In this document: piece by piece, positions 1-64,000 of the stretch
How positions within the stretch are numbered: position 1 is the first letter of the stretch
Layout of the letters: every line of letters starts with the position of its first letter
NCBI RefSeq assembly: GCF_963675165.1
Contig: NC_087380.1
Span: 6,877,571-6,941,570, forward strand
Origin: Halichondria panicea
Taxonomy: Eukaryota; Porifera; Demospongiae; Suberitida; Halichondriidae
Direction: 5' to 3'
DNA: 64,000 nucleotides
The notes under the pieces: model-generated
The model's input: only the letters and a program-made list of their open reading frames with translations
Told to the model about the DNA's origin: nothing
The model's database searches: none
Program-made: the position numbers and the translations under genes

Positions 1-744
1 AATTAATAAAAGAATCATTCTCGAGTCACAAAAGCGGCTGAAGTGTATACAATACGAATGTGTTACTTTCTTCACGTTGCATGATTAATACTTTCGGGGT
101 TTGGAGTCAAGCACATAATTATAGGTAAATTTCTTTCAAGCCGTTCGGTATGTTGATGGCTAGGAGGGTAAAAAACACAGTGTGTATTATCACAGTTATG
201 TTCAATTCTCGCTTCTATACATTGTAGGTGATATCAAGCCTCTGAATGACAGGACATCGCCGCTGTGAGACTCCAACACTACTTTTAGACAAACATTTAT
301 TGTTATTACCTTCTGTGTTTGTTGAAATGTATCATATGCACATATTGTTGTTTGGCCAACAAGCATTGAGTTGTGTGTCAAATTACCCTTATAGTGAGCA
401 ATTATCGGTAGGCTCTATAATAAATACTGTCTGGTAAAACAGCACAACTTTCGATCAATTTAATGCTTAGCTATTAAACTAATGATATTCCAAGTCTCCA
501 GTCAATAGCATATTGGGAACTGATTTTATAACGCTTAGTGTGGAGGTAGGTCAAAACCACAAAATGTTAGTAACCATCAAACAATGCCAACTGTGTGCTG
601 ATAGATGACTGTGTAGCTATCATTTTAGACTCTTTAGAAAGCACACATTCATGAATCAGAATAGCATATGATATTGGCATAAATAGTACGTGCAAAGATA
701 ATATATAGTAGGTAGAAGTCATTGCAAGTTAACAAGCTCAAAAC
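1..744. other. No recognisable gene (left edge)
   Basis: AT-rich sequence with no exon I can support. The third Death domain (two exons) expected downstream of the Ig exon at 1926-2151 is not visible here; it is either lost or lies beyond the left edge. The last 9 bases (736-744, GCTCAAAAC) are the left target duplication of the transposon that follows. Confidence 0.5.
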
Positions 745-1795
745 TAGCCTCGATTCCAGGCCGCTTGAACAAGGCGGCCTGGTATACCTTGTACAGTAGA
801 ACCTCGATTATCCGGACACCTTGGTTCCAGAAGCAGGCCGGATAAGTGAATATGCCGGATAATCGAATAGATAAACCACGCCTTGATCCACCCACTTTAT
901 TGATGAACAGCAGTGCCACATGGTTGTCTGCGCATGCGCAAAAGAAAAGCAGGCATGTCTCCATGGTAACAGCTGCAACGCGCATGCGCATTTGAGGGAC
1001 ACGCCCATTTTCTGAATTATGTAATCTGATTAAAAAGAAAACTGCCAAGCCGGATAATCGAGGTTCCGGATAATCGAGGGCCGAATAATCGAGGTTCTAC
1101 TGTATGCGCATGCGTGTACATTACCCCAAAAAGGGGGTAATCCGTGTATTTGTGGATACTGTCAGTAAAATAAACCGTATACTATTTGTATTCTGATTTT
1201 ACAGTCCGTTACATAGAAGTATTGTGCAAAGATGACTGAGTTCTTACGCCCTTTATTGTATCAAGCCAAGTCTCTACTTAACGACACCCTACACTGTAAG
1301 GCTACAGATGTTATAGGAAAGGCATGATGTGTTCCTGTGGGTCCCCTGATGAGGCTGTGGTAATATAGACCAGGCAAGTGTTCTGCTACTAAATCTTGCC
1401 TTTATGTTCGACAAGAAGTCATTGCTGAAAATAAAGAAGCTAATGATTACTCCTGAAAGCTTTTAATAAGCTTTAACTCGACACTCAGAGGTTATTCACT
1501 CAAGATCTACTGATGTATTAAAGAGTCCACCACTCTTCCTAGCTGGCAGCTCTAGCTGTCTGGGAGGCTTTCTTGAATTGTCTCTTTGATAAACAGAGCT
1601 AGAAGAAGCAACACTGCTGCAGCATAATTATTCTACTTTGATTAGTGTCTCTGAAAGCTGCCATTGTGGTCACATTGTCATACGTATTATTCCCTTTTGT
1701 AACTTTGTCTGTTTTTTATTGTTGTCAATTATTTCGCGCATGCGCATACAAGGTATACCAGGCCGCCTTGTTCAAGCGGCCTGGAATCGAGGCTA
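745..1795. mobile_element. MULE-like TIR element, TAGCCTCG family (copy 1)
   Basis: The ends are inverted repeats starting TAGCCTCGATTCCAGGCCG. Each end also folds on itself (AGGCCG...CGGCCT) and is followed by a GCGCATGCGC-type motif. The element is flanked by a perfect 9-bp duplication, GCTCAAAAC, at 736-744 and 1796-1804. The length is 1,051 bp, including a nested TA-type element at 794-1102. I see no transposase. The right 400 bp recurs inverted at 27406-27816. A 9-bp duplication fits Mutator-like or Merlin-like transposition; the superfamily is inferred. Confidence 0.85.
794..1102. mobile_element. Pogo/Tigger-like MITE nested in the MULE-like element
   Basis: The TIRs begin CAGTAGAACCTCGATTATCC at both ends (right end inverted) and are flanked by TA at 792-793 and 1103-1104. 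These termini resemble Tigger/pogo elements. It has no coding capacity (309 bp) and was inserted into the left arm of the element at 745-1795, so it is younger. Confidence 0.75.
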
Positions 1796-1925
1796 GCTCA
1801 AAACCACAAGCCAGATTGAGTGACAGGAAGCACTTCCTGTTTTTAATTAAAAAACTGCCTTGGTCGTTCGACTGACATTTAGAATAATGACAAGCCATAT
1901 AATCAATAATAATACCTATACTTAC

Positions 1926-2151
1926 TGATAAATCTCAAGCAGTGGTACACTTTGAAGGAGAACTGCTTGTTCTTGGATACTTCACAAGTGTAGAAACCAT
2001 CGCAATGATCCCTCGTCACTTTGTCCACAGTGAGTAATGACTTATCTGCCACCATCTTGCTATTCTTGGTCCACTCGAAGGAGAGGCTTGTCACACCAGG
2101 GTTAGCAAAGGGGAGGGCATCAAGAACAGCTTTCTCATTCAACTCAACTTC
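1926..2151 (-). CDS. Ig-like domain exon (type I) of left ROCO unit
   Basis: A 226-nt exon with acceptor CTCAG before GAAGTT and donor GTAAG. The translation has the Ig hallmarks: a buried Trp (FEWTKN), the D-x-G-x-Y-x-C signature (DGFYTCEVSKN) and alternating strands. The usual first-sheet Cys is absent. It follows the Roc-COR exon directly in phase (WFAK then EVELNEK). It is most similar to the exon at 54872-55097 and less to those at 7735-7960 and 42035-42260. Its Death-domain partners downstream are not found. Confidence 0.75.
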
Positions 2152-5100
2152 CTGAGAAAAGATCTGACTCACAACACATTGAACATGTATAATATAACAC
2201 ACATGACATAAAATGCATTATTTTCATGTTCCATATACATTTGCTAATACATAATATTAAGGGCTGAAGAGAAGAGGTCCCTTGATAATACTACACACAC
2301 ACAGAGGTATAAATAACACATCGTGATTGTCCTGACAAGTTGTCCTAGCAAAATACATTTTGTTCTGCCATCAGGTGATATTGGTCGGACACTAAATTAC
2401 CCATGCAATGTCCTTAGTAATTTCTAGGCTTTAGAAAAGGTAAGGTAATGCTTAGCACATAAATAGAAGCTTACCTAGTCGTCTTGTCACTCCGCTACAT
2501 AGCTATATAAATATCTAGGCCTCCTCTTGTGCAATGAACAAAGACACATGGCTGTTATGAGATCATTATTTTAGTGCGCATGCGCATCATAACTATGACC
2601 TTTGGCCTTCAATCTTTGCATGCTAGGACACTATGACCGAGCTAAATGCTCGGAAATTGACCGATGACCGACTGTTATTTATACCTCTGCACACAGTCAG
2701 CTTTACAGTATCCCTCGTGCGGATTCGCACATAATACTAAGCTAAAAATGTTTGTAGTATTATACCTTTGCAAACCAGCATTCCTGATGTGGTAGTAGAG
2801 AAACACGATCATCCCCACACTGAAAGAAAAGACTGTGACCCTCCATCAACTTGCACAAACTCGTTCCTTCAGCGTTTTGATGCTTTAGGCACTGACAATC
2901 GAATGCAATAATCGGCTCAATCTTCTTGCTAATTCCGCTCATCGCATACAGGACAGTAGTCAGCACATAGGAGCAGAGATCATGCATGTCGCAACCATAT
3001 TTTCTGGTGATTCGAATCTCGTAACAGTCGGCGTGGGCTACCAGCGTGATGTGGTGTTTCGCACTATCGACATTGAAAGAAATCAGATTTCTCTTGACAC
3101 AAGATTCTCGCAGATTCCATTTCAGCCCCAAAATTCCTTTTTGTCCCTCGGAAACCAACTTGCTGATCATGGCACAGAAGACACCAATGGGCACATAGCC
3201 AGACTCGAAGGTGATCTTGATTGGAGAGGGTGTGTTGGAGTCGATGGTTGGAGCATTTGAAAGCTCTTCCTTCGAGGCACACTCGAGGATAGCTGGCATG
3301 AAGTAGACTGGCTGGCGACCTTTACAAGTTATGGGTGCAAGGAGACTGACATGCTCAAGCAACTTCACAAGCTTGTCGACCGGGATCAATTCACCTTCCT
3401 TCACTTTTGTTTCGTTTGACTTAGAACAGCAGAGTTTAATCGTAGCAATCGAGAATTGCCCCAGTTCTTGCCACTTCTTAATCTCAGCGGCGGTGAAACG
3501 ATATTTCCTATCGGATGAGTGTAGAGATAGAAGAGGTTCGACAAAAAGGAGACTGATGCTGTTGAAGACAACATTGGGGCTGCAAATGACACGGTTTTTG
3601 AAGTAAGACTCCTTGTCCTTGATGTCAGGGTAGTAGAGAAGGGCCCCCACACACTGGTGCAAATACCTAATGGTGAACTTCACCTCCTCTTCATCCATCT
3701 GCAATTCTTTGCCGATTTTAATACACTCCTCCATCATCGCAATTTCAAACTCTTTCCTCAAGATGACCCCAAAAAAGAGCTGTACAGGGCGAATCCGGAG
3801 TTCGGCAGCTTTGAAACGCGAGTCAAACACTGTTTGAAGGTGTTCACGAATCGGATCAATGTCAGCATCTGTGCCATTGAAGTTGTCCACAGAGAAGAAG
3901 TGACTACCATCTAGGTGGCTGCTGATGACGTCACCAAAATTTGAAGTAATGGTGGATAAGGCTTTGTGTTTTTCTTTGAGTTTTGTCTGCAAATGATTTT
4001 CAGTTTCGGCTTGAATGGTAGAATCTGTGCTCAACTGATGAACAACTGCACTTGCTAGATTGGAGAGGGTTTCGTTACATTGCTTCATCTGGAGGGAAAG
4101 TTGAACAGCTTTGGGTGTGCTCCGTTTCAATCTGTTTTTGATTTCAGGAGGTAGCGTTTTCTCGAGAACTTCCACTTTGCTTTCCAATTCGGTATTCTCC
4201 TGTGGTGTGGTTGGTTTCTGCTGTTTATCAGTGGTGGCCTTCGCTTTTGCTTTTTGCTCCACATGTTTCACCAGGTTTTTTGAAAAGGAATCCAATTCAA
4301 GCTGCTTGCCAACCTCTGCCTCTAATTCGGAAAATATCTCCTTCATCTTCTGCTCAGATTCGACTTCTTGCTGCACCTCCAGAATCAGCTGTACTGCGGC
4401 TCCCAGAGTGATTTCATCTAGACTGGTGTAAACCCCCTTGAGCTTTGCCTGAACGACTTCTGCCTTAGCTTGAATTTCCAAATTGTCTTGGTAAGTGCCC
4501 ACTAGACTCACGACAGCTTGAAGATCTCGGAAATTTTCAACTTTATCGGCAATCTCCGATTCAAGATCCGAATCAACTGTGACGTAATGGCTGATGGCTG
4601 AAAGAATTTGAGAGAGGGTATCTCGAATCGTATACGTTGATTGGTAGGGGGTGATTTTGTCTTGGTCACGTTCGTAGGAAATTTCATAAAACTCGTCGAG
4701 ATCTTTAGCGAGAGGGAAGAAGGCGAGAAACATCCCTGGACCTTTGCTCAAAAATGGAAGCATCTCCACGAAGCCGGGTTGTCCACCTATGTCAATGATG
4801 TTGAGCAAAGCTTTGCCTACCAACTGTTCCATGTAGTTGCCTCGCTTGACAACATCTCGAAGGTTTTCAATGATCTTGTCGACCTTGGTTTCTGGAGCCT
4901 TTGGTTTGGCAGGTTTGCTTAATCGTTTCCGAGGAACTAGTTTTGTGCTTGCCTCTGCGGACTGAGCCTTAAAATTTTCGTTCTTGTCAACATTGGTTTC
5001 TAAACCCTGTGATTTGGGTTGTTTGCTTCCTTGCTTTTTGCTTGGATCCACTTCACCTGTGGGATGAATATCAGACTCTTCTTTGGGTTGTTTGCTTTCG

Positions 5101-8100
5101 TGCTTTTTGCTTGGATCCACTTCATCTGTGGGATGAATATCAGAATCTTCTTTTAGCTTTAAATCATCAATGGGATCATTTGTTGGAGCTAGCTGATCAG
5201 CAGATTTGACTACAGTTTTGGAAATGGCAGTTCTTAAAACTTGCTGAAGGCCAATCATGTAAGCGAAAATCAGTTGTGTTTCATTGTCAATATCTGTGGA
5301 GGCTTTGAGAATCAATTTGGAGTCACTTGACACAGCCAGGACTTGAGTACACTCGGCAAGAAGAGTGCTGCAGCGTTTTCTGTCTTGTGGTGGGATTGAT
5401 GCCAGGTTAAGTAGTTGACCCAGCAGACGTTTTCGGAAGGTGGTTTTGCCGAGCCCTGAAAGGCCGATTAGGTACAGTTTGAGATAGCGGATGTTGATGG
5501 TGTTCTCTGTATCTGTCAGCAACTCGTTCAATTTGTGTACGTACTTCAACTGCTCTTCAACAGAGACTGAATATGAAAGGTACATATGAAGTTAAAGATT
5601 TACATAGTAAGTAATAATTATATTATAACAACCATCTAAAGACATATGAGTATAGCATAATTATGGAACTTATATATAGTTGAGTATAATTATATGTATA
5701 TGGAAACTTAGGATATTGCATACTGTCAAATAGTTTTATAGGACATGTAAAACGTTTTATTGGGTAATTAGCATGTACACGCAGAAGTAATGCGATGATA
5801 TGCATTTTCTTCGAAGAAGTAACTACGATATGCTGCACATGCATGCTTATCTGTAAATCTATCGTATAGAGCGGGTACATTTCAAGGGTAAAAATGTTCA
5901 CGGAAAGACGTTTGAATGGATTTCGCAAATTATATTTTTCAGTCTTTGGCACATTGCTGCACGCGATAAGTGTACATGCTTAATATGGTATATTTTATAC
6001 CCTCGAAATATACACACTATACAGCATACAGTCAACTAGCGAGTGATTATGTATTTCAGAGGTCTTTCCAAAATTGCATGCATCTTATATAGGGCATCTT
6101 ATATAGGGCAGCCAACCTCGACAAGTCATAACACTCTATATATGAGTGTACCAGTTTTACTATATACCGCATTAAACATTACCACTATAATTATAGTCAC
6201 TGCCATTAATCACGCTACTCACCTGCTGTGTCCTTGCTTTCCTGCACTGAGGAGTCATCACTCTTGATGTACTTGTCCTCAATCTCAGCAGCAATGTCAG
6301 GACGGTTAATGGCTGGTGACCTCAGGGCTTCAACCAGATCAGACCAGGTGGGGTTGGGTGAGGACTGGAGCCATACTTCAAGCATTTTAGTGAAGCGCGC
6401 GCGATCTCCTGTGGCATGGTGATTCTTCTTAATAACCTGTATATGAAAATTCAGTAACGTTAACATATTAAGTAACGACAATTTTCCGGTTAATTAAGGA
6501 ACCCTCTAATTATGTGACGCTTGGACATTTCTCTTTACATTTTAGCACCATTATTATTGTTTTTGTGTATATAATTATTCATAAATTAGTCAATTTACAC
6601 AATACAGAGAGTCTTACAACACCTGGTATATCCAAGGCCGTATAGCAAGCGGTCAGGTTGGTCAGATTTTGGCCTGACCACTTTTTGTAGCTACGTACGC
6701 AATGATTGTCATTATTAAAAATTGCATGATGTTAAATTAGGCCTTGCCCATGATTTTTGAGCATTATGAGCCATTTCTATTAATGATTGACCATTAATTT
6801 TTATAACAAAAATTTGCGGTGGCCTGAAGGTTATACCGGTGTTGTAAGACTCATTGTATCGTGTAAATTGTAAATAAGGTGACCGTGACTAATTGTTCAT
6901 GAAACCATAGAGTGCTAGGAAACTGCATGCCCTTCAATCACCTGTAGTGTTTCGTCTGGTAGACCCAACGCGACCCCCAGCTCAAACCATTTAGCACGAA
7001 CTCTCTGCAAGACAGTGCTTATCACTGTTAGCGTGAGAGACCTTGGAAGCAAACTTAAAATAAATTCCTTCTCAATAACGTCGGCTAGGTCTCCCCTCTC
7101 GACACTGGGGCCTCTCAAAGCCTCCACCATGACCGACCAGCTCGGAGATCCCTTCTTGAACCAGGCCTCCAGCATTGCAACAAAGCACTCATCCACACGA
7201 CCATTGTGGGACATTTCTATACTCTGCATAAAAAAGAACAAATCAATTAAGAGATAGCTAGGGGAAAAAATGTATAGAATTTGCTTTCCCCCACAGACGA
7301 ATTGTATAGTACATATAAAATTATTCAGATATGACACTTTAAGTAAAGCGTGCACCGGGTGAACCTAGCATATATATATATAACACAGTGACAAATACTC
7401 ACTTTAATAGTTCTCTCATCCACATCCAAGTTAATGGCCAGGTGGTACCACTTTGTACGAGCATCTGAAGTAGCATATTTGACAGTCTTGAGAGTTATGT
7501 CACCACCTGTAGCTGTGGCCTCACCTGGACAAAGGGGGAATGTGGTTTGGTAATGAAAAACAAGTAGCAGCAAACAACATGTACATGCATGTACAAGGAA
7601 TACTTATATTATTGTCAATGTGGCTATATACTAGGTATGACGTACGTATCTGAGGAAAATTAGCGATTATATAGGCACACTGAATTTGCATATACTGTAC
7701 ATTTAGAATCATGACAGCCATTGTCAATACTTACTGATACTTTTCAAGCAGTGGTGCACTTTGAAGCAGAGCTCCTTGTTCTTGGATACTTCACAAGTGT
7801 AGAACCCATCGCAATTATCCCTCGTCACTTTATCCACAGTGAGCTCGTTATCTGATCCACCCGCCACCTTATTGCCTTTCCTGGTCCACTTGAAGGAGAG
7901 GTCATCAGGGTCAGCAAATGGCAGTGCTACAAGAACAGCTTCCTCATTCAATTTAACTTCCTGCACGTGAAATTATCTGATTCACAACACATTGAACATG
8001 TATAACCCACATGACATAAAAGGGATTTTTTTCATGCTCAGTGTATACAATACATAATACCAGGAGCACATTACAGAAGGAGCGTCTTACCTCGGGAATC

Positions 8101-11100
8101 GCATCTCGTGCAAGTTTGCAAAGCATGACCTTATATGCAAAACCGCTAGAGTGGGTGATAATCATCTGCGGGCGAATGCTAATTGAGCTAATGGTGCACT
8201 TTTACCAGGTCAACAAAATAAAAAGCTATATATACAGCTAGCTAGTTAGCTATAGGCCTATAGTAGTAAGCTCTCTCTTCTAAAAACCCCAGTAAGACGC
8301 CCACTGCAAAAACAAAACACCTAGTATGTGTTAGTCTAGGTCTAGTAAACTTTCTCTATACAAAGTAATTGGATATGCTCTTCTTTTAGATTTTTCTGTA
8401 CCTCACCAATGACAGTCTCTTCCATGTGATGTATACTAACATCATCAAAGACATACGTAGCTATTATTAGCTCTCAACCTACTCTCCTGCTGCTTGCACT
8501 ACATACAAAATTTGTTCATAATGATATTCACAGGCTGACCGCGGTCTGTAATTTTTGTACATAGTACTGACACACTTTTCTTATAATTAAGCAATGCGGC
8601 GTTTAGGAAAACACACGAGATGCAATTTCTGAACCCATGCAGAGTTAGACGCTCATTCTATAATGCCCTCCTGATAATATTTAGCCTCGATCTCAGGCCG
8701 CACTTCCTCGAAGAGTGGGCCTGGTATCGACTGCTTGCGCATGCACTAATCTTTCGTCAGTATCTGGCGGATCCGGATAACAACATTTATGGTCAGTAAA
8801 ACAATGACGTCACAACAAACGGAAGTGGATTAAAGGATAGAAGGTTCCATTGAAGGTTTCTAGCCCATCTGATAGTAGTCTGATAGCTACCCTTAGCCTG
8901 CTATGTTAACAAAAGACTCACAGCCAGCAACAGTGTGGATGACAATCGTCTGAACGGAGTGAAAGCTGACAAGAGCCTATATGGACAGGCCACGCCCATC
9001 AAATACTAACTTGGTGAAAAGTCTATACTATACTACTGCTACTGATTCTATCAGAAATCAAATAGCTGTATAACAAACCTACACAGCTCTGTCTCTAGCT
9101 AGCTAGCTCTAATACGTAGCTCTGTGTATGACTTTCAATACTTTGTCCGAATATTTTTGCGATAAATTCAGTATTATAGGACATTTACGAAGAAAATATC
9201 CAATAATTTTGCGCATGCGCAAGCAGGCCTTCTCTCGTTCTCTCAGGGGAGGCCAGTGAAGGAGGCTAGATAATATTAAGCTAAAAATAATGTTCATATC
9301 GTAATTGCATGTATTATATACCTTTCCAAACCAACATTCCTGATGTGGTGGCAGAATAACACGACCGTCCTCACACTGAAAGAAAGGACTGCGACCCTCC
9401 ATCAACTTGCACAAACTCGTTTCTTCAACGTTCTGATGTTTTGGGCACTGACAATCGAATGCAACAATCGGCCTGATCTTCTTGCTAATTCCGCTCATCA
9501 CATTATACAGGACGGTAGTCAGCACATAGGAGCAAAGATCATGCATGTCACAATCTTCACGTCTTGTGAGTCGAATCTCGTAACAGTCGGCGTGGGCTAC
9601 AAGCGTAATATAATGTTTGGCACTACCAACTTCGAAAGAGACCAGATTTCTCATGACACGAGATTCTCGCAGATTCCATTTCAGCCCCAAAATTCCTTTT
9701 TGTACCTCGGAAACCAACTTGCTAATCATGGCACAGAAGACACCAATGGGCACATAGCCAGACTCGAAGGTAATCTTGATTGGAGAGGGTGTGTTGGAAT
9801 CAATGGCTGGAGCATTTGAAAGCTCTTCCTTTGAGGCACACTTGAGGATAGCTGGCATGAAGTAGACTGGCTGGCGACCTTTACCAACTATGGGTGCAAG
9901 GAGACTGACATGCTCAAGCAACTTCACAAGCTTGTCGACCGGGATCAATTCACCTTCCCTCACTTTTGCCTTGTTTGACTTGGAACAGCAGCGTTTAATC
10001 GTAGTAATCGAGAAGTGCCCAAATTTTTGCCAATTATTGATCTCGTCAGCGGTGAAACGATACTTCCTATCGGATGAGTGTAGAGATAGAAGAGATTCGA
10101 CAATCAGGAGACGGATGCTGTTGAAGACAACATTGGGGCTGCAGATGACACGGTTTTTGAAGTAAGACTCTTTGTCATGGATGTCAGGGTAGTAGAGAAG
10201 GGCCCCCACACACTGGTGCAAATACCAAATAGTGAACTTCACCTCCTCTTCATCCATCTTCAATGCTTTGCCAATCTGAATACACTCATCCATCGTCGCA
10301 ATTTCAAACTCTTTCCTCAGAATGACACCAAAAAGGAGCTGTACAGGGCGAATTTGGAGTTCGGCAGCTTTGAAAAACGAGTCAAACACTGTTTGAAGGT
10401 GTTCACGAATCGGATCAATGTCAGCATCTGTGCCACTGAAGTTGTCCACGGAGAAGAAGTGACTGTCATCTGGGTGGTTGATTATGTCCCCAAAATGTGA
10501 GGTAATGGTGGATAAGGCTTCGTGTTTCTCTTGGAGTTTTGACTGCAAACACTTTTCAGTATCGGCTTGAATGGTAGAAGCTGTGCTCAACTGATGAACG
10601 ACTGCACTTGCTATCTTGGAGAGGGTTTCGTTACATTGCTTCAACTGGAGCAAAAGTTGAACAGCTTTGGGTGTGCTCTGTTTCAATTTGTTTTTGATTT
10701 CAGGAGGTAGCGTTTTCTCGAGAACTTCCACTTGCAATTCGGTATCCTCTTGTGGTGTGGTTGGTTTCTGCTGTTTTTCAGTGGTGGCCTTCGCTTTTGC
10801 TATTTGCTCCACATGTTCTACAAGGTCTTTTGAAAAGGAATCCAATTCAAGTTGCTTGCCAACCTCTGCTTCTAATTCAAAAAAAATATCCTCCACCTTC
10901 TGCTCAGATTCGACTTCTTGCTGCACCTCCAGAATCAGCTGTATTGCGGCTCCCAGGGTGTTTTCGTCAAGTCCGGGGTAATCCCCCTTGAGCTTTGCCT
11001 GAACAACTTCTGCCTTGGCTTGAATTTCCAACTTGTCTTGGTAAGTGCCCACTAGACTCACGACAGCTTGAAGATCTCGGGAATGTACTTTATCAGCAAT

Positions 11101-11891
11101 CTCGGAATGAAGATCCGAATCAACATGGCTGATGGCTGAAAGAATTTGGGAGAGGGTCTCTCGAATCGTATACTTTGCCTGGTAGGGGGTGATTTTGTCT
11201 TGGTCACGTTTGTAGGAAACTTCATAGAGCTCGTCGAGATCTTTATCGAGAGGGAAGAAGGCGAGAAACATCCCTGGGCCCTTGCTCAATAATGGAAGCA
11301 TCTCCATGAAGCCGGGTTGTCCACCTATGTCAATGATGTTGAGCAAAACTGTGCCTACCAACTGTTCCTTGTAATTGCCTCGCTTGACAATATCTCGAAG
11401 GTTTTCAATGATCTTGTCGATCTTGGTTTCTGGAGCCTTTAGTTTGGCCGGCCTGCTTGCTCCTTCCTGAGGAACTTGAGAATCTTCTTTTGTCTTTGAA
11501 TCAATAATAGGATCATTCGTTGGATCAGCAGACTCGACTACTTTGGAAATGGCAGCATTTAGAACTTGCTGAAAGTCAATTAAGTAATCAAAAATCAGTT
11601 GTGCTTCGTTGTCAATATCTGTGGAGGCTTTGACAATCAATTTGGAGTCACTTGACACAGCCAGGACTTGATTACACTCGGCAAGAAGAGTGCTGCAGCG
11701 TTCTCTGTCTTGTGGTGGGATTGATGCCAGGTTACGTAGGTGACCCAGCAGACGTTTTCGGAAGGTGGTTTTGCCGAGCCCTGAAAGTCCAATTAGGTAC
11801 AGTTTGAGGTAACGGAGGTTGATGGTTTTCTCTGTATCTGCCAGCAACTCTTTCAGCTTGTGTACGTACTTCAACTGCTCATCAACAGAGG
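1926..11891 (-). CDS. Fused tandem ROCO gene: Roc-COR / Ig / Death / Death / Roc-COR / Ig
   Basis: Seven minus-strand exons join with GT-AG borders and matching phases: 9322-11891, 7735-7960, 7403-7524, 6942-7223, 6223-6436, 2766-5566 and 1926-2151. Together they give 2,147 codons without a stop. The product would have two Roc-COR GTPase modules linked by an Ig domain and two Death domains. ROCO proteins with Death domains (DAPK1 is the known example) are signalling switches, so an intracellular scaffold or cell-death role is inferred. The fusion arises because exon 6942-7223 combines the end of one gene's third Death domain with the start of the next gene's first. The 5' C2/Death exons expected upstream of 11891 are missing, replaced by transposons; an in-frame ATG at 11910 sits just above the acceptor. 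The 3' end is not seen. It could instead be two genes or a decaying fusion. Confidence 0.6.
2302..2692. mobile_element. Inverted-repeat element in intron
   Basis: The TIRs are CAGAGGTATAAATAACA (left) and its complement (right), inserted in a CA-rich stretch. The paralogous intron at 55220-55270 has only the CA repeat and serves as an empty site. The target duplication is obscured by the CA repeat. No ORF. Confidence 0.65.
2766..5566 (-). CDS. Roc-COR GTPase exon (left unit, copy 1)
   Basis: One 2,801-nt exon (933 codons plus 2 nt). In order: an amphipathic N-terminus (EEQLKYVHKLNELL); P-loop G1 GLSGLGKTTFRKRL at about 5450-5480; an acidic/lysine-rich linker with a doubled peptide (DIHPTDEVDPSKK then DIHPTGEVDPSKK); G3 DIGGQPG at about 4774-4797; a G4-like VGTYQD; a long coiled-coil insert (about 190 residues); the FFSVDN segment; and a COR-like region (YLHQCVGALLYYPD, VICSPNVVF) with a conserved Cys/His-rich tail ending QECWFAK. 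The G1, G3 and COR order is diagnostic of ROCO proteins. The exon joins the upstream Death domain (exon 6223-6436, phase 1) and the downstream Ig exon. Open throughout. Confidence 0.85.
5864..6024. mobile_element. TA-type MITE (CCGTATAGCGGG family), degraded
   Basis: The left end reads CGTATAGAGCGGGTA and the right end is a complementary CCCTCGAAATATACACACTATAC. Versions of it sit at the same place in the paralogous introns (45847-46061, 49154-49369), so it predates the gene duplications. Confidence 0.55.
6223..6436 (-). CDS. Death domain, second-half exon
   Basis: A 214-nt exon. The translation contains ARFTKMLEVWLQSS, PTWSDLVEALRSP and DIAAEIEDKY, matching helices 3-6 of a Death domain (conserved W in TW-x-x-LV-x-AL). 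It is phase 0 at entry and ends in phase 1, so the last G completes the first codon of the Roc exon. The immediately following intron block is almost identical in all six copies of this exon. Confidence 0.8.
6583..6890. repeat. Foldback block in the Death-domain intron
   Basis: A left arm (TTTACACAATACAGAGAGTC, ...ACACCTGGTATA) and a complementary right arm (TACCGGTGTTGTAAGACTC...) enclose about 200 bp. It is present at the same intron position in the other copies (46510-48802, 49890-50062, 59903-60046, 61912-62046), so it is an old element inherited by gene duplication. Confidence 0.6.
6942..7223 (-). CDS. Fused Death-domain exon (C-terminal half of one gene + N-terminal half of the next)
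   Basis: A 282-nt exon, phase 0 at both ends, 94 codons with no stop. The first part (CFVAMLEAWFKKG, SWSVMVEALRGP, DLADVIEKEF) is the end of the third Death domain, which in the copies at 41256 and 53794 is followed by a stop and the gene end. The second part (SLTLTVISTVLQRVRAKW, LGLPDETLQ) is the start of the first Death domain of another copy. Between them about 15 nt (ILSLLPR) derive from the old intron end upstream of a CCAAG acceptor. The donor is GTGATTG, as in other copies. This is the joint that fuses two ROCO genes. Confidence 0.75.
7403..7524 (-). CDS. Death domain, first-half exon (third-domain type)
   Basis: A 122-nt exon, acceptor GTCCAG and donor GTGAGT. It encodes ATATGGDITLKTVK, ARTKWYHLAINLDVDERTIK, which are helices 1-2 of a Death domain (the W-x-x-L-A-x-x-L pattern). 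It enters in phase 1 from the Ig exon and leaves at a codon boundary. Confidence 0.75.
7735..7960 (-). CDS. Ig-like domain exon (type II)
   Basis: A 226-nt exon with the same borders and phase as the other Ig exons. Key elements are FKWTRKGNKVAGG, LTVDKVTRD and DGFYTCEVSKN. It is closest to the exon at 42035-42260 and differs from the type I exons (1926-2151 and 54872-55097) in the C-D region. Confidence 0.78.
7961..8681. other. Intron sequence without recognised gene
   Basis: Part of the 1.36-kb intron between the Roc-COR exon 9322-11891 and the Ig exon. AT-rich, no exon-like segment. The last 9 bases (8673-8681, GATAATATT) are a transposon target duplication. Confidence 0.5.
8682..9268. 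mobile_element. MULE-like TIR element, TAGCCTCG family (copy 2), intronic
   Basis: It starts TAGCCTCGATCTCAGGCCG and ends in a degenerate ...GGAGGCTA. A perfect 9-bp duplication, GATAATATT, lies at 8673-8681 and 9269-9277. The TGCTTGCGCATGC motif follows both ends, inverted. The length is 587 bp. It lies in the intron just downstream (minus strand) of the Roc-COR donor at 9321, so transcription crosses it. No ORF of note. Confidence 0.8.
9322..11891 (-). CDS. Roc-COR GTPase exon (left unit, copy 2)
   Basis: A 2,570-nt exon (856 codons plus 2 nt), the shortest of the four close paralogues because the lysine/acid-rich linker between G1 and G3 is reduced (KTKEDSQVPQEGAS). It keeps GLSGLGKTTFRKRL, DIGGQPGF, VGTYQD, the coiled-coil insert, FFSVDNF, the COR-like segment and the QECWFGK end before donor GTATAT. 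The reading frame runs past the donor to 9109, into the transposon. An in-frame ATG lies 19 nt above the acceptor at 11910. Confidence 0.85.
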
Positions 11892-11934
11892 CTGAAAGTG
11901 AAAGGTACATATTATAGGTTTACGAGTAAGTGAT

Positions 11935-12105
11935 TTATTATTGAAAGCACCGCGGGTACTGATGCCTCGTTGGAGGCGCCAAGGCTGTGTGGTAATGAAG
12001 CTACAGTACTAGTACTAGTATTAAATATCGGTGTAATTTGGGGGGGGGGGAGGAAAAACATTTGTGGTTAAGTCACTTCGTGGATAATACTTTCGTGGTT
12101 GCTGC
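11935..12105. repeat. Repeat module upstream of Roc exon (left part)
   Basis: It contains GAAAGCACCGCGGGT and CTCGTTGGAGGCGCC, the terminal sequence of an inverted-repeat family also seen upstream of the Roc exons at 45136 and 58086 and, complete with both ends, at 60294-60782. It continues after the insertion at 12106-12658. Confidence 0.5.
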
Positions 12106-12658
12106 TAGCCTCGATTCCAGGCCGAGTGTTTCTACATAGCTAGGCCACCAACTAGGCCTGGTGTTGATTGTATTTGGTGAACCAAAAACAAGAAGCAGAG
12201 AGATTTGCAAGAACAACACACCTATCAACAAAGGCCGGCAGTGTTGGTCCTACCTACTAGTTTGTAGTCCATCACAAAGGGCAGTGAGTGAGAGACTTGC
12301 CATACAATGTTGAAAATCATGGCAAAAACGTTTCTTCCTTCTGACAAGAGCTGGGCCTGTTCTGCAATGAGAGTGGGGGCCTTCTTGTGAAGCAGACAAT
12401 GTATACGTTCATCTGAACAACTTAAAATTGCAGTAGCTAGCTAGCTAGATAATCTATGGCTAGATTTCAGTTACTTAAGAGCATATATACACGGAGCTAA
12501 ATTACGGTATTAAACTTATACGGGGAATATGACAGGAAACAAAGTGTGAAGAATCTCTGCTTTGGTTTCCGGTTCCTGCCACGCCCAGATATAATCAATA
12601 CCAGGCTTTATTTTTCAACTTCGTTCTATAAAAAATAATCGGCCTGGGACCAAGGCTA
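12106..12658. mobile_element. MULE-like TIR element, TAGCCTCG family (copy 3)
   Basis: It begins TAGCCTCGATTCCAGGCCG and ends in the complementary CGGCCTGGGACCAAGGCTA, flanked by a perfect 9-bp duplication GGTTGCTGC (12097-12105, 12659-12667). The length is 553 bp. It interrupts a repeat whose uninterrupted form is at 58240-58280 (TTTGCTGTTTGCACTGCAGG), which gives an empty site. Confidence 0.85.
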
Positions 12659-12828
12659 GGTTGCTGCTTGCACTGCAGGTAAAGGTAGGCAAGTCGAATC
12701 ATGAAATGATTGACCTTGATTACTGCTAAAAAGGATGCCGAAAGTTCAAAGTCCATAATTATTAATTAATGGGAAACAGTGTGACTTTGCAGCTCTCATT
12801 CTCCAATAGCTAGTGTTATAGTGCAGAG

Positions 12829-13352
12829 CAGAGGAGGTACGACAAGCGGTTAAGCTCACGTGGCTGCTATTTCTTGATTGAAGGCAAGAAAGACAAGGAA
12901 GTCGTTAAAAATGCATTCCAATGACGACATTCATGCAGCTGGTGGCAAGTAAGCGTCTTAAAGAGACAAGTTTAGAGCATAAAACTCAGTGAATTTGTTG
13001 CTGGCTAGTAGAGATTAGATTTGTTGTAACAACCAAGGCTCAGATGTTGGCAGTGATCCTATCCTGACTGCAGGCACAGAATACTTATTAAACACTCTAA
13101 AACAGAATTACACTAAAAACAATAATATCTCAAAATCTAAGTGGTGGTTGAAATTGGTTGAAAAGCTATTTCACATCAGTATAAGCCCAGCAATGAACCA
13201 TCCTGATCTTAGAAACGTCAAGTGTATTTCTTGAATGATACACGCCAAACCAAATCCACTATCAAAGTACACAGTCTTGAATGATATTCATACAAGTTAA
13301 TGAGATTCATAATCCTTTTGGCTGGTCATGTGACCGTGTCGTACCTCCTCTG
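12829..13352. mobile_element. 9-bp-TSD TIR element, CAGAGGAGG family (copy 1)
   Basis: TIRs CAGAGGAGGTACGAC at both ends (inverted), with a perfect 9-bp duplication AGTGCAGAG (12820-12828, 13353-13361). The paralogous site at about 45380 reads straight through (AGTGCAGAGCTAACTACTAAG), an empty site. Nearly the same element lies at 36855-37398. 524 bp, no ORF. Confidence 0.88.
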
Positions 13353-13414
13353 AGTGCAGAGCTAACTACTAGGTAGTTTATGCCTCGAGGCGTAGCCGCA
13401 CGAGTAAAGCTGAC

Positions 13415-13441
13415 TGTGTGTGTGTGTGTGTGTGTGTGTGT
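13415..13441 (+). repeat. GT microsatellite
   Basis: An uninterrupted GT dinucleotide run. Confidence 0.9.
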
Positions 13442-13753
13442 ATTCCAGCTGTAACTGCTCAACAAGTGCAATGCGACGAAAACTAACAGCTTCTATAGGC
13501 TTCTAGCCACGTTCTCTTGGATTTTGATTCGTGAATTAGCAAACTAAAGCTTCTTTCTCGAGTTATGGCTAGTTTGACTCACATTGACGGCTGTTGCAGT
13601 CCCTTCAGAATCTTTCATAGCATCATCTGTTCACACAAACTTTCTATTCAACACACACGAGTTAGCCTTGCACTAAAGCCCTATAGCTTTTCGTTAGCTA
13701 CTAGAGTCAGAAAAGATCTGTTAAAACAGCTAGCTATAGTAGCCATTGTGAAC

Positions 13754-14034
13754 TAGTTGGGCAGAGCCCGACCGTCCCTGACGGGAGGTAGGGTTTCAAG
13801 CCTATATCAGGATTTGTCTTTGCTGCAACTATAGTTGCAGTCCAATCAGATTGCAGCATTTCTACTGTGGTCTGTGTCACGTCCGGTTGCGCAACCTCAA
13901 GCAAGGTAACACCCACTTCAGAATAATAAGAATAAAATAATTATTCATAGCTGCTTATCAGTGTGTTAATTCAGCAAGTGACATAGGCTTGAAACCCGAC
14001 CTCCCGTCAGAGACGGTCGGGCTCCGCCCAACTA
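13754..14034. mobile_element. 9-bp-TSD TIR element, TAGTTGGGC family
   Basis: The ends are TAGTTGGGCAGAGCCCGACC and its inverted counterpart, about 50 bp of near-perfect TIR including the GACGGGAGG stretch. A perfect 9-bp duplication ATTGTGAAC lies at 13745-13753 and 14035-14043. The length is 281 bp. This is a third family in the window with 9-bp duplications. Confidence 0.85.
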
Positions 14035-14732
14035 ATTGTGAACTTGATCTTTTTGGACACACCCTTTATGGCTTTAATTTTCCTGTGCGATGCAATGCAA
14101 TGCGCATGCGCGCTCAACCCCACATGTTAGAGAATCCAGTGGCAGAATCAACTTACTTCTTTTTCTTCCTGTCCTGGTATACCGGTAAGCCACAAAACAA
14201 ATGATACCATATAGACTAGATAACAATAGATTCATATGTATACAAGTCTGGTAACAATAGATACATGTACACAAGTCTTTTCTTCTCAGTGTTAATATAG
14301 ATAGATACACACTTTCTGCTTGTTTATATACTATACTGTCTGTGCTATATACTACTATACTACTTTCTGTGTTTAAATTCTCTCTTAGTCTGTGCCTTTG
14401 ACAAAGGTTTGCTCCCATGCACTGTTTGGCTACAGGCCATTAAAATAACATGCAGTTGCTTCAGTATCGTTCATTTAATTCTGTGATTGAATTGTACTGG
14501 ACTACTGACTATAATTATGCCTTTGACAAAGGTTTGCTCCCACTGTTTGGCTACAGTCCATTATTTTAAGACGATCAGTATACACTAGTAACTGTGAACA
14601 CCCCTTTCTTGTGAAACAATCAAAGCACATTGCAAATTATTTACCTCTTCTATAACACTCTAATACTTTTGAGCGAAAGCAAAAACATGGCGAGAGGCAT
14701 TAGCAAGCGCACGCTTGCAACACTCGTTGTAT
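14035..14732. other. Intergenic, partial local duplication
   Basis: No gene recognised. A segment around GCCTTTGACAAAGGTTTGCT occurs twice (about 14393 and 14518), each followed by CACTGTTTGGCTACAG, a small direct duplication with about 125-bp spacing. Confidence 0.5.
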
Positions 14733-15482
14733 CATAGATAGAACAGTAAGAGGGATTGGAAACGACCGGGCCGCCCTGTGTAAAAGGTTGAAACACTCTG
14801 TGTTATATTTCGCGCTCGCAAATATTTTTGTGGTTGATCGTTCTGTGTTGTATTTTAACTGTTTCTAGCTCTCCAATATCCATAGCGATCACTCAGGGGC
14901 TGGGAGGTACTCTAGAGAAGTAAGTTTATACCACTGACAAGCTCTGAGTCCGTTGTCTTTACTCCGTTTCCAATTTTTGTTGAGTTAAGCTTGAGTTACT
15001 CTATGTCAACTTTTCTCTTTCCTTGCTGTGAAGTCAAAACAGTAAAGTACATTGCTTTACTTGGTTATTATGTATCTAAGTGCTACATAGAATGGCGTCA
15101 TGCTATGGATAAGCTGTACTGTTCATAAACGTTTGCAGTATAGTACTTCAAACTGCTTTAGTATTTTTTAGTATACTTTTAGACACACCACGAGCCTTGA
15201 CCTCCCACGACTAGGGCTATTCCTTCTTTTATAGCATTTATTCGTTTAGTGATAGTGGCTGCGTGGCTTAGTCGACTTTTTAGAGCTAGATTCTCTTTAA
15301 AAATCAACATTAAAAGTGATCAATTTCACTGTTTCTATGACAGCACATTGTAGAGCAGTCAAGACAGGTAATGAGCATGCTGACTATAAAAATAATCCTT
15401 TGTAGTTTTAGCCACACCCTATAACGTGGAGTGTTTCACGCAAACATTTTCGTTTCCAATCCCTCCTACTGTTTTATCTATG
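14733..15482. mobile_element. Inverted-repeat element
   Basis: The left end CATAGATAGAACAGTAAGAG...GGATTGGAAACG is mirrored by CGTTTCCAATCCCTCCTACTG...TATCTATG at the right. Flanks GTTGTATC and GTTGCATC suggest an imperfect 7-9 bp target duplication. About 750 bp without a convincing ORF. Confidence 0.65.
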
Positions 15483-16135
15483 GTTGCATCAACATATTTT
15501 GCTACGCAAGAGTGTGAAGAGTTTCCATGAGCCTTCAAAGTAAGCAAAACAAGCCATAACTCGAGAACAAAGCTTTATTTTACATTACAATCCAAGAAAT
15601 CGTGACTAGAGAAGCCTGTATTAAACATTCGTGGGTACATGTGTTCGCGGTACATACTTAGTCAGGTAATTAAGTTTATGCCCTTTAAATATACCCGCTA
15701 TACGGTATACGATCAACTAGGTAAGTACGAGTGATTATGTATTTCAGAGGTCTCTCCTTGCTAGGATTGGCCAGGGGAACCACAAAAAAGCGTGGAAACA
15801 AGAAATCAGACGAGAGCATAACTCCAATCCGTTACAACGTCATGAACATGTACAATGCATAGTATATAGACTGTGTTCCAGATCCATCTACCATGCAGCT
15901 TCCATCCACCACATCATTCCATGCAGGTCACCAGTACGGTCCGTGAATGTTACTACGCATGGATGGACTGTGTATACCTGTGCTCAAGACTCCATGTATT
16001 AGGAACATCAATTCAGTACAAATCACATGATTATATGCCCGCACATTCCAAAATATAAATATATAGGGATTGCATGGTCATCACTCCATGCACCAGTAAA
16101 AATTGCGTGGTATATGTATAGGATAGACTACACCT

Positions 16136-16243
16136 AAGAGTAGAATATGCGTCTATGTAACCTCCGCGGTTGCGGTTAGCCCGAGGCACAAAGCCGAGGG
16201 AATCTAACCGTAACCAAGGTGGTTACTAAGACGCATATTCTAC
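16136..16243. repeat. Hairpin MITE
   Basis: GTAGAATATGCGTCT...GTTGCGGTTAG is complementary to CTAACCGTAAC...AGACGCATATTCTAC, forming a roughly 45-bp stem with a short CCGAGG-containing loop region. An identical copy is at 27875-27982 within the segmental duplication. Confidence 0.75.
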
Positions 16244-16632
16244 GAGTGGGTGTGGTCTATCTAACTTGGACTTCATTGCGCATGCGCGAGGCGTGGTTAT
16301 AAAAAGCTAGGTTTGGTGCGTAGCAACAGAAATTGAATTTGTGCGAGCTGGACGAGCTGTGAGAGACACCAGTTGACAGAAAAAGACAAGAAGACGGCTT
16401 CAAAACAACGAAAAACTACAGTAAAACTTAGTAGAGCTTGTGAAATGCTTCTTGAAGATACTGGAAAGAACAGACCAAGTAAAAAGACTGACTGCAACAC
16501 TACAAGAAGAAGAATGAAGCTCTGTGGTGGAGTGGAGGGGGTATAGAGCAGACTGGACTGGCATGGAACCTTAAAAAATTCAATAGAAAGTGTCAAGCGA
16601 TTGCTGAAGTGTTTTTGATGCTTCCTGGCCCC

Positions 16633-17425
16633 TAGCCTCGGTCCCAGGCCGATTTTTTTTTAATAGAACGAAGTTTAAAAATACGGCCTGGTATTGATTG
16701 TATCTGGGCGTGGCAGGAACCGGAAACAAAAGCAGTGATTCTTTACATTTTCTTTCCTGCTTTTTTTCTGTAATACTAAAGGTGTACGTAGAGGCATTTT
16801 TACTCCCGTAAAAGTTACAGTAATGTAGCTCCGTGTCATGTTCTCAATTTATAGCTAGCTAGCTATGGCATGCAACGCGTTGTCTTGTTTGAAGCAAGAT
16901 GGCCTCACTCTCATGGCAGAACAGGCCCAGGCTCTCAAGCTCCTGTTTGAGAGAAGGGACGTGTTTATCTGGTTCCCAACGGGGTATGGCAAGTCTCTCT
17001 GCTATATCAGTTGCTACCCTTTTTAATGGACTACAAGCTAGGTAGGACCAAGGCTCCTCCTGTTGACAAAAGTGTTGTTCTTGTTAATTGTCTCTCCCCT
17101 TTATCTCTCATCATGAGACTCATGATTGACCAGGTCAGGAGTCTAAACAATAGAGGTGTTTCTGCTGCCATCCTCAGTAGCAATAAAGGAATCGACAAAG
17201 ATTTGGTTGCCACTGCCAAAGAATTGTCTTCTGGGAAGCATTTCCTGCTGTATACTGCCCCAGAGGCTGTTGTTGAAGACCACTGTTGGAGGATTCATTT
17301 TTTGTTGTACCAAGAGTCAATTTATGAAAAAACCACGCCCAGATCACGCCCAAATACAATCAATACCAGGCCTAGTAGGCGACCTAGCGTTCAATTGGAG
17401 ACGGATCGGCCTGGGGTCGAGGCTA
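16633..17425. mobile_element. Pack-MULE-like element, TAGCCTCG family (copy 4), with helicase fragment
   Basis: Ends TAGCCTCGGTCCCAGGCCG and its inverted counterpart, each with an internal foldback and the shared subterminal CCTGGTATTGATTGTATcTGGGCGTGG-like segment. A perfect 9-bp duplication CCTGGCCCC lies at 16624-16632 and 17426-17434. Inside is a RecQ-helicase-like coding fragment (16866-17290). 793 bp; no transposase. Confidence 0.85.
16866..17290 (+). pseudogene. RecQ-like DNA helicase N-terminal fragment
   Basis: From ATG at 16866 the frame reads LKQDGLTLMAEQAQALKLL, then VFIWFPTGYGKSLCY: helicase motif 0/I with Walker A. At about 17004 two extra bases (TATATCAG where TATCAG would continue CYQLLPF) shift the frame. 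The next frame goes on with LPFLMDYKLG, SPLSLIMRLMIDQVRSL, GVSAAILSS and HFLLYTAPEAV, which match RecQ motifs Ia and Ib. The DEAH box and everything after are absent. A captured, dead fragment inside the transposon; an identical copy is at 28605-29029. Confidence 0.75.
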
Positions 17426-17610
17426 CCTGGCCCCCTGCCCATGCCCAACTGGAAAAAGCAATACAAAGCAACAGTGGACATGGAAAGAATGGATATTGAC
17501 TGAACAAACTATTGCATTCTGTGTTTTTTATAATGTTTTTGTCATCTTCTTGTCACTTTCAATAAAAATTTCATTCCAACTTTTGAGAACTTCCTGCAAA
17601 TGTTTGTCAC

Positions 17611-17720
17611 TTCCTGTAGAATATGTGCCCATTTCCTGTAGAATAAGTGTCCACTTCCTGTAGAATAGGCGCCCATCTCCTGTAGAATATGCGTCCACTT
17701 CCTGTAGAATAAGTACCTTC
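17611..17720. repeat. 22-bp tandem repeat, five units
   Basis: Units start at 17611, 17633, 17655, 17677 and 17699, each beginning TTCCTGTAGAATA with variable following bases. An identical array is at 29350-29459 in the duplicate block. Confidence 0.85.
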
Positions 17721-17966
17721 TTGTAGATTATGATTCCATGTAATCTAATGTTTTTGGCCAATCAGATCAATTACAGATGATGTAATGTAGTCTAATGGCG
17801 CATGGACGGGAAAACATGGAAAACTACCACATGTGATTGACGTTGTAACGGATTGGAGTTATGCTCTCGTCTGATTTCTTGTTTCCACGCTTTTTTGTGG
17901 TTCCCCTGGCCAATCCTAGCAATTTTTCACATTGCAAATGTTTTTCTAGTCGGATACAGTATATAG

Positions 17967-19015
17967 TACTGCACAGAAGATGGACATGAGTAACCTCAGT
18001 AGGAACTAAAATGCCTATTTGTTTAGAGAATATCTTGTGATTGGTTTGCACAAAAAAATGGGTGGTTAGCTAGGGTATTTTCCAAGTAAAACCACACAAC
18101 TCACTAGTGTGTGTACAATTCCTCTACCCTCACGGGCCATGAATGCAGCTTATTCAAGCTAGTATCCCAGCTCCAGATTTTATACGTTGCCTACATGATT
18201 GAACGATTGATCATCAAATCAGAACAGATCAAATTTATCCAAAAAGGATCGAGATTAAAGCTGCATCAGAAATACTGACCAAACATTTGGCCTATAGGCT
18301 TGTTAATATTTTTAAACTAATGTTTTATACTGCTCAACTTTTATGAAATTACCATTGCTCTAAAACTGAAACGTGTAATGTTAGCTTAAACGTAGGTAAT
18401 GTCGCTCATCAACTTAAAACCTATACTATTTGCAATATTGCCACAACAAAGGGCCTCACACACATGCAGCTTACTTACTAAGGAAAAGTACACATTGCCC
18501 ACATCCCACAACATACAATGTATCTCATGATCCCATTGGAATCCCAAAATCAAACTTGTTCACTTCAAGAGAATGATATAAGGAACATGATACTAAAAAA
18601 AGTACAGGAAAAAAATAGCGCTTTTTGAGAAGTCAGAGTTCAAAGGACACTAATTGGATGCAATACCCAAACTTTATCGAGTGAAGCCGTACAACATGCC
18701 AAATGATGCGGAATTTTTTAGGCAACAAGATGATATACATGTTTAGTCTGGAATGTTAATGGTTACAAAGTTACAGTTTAACTAATTATAACAGCAGCCA
18801 GTTCCTAAAAATGGAGAATTTCTTCATTTTTTAATTAACTCAATCTCAAAAGCCATATTAATTACAAACCCAATTTTTTTCTGACCATTCCTCACACATA
18901 AACCAAGTTTCGTGCAATTCTGAAGAGGTCACATTTTGAATTGATATGGATGATCATGACCCCAATACCATTATGGACTAGCTACATTATTTTTTCCCTA
19001 AAGTACCCTATATAA
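17967..19015. other. Intergenic part of segmental duplication
   Basis: No ORF or repeat structure recognised over about 1 kb, although it is almost unchanged in the second copy (29706-30754). It lies downstream of the kinase stop codon and may include its 3' UTR. Confidence 0.4.
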
Positions 19016-20862
19016 TTATAATGACTCACAATTGACTGGTTGGGTGACCTTTGACCTTTGACCTGTCAGTGAGGCATCTAAAAAAAAGAGCTCAATGTTT
19101 AATTGGAAGATCGACACAATAGACTCACAGATGTCCCTGGCAGTTGGTCTCTTCGTCATGTCTTCTTGCAAACAACTGTCGATAAGCTTCCTCAACCTGT
19201 GTGTGTGAGGAATCTGGGTAACATAGAATGATCGATCCTCGACTGATTTGATTGTCTTCAGTTTGCAAACAATCTGCACCATAATTGCCCCAAGGGAAAA
19301 TACATCCAGACTATTATCGTATTTCTCCCTGTTCAATCGAATGGCCTCGAGAGGTAGATACCCCATACGGTGACCAACGGCTGTGAGGGTGGAGCTAAAC
19401 TTGGAGGGATCGTATAGCCGTGACATGCCAAAGTCGCAAATCTTTGCAACAGGCAGTGGTTGTGCAAGCTTTAGCAAGATGTTATCACCACAGAGGTCAC
19501 GGTGGATAATCTTCTTGCTGTGAATGTAGGCCAGACCACAAGCTATGTCTTTGGAGAGGCTAATTTCACATTCACTAGTGAGGGACTCTTCATCAAGGCC
19601 GGAGAAGTAGGATCTCAGATTGCAATCCATCAGCTCTAGAACGAGGATCGTACCACCTGATTTGGGGTGCTTGGTAGTTGACAAATACTGAACAATGTTT
19701 GGGTGCTGAAGCGACTCGAGAAAATCACACTCACGATCAAAATCCCTGCTGGCCTCTTCACTTTTGCCGGTTGGGATACTTGTCTGCATCTCCATAGTAT
19801 CGTGAAGCAGCACTTTGACTGCACATATCTTGCCCTTGTAGCTTCCTTTGAAGACTACTCCATATGCACCTTTACCGAGTCGTTCGTCTAGGAAAATGGT
19901 CAAATCTTCATTGATCTTCTGGCGAGTTTGGTCAACTGTGAGTGCATGTGCCCGATGTGAGGGTTGGAGGAGTGGGTGAGGTAGTGAATACAAGTACAAT
20001 GTGACCACATAATTACACTATAATTACATAATTACACTCCAGCACAGCCGATATCACTCCAGGATTATATAGCTCTATATATAGCTACTAAACCTTCCAG
20101 TACAGTAACTTAATAATTGGTACTTTATCTTACCCTCTGACTTCACATCACGAGTGGTAGACTGTAGATGATCTCTCTCGATGGTCCTGGCTAGGGCACT
20201 GTGGTCCACAATAGGACTAGACAAAGCTTTGACAACATCTTCCCAGCGTCTCTCCCCATTACTCAGCCATTCTTTCAAACCCTCACGATAGCAGTCATCA
20301 GGATCATCTCTCCATTTCGTACCTATGCTGTCGATAGTATACGAGGGTATCTCAAGAACCAGCAAGAAGTTTCGCCACTTGATTCGAGCATCAAACGTAG
20401 CTATGTATAGATCTCCTAGATCTGCTATTGTGAGATAGTCCTCTGCATGGGTATAGAATAGAGAACTAATAAATGTTGTGCAAATCTATGTATGTAGCTA
20501 GCTACAATATATTGAGTGTGAAGTGGTATACTTGAAGTACGAAGTTACACTCAGTGGGAATGCTTACCAGTAGGCTGCAGTACATGATCTCTCTCGATGG
20601 TTCTGGCTAGGTCACTGTGACCCACAGTGGGACTGGATAAAGCTTTGACAACATCTTCCCAGCTTCCTTCCCCACCTTTCAGCCATTCTTTCAAACCTTC
20701 TCGATAGCAGTCATCAGGATTGTTTCGCCATTTCGTACCAATGCTGTCAATAATATCTGAGGATACTTCGAGCACCAACAAGATGTTTCGCCATTGGTTC
20801 CGAGCATCAAACACAGCTAGGTACAACTTTATTAGATCGGCTGGTGTGAGATAATCAGACAT
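19016..20862 (-). CDS. Death-Death-kinase gene (TKL/IRAK-like kinase)
   Basis: Exons 20568-20862 (ATG at 20862), 20134-20442, 19129-19935 and 19016-19077 join in phase to about 490 residues. Two Death domains (each with WRNxLLVLE, EGLKEWL, W-EDVVKALSSP and LARTIERDH) precede a protein kinase: glycine loop LGKGAYGVVFKG, AVKVL, HPNIVQYL, catalytic loop IIHRDLCGDNILLKL, DFG in ICDFGMSRL, a P-E variant (GYLPLEAI) and DVFSLG. Catalytic K, D, N and DFG are all present, so activity is plausible. The layout recalls IRAK/Pelle (Death plus kinase), but with two Death domains. The last intron (19078-19128, 51 nt) also reads through in frame, so both spliced and unspliced ends are possible. A damaged copy lies at 30876-32580. 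Confidence 0.8.
19129..19935 (-). CDS. Kinase-domain exon of Death-Death-kinase gene
   Basis: An 807-nt exon with acceptor CACTCACAG and donor GTGAGT. It contains the whole kinase domain from DERLGKGAYG to the C-lobe (RKLIDSCLQEDMTKRPTARD). HRDLCGDN has Cys-Gly where most kinases have Lys/Arg-x-x; Lys in AVKVL and Asp in DFG are kept. Confidence 0.85.
20134..20442 (-). CDS. Second Death-domain exon of kinase gene
   Basis: A 309-nt exon, phase 1 on both sides, holding a whole Death domain (EDYLTIADLGDLY, ARIKWRNFLLVLEIPSYTID, RRWEDVVKALSSPIV, ALARTIERDH). It is a close duplicate of the first-exon domain. Confidence 0.82.
20568..20862 (-). CDS. First Death-domain exon of kinase gene
   Basis: It starts at ATG 20862 (MSDYLTPADLIKLYLAVFD) and ends at donor GTAAGC after QPT. 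An upstream in-frame ATG at 20889 is possible. It carries a complete Death domain (WRNILLVLEVSSDIID, EGLKEWLKGG, SWEDVVKALSSPTVG). Confidence 0.82.
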
Positions 20863-20889
20863 CTTCTCTGTGTAGATAGAGCGAAGCAA

Positions 20890-21151
20890 TAAAATTGTAA
20901 TTCTGCTAGCTGCTGCTGCTGTAGCTTCAATCTATATACAGATACAAATCATGCACAGTATAGTAAACAGTAATTAGTGATGTGAACTCACTAGTTTATG
21001 ATAACCTAATCCAGAGACTATAACTGATCACAGTCTGAAGCTAGAGAATAACAAACCATCAATTCATTGAACTACAAGACCCACCCACTTTCTCTGTTAT
21101 ATAACAATGAAATACAAAATCAACAAATCAACCTAAGTTAGATTATAGTGT
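20890..21151. other. Spacer between Hakai-like 3' end and kinase 5' end
   Basis: About 260 bp between the stop of the Hakai-like gene (21152) and the first kinase exon on the same strand. It presumably holds the kinase promoter, but I cannot identify elements. The region contains GCTGCTGCTGCTG. Confidence 0.4.
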
Positions 21152-22245
21152 TCATGATTGTTTATAGTTTGGTGGTGGTGCCCAGGGTGCAGGGGGTGGG
21201 GGAGGGGGCGGGGCTACACTGCCGGCAAGACTGAGGGTGGAAAAAATAATTATAACATAATTATATTTATTTGTACAACTGTAATTTTGAATTTTGCTTA
21301 CTTTGGTTTTGGAAAGAATTGAGGTCCTGGCACCATAGGCATACCAGGCATTCCTTGTGGAGGTAGTCCGGGGCTGTGTGTGTGTGTGGGCGTGTGGGTG
21401 TATGTGTGTGTATGTATGAGTGTGTGTGGGTGTGTGTGTGTGTGGGCGTGGGTGTGTGGAAGGCATGTCATTATTTGTGTGTGTGTGTTGTGCTCACATG
21501 ATCATCCCTGATGGTAGTCTTATCCCAGGGGGTAGTCCAGGTACACCACCAGCATTACCCTATAGAGGTACGGAAATTAATATCAGATATCGGATTTATA
21601 ATGCGAATTATAAATTTTAGCATAAATCGCAATCAAAAGGAATGAGCATGTAATTTCCTAAGCTTTGCATGTACTTCGCAATGGTTATATAGAAGCTTGT
21701 AAAGTGTTATTTTGCTTGATATAATAATAACCATGTTACCATGCTTTATAACAGAACTGACAGTTTGGAAAAATGGTGGGAGAGCAAATTGCATCGGGTT
21801 GCCATGGGTTACAGGCTGCTGCATAGCGGACTTGTCCTTGTGCCGATAGAGAGTGTGTGCATCAAGGTCACGTTGAGAGAGATAGCTCCGCCCACATCCC
21901 TTATAGTCATACCTGTCCACAAGAAATCAAAAATGTGATTACCGTTTCTACAATTTTACGAAGAGGAACACACGTATTCACAAAACATTTGCATAGTGTG
22001 AAAATTGCTAAGGATTGGCCACGTGGAGAATTTATCAAAAGTCACATTATTATTATGAAATATTATCGTATCCACATGTACAAGAAAAAGTTTATACGTA
22101 CAGATTATACGACACAGACCCACCTTCCGCCTGAGTGGGTGCAGATGTGTACTGTTCCCATGGAGGCCTCCTCGAAGGTTTGGTCCCCCTCCTTACACTT
22201 ATAGGGCACACTCCACTAGCCTTCTTAGCACAGCCATGACAGAAC
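21152..22245 (-). CDS. Hakai/CBLL1-like gene, 3' portion
   Basis: Exons from right to left: about 22245-22124 (RING end, H-x-FC-x-x-CA, and KCKEGDQTFEEASMGTVHIC), 21912-21762 (CGRSYLSQRDLDAHTLYRH), 21559-21498, 21373-21302 and 21230-21152 (proline-rich, ending PPPNYKQS stop). Phases fit at every joint from 22124 down. TYLSQRDLQAH is the HYB zinc-finger signature of the E3 ubiquitin ligase Hakai, which also has a Pro/Gly-rich tail. Odd points: the start of the RING is not found upstream, and within 22200-22215 the frame between the RING Cys-Pro and KCK is broken by two bases (CCTATAAG instead of CCTAAG). So either an acceptor lies there or the gene is truncated. Confidence 0.62.
21371..21490 (+). 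repeat. GT-rich microsatellite in Hakai-like intron
   Basis: An imperfect GT array (with GTGGGT and GTATGT interruptions) lies against the splice acceptor of the exon ending at 21373. On the sense strand it is a CA-rich tract ending CACACAG. Confidence 0.8.
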
Positions 22246-22566
22246 GCATGATGGTCAACACAATATTAAGCAATTGGCCAGTCTATAGCTAGCTAACTTT
22301 ACCAGTCGCATTAATAATAATGCAATGATCGATAGGCTATCAACAAATATATCATGGTTACTGGTTATTATATGCGAGTGCTATAGCTAGTTGCTTCGTA
22401 AAAATAAGATTTGCCAATACTGATATGTACCTATAAAAGTACAAGATAGATTGCAACTACAAATTCTGCTGATTTGGTTATTACATAACACGTATGTATA
22501 CGCTACCCACTTTCACCATTCAACCATAATTATATGAGAATAGGTAAGGAGCATGTCTCACTATAA
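22246..22566. other. No recognised gene
   Basis: Upstream of the truncated Hakai-like RING exon. I looked for the missing RING N-terminus on the minus strand and found none. Confidence 0.4.
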
Positions 22567-22627
22567 AGTACTGGTTGTTGCCATTTGTCAGTCAGCTGCT
22601 GACTGACAAATGGCAACAGCCAGTACT
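22567..22627. repeat. Near-perfect hairpin related to the neighbouring exon
   Basis: A 30-nt arm beginning AGTACTGGTTGTTGCCATTT is repeated inverted after a single-base loop, with one mismatch. The right arm and the following bases (CTGACAAATGGCAACAGCC, then CTTCCTTTCCCACTTTCAA) match the Death-domain exon at about 22926-22975 (CTGACAAACGGCAACAGCC...). The hairpin is thus a foldback copy of part of that exon. Confidence 0.85.
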
Positions 22628-22819
22628 TCCTTTCCCACTTTCAATTTTGTATCTTAATTCCTTCAGTAAAAAATCTTAAGAAAGAGATAGGCACAAATAA
22701 TTGGCAATAAAAGACAAAAACATACTAACATAGTTTGATAGCTAGATTTTCTCAACACCACAGGTTTCCTGAAATGAGTTCATAATGAATATATGCATGA
22801 TGCAACTATACTGTTTCAC

Positions 22820-23262
22820 TTACTTTGCTGCTGATACAGATGCTTGTGAAGGTATACTGGGCATACTCGAGTCATCCTGTTTATTATCGGGTGAGATATA
22901 AGTTGCGTTTGAAATAGCTGTCACGGCAGACTGACAAACGGCAACAGCCATTGCTTCTTTTCCCATTCTCAACAGCAACATCACCAGAGCTCTGTAAGTA
23001 GCAGCCCCTGGATTATGCTGTCTCCACAGTTTCAGGGCCTTGTCCATCGCTGTTTGAATATCATATTGAAATGATAAGGATCTAACAGTTTGACATTCAG
23101 CAGGGTTCAGTCCCAGTTGTACAGGGTAGGTCTCCACATTGTTAAAGTGAGCTGCCAGAACGATCATGTTAGTCTCTTCAATTTCACTGTCAAGTTGAGA
23201 GTCGGTCACTTTTGTACGCTCCTTCAATTCCTCGATGGTCACAGTCCTCGGTCCACCAGCTC
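22820..23262 (-). CDS. Death-like domain exon of diverged ROCO gene
   Basis: Acceptor TCTCCCAG at 23263. Stop TAA at 22820-22822, with a possible donor (GTAAGTG) overlapping it. The sequence IEELKERTKV is followed by NMIVLAAHFNN, VQLGLNPAEC, AMDKALKLWRQHNPGAATY and ALVMLLLRMGKEAMAVAVC, the helix pattern of a Death-fold domain with the conserved W in LKLW. It continues with a Ser-rich tail. Confidence 0.65.
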
Positions 23263-24326
23263 CTGGGAGAAGGAAAAGGGTGTGGTTAATAAGCGGACTT
23301 ACCGATAGTAAACAGAACTGTTTCACGTATAAACATGACATTAATTTTTTATAGCAAGTATAGCTATACAGAATGAATTCAATGAAGTTTGTAAATGGTG
23401 TATATATGCACGTAGCTGATCCACACATATAGTTTTACCTGTATGAGGAGACGAAGTGAGGACATCTTGTGAGGTATCTCCTTCTTCAGTGACATCAGAT
23501 GGTACAGCATCAGTCAGTACAGTAGAGGCTATATAAAGATAATTATGGTATTTACACATACACACTGCAGAATAGAAAACTGGAGAAAAGCTGGCTCTGC
23601 AGTCGCTAGAGTGAACATACCTTAAGGTTACTATTAAAGATGTATAAGTATTAAGGTTGAATGGAGTCAGATACATATGAAAAAAGGGCTAGCTTGCTTA
23701 GCATACTCTCAAAAGTACATTTTCATTAGATGCGACTTAATTTAGCGTTAATCAGTACCCATTTATAAGTAATTAATAGTAACATTAAGTAATTAATGTT
23801 GTATGCAACGTGCAATGACATTCAAACCAATACTAGGCACACTATCTCATACCTGACTCAATGGTTGCCTGGGGAACTCCGTCAGCAGCTAGTGGAGTTA
23901 CTGCATGTGCATGATAATAGAGCACTAAGGTGAACCTCTATAATACTGTATATGTATCGTACAGTTGTAAGAGTTCTGTTGTGATTGCCATGTGGATAAT
24001 AGAGTGAACCCTATAGTGTACTTAGTACATAGCTTAATGGGCTTAACATACTGTATATGTATCGTACAGTTGTAAGAGTTCTGTTGTGATTGTGGGGGAG
24101 GGATAAGAGCTAAGTAGATGAGACAGCAAAACAGTTAGTATAAGAAAAGCATTAATCTGGCACAAGAATAGAGTTTTAGTTTTGCCCTATTATAAGGACT
24201 TGGGGTGTCTTGATACAACCACAACAGATCGACCCGCTATACAGTTTTCACTAACAGGTTTAATTATCAAGACAAAAATCTGAACAGGTATACGGTTAAA
24301 TGAAATTACAGTGACTATAACTTTAC

Positions 24327-24564
24327 CATTCTCCACGTTGTAGAGAGCTCTGCAGACATTGAGGACCACTTTCCCAGCCTCCTTCACCTCACACTGGTAG
24401 TGACCAAAGTCCTCCTCTCTCACACTCGGGAAGCTCACAGTGTTGGGCCGATCATCAGTTGTCTTGATCTGACGTCTGGAGCCCTCTTTGGTCCAGTGGA
24501 AAGAGAAACCATCCTCAGCAGACTTTAGCACATCTAGTTCTGTCATGCTTCCTAGAGGCACGTG
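24327..24564 (-). CDS. Ig-like domain exon of diverged ROCO gene
   Basis: A 238-nt exon. FHWTKEGSRR, FPSVREEDFGHYQCEVKEAG give the Ig tryptophan and the D-x-G-x-Y-x-C motif. Enters at a codon boundary after the Roc-COR exon (WLGK) and ends in phase 1, as in the tandem family. Confidence 0.75.
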
Positions 24565-24699
24565 CTGTATGTAGCAAACAGGTTAAAATCCACATGGCTA
24601 TATAGTGTTGTGGAAAAAGCAGCATAACTAACTTTAACAATTAGTGGAACCAACTTTTAAGCAATTAGTATATACATGCATGTACACACATACACTGAC

Positions 24700-26860
24700 C
24701 TTTCCCAGCCACACTTGCTGATATTTCCTGAGAGTGACTGGCTTGTACCCACAGAGAAACTGGACCCACAAATCCTTAGCAAGGACACACAGATTATCCA
24801 TACATCCACTCGTCTGGTGATCAGGGCACGGACATTGGAATGCAATTTGTGGAATCAACCGTGGGTAAAGGCTTTTGAGCGTGTAGAGCATCACCGAGAG
24901 AACGTAGGTACAAAGGTCATGGAGAGAGACTCGAGAGAAGCTGCGAACAATTCGAATTTCATAGCATCGAGCATGTGCTAGTAGGGTGATCTTGTTTGAT
25001 TTATTTAAATAGAAAGAGACGCAGTTTTGTTTGACACCATCTTCAACAAACTCCCACGTCAATCCAAGAATTCCATGAGGACCTTGGGAAACTAGTCGAG
25101 TGATGAGCCCACAGAAGACTCCCGTTGGTACGTAACCAAAGCTGAATGTGATGTGGAGTGGTTCTGGGTTGTTGGCATCTGGTTGAGGTGGGTTCGCCAG
25201 CTCGTCTTGTGAAGCACAGTCCAATATAGCCGGCATTAGGTATGTGATTCTAGTGACGTCCGGATCGTTGCCATCTTTGTGAACAATTTCAGAGAGAAGG
25301 TTGAGATATTGCAGCAGTATGATGAGATGCTTGGCTGGGATAATCTCTCCTTCCTTGAGCAGCTTAGTAACCTCTGGACCAGTACAGTACTTGATAATGG
25401 CTTCCAGTGAAAACTGCCCCATTTTTATCAACTCTTCTCGCTCAAACTCAGTGACGTGGCCTTCAGAATGGAGGATGCGTAAAGCTACAAGGATCAGTTG
25501 GCTGATGCTAGTAAAGATCACTTCAGGGGAGCAGAACACGTGATTCTTGAGCCAGTCATCGGGCACATTTGTGTAATGCATGAGCGAGCCTATGCTGTGA
25601 AGATACCTTAGGCAGAATTTGGTATCTTCTTCATCCATCTCCAATATTCTCCCAATTTTCAGACAGTCTTTCATCGACACGATTGAGTACTCCATCCGCA
25701 GTAGTGTGCCCAGTAGGAGCCATTTCGGTTTGATGGGCAGAGATGCATCCTTGAAGTGAGAGGTGAAAACCTTACTCATGAAATCACGAATCGGGGCAAT
25801 GTCAGACTGTTCGGTTCCAGCGAAGTTGTTCATGGCAAAAAATGAAGATTCAGAATCTGACGGAGGTAATACCAGGATCTTGGAAAACTTCTGAGTGGTC
25901 GCTTTTAGAGCATCGCTGACCTGCTTGATTTTTTCTTTTGGATTTTCCAACTTATCTACGTGAGTACCGATCAAAGCTGCTACAGGATGAATCTGTTGAA
26001 ACTTTTCAAACTTCTCACCCAATTTGGAAGTTTTGATCAAATCATCCTCTCGAGAGACATGATGGACACAGGCAATTGAAGAGAGGATTTGAGAGACTGT
26101 GGCTTTCACTGTGTGCGCAGCTTTGTATGGGGTGACAATGGTGTCGTCTCGACTGAAGGGAATATCGTAGGGCTCGTCCAGCTGCTTGCTCAAATTCAAA
26201 AATACTAGATACAAGGCTGGACCATTGCTCACGGCTGGTAGCATTTCCAAGAAGCCTGGCTGACCTCCGACATTCTTGATGTGTAACAAGGTGCTGCCAA
26301 GACGACTGGCCATTTGGGAGTAGTTTCCGTTCTTTATCAGCTTATGCAGTCGATCCCTCATTTTGGACCAGCTTATTCCGTTTGTCGGTGTTTTCTTGTC
26401 TTTCAGTGCGTGTTTCTTCCTGAGGCTTTAGTATATGCCTTTCAGTAGAAAGTTTGACTTTTTTTTGAGTTTCGGATGACTGTTTGATCAGCTTTTCAAT
26501 CACAGGCTGCCTTGTCGTCTTTTCTTCGCTTGGTACATTGTCGATCTTGTCGCTGTACATGTAGCCAAATAGGACCTTTGCTTCTTCGTTCTCGTCTCCC
26601 GAACAAACCCATTCTGTGGCATCTTTGTTTGTGTAGGCGACAACTTGACGGCAATTGGCGAGTAGTGTACTTGCCTAGTTTTGCTTTTTCTTTATCAGAA
26701 GTGATGTTTACGATATCTTTCAGCAAACGGCTAAGGGTTGTTGTTTTCCCCACGGATGGTGGCCCGACAAGAAGGAGTCCAAGATTTTGCATAGAGACAG
26801 CTTCTTCGTCAGTCATAAGATCATCCAATTTCTTAAGATACTGCTCTTGCTCACTAATCA
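24700..26860 (-). pseudogene. Diverged Roc-COR GTPase exon (frameshifted)
   Basis: Segment 1 (26860-26676) holds QYLKKLDDLMTDEEAVS and the P-loop. Segment 2 (about 26675-26360) reads STLLANCRQVVAYTN, GDENEEAKVLFGYMYSDK and a charged linker. Segment 3 (26359-24700) reads MRDRLHKLIKNG, NVGGQPGFLEMLP, IGTHVDKLE, FFAMNNFAG, CLRYLHSIGSLMHYTNVPDDW, VFCSPEVIF and the COR tail. The three segments lie in different frames. Confidence 0.65.
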
Positions 26861-27405
26861 CTGTATGCATAATTAGAAGTAGGAAGGCTTAATAATAATG
26901 GTACATATAATTATGTAAAGATAATTACATGCATCAGGATTACGAAACAAACATGTAAACATGCATGTATAGGCATCACTGTAAACTATAGAGTCTAGAA
27001 ACACTGCAACTACTGGCATAACTATAGCAACATAATTTTGTGTATATAGGTGGGGCTCTGTGTCAATTAGTTTTGTATTAATTAACTCTCTTCATAATTT
27101 ATGGATCCATCGACATATCTTAACATGAGACACAGGGCCATATCTTAATGAGACTGTGAAGACTACCATTATGTCCTGGATTTAGAGGTTCTGTTCTGTG
27201 TCCCGTCCGGAAATTGCTATTACCTGAAATTTCAAGGTTGCTGATCCTGAGCTGGGATAATGTAGTCTAAAGAAGCTCAAAAATACTGAAGCTATGCTTA
27301 AATATGAACAGAATTCAGTTTATTAAACTATGCTGTCTGTCTATCACTACGATAAAAAAATGTTTTGCCGTTTTTGTGGGTGGGGCTCTCCAGCATGATC
27401 ATACT
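26861..27405. other. No recognised gene
   Basis: A roughly 545-bp AT-rich spacer upstream of the diverged ROCO gene. I see no C2 or Death exon here and no element ends. Confidence 0.45.
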
Positions 27406-27816
27406 TAGCCTTGATTCCAGGCCGCGAAGAGAAAGGCAGCCTGGTATACCTTGTATGCGCATGCGCGAAATAATTGACAGCAATTTCATCATATACAAAT
27501 TGTAAAAAACCGGACAAAGTTACAATGCGTATTACAATGTAACCACAATGGCAGCTTTCAGAGACACTAATCAAAGTAGAATAATTATACTGCAGCAGTG
27601 TTACTTCTTCTAGTTCTGTTATCAATGAGACAGTTCAAGAAAGCCACCCAGACAGCTAGAGCTGCCAGCTAGGAAGAGTGGTGGACTCTTTAATACATCA
27701 GTAGATCTTGAGTGAACTTCCTGAGTGTCGAGTTAAAGCTTATTAAAAGCTTTCAGGAGTAATCATTAGCTTCTTTATCTTCAGCAATGACTTCTTGTCG
27801 AACATAAAGGCAAAAT
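27406..27816. mobile_element. Truncated MULE-like element arm (TAGCCTTG end)
   Basis: It begins TAGCCTTGATTCCAGGCCG and matches, inverted, the right 400 bp of the element at 745-1795 (through AACATAAAGGCAA). It then breaks off exactly where segmental copy B begins (about 27817). The second TIR is missing. Confidence 0.8.
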
Positions 27817-28371
27817 TCATCACTCCATGCACCAGTAAAAATTGCGTGGTATATGTATAGGATAGACTACACCTAAGAGTAGAATATGCGTCTATGTAAC
27901 CTCCGCGGTTGCGGTTAGCCCGAGGCACAAAGCCGAGGGAATCTAACCGTAACCAAGGTGGTTACTAAGACGCATATTCTACGAGTGGGTGTGGTCTATC
28001 TAACTTGGACTTCATTGCGCATGCGCGAGGCGTGGTTATAAAAAGCTAGGTTTGGTGCGTAGCAACAGAAATTGAATTTGTGCGAGCTGGACGAGCTGTG
28101 AGAGACACCAGTTGACAGAAAAAGACAAGAAGACGGCTTCAAAACAACGAAAAACTACAGTAAAACTTAGTAGAGCTTGTGAAATGCTTCTTGAAGATAC
28201 TGGAAAGAACAGACCAAGTAAAAAGACTGACTGCAACACTACAAGAAGAAGAATGAAGCTCTGTGGTGGAGTGGAGGGGGTATAGAGCAGACTGGACTGG
28301 CATGGAACCTTAAAAAATTCAATAGAAAGTGTCAAGCGATTGCTGAAGTGTTTTTGATGCTTCCTGGCCCC

Positions 28372-29164
28372 TAGCCTCGGTCCCAGGCCGATTTTTTTTT
28401 AATAGAACGAAGTTTAAAAATACGGCCTGGTATTGATTGTATCTGGGCGTGGCAGGAACCGGAAACAAAAGCAGTGATTCTTTACATTTTCTTTCCTGCT
28501 TTTTTTCTGTAATACTAAAGGTGTACGTAGAGGCATTTTTACTCCCGTAAAAGTTACAGTAATGTAGCTCCGTGTCATGTTCTCAATTTATAGCTAGCTA
28601 GCTATGGCATGCAACGCGTTGTCTTGTTTGAAGCAAGATGGCCTCACTCTCATGGCAGAACAGGCCCAGGCTCTCAAGCTCCTGTTTGAGAGAAGGGACG
28701 TGTTTATCTGGTTCCCAACGGGGTATGGCAAGTCTCTCTGCTATATCAGTTGCTACCCTTTTTAATGGACTACAAGCTAGGTAGGACCAAGGCTCCTCCT
28801 GTTGACAAAAGTGTTGTTCTTGTTAATTGTCTCTCCCCTTTATCTCTCATCATGAGACTCATGATTGACCAGGTCAGGAGTCTAAACAATAGAGGTGTTT
28901 CTGCTGCCATCCTCAGTAGCAATAAAGGAATCGACAAAGATTTGGTTGCCACTGCCAAAGAATTGTCTTCTGGGAAGCATTTCCTGCTGTATACTGCCCC
29001 AGAGGCTGTTGTTGAAGACCACTGTTGGAGGATTCATTTTTTGTTGTACCAAGAGTCAATTTATGAAAAAACCACGCCCAGATCACGCCCAAATACAATC
29101 AATACCAGGCCTAGTAGGCGACCTAGCGTTCAATTGGAGACGGATCGGCCTGGGGTCGAGGCTA
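28372..29164. mobile_element. Pack-MULE-like element, duplicate of copy 4
   Basis: Identical ends and the same 9-bp duplication CCTGGCCCC (28363-28371, 29165-29173) as at 16633-17425. It was copied by the segmental duplication rather than by a separate insertion. Confidence 0.85.
28605..29029 (+). pseudogene. RecQ-like helicase fragment, duplicate
   Basis: The same captured helicase N-terminal fragment as at 16866-17290, with the same two-base frameshift after the Walker A motif. Confidence 0.72.
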
Positions 29165-30875
29165 CCTGGCCCCCTGCCCATGCCCAACTGGAAAAAGCAA
29201 TACAAAGCAACAGTGGACATGGAAAGAATGGATATTGACTGAACAAACTATTGCATTCTGTGTTTTTTATAATGTTTTTGTCATCTTCTTGTCACTTTCA
29301 ATAAAAATTTCATTCCAACTTTTGAGAACTTCCTGCAAATGTTTGTCACTTCCTGTAGAATATGTGCCCATTTCCTGTAGAATAAGTGTCCACTTCCTGT
29401 AGAATAGGCGCCCATCTCCTGTAGAATATGCGTCCACTTCCTGTAGAATAAGTACCTTCTTGTAGATTATGATTCCATGTAATCTAATGTTTTTGGCCAA
29501 TCAGATCAATTACAGATGATGTAATGTAGTCTAATGGCGCATGGACGGGAAAACATGGAAAACTACCACATGTGATTGACGTTGTAACGGATTGGAGTTA
29601 TGCTCTCGTCTGATTTCTTGTTTCCACGCTTTTTTGTGGTTCCCCTGGCCAATCCTAGCAATTTTTCACATTGCAAATGTTTTTCTAGTCGGATACAGTA
29701 TATAGTACTGCACAGAAGATGGACATGAGTAACCTCAGTAGAAACTAAAATGCCTATTTGTTTAGAGAATATCTTGTGATTGGTTTGCACAAAAAAATGG
29801 GTGGTTAGCTAGGGTATTTTCCAAGTAAAACCACACAACTCACTAGTGTGTGTACAATTCCTCTACCCTCACGGGCCATGAATGCAGCTTATTCAAGCTA
29901 GTATCCCAGCTCCAGATTTTATACGTTGCCTACATGATTGAACGATTGATCATCAAATCAGAACAGATCAAATTTATCCAAAAAGGATCGAGATTAAAGC
30001 TGCATCAGAAATACTGACCAAACATTTGGCCTATAGGCTTGTTAATATTTTTAAACTAATGTTTTATACTGCTCAACTTTTATGAAATTACCATTGCTCT
30101 AAAACTAAAACGTGTAATGTTAGCTTAAACGTAGGTAATGTCGCTCATCAACTTAAAACCTATACTATTTGCAATATTGCCACAACAAAGGGCCTCACAC
30201 ACATGCAGCTTACTTACTAAGGAAAAGTACACATTGCCCACATCCCACAACATACAATGTATCTCATGATCCCATTGGAATCCCAAAATCAAACTTGTTC
30301 ACTTCAAGAGAATGATATAAGGAACATGATACTAAAAAAAGTACAGGAAAAAAATAGCGCTTTTTGAGAAGTCAGAGTTCAAAGGACACTAATTGGATGC
30401 AATACCCAAACTTTATCGAGTGAAGCCGTACAACATGCCAAATGATGCGGAATTTCTTAGGCAACAAGATGATATACATGTTTAGTCTGGAATGTTAATG
30501 GTTACAAAGTTACAGTTTAACTAATTATAACAGCAGCCAGTTCCTAAAAATGGAGAATTTCTTCATTTTTTAATTAACTCAATCTCAAAAGCCATATTAA
30601 TTACAAACCCAATTTTTTTCTGACCATTCCTCACACATAAACCAAGTTTCGTGCAATTCTGAAGAGGTAACATTTTGAATTGATATGGATGATCATGACC
30701 CCAATACCATTATGGACTAGCTACATTATTTTTTCCCTAAAGTACCCTATATAATTATAATGACTCACAATTGACTGGTTGGGTGACCTTTGACCTTTGA
30801 CCTGTCAGTGAGGCATCTAAAAAAAAGAGTTCAATGTTTAATAGGAAGATCAACAACACTATTTAATAGACTCAC

Positions 30876-32580
30876 AGATGTCCCTGGCAGTTGGTCTCTT
30901 CGTCATGTCTTCTTGCAAACAACTGTTGATAAGCTTCCTCAACCTGTGTGTGTGAGGGATCTGGGCAACATGGTCTGATCGATCCTTGGCTGATTTGATT
31001 GTCTTCAGCTTGCAAACAATCTGCACTATAATCACCCCAAGGGAAAACACATCCAGGCTATTATCGTATTTCTCAACGTCTAATCGAATAGCCTCGATAG
31101 GTAGATACCCCATACGGTGACCAACGGCTGTGAGGGTGTGGCTAAGCTTGGTGGAATCGTATAGCCGTGACATGCCAAAATCGCAAATCTTTGCAATAGG
31201 CAGTGGTTGTGCAAGCTTTAGCAAGATGTTATCACCACAGAGGTCACGGTGGATAATCAGCTTGCTGTGAATGTAAGACAGACCACAAGCTATGTCTTTG
31301 GAGAGGCTAATTTCACATTCGCTAGTGAGGGACTCTTCATCAAGGTTGGAGAAGTAGGATCTCAGACTGCAATCCATCAGCTCTAGAACGAGGATTGTAC
31401 TACCTGATTTGGGGTGCTTAGCAGTTGACAAATATTGAACAATGTTTGGGTGCTAAAGCGACTCGAGAAAATCACACTCACGATCTAAACACCTGCTGGC
31501 CTCTTCACTTTTGCCAGCTGGGATACTTGTCTGCATCTCTATAGCTTCAAAAACTAAAACTTTTACTGCACAAATCTCACCCCTGTAACTACTCCAAAAG
31601 CACCTGTACCGAGACGCTCGTCTAGGAAAATTGTCAAATCTTTATTGATCTTCTGGCGATTTTGGTAAACTGTGAGTGCATGTGCCCGATGTGAGGGTTA
31701 GAGGAGTTGGTGAGGCAGTAAATACAAGTACAATGTGACCACATAAAAATACAATCCAGTACAGCCGATATCACCCCAGGATTAGCTCTATAGCTACTAA
31801 AAATTAATGCATTCCAGTACTGACAGTATAACTTAATAATTGGTACTTTATCTTACCGTCTGACTTCACATAAGAGTGGTAGACTGTATATGATCTCTCT
31901 CGATGGTCCTGGCTATGTCACTGTGGCCCACAATAGGACTTGACAAAGCCTTGACAACATCTTCCCAGCTTCTCTCATCACCTTTCAGCCACTCCAACAG
32001 ACCTTCACGATAGCAGTCATCAGGAGAATCTCGCCACTTCCTACCAATGCTGTCGATAATATCCAAAGATATCTTAAGAAGCAGCAAGATGTTTCGCCAC
32101 TTGATTCGAGCATCAAACGTAGCTATGTATAGATCTCCTAGATCTGCTATTGTGAGATAGTCCTCTGCATGGGTATAGAATAGAGAACTAATAAATGTTG
32201 TGCAAATCTATGTATGTAGCTAGCTACTTAATAACAGAGTATGAATTGGTACTTAAAGTACGAAGTTACCCTCAGTGGGAATGCTTACCAGTAGACTGTA
32301 CATGATCTCTCTCGATGGTCTTGGCTAGGTCACCGTGGCCCACAGTGGGACTGGACAATGCTTTGACAATATCCCTCCAGCTTCCCTCCCCACCTTTCAG
32401 CCATTCCAACAGCCCCTCACGATAGCAGTCATCAGGAATGTTACTCCATCGTGTACCAATACTGTTGATAGTATCCGAGGATACTTCGAGCACCAATAAG
32501 ATGTTTCGCCATTGGTTCCGAGCATCAAACACAGCTAGGTACAACTTTATTAGATCGGCTGGTGTGAGATAATCAGACAT
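30876..32580 (-). pseudogene. Degenerate Death-Death-kinase copy
   Basis: Exons correspond to those at 19016-20862: Death 1 32289-32580 (open, ATG at 32580), Death 2 31857-32164 (308 nt, one base short near 31873, so STTRDVKSEG becomes STTLM stop) and kinase 30876-31669. The kinase exon has lost about 13 nt right after the glycine loop (GAFGVV then a frame change) and has a TAG where the intact copy has Gln in LESLQHPN (about 31455). The rest of the kinase (MDCSLRSYF, HRDLCGDNILL, CDFGMSRL, GYLPIEAI) is well kept, so inactivation seems fairly recent. Confidence 0.8.
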
Positions 32581-33317
32581 CTTCTCTGTGTAGATAGAGC
32601 GAAGCAATAAAATGTGCGTAAATATTATTTTAGCTAGATATAGCTGCTGCTGCGCTGCTGTAGCTACAGTCTATACAAATCATGCACAGTGATGTGCACT
32701 CACTATATATAGCTTATGATAATCTAATCCAGAAGCTAATCACAGTCTGAAGTAAATTAAAGCTATATAGAATAACCATTCATTGGTATATCTACAAGAC
32801 CCACCCACTTTCTGTGATTACATCATGAAAAAAATACAAGTTATAGTGTTCATGATCAGAGGAGGTTGGACACGAAGCCAAAAAGTTAATAATGACGTAG
32901 TCTTTATTAAAATAATTAAAATACTTGAACTTTGAACCTACTTTAACAAGCTCTTTCCTAGCCAGCAGGCCACCTTTTCATTCTGGAAACAAGAGTATAC
33001 TTAGATGATGATATGGCTGAGCTATACATTCACTCTACAGTACGGTAGCTCCTACTTTATAAAGGTCAGAGGTCAGTTTGACATGACAGAACTACGACCT
33101 TTGTGAGAGGTCACCCCTTTTAGGGACTGCACGATTTCTCTGGAGGGGCGCAGTAGCTAAAAGTTAACTAATTTGCAGCAGCAGTAACATGAAGGGGCTA
33201 CTTTATCACAAGAATCAGGGCGCGATGTGCAGTCAAATTTGCAAATTTACTGCAAAACATAAGCTCACGTGATGATTCATTAGTGACCTTTTGACCCTGT
33301 CCACCCTCCTCCGGTTC
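32581..33317. other. No recognised gene
   Basis: Spacer upstream of the degenerate kinase copy. A TGCTGCTGCGCTGCTG stretch mirrors the one upstream of the intact gene. The remainder is unassigned. Confidence 0.4.
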
Positions 33318-33397
33318 ATGATGTTTATAGTTTGGTGGTAGTGCAGGGGTGGGGAGGGGGCGGGGCTACACTGCCTGGCAAGACTGCAGGTGGAAAA
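33318..33397 (-). pseudogene. Relic of Hakai-like last exon
   Basis: The minus strand reads CTGCAG then TCTTGCCAGGCAGTGTAGCC and a C-rich run ending in CAAACTATAAACATCATGA, matching the last exon at 21152-21230 but with indels that break the proline-rich frame. It shows that the older duplication covered Hakai 3' end plus kinase. Confidence 0.7.
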
Positions 33398-33527
33398 ATA
33401 ATGAGATCCAGAAGACATACACCATGCAAGTGTGCTATAATTATAAGTTATTACATGTACTAGATATTATTTACATAAATAAATAATAATAATAATTTCT
33501 ACATAAATTACTGACTATATATAATTA

Positions 33528-34101
33528 TCCGACTAGAAAAATATTTGCAATGTGAAAAATTGCTAGGATTGGCCAGGGGAACCACCAAAAAGCGTGGAAA
33601 CAAGAAATCAGATCAACGAGAGCATAAATCCAATCCGTTACAACGTCATTCACATGTATTGGTAGTTTCCATGTTTTCCCGGCCAATCCACGCAATTTTT
33701 ACTGGTGGGGTGATGACCGATCCCTATATATTTATACATCCATTTTGAAATGTGCGGGCATATAATCATGATGATTTGTGATGAATTTATGTTCCTAATA
33801 CATGCAGTGTTGAGCACAGGTATGTATATGTATACACAGTCCATCCTAGCCTCGAATCCGGCCTCGTCTCGAGGCTAAGTCCATCCATGCATGCGTAGGG
33901 ACATGCACGGACCGTACTGGTGACCTGCATGGAATGATGTGGTGGATGGAAGCTGGTAGATGGATCTGGAACACACTATAATGTACATGTTCATGACGTT
34001 GTAACGGATTGGATTTATGCTCTCGTCTGATTTCTTGTTTCCACGCTTTTTGGTGGTTCCCCTGGCCAATCCTTCACATTGCAAATGTTTTTCTAGTCGG
34101 A
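33528..34101. mobile_element. Complete CCGACTAG-family TIR element
   Basis: The left arm from TCCGACTAGAAAAATATTTG and the right arm ending CTAGTCGGA are complementary over about 130 bp (through the CAAGAAATCAGA and CCAATCCGTTACAACGTCAT segments). The 31-bp MULE remnant 33847-33877 is nested in it. Confidence 0.75.
33847..33877. mobile_element. 31-bp remnant of TAGCCTCG element with intact 9-bp duplication
   Basis: Only the two outermost tips remain: TAGCCTCGAATCC, a few bases, then CTCGAGGCTA. Perfect 9-bp flanks AGTCCATCC stand at 33838-33846 and 33878-33886. Confidence 0.85.
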
Positions 34102-35578
34102 TATGGTATACAATTAACTAGGTAAGTACCGAGTGATTATATATTTCAGAGGTCTTTCCAAAATTGCATGCATCTTATAGGGCAGTCAAACTCGACAAGT
34201 CATAACATAGAGTGTACCAGTTTTACTACCGCATTAAACATTACCACTATAATTATAGTCACTGCCATTAGTCACGCTACTCACTTGCTGTGTCCTTGCT
34301 TTCCTGCACTGAGGAGTCATCACTCTTGATGTACTTGACCTCAATCTCAGCAGCAATGTCAGGATGGCCAATGCATGCATGGTGACCTCAGGGCGGCTTC
34401 AACCAGATCAGACCAGGTGGGATTGGGTGAGGACTGGAGCCTTTCTCCAAGCATTGCAGTGAAGCAACCTTCTGTGGTATGGTAGTCGTTCCTAATATCC
34501 TGTAGAGTGAAAATTCATTAACGTTAAAATGTTAAGTTATAATAATTGTGTACAATTTTTCCGTTGGTAATAAAAAAAAATTAATTAAGGCAATCCTCTA
34601 ATTATGCGACGCCCAGACATGTTTCATCTTTATACTTTAGCACCATTATTATTATTTTTGCGTACATAATTATAGTCATAGTCTAGCTGGAAATTAGCCA
34701 CGACACGGTACAGTGAGACTCTCTGTATTTACTATGTAAATGTAAATAAGGTGACTGTGACTAATTGTTCATGAAACATAGAGAGTGCTAGGAAACTGTA
34801 TGCCTTCAATCACCTCTAGTGTGCTGTCTGGTAGAACCAACGCAAGCCCCAGGTGGTACCAAAGACTACGAGCACTCCACATGCAAGGCATCTCTCACTT
34901 CTCTTAGTGTGAGGGACCCTGGAAACACATTATAAGCAATGATATCCACACAACATTTACACAAGTAAATGATTGAACCATGACACAATACAATGTGTAT
35001 TAATATTACATGTATATATATAATGTCTACTCTGAAGAAAGTTATAGATAAAAAAAAGAAACATTGCTTATTGTAAAATAATATTGCAAAATTATTGTAA
35101 TAATGGCCATGCTAAAAGTAAATATAGCGCTTATTTTACTTGCATGCAGTCTGTGCATGTATATACAGTACCAACATGTATCTCCTAGGCAGGATCATCA
35201 TACTCCACTGTCACACTGACTGTAGCTAGCTATAGACTGGAGGGGGGTAATACATGAGTGCTTGAGATCATGTGACTACAACGGAATTGCATTATCATGT
35301 ACGTACGTATCAGCACAATTGAATGATTGTGTTAACGGGTGATGATGAGGGAACAGCTCAGGAGTATATGAGCATAGTTACTATTATCGGTACGGCCAGC
35401 TCCAAATGGTATACCAACACCATATATGCATGCACTGTGAGACAAAATGAATGAATCACCTTCTCCAGTGACTCTCCCTCTTGTTCTTTAAAGAGAGTGG
35501 TGGGGATTGGTATCTGCCATTTCTGAGAAGACCGAGAGAGATATCCAATGTACCGATAAACCTGTAGACACATGCATA

Positions 35579-35849
35579 CCGTATAGCGGGTATATTTCGA
35601 GGGTATACATTTTCGCGGATGGACCATTACAAAGGATTTCGCGGATTTTATTTTCGTGGGTCTGAGTTCTAGCCTTTTGGCGCATGCGCACATCAACATG
35701 CAGCTGTACCTCCACACCGTTAGCCTCGAATCCATAATACTGAACACGCCTACTATTCATAAATTTTCGTGGGTATGAATTTTCGCGGTACAGGCTCAAT
35801 CCGCGAAAACCGCGAACATTTATACCCTCGAAATATACCCGCTATACGG
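35579..35849. mobile_element. Complete TA-type MITE (CCGTATAGCGGG family)
   Basis: TIRs CCGTATAGCGGGTATATTTC at both ends, with TA at 35577-35578 and 35850-35851. Secondary TTTTCGCGG repeats lie inside each arm. 271 bp. Degraded relatives are at 5864-6024, 45847-46061, 49154-49369 and 62842-63047. Confidence 0.85.
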
Positions 35850-36552
35850 TAAATTGTAGACAATATGACTCATACATGTACTATAGTTACCAAGCAATAA
35901 GAAACATTTTCGTTTCGTAATTTAATCTCGCTCTGTTCTCGCTCTAATGTCACGTTGGTACACGTCAAGCTTGAGTGATTGGGTACCGCTGGTCTGCAAG
36001 GGTTCCTTCAGTGGAAACACTAACTCCTGCATTTAAAGAGAAGAGTGACAATATCAAATGCAGTACTTAATCCTTTTGACTACAGTAAACCTAAACATGT
36101 ACACACATTATAGTCACATGTAGTACTACGCTATTAAATACCATTACATCAGTTTTGAGGTTATAAGCTATAGACAATATTCATACATAATTCACACAAC
36201 TGCTCACATCATCCCACTTCACTAGGGCATTGTTCACAGCATAGTTCACAGCACGGCCCACTTGCAGTCTCTCTGTGGTCGTCTGTCTCTCCTTCCCTAT
36301 ATGGAAACACAAGTCAATGCAAGCATTAGTGGGCCATGTTCAACTAAAAACAAAATGTTGGCCTGGGAAGAGGCAATTTCATGTAATTTTACTTAATCTC
36401 AGAGACTCGTGATTGCCACACTGTAAATGGTCCCCCCTGGACCATATGCGGCAGCAATAAATAGCTCTCCCAGTACAGAAAGCGGTCCACCTCCCCTAAC
36501 TAACCCTAACCCGGCCCTGGGAACAGTCCATGGCAACTTGATGGTCAATGGG

Positions 36553-36672
36553 CGGAGGAGGTACGACACACGTGCCTCGATTTAGCAATTAGCCTCTGCA
36601 ATATCTGCCCACGCTCAACGTTATTACAGAGTCTAATTGCTAAATCGAGGCACGCGTGTCGGACCTCTTCTG
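36553..36672. mobile_element. Small CAGAGGAGG-family TIR element
   Basis: CGGAGGAGGTACGACACACG at the left and a degenerate complement (CGTGTCGGACCTCTTCTG) at the right; the arms extend through CGTGCCTCGATTTAGCAATT. Flanks GTCAATGGG and GCCAGTGGG agree at 7 of 9. 120 bp. Confidence 0.7.
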
Positions 36673-36854
36673 GCCAGTGGGGGGGGGGGGTGTGCCTACA
36701 GCAGGGCATTCTGCCATAGACAAGTTTAATATGGCATGGCAGGATCACTGGCTTAGTGGATTCATCATTGCTAGATTTAGATCTACAGTTTTTATCCATA
36801 TACACACATGCATGAAACGGGTTGCACAAAAGGTAATCCTATCTAGGTGCTTCC

Positions 36855-37398
36855 CAGAGGAGGTACGACACGCGGTTAAGCTCACGTGGCTGCTATTTCT
36901 TGATTGAAGGCAAGAAAGACAAAGAAGTCATTAAAAATGCATTCCAATGACGACATTCAACTGGTGGCAAGTAAGCGCCATAAAGAGACAAGTTTAGAGC
37001 ATAAAACTCAGTGAATTTGTTGCTGGCTAGTATAGCTAGAGTTTTACAAGTAGAGATTAGATTTGTTGTAAGAACCAAGGCTCAGATGTTTGCAGTGATC
37101 CTATCCTGAATGCAGGCACAGAATACTTATTGAATACTCTAAAACAGAATAATTCTGAGAATTACACTAAAAACAATAATATCTCAAAATCTAAGTGGTG
37201 GTTGAAACTGGTTGAAAAGCTATTTCACATCTGTATAAGCCCAGCAATCAACAATCCTGATCTTAGAAACATCAAGTGTATTTTTTGAAAGATACACGCC
37301 AAACCAAATCCACTATCAAAGTACAGTCTTGACATGCACAAGTTAATGAGATTCATAATCCTTTTAGCTGGTCATGTGACCGTGTCGTACCTCCTCTG
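36855..37398. mobile_element. 9-bp-TSD TIR element, CAGAGGAGG family (copy 2)
   Basis: TIRs CAGAGGAGGTACGACAC, with a perfect 9-bp duplication GGTGCTTCC (36846-36854, 37399-37407). The interior is nearly the same as in 12829-13352. 544 bp. Confidence 0.88.
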
Positions 37399-37633
37399 GG
37401 TGCTTCCCACACACCTACACCGCACACAACAAACAATAATGTTACAGATCTAGCTCAGTAGCTGCTTGCATAATCAGTAAGTGTCAGTGTTATATATTGT
37501 AAAACAAATAAAACTAAGAATAAAGGGATTAGATCTAATTATTAAAAGGACATAATGACAGGTGACGTATTAAATTTTGCTTAAACTATACGTAGATCAA
37601 CTGAAGTTGGCAACTTATTCCATACATGGGTAC

Positions 37634-37704
37634 TATAGACTCGCAAGCCGTCACTGTTGCACCGCGAACTGTTTGTGGTGCAACAGTGACGGCTTGCGAG
37701 TCTA
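37634..37704. mobile_element. 71-bp perfect-hairpin element with 9-bp flanks
   Basis: A 28-bp perfect stem (arms 37636-37663 and 37677-37704, starting TAGACTCGCAAGCCG) with a 13-nt loop, flanked by CATGGGTAC at 37625-37633 and 37705-37713. It lies about 85 bp downstream (minus strand) of the first C2 exon of the dead ROCO copy. Confidence 0.8.
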
Positions 37705-39182
37705 CATGGGTACCAGGTGGCATTGACAAAGTAGGAGTAGAGTAGAGTCTATAGCATTAATGCTTGTCTATATAAGATTAAAGTCTACCTTCAAAGGAAA
37801 CAATCACATGGAAGCGGTCAAGGTGACGTCCTAGTTCCCAACCAATGCCTGCACTTATTTCTTTTACTCTCAGAGCCATCTCTCCTATTATTTAAGGCCT
37901 AGCTAGCTGTCAGAAGTTAAGTTAAGGAGGCTGTGGGCTAGGTTGGGCGTAGCTTGTCAACTTCAGTGTAACATTGAGTGTTGTCCTTCTGATGGCAGAT
38001 CCGTATTTGTCTTCATTGCATTGAGCACCACTGCTCTGAGGCTGGGTCTGAGTGAGTTCACATAGCCTGAGAAAATAGCCATTGCTATTAAACTGGTAAG
38101 TGTCTCACCTTATAATTATGTAGCAAATAGCAAGAGCTAGAGTTGAAGACCTAGACTACATCATTATCATTATTATTATCATGCTTCCATCGCTAATGTA
38201 AAAACAACAGGATTTTGTTGTTATACACTAGGTAGACTCTATATTACACTGTGATCACTAAGGAATTACATGGATTCCTACTCGGGCGCGGAACTGGGAC
38301 CGGGAATCATGGGTGACCTTCAACCAGACGTCACAAGTGCAGTATGGTATCCATAGCGACAAGACGGACCTGTCCAAGACTGTGACGGGAGATACCACAA
38401 AGTTTGTAGTGGGAGACGTGACTCACTTCATTCACAGGACCACTCTCAGCAATCTGGTTCCACTAGCAAAGTACGGTGAGTGTTGCACTATTGTTCATTT
38501 GGTCCCTCCAAAGACATCACCTCTAGTGATGTACCAATCATTCTATTATGACAGAGACCACTCAACAACGTTCCTACAGGAAATACGCTTTCAACACTCT
38601 GTTATAAGTTAGACCTCCCTTAATTATTATCACACACTAATAATTTGTAACTGTCCTTATAATTATCACATTGTCAAGGTACATACATCCCTTCCCTGTG
38701 GTAATGTAGCCACAAGGCATAATTTGGTAATTGTCCTTACAATGCTCAGTATATTGATGTTTACAGTATTAACCGAGCCCCCTACAGACTACAGATGTGG
38801 CATTGACAATGTTGCTAAGGAACGGTTTAATGCTGTACTGCATGCAGGGGACAACTTCAATGTGAGGATTTTTGAGTCATGTATCATTTCTAAGAAGTTA
38901 AATTGATGGTGAAATGTTAGATGGAACTATATTACTGCCTAGCTACCTCGAGATTACAAATGTACATGTTGACCTTTTTATATAGGCTTACTATAGAAAT
39001 TCAATGGCCACAGACATTCAGTTTCACTATAGCATGTACAACTGTCTCTCTTCTTGAATTGAGTGACATGTTCTTAGCTATAGTACTGTATTAAGATTAA
39101 TGTCAGTTAAAAGTTGGTGAGCCAACAGTGCACAAGTTTGGACTGGTTCTACAAATAAATATGGTGTGTTCCAAGCCTGAGC

Positions 39183-39211
39183 TTGTGTGTGTGTGTGTGT
39201 GTGTGTGTGTT
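39183..39211 (+). repeat. GT microsatellite in phosphatase intron
   Basis: A GT run embedded in repeats of TTCCAAGC(C)TGAG; the same composite array is at 52248-52362. Confidence 0.85.
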
Positions 39212-39614
39212 CCAAGCTTGTGTTCCAAGCCTGAGTGTGTGTGTGCTTGATTCTACTTGTGAATCGTGAATGACTGTGTCTCTTCTTTCTCTGCAGGAGT
39301 GGCCATTGAAGTGTGGGGTCATGAGCATATCTACAAGTACTGGCCTCTCTACGACTTCACGGTGAGCTCCCTCTGACCCTGCCAGTGCTAGTAGCTTCAT
39401 TCATAACATGTGCACTTGAGCACCAAAACAGTGCACACAGTAATTGGGGCGAGCCTTATCGTAGTGACGTCGGTAGACAATTTCTCTGTATGTATGTATG
39501 TTATGGTAATGGTACGGTCAACCTGATAGACGGTTTTTAGACACGCGGTCCTTACCAATTTCGTGAATTCCTCGTGTATTTTGCAACTGGAGGCATAAGA
39601 AAGAGTTGCATAAA

Positions 39615-40100
39615 ATGAATCCTGACAACGAACGCAAACAAGAAAGACTTCGAATAAGGAGGGATCGAGAGAGACAAGCAAGAACCCAAGAAACAGCTGA
39701 CACAGAGACTCCTGAGGCCAGGCAGGCACGCCTACACCAAATGGCTGCTTCCACCCAAACCAGCAGAGCTTCAGGTAAGTACAGGCGGCGTAAAGGTGAT
39801 ATAAGCCAGTGTAATTTTCATTACAGAGACTCCTGAGGCCAGGCAGGCACGCCTACAGCAAATGGCTGCTTCCACCCAAACCAGCACAGCTTCAGGTAAG
39901 TACAGGCGGCGTACAGGTGATATAAGCCAGTGTAATTTTCATTACAGATACTCCTGAGGCCAGACAGGCATGCCTACAGCAAATGGCTGCTTCAACTCAA
40001 ACCAGCAGAGCCTCGGGTAAGTGCCACTGACAAGTGGCGTTCATGATGATAAGCCAGTGTATTTTTTCTACAGAGACTCCTGAGGCCAGACAGGCACGCT
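39615..40100 (+). pseudogene. Helitron-type N-terminal repeat exons (tandem exon array)
   Basis: From ATG 39615 the frame encodes a very basic start (MNPDNERKQERLRIRRDRER) and then a 69-nt exon (39706-39774, ETPEARQARLHQMAASTQT...) that recurs at 39827-39895, 39948-40016 and, truncated, 40074-40100. The units are separated by nearly identical 52-57 nt introns (GTAAGT...TTACAG). The exons are 23 codons each and symmetrical. Similar ETPE-x-R-x-ARL repeats precede Helitron/PIF1-type helicases in animals. It sits inside a phosphatase intron; nothing of a helicase follows. Confidence 0.55.
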
Positions 40101-40825
40101 CGCCCCATGACACCTTGTGTCACCCTAGTACAGTAATATCACAGTACATTTACCACCCACTCACATGCACAATTAATATTGCATCCTTTCTTCAATTGTC
40201 CTACCACACAGTCTCTAGTGCTCTCTACCCACTGCCTTACACATGCTTTTATGTGTCTATAGCAACCCACTGCACTCTTTACCACCAGGTGTACAATGGC
40301 TCCCTGGACACTCCCTACACTGACCCAAAGGCACCCATTCACATTGTGTCAGGATCAGCCGTGAGTTGACCGTAGAGTACAGCTAGCAATTGGCATATAA
40401 GTTATAAGTGGCATGCAAAGTTGAGCTCTATAATAATATTTTCTGTTGACTTGTTATTATTGCTGTCAAATGTTATTCTCCCACTCAGGGTTGCCGTGAG
40501 AGACACTCTGGGTTCCAAAAGCGAGGACTACGGCTACAGTAGGATGACAGTGTCATGCACAGTGGAGCAGATCAGTGCCGATCAGGTGAGTGGGTGGAGC
40601 TAACATGTACTGAGGGTACGTAGCTGCATCAGGTGATAATGTCAATGAGCCTTTCAGCCAGACACTGAGTTAGTGGGTACAGGGGACAATAATTAACATC
40701 ATGTACTAGCCGTTGTAGCATTGTAGCATTATAGAACCTGCATGTACGAATGTGCATTCCTTCCCACTATAATCAGCTCTGCACCTTTAGAGTTAGTGCA
40801 CTGTACAATGTGTAGCAGCATTTAT

Positions 40826-40893
40826 TGTGTGTGGGTGTGCATGTGCGTGTGCGTGTGCGTGTGCGTGTGCGTGTGCGTGTGCGTGTGCGTGCG
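40826..40893 (+). repeat. (GTGTGC)n microsatellite
   Basis: About nine hexamer units. The counterpart intron in the other phosphatase copy (53100-53220) lacks the array. Confidence 0.9.
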
Positions 40894-41255
40894 TGCTACT
40901 AAATACACATACACTAGCATTGTAGACCAACGATAATGTGTATTTTGCCTATATATACACTTCACTTTCTCTTTCTCGTTTCTATAGGATGGCACTGTTA
41001 TTACAAGTTCACCATTATATCACCAAACACTAAACCATGCATGGACCCTACTATAATTCTCATTTATAATGTCATCATTGAAAGTTCTTGTTCATCAAAA
41101 AGTTCTTGAATCCAGTGTTGTATATGATGAGTACGACCTACCCTTGCATATAAAAATATAATTATTATATACATGCATGTATGATGATGACAATCAACAA
41201 AATAAAAATAACTAATTGCACAAGTTTATAATTATTGTGGAAGTTGGTTCGCTAA

Positions 41256-41432
41256 CTAGTAAGTGTTCATGAATTTCCTCTCGATATTGTTGGCTAGGGT
41301 CCCTCCCTCAACCCCACGGCCTCTCAAAGCCTCCACCATGACCGACCAGCTCGGAGATCCCTTCTTGAACCACGCCTCCAGCATTGCAACAAAACACTTC
41401 TCCGTGTTATTGTAGTTAGTCTCTCTGATACT
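41256..41432 (-). CDS. Third Death domain, second-half exon with stop
   Basis: Acceptor TATGCAG. Reads SIRETNYNNTEKCFVAMLEAW, SWSVMVEALRG, LANNIERKF, then MNTY and stop TAG. This shows where the gene normally ends, in contrast to the fused exon 6942-7223. Confidence 0.8.
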   Translation of the reverse strand, partial: SIRETNYNNTEKCFVAMLEAWFKKGSPSWSVMVEALRGRGVEGGTLANNIERKFMNTY

Positions 41433-44400
41433 CTGCATAAACAACGAGGTATATATAGAAGATACTATATAGGGTTGATACTATATAGAGAGCAATTAGC
41501 TATAATTATTAGTTATAATGGCTGCATGTTAGGTAATTACAGACCCCCCCTGATCAATTCACTAAGACAGACTATAATAAATTTAATACAGTTGATTTGG
41601 ATAATATACTTCACACAACCCAAGCATGCATGCAATACTTACATCAATAGTTCCACCGTCCACATCCAAGTTAATAGCCAGGTGGTACCACTTTGCACGA
41701 GCATCCCAAGTAGCATCTTTGACAGTCTTGAGAGTTATGTCACCACCTGTAGCTGTGGCCTCACCTGGACAAAGGGGAACTTGGTTTGGTAATGAAAAAC
41801 AAGTAGCAAAATGCAACAGCCAGAACATGTAAGGAATACTTATACAGTGTACTGTTGTCAAAGCAGACGTGGCTACAGGTATGATGTACGTACGTATCTT
41901 GTAAATAATTGAGGTGAAATAGGCACATTAACTCACTGTTGTCAAATGTGACTTATCTTCTAATTATTATACACACTAAATTTGCATATACCGTACATCT
42001 ATAGAATACTACTAGAACCATTGTCAATACTTACTGATACTTTTCAAGCAGTGGTGCACTTTGAAGCAGAGCTGCTTGTTCTTGGATACTTCACAAGTGT
42101 AGAACCCATCGCAATGATCCCTCGTCACTTCGTCCACAGTGAGCTCGTTATCTGATCCACCCGCCACCTTATTGCCTTTCCTGGTCCACTTGAAGGAGAG
42201 GTCATCAGGGTCAGCAAATGGCAGAGCTTTCAGAACAGCTGCCTCATTCAATTTAACTTCCTGCATGTGGGAAATGATCTGATTCACTACACATTGAATA
42301 TGTATATAACCCACATGACGTAAAAGAACTTTTTTCATGCTACGTATGCAAAAATAATGTTCGATCATAATTGTAATTAATTATACCTTTGCAAACCAAC
42401 ATTCCTGATGTGGTGGCAGAGAAACACGATCATCCCCACACTGAAAGAAAGGACTGCGACCCTCCATCAACTTGCACAAACTCGTTTCTTCAGCGTTTTG
42501 ATGCTTTGGGCACTGACAATCGAATGCAATAATCGGCTCGATTTTCTTGCTAATTCCACTCATCACATACAGGACGGTAGTCAGCACATAGGAGCAGAGA
42601 TCATGCATGTCACAATCATCTTTTCTGGTGATTCGAGTCTCGTAACAGTCGGCGTGGGCTACCAGCGTGATGTGGTGTTTGGCACTATCGACATTGAAAG
42701 AAACCAGATTTCTCATGACACGAGATTCTCGCAGATTCCATTCCATCCCCAAAATGTCATATTGTCCCTCGGAAACCAACTTGCTGATCATGGCACAGAA
42801 GACACCAATGGGCACATAGCCAGACTTGAAGGTGATCTTGATTGGAGAGGGTGTGTTGGAGTCGATGGCTGGAGCATTTGAAAGCTCATCCTTTGAGGCA
42901 CATTCGAGGATAGCTGGCATGAAGTAGAGTGGCTCTCGGCGACCTTTACCAAATATGGGTGCAAGGAGACTGACATGCTCAAGCAACTTCACAAGCTTGT
43001 CGACCGGGATCAAATCACCTTCCTTCACTTTTGCCTTGTTTGACTTGGAGCAGCAGCGTTTAATCATAGTAATCGAGAATTGCCCAAGTTCTTGCCACTT
43101 CTTGATATCGGCGGCGGTGAATTGAGACGACCAATCACATGAGTGTAGAGATAGAAGAGATTCGACAATCAGGAGACTGATGCTGTTGAAGACAACATTG
43201 GGACTGCAGATGACACGGTTTTTGAAGTAAGACTCCTTGTCCTTGATGTCAGGGTAGTAGAGAAGGGCCCCCACACACTGGTGCAAATACCAAATGGTGA
43301 ACTTCACCTCCTCTTCATCCATCTTCAATGCTTTGCCGATCTGAATACACTCTTCCATCGTTGCAATTTCAAATTCTTTTCTCAGAATGACCCCAAAAAG
43401 GAGCTGTACAGGGCGAATCGGGAGATTGGCATCTTCAAAAAACAAGTCAAACACTGTTTGAAGGTGTTCACGAATTGGATCAATGTCAGCATCTTTGCCA
43501 CTGAAGTTGTCCACAGAAAAGAAGTGACTGTCATCTGGGTGGTTGATGATGTCGTCAAAATGTGAGGTAATGGTGCGTAAGGCTTCGTGTTTCTCTTGGA
43601 GTTTTGTCTTCAAACGCTTTTCAGTTTCGGCTTGAATGGTAGAATCTGTGCTCAACTGTTGGACAACAGCACTTGCTAGCTTGGAGAGGGTTTCGTTACA
43701 TTGCTTCAACTGGAGCAAAAGTTGAACAGCTTTGGGTGCGCTCGGTTTCAATCTGTTTTTGACTTCAGTAGGTAGAGTTTTCTCGAGGATTTCCACTTTG
43801 CTTCGCAATTCGGTATCCTCTCGTGGTGTGGTTGGTTTCTGCTGTTTTTCAGTGGTAGCCTTCACTTTTGCTTTTTGCTCCACATGTTCCACCAGGTCTT
43901 TTGAAAACGAGTCCAATTCAAGTTGCTTGCCAACCTCTGCCTCTAGTTTGGAAAATATCTCCTCCACCTTCTGCTCATTTTCACTTTCTTGCTGCACCTC
44001 CAGAATTAGCTGTATTGCAGCGCCCTGGGTGTTGGGGTCAAAACTGGGGTAATCCCCCTTGAGCTTTGACTGAATGACTTCTGCCTTGGCTTGAATTTCC
44101 AACTTGTCTTGGTAAGTGCCCACTAGACTCACGACAGCTTGAAGATCTCGGAAATGTTCAACTTTATCTGCAATCTCGGAATCAAAATCCGAATCAACTG
44201 TGACGTGATGGCTGATGGCTGAAAGAATTTGGGAGAGGGTCTCTCGAATCGTATACTTTGCTTGGTACGGTGTGATTTTGTCTTGGTCACGTTCGTAGGA
44301 AACTTCATAAAGCTCGTCGAGATCTTTATTGAGAGGGAAGAAAGCGAGAAACATCCCTGGGCCTTTGCTCAAAAATGGAAGCATCTCCAAAAAGGCAGGC

Positions 44401-47400
44401 TGTCCACCTATGTCGATGATGTTGAGCAAAGCTTTGCCCACCAACTGTTCCATGTAATTGCCGCGCTTGACAATATCTCGAAGGTTTTCAATGATCTTGT
44501 CGACCTTAGTTTCTGGAGCCTTTGGTTTGGCTGGCTTGCTTGCTCCTTCCTGGGGAACTTGCTTTGTGCTTGCCTCTGCGGGCTGAGCTTCGTTTGTGGC
44601 AACATCGGTTTCTAGAGCCTGTGATTTGGGTTGTTTGCTTCCTTGCTCTTTGCTTGAATCCACTTCATCTGTGGGAGCAGTATCCGAATCTTCTTTTAGC
44701 CTTAAATCATTAATGGAATCATTCGTTGCATCAGCCGCAGATTCGACTACAGTTTTGGAAATGGCGGCTTTTACAACTTGCTGAAGGCCAATCATGTAAG
44801 CGAAAATCAGTTGTGTTTCATTTTCAATATCTGTGGAGGATTTGAGAATCAATTTGGAGTCACTTGACACAGCCAGGACTTGATTACACTCGGCAAGAAG
44901 AGTACTGCAGCGTTCTCTGTCTTGTGGTGGGATTGATGCCAGGTTAAGTAGGTGACCCAGCAGACGTTTTCGGAAGGTGGTTTTGCCAAGCCCTGAAAGG
45001 CCAATTAGGTACAGTTTGAGGTAGCGGAGGTTGATGGTGTTCTTCTTATCTGTCAGCAACTCGTTCAGCTTGTGTAAGTATTTCAACTGCTCTTCAACAG
45101 AGGCTGGAAATGTAGGTAAGTGATTTATTAATGAAAACACTGCTGGTGCTGATGCCTCGGTGGAGGTGTCAAAGCTACTAGCTATTATAGCATTATATAC
45201 ACACATTATAATTATCATGATAAACATTTTTATAAATTTTGCTGCATACAGAATCACAGGGAAACTCAACGAGTGGGTAATGATCGACCATGATTGTTGT
45301 TAAAAATGAATGGCTGCATCAGCAGAGCCTTGCAGCTCTCTTCTCACTCTTGCAGCTATCAATAGCTTAACTTTTATAGTGCAGAGCTAACTACTAAGTA
45401 GAGTAGCAACACTTCATGGACAAGTTATGCTACGCACTCTTCTGAAAAGGCTGCAATGGCATTCTAAGTAAGCAAAAGTAGGCATAACTCGAGAACGAAG
45501 CATTATTATTTTTGCAAATCTATGAATTAAAATCCAAGAAAACGTTACTAGAAGCCTATAGAAACTCTTAATTCATCCTTGAGCAGCTGTAGCAGTCTAC
45601 ACGCACAGACACACACACAAAAACACTACTGTATACCTCGCTTGCGAATGCGCACCGAGGCATAACAACCATCTGAGGAGAAAAAAGACATACAAGTAGA
45701 GTGTATATTGCATATATACTGTCAAAATAGTTTTCATTGGAAGTTTTGGGTAATCCGATACATATACACACAAATTAGGGCATAAGCAATAAAATTATGT
45801 TCTTCGAAGTGAGAAAGAAACTTTAACACTGCACATGCATAAATATCTGTATAGCGGGTATATTTCAAGGGTATAAATTTGCGTGGAAAGAACGTTAGAA
45901 TAGATTTAATTCGCAGATTTAATTTTTTGGGGACTGTCAGTCTTTGGCACATTGCTGCACGCGATAGTAAATATGCGTCGGTAAAAATATTCGCAATACA
46001 TGCTTAATCAGCAAAAACCGGTAAAATGTATACCCTCGAAATAATTATTCCCACTATACAGACAACTTACCGCATTAAACATTACCACTATAATTATAGT
46101 CACTGCCATTAGTCACGCTACTCACCTGCTGTGTCCTTGCTTTTCTGCACTGAGAAGTCATCACTCTTGATGTACTTGCCCTCAATCTCATCAGCAATGT
46201 CAGGACGGCCAATGATTGATGACCTCAGGGCTTTAACCAGATCAGACCAGGTGGGGTTGAGTGAGGACTGAAGCCACACTTCAAGTAGTTTAGTGAAGCG
46301 ATCTCCTGTGATACCGTGGTTGTTCTTCTGAATAGCCTGTATGTATAGTGAAAATTCATAATTATTCGTTAATGTTAGACATGTTAAGCAACTGTACAAT
46401 TTTTCCGTTGGGTATATAGTTTAAAAAATATGCGATGCTTGGACAATTCATCTTTATACTTTAGCACCATTATTATTGTTTGTGCGTATATAATTATATT
46501 CATAGTCTAGCAATTGGCCACGGTCACCTTATTTACAATTTACACGATACAGAGAGTCTTAAACACCGGTATATACATGTACCGTAGAAACTGGATTATT
46601 AGCGCATGCGCCCAGGGGGTCAATAGCAGAGCTCTATAAACGATTATATTCGAGAATGCGCATAATGCAGTAATTTTCGAGCCCCACCCATGCAGTAACC
46701 GGATGTCTCTGTGATGAAAGGTGACTCGCAACTGGCTAGAAAATGACCAAGCACGTACCCAAACTCACTGGATCTATAAATTATGTTACAGTTCATTTTA
46801 CAACATTTATATTTACCGATAACTGGACAAAAAAGTCCAAGTCCACCTCATATATGTCTCGCATTGTTTCAGCGTGCCCGGAGAGTCCTTCCAGATGGAT
46901 ATCCATGCAGCTATATAGCTAGCCTCGATTCCAGGCCGCTCTCAATTGAGAAAGACGGCCTGGTATACACTGTCTGCGCATGCGTTAATTGCCCCCCAAG
47001 AATCTTGGGGGTCGAGATATCTTAGTAAATTACTGTATATTTACAATGATGTCATTGCACAAATCAGCAAAATAACACAGCTACTTACAACATTTATGAC
47101 CTAGACTAGTGAGTAGTTTTGTTGTGATGGCTTGTACTTCTGTTCTGCTCTTGCTCAAGCTCTCTCCAGTGTTGAAAAGTCACTTCTTTTGTACTGTGGT
47201 AGAGTGGTGGGCGTTTTTCTGTCAGTACCTACCGGCTCTGGCAAGTCTACTTGCTTCCAGACGCTTGTTTGATGCCATTTGAGTAAGATCAGTGCTCCTC
47301 GTATGAGCCTAGAGTTGTGATGGCGATTTCTCTCTCTTGACACTAATAGTTTAATCAACCACGTGGGTGACCATAGTACAAAAGATAAATTACTATTAAA

Positions 47401-50400
47401 CCCACCCACGCGCAAACGGTGGTTACCAGGCCCTCTAGTGAGAGGCAGGGTTTTATCCAGGATTTTAAGTTTGGGGGGAAGTTAAAAAAGGAACCGCGCG
47501 CTAGGGAAAACATTTTGAGGCCACGCCCACTTCTGGTCACCACACCCCCTATATTGTTTTTGTTGGTGCCTATTAGCAATGTATTCCTGGCAATGTGCAT
47601 TGACAGGCAACTCCATGTAAATTGGTATGCTGGTTTGAAATTGTGAACCGTATCTATAGAACCATGCACATGTACTAATTATAATACAAAAGCAAATGGA
47701 TAGATTTGTGGTAAGACTAGGTGATGACCAACCATCAGCTACATGTAGCGGCAAAAGACTGTGTCTAGATAATGTTGGGTATAGTACCCCTCTCTCTCTC
47801 CCTCCCCCTCTCTTTTCCTCTCTCTCTCTCTCTCTCTCCCCCCTCCCTCCCCCCTATTTCCCCTTTCTTTTGGGGGGGGAAGCTGAGCATTCTGGGGGGG
47901 AAACTTCCCCCCCGCCCCCCCCACTAGATGAAACCCTGAGAGGGGCTGGGATCGAGGCTACTATATAGCTATCATGCACTGGACAAGTTACAGTGCACCC
48001 AGTCTAGAGAGTATATAGAATACCACAAATGTGTGAGTATTATAAATGTAAATATCTTATGATTGGAAGAAAATCTGCTGATATACCATTGTAAATAAGC
48101 TACAACATATCCAAAAATGTTTCCATGACAACATAAGGTGGTGGGTTTGTGGTGATTACAGTAAACAATATTATAATTGTCATAGTGGGTAATCGGTTAG
48201 GGAGAGAAAAGGCCAACAGTTTCCGGCTAAGGTTTTAAACTTTGTCACAACATCTATATAGATAGTTTGGCTCTTACGAAAGGTTCGATGTTGCTTACAT
48301 CCTCCACAGTGCTTAGTTTTTAGTGGTGTTTTGGTTTTGAAGAAGATCTTATGGCTAAGGTCCAAAAATTACACGGAGTATGAATAAATAGTACTATTGT
48401 CTAAATTTTGCTTAAGAAAATTTTTTCCAGAATAACTTTAATTCCGGAGATAACTGATGTTACATACACTTTTCTACGATCACCTTCGTTTCCACTTAAA
48501 TGAATTTTTGAATAATGTTGTAGCTTATTCATTCACCTACACAATGGTATCAGCGCAATTTCTTAGTCTTAATTACAACTATACTCACACATTTGTGGTA
48601 TTCTACTCTCTAGACTGGATGCACTGTAGCTAGCTCATAGATAATAAATATCTTTTGCATAATTGGAAAAGCGCTTCAATTTGAGTACAAAAAACTTGCA
48701 GTTGAGCATGCGCTTAAAATAAAGATACGCTTATAATCCAGTTTCTACGGTACCGGTGTTGTAATTAGTACCGTGTAAATTGTAAATAAGGTGACTGTGA
48801 CTAATTAATCATGAAACCATAGAGAGTGCTAGGAAACTGCATGCCCTTCAATCACCATCAGTGTTTCTATTGGTATTTCCAACGCGATCCCAAGACTCAT
48901 CCAATAATCACGAGCATTCCACAAGGCATTTCTCGCCTCTCTTAGTGTGAGGGACTCTGGAAACACATGTAAATAGAGGACAATGTAAAAGGTGTGGTTT
49001 GAAATCAAGGTTAGCCACAAATCTAAACATGGTGGTGTTGTGCCTATCCAACACAAATTAGGGAAGAAGTGATGCGATGATAAGCATGCATTGATTATTT
49101 TCTTTGAAGTGAGAAATAAACTGTTAAATGAAGATACACTGTCTGCCATCTATCGTATAGCAGGTATATTTGAGGGTACAAACTTTTGCGGAAAGATCGT
49201 TTGAAAGGATTTCGCAGATTGGGCCATGCTGTGATTCAGACTCAACTCTGCAGTATACCATGAACTTTCAGCCTTTGGCATGCATGTGATATTCGTACAT
49301 AAATATCCGCGATACACGCTTATAGTCGATAAAGGTTATATATACCCTCGAAATATACCCGCTATACAGTATACGGTCAACTAGGTAAGTACTGAGTGAT
49401 TATGTAGGTCTCTCCAAAATTGCATGCATCTTATAGGGTAGCCAAACCTCGACAAGTCATAACACTCTATGAGTGTACCAGTTTTACTACCGCATTAAAC
49501 ATTACCACTATAATTATAGTCACTGTCATTAGTCACGCTACTCACCTGCTGTGTCCTTGCTTTCCTGCACTGAGAAGTCATCACTCTTGCTGTACTTGTC
49601 CTCAATCTCATCAGCAATGTCATGATGGCCAATGCGTGGTGACCTCAGGGCTTTAACCAGATCAGACCAGGTGGGATTGGGTGAGGACTGAAGCCATACT
49701 TCAAGCATTGCAGTGAAGCGATCTCTTGAGGTACGGTGGTCCTTCTCCATAGCCTGTATATAGAGTGAAAATTCATGTTAATAAGTAACAAAATGGTAAG
49801 TTCACATAAAATTAATTAAGACAACCCTCTAATTATGCGACACTTGCACATTTTATCTAGTATTGTTTTTGATAGTCATATAGTGAAAAATTAGTCACGT
49901 GGTTACCTTATATATAATTTACACAATACAGAGAGTCTTACAACACCGGTATCCGGTATATGAATAATGTAATTCATGTATAAAGTGCTTAATAATTATG
50001 TTAATAACTGGTGCTGTAAGTCTCTCTGTATACTGTGTAAATTGTAAATAAGGTGACTGTGACTAATTGTTGATGAAACCATAGAGAGTGCTAGAAACTG
50101 CATGCCCTTCAATCACCTCTAGTGTTTCGAATGGTAGATCCAACATAATCCCCAGGTCGAACCAATCAGCATGAGCACTCCTTAAGGCAGCTCTTACCTC
50201 TCCTAGTGTGAGGAACCCTGGATGGAAACACATTTTAAGCAATGACATCCACACCAGTAAGTAAACGATTGAACCATGACACAATACAATGTGTATGTCT
50301 ACTCCGAAGAAAGTTATTGATGAAACATTGCTTATTGAAAAATAATAGTGCAGACAACTCCAGACTACAACATACAAACAAAATTATTGTAGTACTGTAC

Positions 50401-51679
50401 CGTAATGTATCTTCTTGGCAGGACTGCTAGTGGGATCGTACTCCACTGTCACACTGACTGTATACTGGAAGGGGGTAATACATGAGTGCTTGAGATCATG
50501 TGACTACAACAGAATTGCATTATCATGTACGTACATATATCAGCACAATTATTTGCATTAAAATGGGTGATGATGATGGAACAGCTCAGGAGTATAAGAG
50601 CATGCTATTATCGGCATGACCAGCTCTAAATTGTATACCAACACCATTATGCATGCACTGTGGGACATAATGAATGAATCACCTCCAGTGACTCTCCCTC
50701 CTTGTTCTTTAAAGAGAGTGGTGGGGATTGGTATCTGCCATTTCTGAGAAGACCAAGAGAGATATCCAATATGCCGATGATAAACCTGTAGACACATACG
50801 TAAATTGTGTTCAACTAGATAATTAATACGACTTATATACATACTACAACCAATATGAAACATTCTCATTTCGTATTTAATCTCACTCCTTTCTCGCTGT
50901 TAATTGTTGGTACAAGTTAAGCTTGAGTGATTGGGTACCGCTGGTCTGCAAGGGTTCCTTCAGTGGAAACACTAACTCCTGTATTTAAAGAAAAGAGTGA
51001 CAATATCAAATGCAGTACTTATAATAATTCTTTTGACTACAGTAAACCTAAACATGTACACACATTATAGTCACATGCAGTACTACGCTATTAAATGCCA
51101 TTACATCAGTTTTGAGGTTATAAGCTATAGACAATATTCATACATAATTCACACAACTGCTCACATCATTCCAGTTCACAGCATGGCCAGTAGGGGCATT
51201 TAGCGGTTTGCTTGTGATCCTTGTGGTCGTCCGTCTCTCATTCCCTACATGGAAACACAAGTCAATGTACTTAATCTCAGAGATTTGTGATTGTCACAAC
51301 GTAAATGGTCCCCCCCTGGACCATATGCGGTACAATAAATAGCTCCCCCAGTACAGTACAGGAAACAGCCCACATACTATATTAACTAACCGATCATGGC
51401 AACTTGAGTCAATGGGGGGGGGGGGGGGGAACTGCCTACAGCAGGGCATTCTGCCATAGACAGTTCGTTTATGGGGGACCAGTTTAATATGGCATGGCAG
51501 GATCACCGTGGCTTCCAATTCAGTGGATGCATCATTGCTAGATCTAGACCTCTAGCTCTATAGCTATACAGCATGCAGTAGATCTAAATACCTTCAAAGA
51601 AAACAACCACATAGAAACGGTCAAAGTGACTTCCTTCCCAACCAATGCCTGCACTTATTTCTTTTACTCTCAGAGTCAT
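41256..51679 (-). CDS. Complete ROCO family gene: C2 / Death / Death / Roc-COR / Ig / Death
   Basis: Thirteen exons with GT-AG borders and fitting phases: 51592-51679, 51165-51244, 50914-50978, 50683-50785, 50401-50464, 50117-50217, 49546-49753, 48856-48956, 46126-46336, 42387-45103, 42035-42260, 41643-41764 and 41256-41432. Total 4,263 nt, 1,420 residues plus stop. The N-terminus (MTLRVKEISAGIGW, FDRFYVVVFFEG, TTTRITS, AVNWND, ELVFPLKEP, SLKLNL, IIGILDISL, YTVSVTVEYDP) has the strand pattern of a C2-like domain. Then come two Death domains, a Roc-COR GTPase, an Ig-like domain and a third Death domain. I see no signal peptide or membrane segment, so a cytoplasmic adaptor/GTPase switch is likely; the function is inferred. 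The intron at 46337-48855 holds nested transposons. The splice model is from inspection only. Confidence 0.8.
41643..41764 (-). CDS. Third Death domain, first-half exon
   Basis: A 122-nt exon: ATATGGDITLKTVKDATW, KWYHLAINLDVDGGTID. Same size and phase as 7403-7524 and 54575-54696. Confidence 0.78.
42035..42260 (-). CDS. Ig-like domain exon (type II)
   Basis: A 226-nt exon; FKWTRKGNKVAGG and DGFYTCEVSKN. Closest to 7735-7960. Confidence 0.78.
42387..45103 (-). CDS. Roc-COR GTPase exon of complete gene
   Basis: A 2,717-nt exon (905 codons plus 2). In order: a helical start EEQLKYLHKLNELL; G1 GLSGLGKTTFRKRL (about residue 34); a variable linker with one TDEVDSSKEQGSKQPK unit; G3 DIGGQPAF (about residue 225; copies 1 and 2 have GGQPGF); a G4-like VGTYQDKLE; an EVQQE/EQK-rich coiled coil; FFSVDNFSG; COR-like IWYLHQCVGALLYYPD and VICSPNVVFNS; and a C-terminal domain with AHADCYE, DMHDLCSYVLTTVLY, CQCPKHQN and QECWFAK before donor GTATAA. 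The reading frame extends upstream of the acceptor to 45269 without being exon. Confidence 0.88.
45104..45846. other. Intron with repeat module
   Basis: Intron between the second Death domain and the Roc exon. It contains the GGTGCTGATGCCTCGGTGG repeat end (45136), AAGCATTATT/ATAACTCGAGAAC repeats shared with 15540 and 58620, and the empty site for the element at 12829 (TAGTGCAGAGCTAACTAC). Confidence 0.5.
45847..46061. mobile_element. TA-type MITE, degraded
   Basis: CTGTATAGCGGGTATATTTC at the left and CCCTCGAAATAATTATTCCC...TATACAG at the right; the same intron position as 5864-6024 in the left unit. Confidence 0.65.
46126..46336 (-). CDS. Second Death domain, second-half exon
   Basis: A 211-nt exon, AIQKNNHGITGDRFTKLLEVW, PTWSDLVKALRSSIIG, DIADEIEGKY; donor GTGAGTAGCG. 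It splices into the Roc exon so that its last G completes an Ala codon. Confidence 0.8.
47127..47272 (+). pseudogene. RecQ-like helicase Walker A fragment
   Basis: One frame reads ALAQALSSVEKSLLLYCGRV and then GVFLSVPTGSGKSTCFQTLV followed by TGA. The phosphate loop in the context VPTGSGKS-x-CFQ is typical of RecQ-family helicases. The only ATG (47127, MACTSV) is one base out of frame. The sequence differs from the fragment at 16866, so it was captured or diverged separately. Confidence 0.6.
47785..47930 (+). repeat. CT microsatellite and poly-G/C tract
   Basis: A (CT)n run with TCCCTCCCCC interruptions is followed by G-rich and C-rich runs (GGGGGGGGAAGC..., CCCCCCCGCCCCCCCC), inside the MULE-like element. 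Confidence 0.85.
47991..48626. mobile_element. TA-type TIR element (CAGTGCA family)
   Basis: CAGTGCACCCAGTCTAGAGAG at the left and a complementary end (CTCTAGACTGGATGCACTG) at the right; TA flanks. Arms continue to ACCACAAATGTGTGAGTA. A short relative is at 54199-54440. 636 bp, no convincing ORF. Confidence 0.8.
48856..48956 (-). CDS. Second Death domain, first-half exon
   Basis: A 101-nt exon (2 + 33 codons), acceptor TTTCCAG and donor GTGATT. ESLTLREARNALWNARDYW, SLGIALEIPIETLM. It is separated from its second half (46126-46336) by 2.5 kb of nested transposons. Confidence 0.78.
49154..49369. mobile_element. TA-type MITE, degraded
   Basis: CGTATAGCAGGTATATTTGA at the left and CCCTCGAAATATACCCGCTA at the right, beside the first Death-domain intron; same family as 35579-35849. 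Confidence 0.65.
49546..49753 (-). CDS. First Death domain, second-half exon
   Basis: A 208-nt exon, AMEKDHRTSRDRFTAMLEVW, PTWSDLVKALRSPRIG, DIADEIEDKY. Phase 0 in, phase 1 out. Confidence 0.8.
49890..50062. repeat. Foldback block in Death-domain intron
   Basis: ACAGAGAGTCTTACAACACC at the left and GGTGCTGTAAGTCTCTCTGT at the right; the orthologous block in this copy of the intron (see 6583-6890). Confidence 0.6.
50117..50217 (-). CDS. First Death domain, first-half exon
   Basis: A 101-nt exon; FLTLGEVRAALRSAHADWFD, LGIMLDLPFETLE. It enters in phase 1 from the last C2-like exon. Confidence 0.78.
50401..51679 (-). CDS. C2-like domain, five exons of complete gene
   Basis: Exons 51592-51679, 51165-51244, 50914-50978, 50683-50785 and 50401-50464. 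The joined product reads LRVKEISAGIGW / YVVVFFEGNERRTTT / VNWND / ELVFPLKEPLQTSG / SLKLNLFIIGILDISLGLL / YTVSVTVEYDP in successive strands. The W-x-D before a hydrophobic strand and IG-x-xDISL fit C2 domains. The acidic calcium-binding loops are not obvious. The translation start was chosen because it is the first ATG before the conserved LRVKEIS, with a second ATG in the copy at 37879 at the same codon. Confidence 0.65.
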
Positions 51680-51875
51680 CTCAGAGTCATCTCCTAGTAT
51701 AGTCCACTGAAGTACTGAGTATAGGGCTGTGGGCTAGGTCGGGCGTAGCTCTTGCATTACTATACAGAAATTCAATGGCCACATGCAGACATTCAGTTTC
51801 ACTATAGAATCTAGCATATAGAGTCTATGTACTTTTCTTGAGTGACATGTTCTTAGTACTAGCAGATTAAAGTTA

Positions 51876-52150
51876 GGCCACTCCAAGTGATACTCTGGTT
51901 TCTGGTCCACCGCCCGCATCAGATTTTATTCTTGGATTTCTATCTCATTATTGGATTTCTATCCCATTATTTCTACTACGCATGCGCAGAATGGTCCATG
52001 TGGTACAAAATAGTGTGATAATGATATTCATTTGCAAAATAATGAGATTCATAAGGTGAAATTGATAATGACATAATGAGAAAAGCCGCCCGCCCGCATG
52101 CAATTAGAAAAACTTCAGGACCAGAAACCAGAGTGTCACTTGGAGTGGCC
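51876..52150. mobile_element. Harbinger-like MITE
   Basis: TIR GGCCACTCCAAGTGA... (about 34 bp, ending GGTCC) at both ends, flanked by TTA (51873-51875, 52151-52153). A 3-bp TWA duplication with a GGCC start is typical of PIF/Harbinger. 275 bp, absent from the equivalent place at about 39100. Confidence 0.8.
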
Positions 52151-52247
52151 TTACTGTATAGATCTATTTGACATGTGAGAGTTGGTGAGAGCCAACAGTG
52201 CACAAGTTTGGACTGGTTCTACATAATTATAAATATGGTGTGTTCCA

Positions 52248-52362
52248 AGCCTGAGCTTGTGTGTGTGTGTGTGTTCCAAGCTTGTGTTCCAAGCCTGAGC
52301 GTGTGTGTGTGTGTGTGTGCGTGCGTGTGTGTGTGTGTTCCAAGCCTGAGCGTGTGTGTGCT
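52248..52362 (+). repeat. Composite GT / TTCCAAGCCTGAG array
   Basis: Three GT runs separated by TTCCAAGC-type units; corresponds to 39170-39245 in the other phosphatase copy. Confidence 0.85.
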
Positions 52363-52416
52363 TGGTTCTACAGTACTTGTGAATCGTGAATGACTGTATC
52401 TCTACTCTCTCTGCAG

Positions 52417-53270
52417 GAGTGGCCATTGAGTTGTGGAGTTATGAGCACATCTACGAACGGTACTGGCCTCTCTACGACTTCACGGTGAGCTCCCTCTGAC
52501 CTGCCAGTGCTAGTAGCTTCATACAACATTATAACATGTGCACTTGAGCACCAAAACAGTGCACACACTAATATATACAGTACGTAATAGCGCAGTACCT
52601 CCCCCACTCACACGTGGACACTAGTAATTGGCATAAGTTATAATTGGCATGCAAAGCCCCGTTGAGCTCTATAATTGTAAAATAGACTGTTGACTAGCTG
52701 ACTCAGGTTAGGCACAAGTAAGAACGTTTGGCCCTGCTGGTAATAATGTTATTATTGCTGTCAAATGTTATTCTCCCACTCAGGGTTGCCGTGAGAGACA
52801 CTCTGGGTTCCAAAAGCGAGGACTACTGCTACAGTAGGATGACAGTGTCATGCACAGTGGAGCAGATCAGTGCCGATCAGGTGGGTGGAGCTAACATGTA
52901 CTGAGGGTACGTAGCTGCATCAGGTGATTATGTCAATGAGCCTTTCAGCCAGACACTGAGTTAGTGGATACAGGGGACAATAATTAACATCATGTACTAG
53001 CCGTTGTAGCGTTGTAGCATTATAGAACCTGCATGTACCAATGTGCATTCCTATCACTATAATCAGCCATGCACCTTTAGAGTTAGTGCACTGTACAATG
53101 TGGAGCAGTATTTATTGTATGTGCTACTGACACACACTAGCCTGGCTGGCAGCAACGTAGACTGATACAACTGGCCTATAATAAGTATGTGTATTTTGCC
53201 TAAACACAGCTTTAAACGTTTCCTTTCTCATTTCTACAGCCTGCTAGGATAGCACTGTTATTGACATGTA
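52417..53270 (+). pseudogene. Purple acid phosphatase-like exons, second copy
   Basis: Exon 52417-52484 reads VAIELWSYEHIYERYWPLYDF; it keeps Glu-Arg but has SYEH in place of GHEH, so a metal-ligand His is lost. Exon 52784-52880 matches 40489-40585, including the same internal frame change before EDYCYSRMTV. The exon with VYNGSLDTPYT is missing, and a last remnant follows near 53240. It lies between two ROCO genes exactly as the first copy does. Confidence 0.7.
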
Positions 53271-53793
53271 CAATTCAAGTCCCTGGCCATCATCAAACAC
53301 TATACCATGATATGGACCCTACAATTGTTGACTGTCTACATGCACTGAATTCTTTAATCGTGAAAATAATTATGATTTGTGTCAAGAAATTAACAGTAAA
53401 CAAATTATTCGTTCTCTGTTGATCAAACTTAAAAAAGTTGTCTTCGATCTTACAACAATTTACATAAAATGATTAAGTATATGATGATGACACTGATGTA
53501 TATAAATTATATCTCACATCTATATACAAGTCACTAGATGCAACAGCCACCGGTGTGTGGGAGGCTGGTCCCGGCCCTAATACTTAATTCTCCAAAAACT
53601 CTTTTTATCTATGGTTTCACTATACAACTGCACACACACCCACCTACATATAATTATCATGCAATGCATGCTGTCAATATAATTATATTGATGTGGTTCG
53701 TAAAAAATTCTTTGGATATATATAGCTACATGTAAAAAGGATACAAAACGTGAGCTAAATAACAACACTTTTTACGCTGCTAAACTAATTTAG

Positions 53794-53961
53794 TTAGTGG
53801 TGTTTATTCTCTATCTTATAAATTAGGTCTTCCCTCTCCATACTGGGGGCTCTCAAAGCCTCCACCATGACCGACCAGCTCGGAGATCCCTTCCTGAACC
53901 AGGCCTTCAGCATTGCAACAAAACACTTCTCCGTGTTATTGTAGTTAGTCTCTCTGATACT
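53794..53961 (-). CDS. Third Death domain, second-half exon with stop
   Basis: SIRETNYNNTEKCFVAMLKAW, SWSVMVEALRAPSM, EDLIYKIENKHH, stop. The C-terminal tail differs from the other two copies of this exon. Confidence 0.78.
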   Translation of the reverse strand, partial: SIRETNYNNTEKCFVAMLKAWFRKGSPSWSVMVEALRAPSMEREDLIYKIENKHH

Positions 53962-56900
53962 CTGCATAAAAAACGAGGTATAGAAGATTAGGGTTGATAC
54001 TAATAGAGAGTAATTAGCTAATTAATGATACTGCATGTAGGTTACAGAACACCACCCCCCCCCCGATATCACAGTCGATAACAAAATTAATACAGTTAAA
54101 CGATCGTTGTGAGACACTCGTATGCTCTGCACATTAAAAACAAATCAAGTAAATAAATGAGATAACGCAGTTAGTAGCTCATGCAGTATAGATGCATACA
54201 GTGCATCCAGCTTAGAGATTACCCACTAAAACAATTTGCTGTTGTTCTATTAATCACCACAAACCCACCACCTTATGTTTCCATGGAAACATTTTTGAGT
54301 ATGTTGTAGCTTGGTCATTCACCTACACCAATATTGGTATCAACACCATTTCTTAGAAATGTTCCAATCGAAAGATATTTACATTTAAGTACAGCTACTC
54401 ACAAATTTGTGGTAATCTACTCTCTAAGCTGTATGCACTGTAGCATGCATGAAGTCTCCCCATTGTACTATACTGATATACACACTTTTATGAGTGAAAT
54501 TTCCCCTGCAAATGGACGACTTTGCGCTCATGCAATAATAGATCTACATATAAGCCAATTTGAACAACACTTACATCAATAGTTCCATTATCTACACCCA
54601 AGTTAGAGGCCAGGAAATCCCACTTTGCACGAGCATCCCAAGTAGCAATTTTGACAGCATAGAAAGTTATGTCACCACCTGTAGCTGTGGGCTCACCTGG
54701 ACAAAGGGAGAACGTGGTTTGGTAATGAAAAACTAGTAGCAAAATGTAACAGCCAGAACATGTAAGGAATACATGTATGTATCTTGTATAGTTGAGGTGA
54801 AATAGGCACATTAAATTGTATATAATTTATACCGTACATCTAGAATCATGACAGCAATACTATATACTTACTGATACTTCTCAAGCAGTGGTGCACTTTG
54901 AAGCAGAGCTGCTTGTTCTTGGATACTTCACAAGTGTAGAACCCATCGCAATGATCCCTCGTCACTTTGTCCACAGTGAGCACTGATTTATCTGCCACCA
55001 TCTTGCTATTTTTGGTCCACTCGAAGGAGAGGCTTGTGACACCAGGGTTAGTAAAGGGGAGGGCATCAAGAACAGCTTCCTCATTCAACTCAACTTCCTG
55101 GGAAACGATTCACAACACATTGAACATGTATATCACCCACTTGACATAAAAGGCATTCTTTTCATGTCTCTGTACATTTGCTAATACATAATACTAAGGG
55201 CTGAAGAGAAGAGGTATACTCCCTTGATAATACTACACACATGCACACACACACACACATGCACACAGTCAGCTTTACCATATCCCTCGTGCGGCTTCGT
55301 TACATAATACTAAGCTAAAAATGATGTTTGTATCGTAATTGTATTATACCTTTGCAAACCAACATTCCTGATGTGGTAGTAGAAAAATACGATCATCCCC
55401 ACACTGAAAGAAAGGACTGTGACCCTCCATCAACTGGCACAAACTCATTTCTTCAGCGTTTTGATGCTTTGGGCACTGACAATCGAATGCAATAATCGGC
55501 TCGATCTTCTTGCTAATTCCGCTCATCACATACAGGACGGTAGTCAGCACATAGGAGCAGAGATCATGCATGTCACAATCATATTTTCTGGTGATTCGAA
55601 TCTCGTAACAGTCGGCGTGGGCTACCAGCGTGATGTGGTGTTCGGCACTATTGACATTGAAAGAAACTAGATTTCTCTTGACACGAGATTCTCGCAGATT
55701 CCATTTCAGCCCCAAAATTATTTTTTGTCCCTCGGAAACCAACTTGCTGATCATGGCACAGAAGACACCAATGGGCACATAGCCAGACTCGAAGGTGATC
55801 TTGATTGGAGAGGGTGTATTGGAGTCGATGGCAGGAGCATTTGAAAGCTCTTCTTTTGAGGCACACTCGAGGATAGCTGGCATGAAGTAGACTGGCTGGG
55901 GACCTTTACCAACTATGGGTGCAAGGAGACTGACATGCTCAAGCAACTTCACAAGCTTGTCGACCGGGATCAAATCACCTTCCTTCACTTTTGCCTTGTT
56001 CAAACTAGAACAGCAGCGTTTAATCGTAGCAATCGAGAATTGCCCCAGTTCTTGCCACCTCTTGATCTCGGCAGCAGTGAAACGACACTTCCTATCAGTC
56101 GAGTGTAGAGATAGAAGAGATTCGACAATCAGGAGACTGATGCTGTTGAAGACAACATTGGGGCTGCAGATGACACGGTTTTTGAAGTAAGACTCCTTGT
56201 CCTCGATATCAGGGTAATAGAGAAGGGCCCCCACACACTGGTGCAAATACCAAATGGTGAACTTCACCTCCTCTTCATCCATCTGCAATGCTTTGCCAAT
56301 CTGAATACACTCTTCCATCGTCGCAATTTCAAATTCTTTTCTCAGAATAACCCCAAAAAGGAGCTGTACAGGGCGAATCCGGAGATTGGCATCTTCAAAA
56401 AACGTGTCAAATACTGTTTGAAGGTGTTCACGAATCGGATCAATGTCAGCATCTGTGCCATTGAAGTTGTCCACAGAGAAGAAGTGACTGTCATCTGGGT
56501 GGCTGATGACATCACCAAAATGTGAAGTAATGGTGGATAAGGCTTCGTGCTTCTCTTGGAGTTTTTCCTGCAAACGCTTTTCAGTTTCGGCTTGAATGGT
56601 AGAATCTGTGCTCAACTGATCAACTGCACTTGCTAGCTTGGAGAGGGTTTCGTTACATTGCTTCATCTGGAGCAGAAGTTGAATATTGGTTGTGAATCTG
56701 TTCTTGATTTCAGGAGGTAGAGCTTTCTCGAGAACTTCCACTTTGCTTTGCAATTCGGTATCCTCTTGTGGTGTGGGTGGTTTCTGCTGTTTTTCAGTGG
56801 TAGCCTTCGCCTTTGCTTTTTGCTCCATATGTTCCACTAGGTTTTTTGAAAATGAATCCAATTCTAGCTGCTTGCCAACCTCTGCCTCTAATTCGAAAAA

Positions 56901-59900
56901 GATCTCCTCCACCTTCTGCTCAGATTCAACTTCTTGCTGCACCTCCAGAATCAGCTGTATTGCGGCTCCCAGGGTGCTTTCGTCAAGACCCGGGTAATTC
57001 ACCTTGAGTTTTGCCTGAACGACTTCTGTCTTGGCTTGAATTTCTAACTTGTCTTGGTAAGTGCCCACTAGACTCACGACAGCCTGAAGATTTCGGAAAT
57101 GTTCAACTTTATCGGCAATCTCGGAATCAAGATCCGAATCAACTGTGACGTGATGGCTGATGGCTGAAAGAATTTGGGAGAGGGTCTCTCGAATCGTATA
57201 CTTTGCTTGGTAGGGGGTGATTTTGTCTTGGTCACGTTCGTAAGAAACTTCATAAAGCTCGTCGAGATCTTTATCGAGAGGGAAGAAAGCGAGAAACATC
57301 CCCGGGCCCTTGCTCAAAAATGGAAGCATCTCTAAAAAGGCAGGCTGTCCACCTATGTCGATGATGTTGAGCAAAGCTTTGCCCAACAACTGTTCCATGT
57401 AATTGCCTCGCTTGACAATATTTCGAAGGTTTTCAATGATCTTGTGGACCTTTGTTTCTGGAGCCTTTGGTTTGGCTGGCTTGCTTGCTTCTTCCTGGGG
57501 AACTTGCTTTGTACTTGCCTCTGTGGGCTGAGCTTCGTTTGTGTCAACATTGGTTTCTAGAGTCTGTGATTTGGGTTGTTTGCTTCCATGCTTTTTGCTT
57601 GAATCCACTTCATCTGTGGGATGAATATCTTCTTTTAGCTTTAAATCATCAATGGGATCATTTGTTGGATCAGCAGATTCGACTGCTTTGGAAATGGCAG
57701 CATTTAGAACTTGCTGAAGGCCAATCAAGTAAGCGAAAATCAGTTGTGTTTCATTGTCAATATCTGTGGAGGCTTTGAGAATCAATTTGGAGTCACTTGA
57801 CACAGCCAGGACTTGATTACACTCGGCAAGAAGAGTGCTACAGCGTTCTCTGTCTTGTGGTGGGATTGATGCCAGGTTAAGTATATGACCCAGCAGACGT
57901 TTTCGGAAGGTGGTTTTGCCGAGCCCTGAAAGGCCGATTAGGTACAGTTTAAGGTAGCGAAGGTTGATGGTGTTCTTCTTATCTGTCAGCAACTCGTTCA
58001 GCTTGTGTTCGTATTTCAGCTGCTCTTCAACAGAGGCTGAAAGTGAAAGGTATACATATTATAAGTTTACAAGTGATTTATTAATGAAAGCACCGCGGGT
58101 GCTGATGCCTCGGTGGAGGCGCCAAAGCTTTATGGTAATGAAGCTACAGTAGTATAGTTAAATAATAGCGGATAATTTCAGGGGGGGGAGGGGGCAAAAT
58201 ATTTGTGGTTAAGCAATATTTAGTCACTTCATGGATAATACTTTTGTGTTTGCTGTTTGCACTGCAGGTAAAGGTAGGCAAGGTCGCTTCATAAAATATT
58301 TGTGGTCAGAGGTTAAACCACGAAAACCATGAATATTTTGCGCCATGAAAATTGCCTGCTATACAGTACACACATGTACAGTTCATTACATGCAGGGAAG
58401 AGCAAAAAAAGAGTGGAAATCATGTTGAAAAGGATGCCGAAAGTTCAAAGTCCATAATTATTAATGAAAACCTAAAATTAATGGAAACAGTGACTTTGTA
58501 GCTCTTTTCTCATTCTTGCAGCTACCAATAGCTATAGCGTTTTAGTGCAGACCTAACTACTAAGTAGAATAGGCAACATATTTTGCTACGCAAGAGTGGG
58601 AATAGTTTCCAACAGCCTTCAAAGTAGCCATAACTCGAGAACGCAGCTTTATTTTGCATTGTAATCCAAGAAATCGTGACTAGAGAAGCCTCAGAGGAGG
58701 TACGACATAGGTTGACCTTTTTGCTAATGAGTTACTCCCGTATTGCATTCCTGCAGCATAACAGGATATAACATCCTATAAGAGGTGTGGCCTCGCGTCA
58801 TAATTTATCATCAAGTTTCACAGAGGAATTGTGAGTGTACGGAGAAAGAAGAGAATATACGGAAGCACAACACCAAAACTTGTTTTCCTAGCTAGCTAAA
58901 AGACTACAAACGATCATAGTACTCCACAGTAGTTATAAATAATGCCTAGCTATATCCTGTGACATAAGAAAATGAATAGCATACTCATAGTTGAAGAAAT
59001 GAGCTATGAACTTACAGTGTAAGAGTTTGTTGCACTTTCTATGGCTCCTGTCTTAATGTAACACTTATAGTAGATACTAAGATTGATAAAATGCCTCTTG
59101 GAGAGACTCCAGAAGAGATAAACACAAAGAAAAGTAAAATAGCGCTGACGGTGCATAAAATACCTGCTGAGTCAACACAAATATCATGTGGGCATGACAT
59201 CCTGTCATGCTGCAGGAATGCAATATGGGAGTAACTCATTAGCAAAAGGTCAACCTATGTCGTACCTCCTCTGGAGAACCCTGTATTAAGGTATATACAT
59301 GTATGTTCGCAGTACATGCTTAGTCAGCAAAAAACGATAAAGTATATACCCGTTATACGGTATGTGATCAACTAGGTAAGTACCGAGTGATCAGAGGTCT
59401 CTCCAAAAATTGCATGCATCTTATAGGGCAGCCAAACCTCGACAAGTCATAACACTCTATGAGTGTACCAGTTTTACTACCGCATTAAACATTACCACTA
59501 TAATTATAGTCACTGCCATTAGTCACGCTACTCACCTGCTGTGTCCTTGCTTTCCTGCACTGAGGAGTCATCATTCTTGATGTACTTGTCCTCAATCTCA
59601 TCAGCAATGTCAGGACGGTCAACAATTGGTAACCTCAGGGCTTTAGCCAGCTCAGACCAGGTGGGGTTGGGTGAGGACTGGAGCCATTTTCCAAGCATTG
59701 CAGTGAAGCGATCTTCTGAGGTATGGTGGTCCTTATCAATAGCCTGTATAGAGTGAACATTAACGTTAACATGTTATACGGTTGGAAGTTAAAAAAAAAT
59801 TAATGAAGGAAATCTTTAAATATGCGACGCTTGGACATTTCATCTTTATACTTTAGCACCATTATTATTGTTTTGTATAGTCATTCTAGCTGGAAAATTA

Positions 59901-62900
59901 CACGGTCACCTTATTTACAATTTACACGGTACAGAGAGTCTTACAACACCGGTATCTGAAGATTCTTAATAATTAGGTAATGATCGACCATAACCGGTGT
60001 TGTAAAACTCTCTGTACTGTGTAAATTGTAAATAAAGTGACTAATTGTTGATGAAACCATAGAGAGTGCTAGGAAACTGCATGCCCTTCAATCACCTGTA
60101 GTGTTCTGTGTGGTAGACCCAACGCAAGCCCCAGGTCGAACCAATTAACACGAACGTCCCACAAGACAGCTCTCGCTTCTCCTAGTGTGAGGGACCCTGC
60201 ATAGAAACACATGACAAGCAATGACATCCACATTTATACAGTAGGTAAACGATCGAACCATGACACAATAGAATGTGCATTACATGTATATAATGAAAGC
60301 ACCGCGGGTGCTGGTGCCTCGGTGGAGGTGTCAAAGCTACATAACATAAAGCTACTAGCTATTAGTAATAGTTTTATACTGACACACATTATAATTATGA
60401 ACAATTTTGCAATTTTGCTGCATGCATTAATTGTAAGGCAGAATCCAGAATCACAGAGAAACTCAAAGAGTGGGTAATGATCGACCATAATTGTTATTAA
60501 AAAGGATAGATGCCAAAAAGTCCAAGTTTAAAATGGCTGCATTAGCAGAGCCTTGCTAGCTCTGGCTGAGTTCTCACTCTTGCAGCTACCAATAGCTAGC
60601 GTTCTAGTGCAGGGTAAGAGTGAAAATAGCTGCAAACTGCACTTAGCTGTTTCATGCAGCCATTAATTTTATGGACTTCGAACTTTTGGTATCGATCAAC
60701 GATCATGGTCAGTCATTTCCCATTTTTTGCTTCATGTTTGGTGCCACCACCGAGGCATCAGCACCCGCGGTGCTTTCTAGTGTTGTAAAATTCCTATAGC
60801 CTGACGCATCGCCGACTAGGCTTAGCTACAGAATGATGTCACTTCTGAGTATCCAGCCTCAAGGTTTGAGATTGGATACCGCAGCGGGCTTAAATCACAC
60901 CATGGAATTAAGGTATAATCCACCAATCGATGCATCATGTAGTGTAGAACTTACTATTAAGAGGTTGAACTCCACCCTGTTGCGGCTGCTCTCTTTCTGC
61001 AGAAAACAATGCATGATTAATAAAACTTTACACATAATAACGTATATCGTATAGCGGGGAAGTTTTGTTTGGTGTAAACTTTTGTATAAACTGCCCAATT
61101 TCGTATTTTAAGTATTCGTACAGCTCAGGATAGTGACGTTGAACGTATCGCGGTAGAATAATTAATTTTCGTATGATGCTCTATCAGTGGTGTGCCTAAC
61201 GAGGGGCTTTGGAGGCTTGAGCACCCCCTGGCCTTCCTGACAACCATGAGAGTAATCTAGCTATCAGTAATGGTCTAGCTAACTGAGCAGTTGTCTTGAA
61301 TTCTCTTATGCAAATGAAAGTACAGTAGAATCTCGCTAATCCGGACCCCTTTAGTCCGAAACCTCGCAAATCCGGACAAAATGGAAAACTGAAAAGAGGA
61401 GGGGCTGTCAGTAGAATAGACTTCTGCGCATGCGCAATCTAGCTTATGAGTGTACCAGTTTTACTACCGCATTAAACATTACCACTATAATTATAGTCAC
61501 TGCCATTAGTCACGCTACTCACCTGCTGTGTCCTTGCTTTCCTGCACTGAGAAGACATCATTCTTGATGTACTTGTCCTCAATCTCACCAGCAATGTCAG
61601 GACGGTTAATGAGTGTTGACCTCAGGGCTTCAACTAGCTTAAACCAGGTGGGGTTGAATGAGGACTGGAGCCATTCTCTAAGCATTGCAGTGAGGCGATC
61701 TTCCCTGGTACGGTTGTCCCCCGGAATAGCCTGTATAGAGTGAAATTCATGTTAATTAAGTAACAATAATTTTTCGTTGGTAGTTCAAAAAAATTAATTT
61801 AGGCAATCCTCTAATTATGTGACGCTCAGACATATTTCATCTTTATACTTTAGCATCATTATTATTGTTTTTGCGTACATAATTATAGTCATAGTCAAGC
61901 TGGAAATTAGTCACGATCACCTTATATACGATTTACGCGGTACAGAGATTATAAAAACACTGGTATCTGAATATTCTAACACATGTATTATGTTTATACC
62001 GGTATCAGAGTTTATATCGTGTAAAATGCATGGTGACCGTGACTAATTGTTCATGAAACCATAGAGAGTGCTAGGAAACTGCATGCCCTTCAATCACCTC
62101 TATTGTTCTGTGTGGTAGACCCAACGCAAGCCCCAGGTCGAACCAATTAACACGAACGTCCCACAAGACAGCTCTCACCTCTCCTAGTGTGAGGGACCCT
62201 GGAAACACATGACAAGCAATGACATCCACACAACATTAATTGATTGAGATTGAACTATGACACAATACAATATGTATTAATATCACCGTACCCTCGCAAA
62301 AATACGCCCACTCTTTTCTGCAAGAAGTTTAGGCTTATTAGGGGACTGGGGGTTTAATCTCGACCTGCGAGTTTTCATTCAAATATACGCCCACCCACGG
62401 CCTCAAATCGAGGTTTACACTTTGCTCTATGACAATTCTTTATTAATTTATTGTATTTACACAGTATGAACATTTCATTGACAACAACAATGTTATAAAC
62501 TAATGCACGAGTATATGATTAAAGCATGAGAAGAGAATGAACATGAAGAAGTGGACTCTGACTCTATTCATTACTTGTGTCGATTCAGATGTAGCAGAAA
62601 CTTCCCGAAGGATGGTAGGTCATACTCCTACAGAGCAGCTATCAGGTACTCTGTTTCAGAAAACCAAGGCAAGGTAGCCTGCAAAATTGGCCTGTGTGAT
62701 AACTTTCTTGGACTTTGTGTTTTCCTTTCTCTGCATATTTAATAGGACTACTTGTTCCCTGCATATACATCTTCAAGGGCAAACAGATCCATACAGAGTT
62801 ATGTGTCTGATCTTGGTCCAGCAAGCTAGTATAGTCTAATACCGTATAGTGTGTAATTTTCGTGAGGCAAAATATTCGTGGTTTTCGTAGTTTAACCTCT

Positions 62901-63589
62901 GACCACGAATATTTTACCCACGAATGAAGCGACCTTGCCTACCTTTACCTGCAGTGCAAGCTCTAACCACGAAAATATTACCCACGAAATGTCTCAATAT
63001 TGCTGAACCACAAATATTTTATACCCCAAAAATTACCCGCTATACGGTAGTAAGCTATCTAAAACTTCCTTTCTTCAATAGTGAACATGTGGCATTTAGC
63101 TACTGCGCATGCTCAACTCTTCATTCTGGGTGGGCTTATAATCGAGTGAAAACACCCTCGTGCAAGAACTTCGAAGCAAAAGAGGGGATGGGCGTTTATT
63201 CAAGATGGGCTTATTTTCGCGAGGGTACGGTACATGTATATAATTATGTCTGCTCTGAAGAAAGTTACTGATAAAGTGAAACATTGCTTATTATAAGTGC
63301 AGACAACTCCACACTACAACATAGTACATACGTAATATTGGTCATACTCAAAGTAATAGCCAGGGTGTCATACAGGAGGGAACCCCCCCCTCTGGTATTG
63401 AAATAACAGTTGACCTTTTTTTAGCAAACATTTTCTGGTTACTTATCAAAAGCATGCCCCCTCTACTTCAAATCCCTCTACTTCAAATCCTGTATGACAC
63501 CCTGATAGCGCTTATCTTACTTGCACAGTGTATACAGTACCATCATATATCTCCTTGGGATCGTACTCCACTGTCACACTGACTGTATA
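53794..63589 (-). CDS. ROCO family gene, right copy (5' end beyond window)
   Basis: Exons 63541-63589 (end of C2-like domain, YTVSVTVEYDPKEIYD), 62098-62198, 61523-61730, 60096-60196, 59536-59743, 55350-58036, 54872-55097, 54575-54696 and 53794-53961. All phases fit: 3,870 nt in the window, 1,289 codons plus stop TAA at 53794. Same plan as the complete gene at 41256-51679. The first four C2 exons should lie just past 64000. Two Death domains, a Roc-COR GTPase, Ig and a third Death domain ending KIENKHH. No inactivating lesion seen in the window. Confidence 0.8.
54199..54440. mobile_element. TA-type MITE (CAGTGCA family)
   Basis: CAGTGCATCCAGCTTAGAGA and a complementary right end ending GCACTG, TA flanks; related to 47991-48626. 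242 bp, in the last intron of the right ROCO gene. Confidence 0.8.
54575..54696 (-). CDS. Third Death domain, first-half exon
   Basis: A 122-nt exon; TATGGDITFYAVKIATWDAR, KWDFLASNLGVDNGTID. Same phase as its paralogues. Confidence 0.77.
54872..55097 (-). CDS. Ig-like domain exon (type I)
   Basis: A 226-nt exon; NPGVTSLSFEWTKNSKMVAD, DGFYTCEVSKN. Closest to the exon at 1926-2151 at the other end of the window. Confidence 0.78.
55350..58036 (-). CDS. Roc-COR GTPase exon of right copy
   Basis: A 2,687-nt exon (895 codons plus 2). P-loop GLSGLGKTTFRKRL, linker with TDEVDSSKKHGSKQPK, DIGGQPAF, VGTYQDKLE, coiled coil, FFSVDNFNG, COR-like region and the QECWFAK end. Open throughout; acceptor TTTCAG and donor GTATAA. 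Confidence 0.88.
58080..58600. repeat. Repeat module upstream of Roc exon
   Basis: GAAAGCACCGCGGGTGCTGA end repeat, a TATTTGTGGTT/CACGAAAACC inverted pair (58200-58340), then the GGATGCCGAAAGTTCAAAG block shared with 12730 and 60510. Confidence 0.55.
58692..59273. mobile_element. CAGAGGAGG-family TIR element (long-TIR subtype)
   Basis: CAGAGGAGGTACGACATAGG with about 68 bp of near-perfect TIR through ATTGCATTCCTGCAGCAT. Flanks GAGAAGCCT and GAGAACCCT match at 8 of 9. 582 bp, intronic, no ORF. Confidence 0.82.
59536..59743 (-). CDS. Second Death domain, second-half exon
   Basis: AIDKDHHTSEDRFTAMLGKW, PTWAELAKALRLPIVD, DIADEIEDKY; 208 nt, phase 0 to 1. Confidence 0.78.
59903..60046. repeat. 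Foldback block in Death-domain intron
   Basis: ACAGAGAGTCTTACAACACC and GGTGTTGTAAAACTCTCTGT arms, short version of the block at 6583-6890. Confidence 0.6.
60096..60196 (-). CDS. Second Death domain, first-half exon
   Basis: SLTLGEARAVLWDVRVNWFD, LGLALGLPHRTLQ; 101 nt. Nearly the same as 62098-62198, so the two Death domains of this gene duplicated or were converted recently. Confidence 0.78.
60294..60782. mobile_element. TIR element, GAAAGCACCGCGGGT family
   Basis: GAAAGCACCGCGGGTGCTGG at the left and CAGCACCCGCGGTGCTTTC at the right. Single ends of this family occur upstream of the Roc exons at 11944, 45136 and 58086. Confidence 0.65.
60783..61522. other. Intron, partial Tigger-like end
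   Basis: No exon seen. At 61319-61377 there is TACAGTAGAATCTCGCTAAT plus a second, internal TCCGGACA copy, an incomplete pogo/Tigger-like end. At 61046 there is a lone CGTATAGCGGGG end of the TA-type family. Confidence 0.5.
61523..61730 (-). CDS. First Death domain, second-half exon
   Basis: AIPGDNRTREDRLTAMLREW, PTWFKLVEALRSTLIN, DIAGEIEDKY; 208 nt. Confidence 0.78.
62098..62198 (-). CDS. First Death domain, first-half exon
   Basis: SLTLGEVRAVLWDVRVNWFD, LGLALGLPHRTIE; 101 nt, phase as in the complete gene. Confidence 0.78.
62286..63230. mobile_element. TIR element (CCGTACCCTCGC family) with nested MITE
   Basis: CCGTACCCTCGCAAAAATAC at the left and a complementary GCGAGGGTACGG at the right, arms continuing through the CGCCCAC motif. 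Contains 62842-63047. It lies in the intron between the C2 and Death exons. Confidence 0.75.
62842..63047. mobile_element. TA-type MITE (CCGTATAG family)
   Basis: CCGTATAGTGTGTAATTTTC and a complementary right end (ACCCGCTATACGG), TA flanks; internal GACCACGAATATTTTACCC inverted repeats. 206 bp. Confidence 0.8.
63361..63504. mobile_element. Short TIR element with 5-bp duplication
   Basis: CAGGGTGTCATACAGGA at both ends (inverted) with 5-bp flanks ATAGC (63356-63360, 63505-63509). 144 bp. Confidence 0.82.
63541..63589 (-). CDS. Last C2-like exon of right ROCO gene
   Basis: A 49-nt exon, acceptor CCTCCAG and donor GTACTG, YTVSVTVEYDPKEIYD. Matches 50401-50464 but lacks the SSPAKK stretch. Confidence 0.7.
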
Positions 63590-64000
63590 CTGGAGGGGGG
63601 TAATACACAAGTGTCTGAGATCATGTGACTACAACAGAATTGCATTATCATGTACGTATGATCAGCGAAATTGAATGATTGCGTAGTGTTTGACTATTAC
63701 AACAGAATGCTTGTCATAATGTTCACAGGTAGATTTGTCTGCGAATTCACTGTTTAGCTCATTATTTTTATTCTGCTAAATTCTGCTCAAGTTATAGGTG
63801 TTATTCATAGCGTTTCTAATTTCCGAGTACACATTTTTGCGATTTTACTCTCATTCGCAGAAATCGCAGAAATTAAACTAATACCCGCATCAAATATGTC
63901 ACCTTAAGCAGTATATTAATTTTGATGATGGAACACCTACTCAGGAGTATCAGAGCGTGCTATTATCGGCACGGCCAGCTCCAAATTGTATACCAACACC

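What the first reader, a model, noticed from the sequence alone, without database searches (positions are those of the whole stretch)
1926..11891. Two ROCO genes fused in frame into one possible 2,100-residue protein
Seven exons over 10 kb join in phase with no stop: Roc-COR, Ig, Death, Death, Roc-COR, Ig. The fusion point is inside one exon (6942-7223), where the terminal Death exon of one gene runs straight into the initial Death exon of the next; the two other copies of that terminal exon (41256, 53794) have a stop there. A protein with two Roc-COR GTPase modules would be unusual, since known ROCO proteins have one. A tandem GTPase could act as an intramolecular dimer; that part is inference.
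Basis: partly seen in the sequence, partly recalled or inferred. Interest (0 to 1): 0.8.

Follow-up and report, generated by a model that had tools for sequence, protein, structure and literature searches.

The report
Hybrid exon joining two ROCO genes
In an unnamed animal genome two neighbouring ROCO GTPase genes are joined in frame through one hybrid Death-domain exon, which two other loci share and which looks conserved as coding sequence, so a protein with two Roc-COR modules is possible here, but nothing yet shows that it is made.

Summary
Seven exons join with canonical splice sites into 2,147 codons without a stop. Exon 7223-6942 is a hybrid: second half of one Death domain, about 18 nt of former intron, first half of the next. 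Two corrections matter. First, the model is open at both ends: it begins at a splice acceptor, and left of the window it continues for three more exons (2,351 codons, 0 stops). Second, the hybrid exon is not unique: the same breakpoint occurs at three places. It differs by 3.5-5% between them, against 15-31% in the upstream intron. At the other two places it leads to a Death-like exon, and no Roc-COR exon was found beyond it. So it is an established Death-Death tail; only at the finding locus does the chain reach a second Roc-COR exon, through an intron resembling the family's Death-to-Roc-COR introns. Both Roc-COR exons are intact and constrained. A two-ROCO protein is the most economical reading (about 0.45); two adjacent genes remain possible. 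There is no transcript evidence.

The parts
9322..11891 (-). Roc-COR exon 1 (RC1), 2,570 nt; acceptor CTTTCAG|CC (phase 1), donor AAAG|GTATAT (phase 0)
   Evidence: ROCO assignment by profile comparison
7735..7960 (-). Ig-like exon 1; Ala at the usual B-strand cysteine (position recalled from the Ig fold)
   Evidence: Ig_3 E 7.9e-5, below cut-off
7403..7524 (-). first half of Death domain 1 (DDa)
6942..7223 (-). hybrid exon: second half of Death 1 (to about 7060), about 18 nt of former intron (7059-7042), first half of Death 2; the old acceptor AG is shifted by one base
6223..6436 (-). second half of Death domain 2 (DDb); if not spliced, the donor GTGAGTAG brings a stop at once
5567..6222 (-). 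intron DDb to RC2, 656 nt; 5' part and 3' end resemble the corresponding introns of paralogs; one AATAAA at 5761
2766..5566 (-). Roc-COR exon 2 (RC2), 2,801 nt
1926..2151 (-). Ig-like exon 2; donor ATCA|GTAAGT leads to further exons outside the window (L001)

Best explanation
A deletion once joined the last coding exon of a ROCO gene, just before its stop, to the acceptor region of the first-half Death exon of the next gene downstream. This made one hybrid exon with no stop. SHOWN: the hybrid exon exists at three places with the same breakpoint, is open and free of indels, and is conserved against the intron upstream of it, so it is most likely a coding exon that gives the proteins a Death-Death tail. 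SHOWN at this locus: the exons after it are those of the N-terminal end of another ROCO gene (DDb, intron, Roc-COR), in phase and without stops. INFERRED: at least part of the transcripts run through and encode a protein of more than 2,350 residues, Roc-COR - Ig - Death - Death - Roc-COR - Ig - Death - Death - (Death). INFERRED mechanism: two covalently linked Roc-COR modules could meet as an intramolecular pair in place of a nucleotide-controlled dimer, while several Death domains per chain would raise the avidity of Death-fold assembly.
For: Seven exons join to 2,147 and ten to 2,351 codons, 0 stops. Of the 17 places that match the left half at 60% identity or more, 3 carry the hybrid, with the same breakpoint. 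Hybrid exon divergence 14/282, 13/282 and 10/282 with 0 indels, against 44/140, 40/127 and 20/134 with 35-71 gap columns in the upstream intron; right part alone 3/117, 6/117 and 3/117 (Fisher p 7e-4 or less). dN/dS 0.28-0.34 over the hybrid exon, from 10-14 changes per pair. The old acceptor CAG reads CAA; using the AG one base on, in the family's phase, meets a stop after four codons. The DDb-RC2 intron matches DDb-to-Roc-COR introns of paralogs in its 5' part, and its 3' end matches sequence just before Roc-COR in others. RC1 and RC2: pairwise dN/dS 0.33-0.47 in 15 comparisons of six copies; lineage-private pN/pS 0.36 (RC1) and 0.47 (RC2, the highest of the six), below neutral expectation at p 0.003 and 0.018. 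RC1 and RC2 starts lie 6.3 kb apart against 12.8-33.2 kb for the other nine neighbouring pairs of close copies between C4:6.85 and 7.03 Mb. An independent hybrid of DDb with a following first-half Death exon, joined differently, is open at C4:5913352, so such exon fusions recur in the family.
Against: No transcript, peptide or second individual was available. No Roc-COR exon was found after the hybrid exon at the two other loci. The first 36 nt past the hybrid exon's donor differ as little as the exon (2/36, 2/35, 1/35), so low divergence alone does not mark the exon end. No single paralog matched both ends of the DDb-RC2 intron. No spliced retrocopy of the DDb-RC2 junction: of 113 matches the two that ran well across it were read; one is a chance extension through a stop, the other is the DDb-Death hybrid at C4:5913352. 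RC2 has an in-frame ATG 17-19 nt before its exon and an AATAAA lies in the intron. The 5' end of gene 1 was not found: my Death queries gave no - strand match in the 8 kb upstream of RC1.
Confidence: 0.45

Rival explanations
1. Two adjacent single-ROCO genes. Gene 1 (RC1) ends with the Death-Death tail, through the stop in the unspliced DDb donor (GTGAGTAG) or the stop 8 codons past the hybrid exon, with polyadenylation in the intron. Gene 2 starts from its own promoter in the DDb-RC2 intron at the in-frame ATG before 5566.
For: The C14 copy of the hybrid exon belongs to a gene that ends in a Death-like exon with a stop, and one Roc-COR exon was found there. In-frame ATG before RC2. AATAAA at 5761.
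Against: The DDb-RC2 intron resembles the family's DDb-to-Roc-COR introns. The ATG is present in 4 of the 13 distinct paralogs whose start could be read, one of them (L010) with Death exons upstream, so it is not diagnostic. C14, which shares the ATG, has Death-like half-exons 6.7-10.4 kb upstream, although these could belong to another gene. A 1-nt deletion within 30 nt past the donor in C14 and in one initial Death exon (50 kb copy) suggests that the VIEGHAVS-stop reading is not constrained.
Confidence: 0.38
2. The hybrid exon is coding in the three genes, but at this locus the second Roc-COR is no longer expressed because everything upstream of its first Death half-exon was deleted; it is a young relic.
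For: The stretch upstream of gene 2's initial Death exon is missing at the fusion; no first exon or promoter was located in any copy. 3 of the 15 close Roc-COR loci (80% identity or more) carry a stop inside the match, so decay does occur.
Against: RC2 is open over 933 codons. 25 of its 40 private changes are nonsynonymous, fewer than the neutral expectation (p 0.018).
Confidence: 0.13
3. Assembly artefact: a collapsed or mis-joined repeat near 7060.
For: The region is a tandem array of similar genes, the kind of place where assemblies fail.
Against: No N in the window. The same breakpoint occurs at three loci on two contigs, 92-94% identical.
Confidence: 0.04

Closest known systems
Animal ROCO proteins (LRRK2, DAPK1, MFHAS1; placozoan ROCOs with Death, CARD, LRR and TPR domains)
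   Same: Roc P-loop, DxxGQ motif and COR in one block; Death domains beside Roc-COR as in DAPK1 (recalled) and placozoan ROCOs (PMC4104024, passages seen)
   Different: possible second complete Roc-COR; Ig-like exon without the B-strand cysteine; Death domains on both sides; no kinase or LRR seen in the exons examined
Trichoplax ROCO proteins with a Ras-like domain before Roc (PMC4104024, passages seen)
   Same: two GTP-binding domains in one predicted polypeptide, for which that review proposes a division of labour
   Different: there the extra domain is Ras-like; here the repeat is a whole Roc-COR-Ig-Death unit
Chlorobium tepidum Roco monomer-dimer cycle (PMC5714945, abstract and outline seen; PMC6337361, passages seen)
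   Same: COR-mediated dimerisation is the process that a covalent tandem would replace
   Different: a single Roc-COR per chain, dimerisation in trans
Amphimedon Death/TRADD-N proteins (PMC8195603, passages seen)
   Same: lineage-specific expansion with 1-3 N-terminal Death-like domains in a non-bilaterian animal
   Different: NCOA6-clade TRADD-N proteins, not ROCO

Membership tests
ROCO (Roc-COR) proteins | G1/P-loop GxxxxGK[ST] | tested here: met
   GLSGLGKT in RC1 and RC2; G34, G39, K40 invariant in the 26 aligned sequences
ROCO (Roc-COR) proteins | G3 DxxGQ | tested here: met
   DIGGQP in all 14 members of A1
ROCO (Roc-COR) proteins | G4 [TN]KxD | tested here: inconclusive
   TYQD in the five close copies aligned, TFKD in the nine more distant ones; effect on nucleotide binding not known
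ROCO (Roc-COR) proteins | COR domain directly after Roc | tested here: met
   No direct Pfam hit in RC1 or RC2. A1 against A3: 100% probability, E 7.7e-92 over 692 columns; 8 of 8 A3 members hit COR-A, best E 1.3e-8 (the one shown in full is below the cut-off), 4 of 8 hit Roc. A1 against A2: E 1.2e-18 over the COR part. The wider profile A4, which includes A3 and three of the four A2 members, hits LRRK2 at E 1.7e-5.
ROCO (Roc-COR) proteins | Roc-COR fold | tested here: inconclusive
   The only model had mean pLDDT 42.9; the second job was interrupted and the tool then switched off
ROCO (Roc-COR) proteins | GTP binding, hydrolysis, dimerisation | not testable with these tools
   needs biochemistry
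Tandem ROCO (two Roc-COR in one protein) | one open, in-phase exon chain through both modules | tested here: met
Tandem ROCO (two Roc-COR in one protein) | one mRNA that contains both modules | not testable with these tools
   no transcript data held; no spliced retrocopy found
Death domain (PF00531) | profile match over the cut-off | tested here: met
   55.1 bits against cut-off 22.6, two stretches, in the joined exons; the single exons stay below it
Immunoglobulin domain | profile match over the cut-off | tested here: not met
   Ig_3 23.5 and 20.2 bits against cut-off 30: Ig-like only

The most novel reading that the evidence does not exclude
A natural covalent tandem ROCO: two complete Roc-COR modules with four or five Death domains in one chain of about 2,450 residues. 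It arose by an exon-fusing deletion between neighbours of a fast-duplicating array and is kept under selection, so that unequal crossing-over can add whole Roc-COR-Ig-Death units in frame.
Probability: 0.4. Interest if true: 0.68.

Novelty: new variant of a known kind. Interest (0 to 1): 0.5.

Why it matters
ROCO proteins are thought to cycle between monomer and dimer during GTP turnover. A chain that carries two Roc-COR modules would be a natural test of what happens when that step is made intramolecular. Even if the two genes stay separate, the hybrid exon is a clear example of how a tandem array of Death-ROCO genes makes new domain architectures: former intron becomes coding, the new exon stays open and is copied to other loci, and the same kind of fusion has happened more than once in the family.

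Tried and rejected
A long open frame of 2,394 aa at C1:205417 looked like a second tandem case; most of the stretch read is a run of N. The C10 frames with two COR-A matches looked like tandem Roc-COR precedents; the frame read has one Roc and two COR-A stretches. The in-frame ATG before RC2 was first taken as a sign of an independent gene; L010 shares it and has Death exons upstream, so it does not decide. A match across the DDb-RC2 junction at C1:1895322 looked like a spliced copy; its left part is a chance extension through a stop. A second such row, C4:5913098, proved to be DDb running on into a first-half Death exon, not into Roc-COR. The structure model was too poor to search with; no fold search was run. 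The 5' exon of gene 1 was sought by comparing 12-21 kb of the window with the C14 upstream region; beyond the first 0.2 kb only short or repeat-like matches were shared. COX1 and ATP-synthase c searches did not place the organism. Paper searches showed no paper on two Roc-COR modules in one protein in their listings; one search returned nothing. This is not proof of absence.

Full report
WHAT IS THERE. On the - strand of the window seven exons follow one another with AG acceptors, GT donors and agreeing phases: 11891-9322 (RC1), 7960-7735 (Ig-like), 7524-7403 (Death first half, DDa), 7223-6942 (hybrid), 6436-6223 (Death second half, DDb), 5566-2766 (RC2) and 2151-1926 (Ig-like). Joined, they give 2,147 codons and no stop. 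The first base, 11891, follows an acceptor, so the model has no start. To the left of the window the same order continues: DDa (C4:6876108-6875987), a second copy of the hybrid exon (6875829-6875548) and DDb (6873831-6873624). Ten exons give 2,351 codons without a stop. A further Death-like exon follows at about 6872510 (Pfam Death E 0.0016, below its cut-off).

DOMAINS. The joined DDa + hybrid + DDb exons hold two Death domains (PF00531, 55.1 bits against a cut-off of 22.6). The Ig exons match Ig_3 only below its cut-off. Pfam does not see Roc or COR in RC1 or RC2 (1 of the 14 members of the alignment hits Roc at E 0.0024). The assignment rests on the P-loop, on DxxGQ, and on profile comparison with eight Roc-COR proteins of the same genome that match COR-A (100% probability, E 7.7e-92, 692 columns) and with four that match more clearly (E 1.2e-18 over the COR part). 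The profile of RC1 and its 13 relatives alone finds no ROCO structure up to E 10. A profile of 26 sequences hits LRRK2 (E 1.7e-5), but it contains the clearer members, so it is not independent. The G4 motif reads TYQD in the five close copies aligned and TFKD in the nine others. The one structure model was poor (mean pLDDT 42.9).

THE HYBRID EXON. Aligned with four unfused terminal exons and five initial Death exons, it follows the terminal exons up to about 7060, just before the place where the ones at 41256 and 53794 stop. About 18 nt (7059-7042) then resemble the 3' end of the intron before an initial Death exon, and the rest is that exon. The former acceptor CAG reads CAA; the next AG ends one base later (7042), and a join there in the family's phase meets a stop after four codons. 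The same breakpoint is present at three places: the finding, C4:6875829-6875548 and C14:1243919-1243638. Of the 17 places that match the left half at 60% identity or more, 3 have the right half in the same frame and 14 do not; four of those 14 were read as DNA. One search scored 150 of 481 candidates, so this is a lower bound. It also lists three places on C6 (4980158, 4814936, 5641412) that span both halves at only 32-38% identity. Two of these were read and do carry a second half followed by a first half of Death in one frame. A closer case is C4:5913352: there DDb runs on, through about 40 residues that have no counterpart in either exon and are probably former intron, into the first half of the next Death domain, with a different joint. 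So hybrid Death-half exons have arisen more than once.

CONSTRAINT. Between the three copies the hybrid exon differs at 14/282, 13/282 and 10/282 sites with no indel. The upstream intron differs at 44/140, 40/127 and 20/134 sites with 35-71 gap columns. The part from 7058 to 6942 differs at 3/117, 6/117 and 3/117 sites. Against a simple reading, the first 36 nt past the donor are as similar as the exon (2/36, 2/35, 1/35), though with a 1-nt deletion in C14; and the DDa exon differs more (8, 16 and 12 of 120). dN/dS over the hybrid exon is 0.28-0.34 from few changes. RC1 and RC2 are constrained: pairwise dN/dS 0.33-0.47 over 15 pairs of six copies; private pN/pS 0.36 and 0.47 against 0.12-0.36 in the other four, both below neutral expectation (p 0.003 and 0.018). 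RC2 is the least constrained of the six.

WHAT FOLLOWS THE HYBRID EXON. On C14 the gene reads Roc-COR, Ig, Death, Death and then an exon with a stop that resembles the Death-like exon of the left copy; no Roc-COR follows in the 5 kb read. Death-like half-exons lie 6.7-10.4 kb upstream of its Roc-COR. The copy left of the window also runs into that Death-like exon, and no Roc-COR exon was found in the 14 kb read beyond its DDb. One 42-residue match there (E 0.006) corresponds to sequence just past a Roc-COR exon and may be the trace of a lost one. At the finding locus the first 58-236 nt of the 656-nt DDb-to-RC2 intron match the DDb-to-Roc-COR introns of RC3, RC4, C4c, L010, L016 and L017. Its last 26-56 nt (7 of them exon) match the sequence before Roc-COR in RC1, C14 and L011, and RC1's own upstream sequence matches RC4, C4c, L010, L012 and L017. 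No single paralog matched both ends. RC1 and RC2 starts are 6.3 kb apart; the other nine neighbouring pairs of close copies between C4:6.85 and 7.03 Mb are 12.8-33.2 kb apart (one search scored 52 of 357 candidates, and the more distant locus at window 24682-26882 is not counted). A deletion of several kb between two tandem genes explains this.

ONE PROTEIN OR TWO GENES. For one protein: open phase throughout, an intron of the family's kind, RC2 under constraint with the stretch upstream of its first Death half-exon gone. For two genes: an in-frame ATG just before RC2, an AATAAA in the intron, stops just past the donors if splicing fails, and single Roc-COR exons at the other two places. The ATG is weak evidence: 4 of the 13 distinct paralogs whose start could be read have it, one of them (L010) with Death exons upstream. 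Five loci fetched for that comparison (L011, L013, L019-L021) gave no readable start and were dropped from this count. I put the tandem protein at about 0.45, two genes at 0.38, a silent second module at 0.13 and an assembly error at 0.04.

MECHANISM. ROCO proteins dimerise through COR and change between dimer and monomer with the nucleotide (PMC5714945, abstract; PMC6337361, passages). A chain with two Roc-COR modules could form that pair within itself. Several Death domains per chain would favour Death-fold assembly. Both steps are inference.

RELATION TO THE KNOWN. Multiple ROCO genes with Death and CARD domains are described in Trichoplax, at least three of them with an extra Ras-like domain before Roc (PMC4104024, passages), so two GTP-binding domains in one ROCO protein are not new. 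Exon shuffling in ROCO genes is described in brown algae (PMC11378527, passages). My searches listed no paper on two Roc-COR modules in one protein; only listings and passages were seen.

Noticed in passing
L002 (C10:4289000-4294500), 2-3724 +: One frame of more than 1,240 aa with one Roc and two COR-A stretches; the COR-A and Roc searches list two further places of the same pattern (C10:4391630-4394818, 4436218-4439409) and one with the two COR-A matches in separate frames (C10:4334707-4337785).
   Followed up: partly
L048 (C4:5912900-5913500, -): Another hybrid Death exon, made independently: DDb runs on into the first half of the next Death domain in one open frame.
   Followed up: partly
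window 46121-50296 and 59531-62279; C4:6859688-6865605: Death half-exon pairs repeated two or three times in front of Roc-COR exons; where looked at, module boundaries are phase 1, so whole Death modules could be added or lost in frame.
   Followed up: partly
window 1926-2151, 7735-7960, about 42027-42269 and 54864-55100: The Ig-like exons have Ala where the B-strand cysteine is usual, as expected for a cytosolic Ig-like domain.
   Followed up: no
window 24682-26882 (-): Another, more distant Roc-COR locus (about 41% identity, COR-A 29.2 bits), matched in several frames.
   Followed up: no
whole genome G000: 60 COR-A matches and 150 scored matches to the hybrid Death exon, both lower bounds: a strongly expanded ROCO and Death repertoire.
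   Followed up: no
L025, L032 and other C1/C3 Roc-COR paralogs: Long T-T-A-S-K-S-D repeats between Roc and COR, of very different length among copies.
   Followed up: no
G000:C1:5280527-5280718: COX1-like fragment with two TGA codons on a nuclear contig, probably a mitochondrial insert.
   Followed up: no
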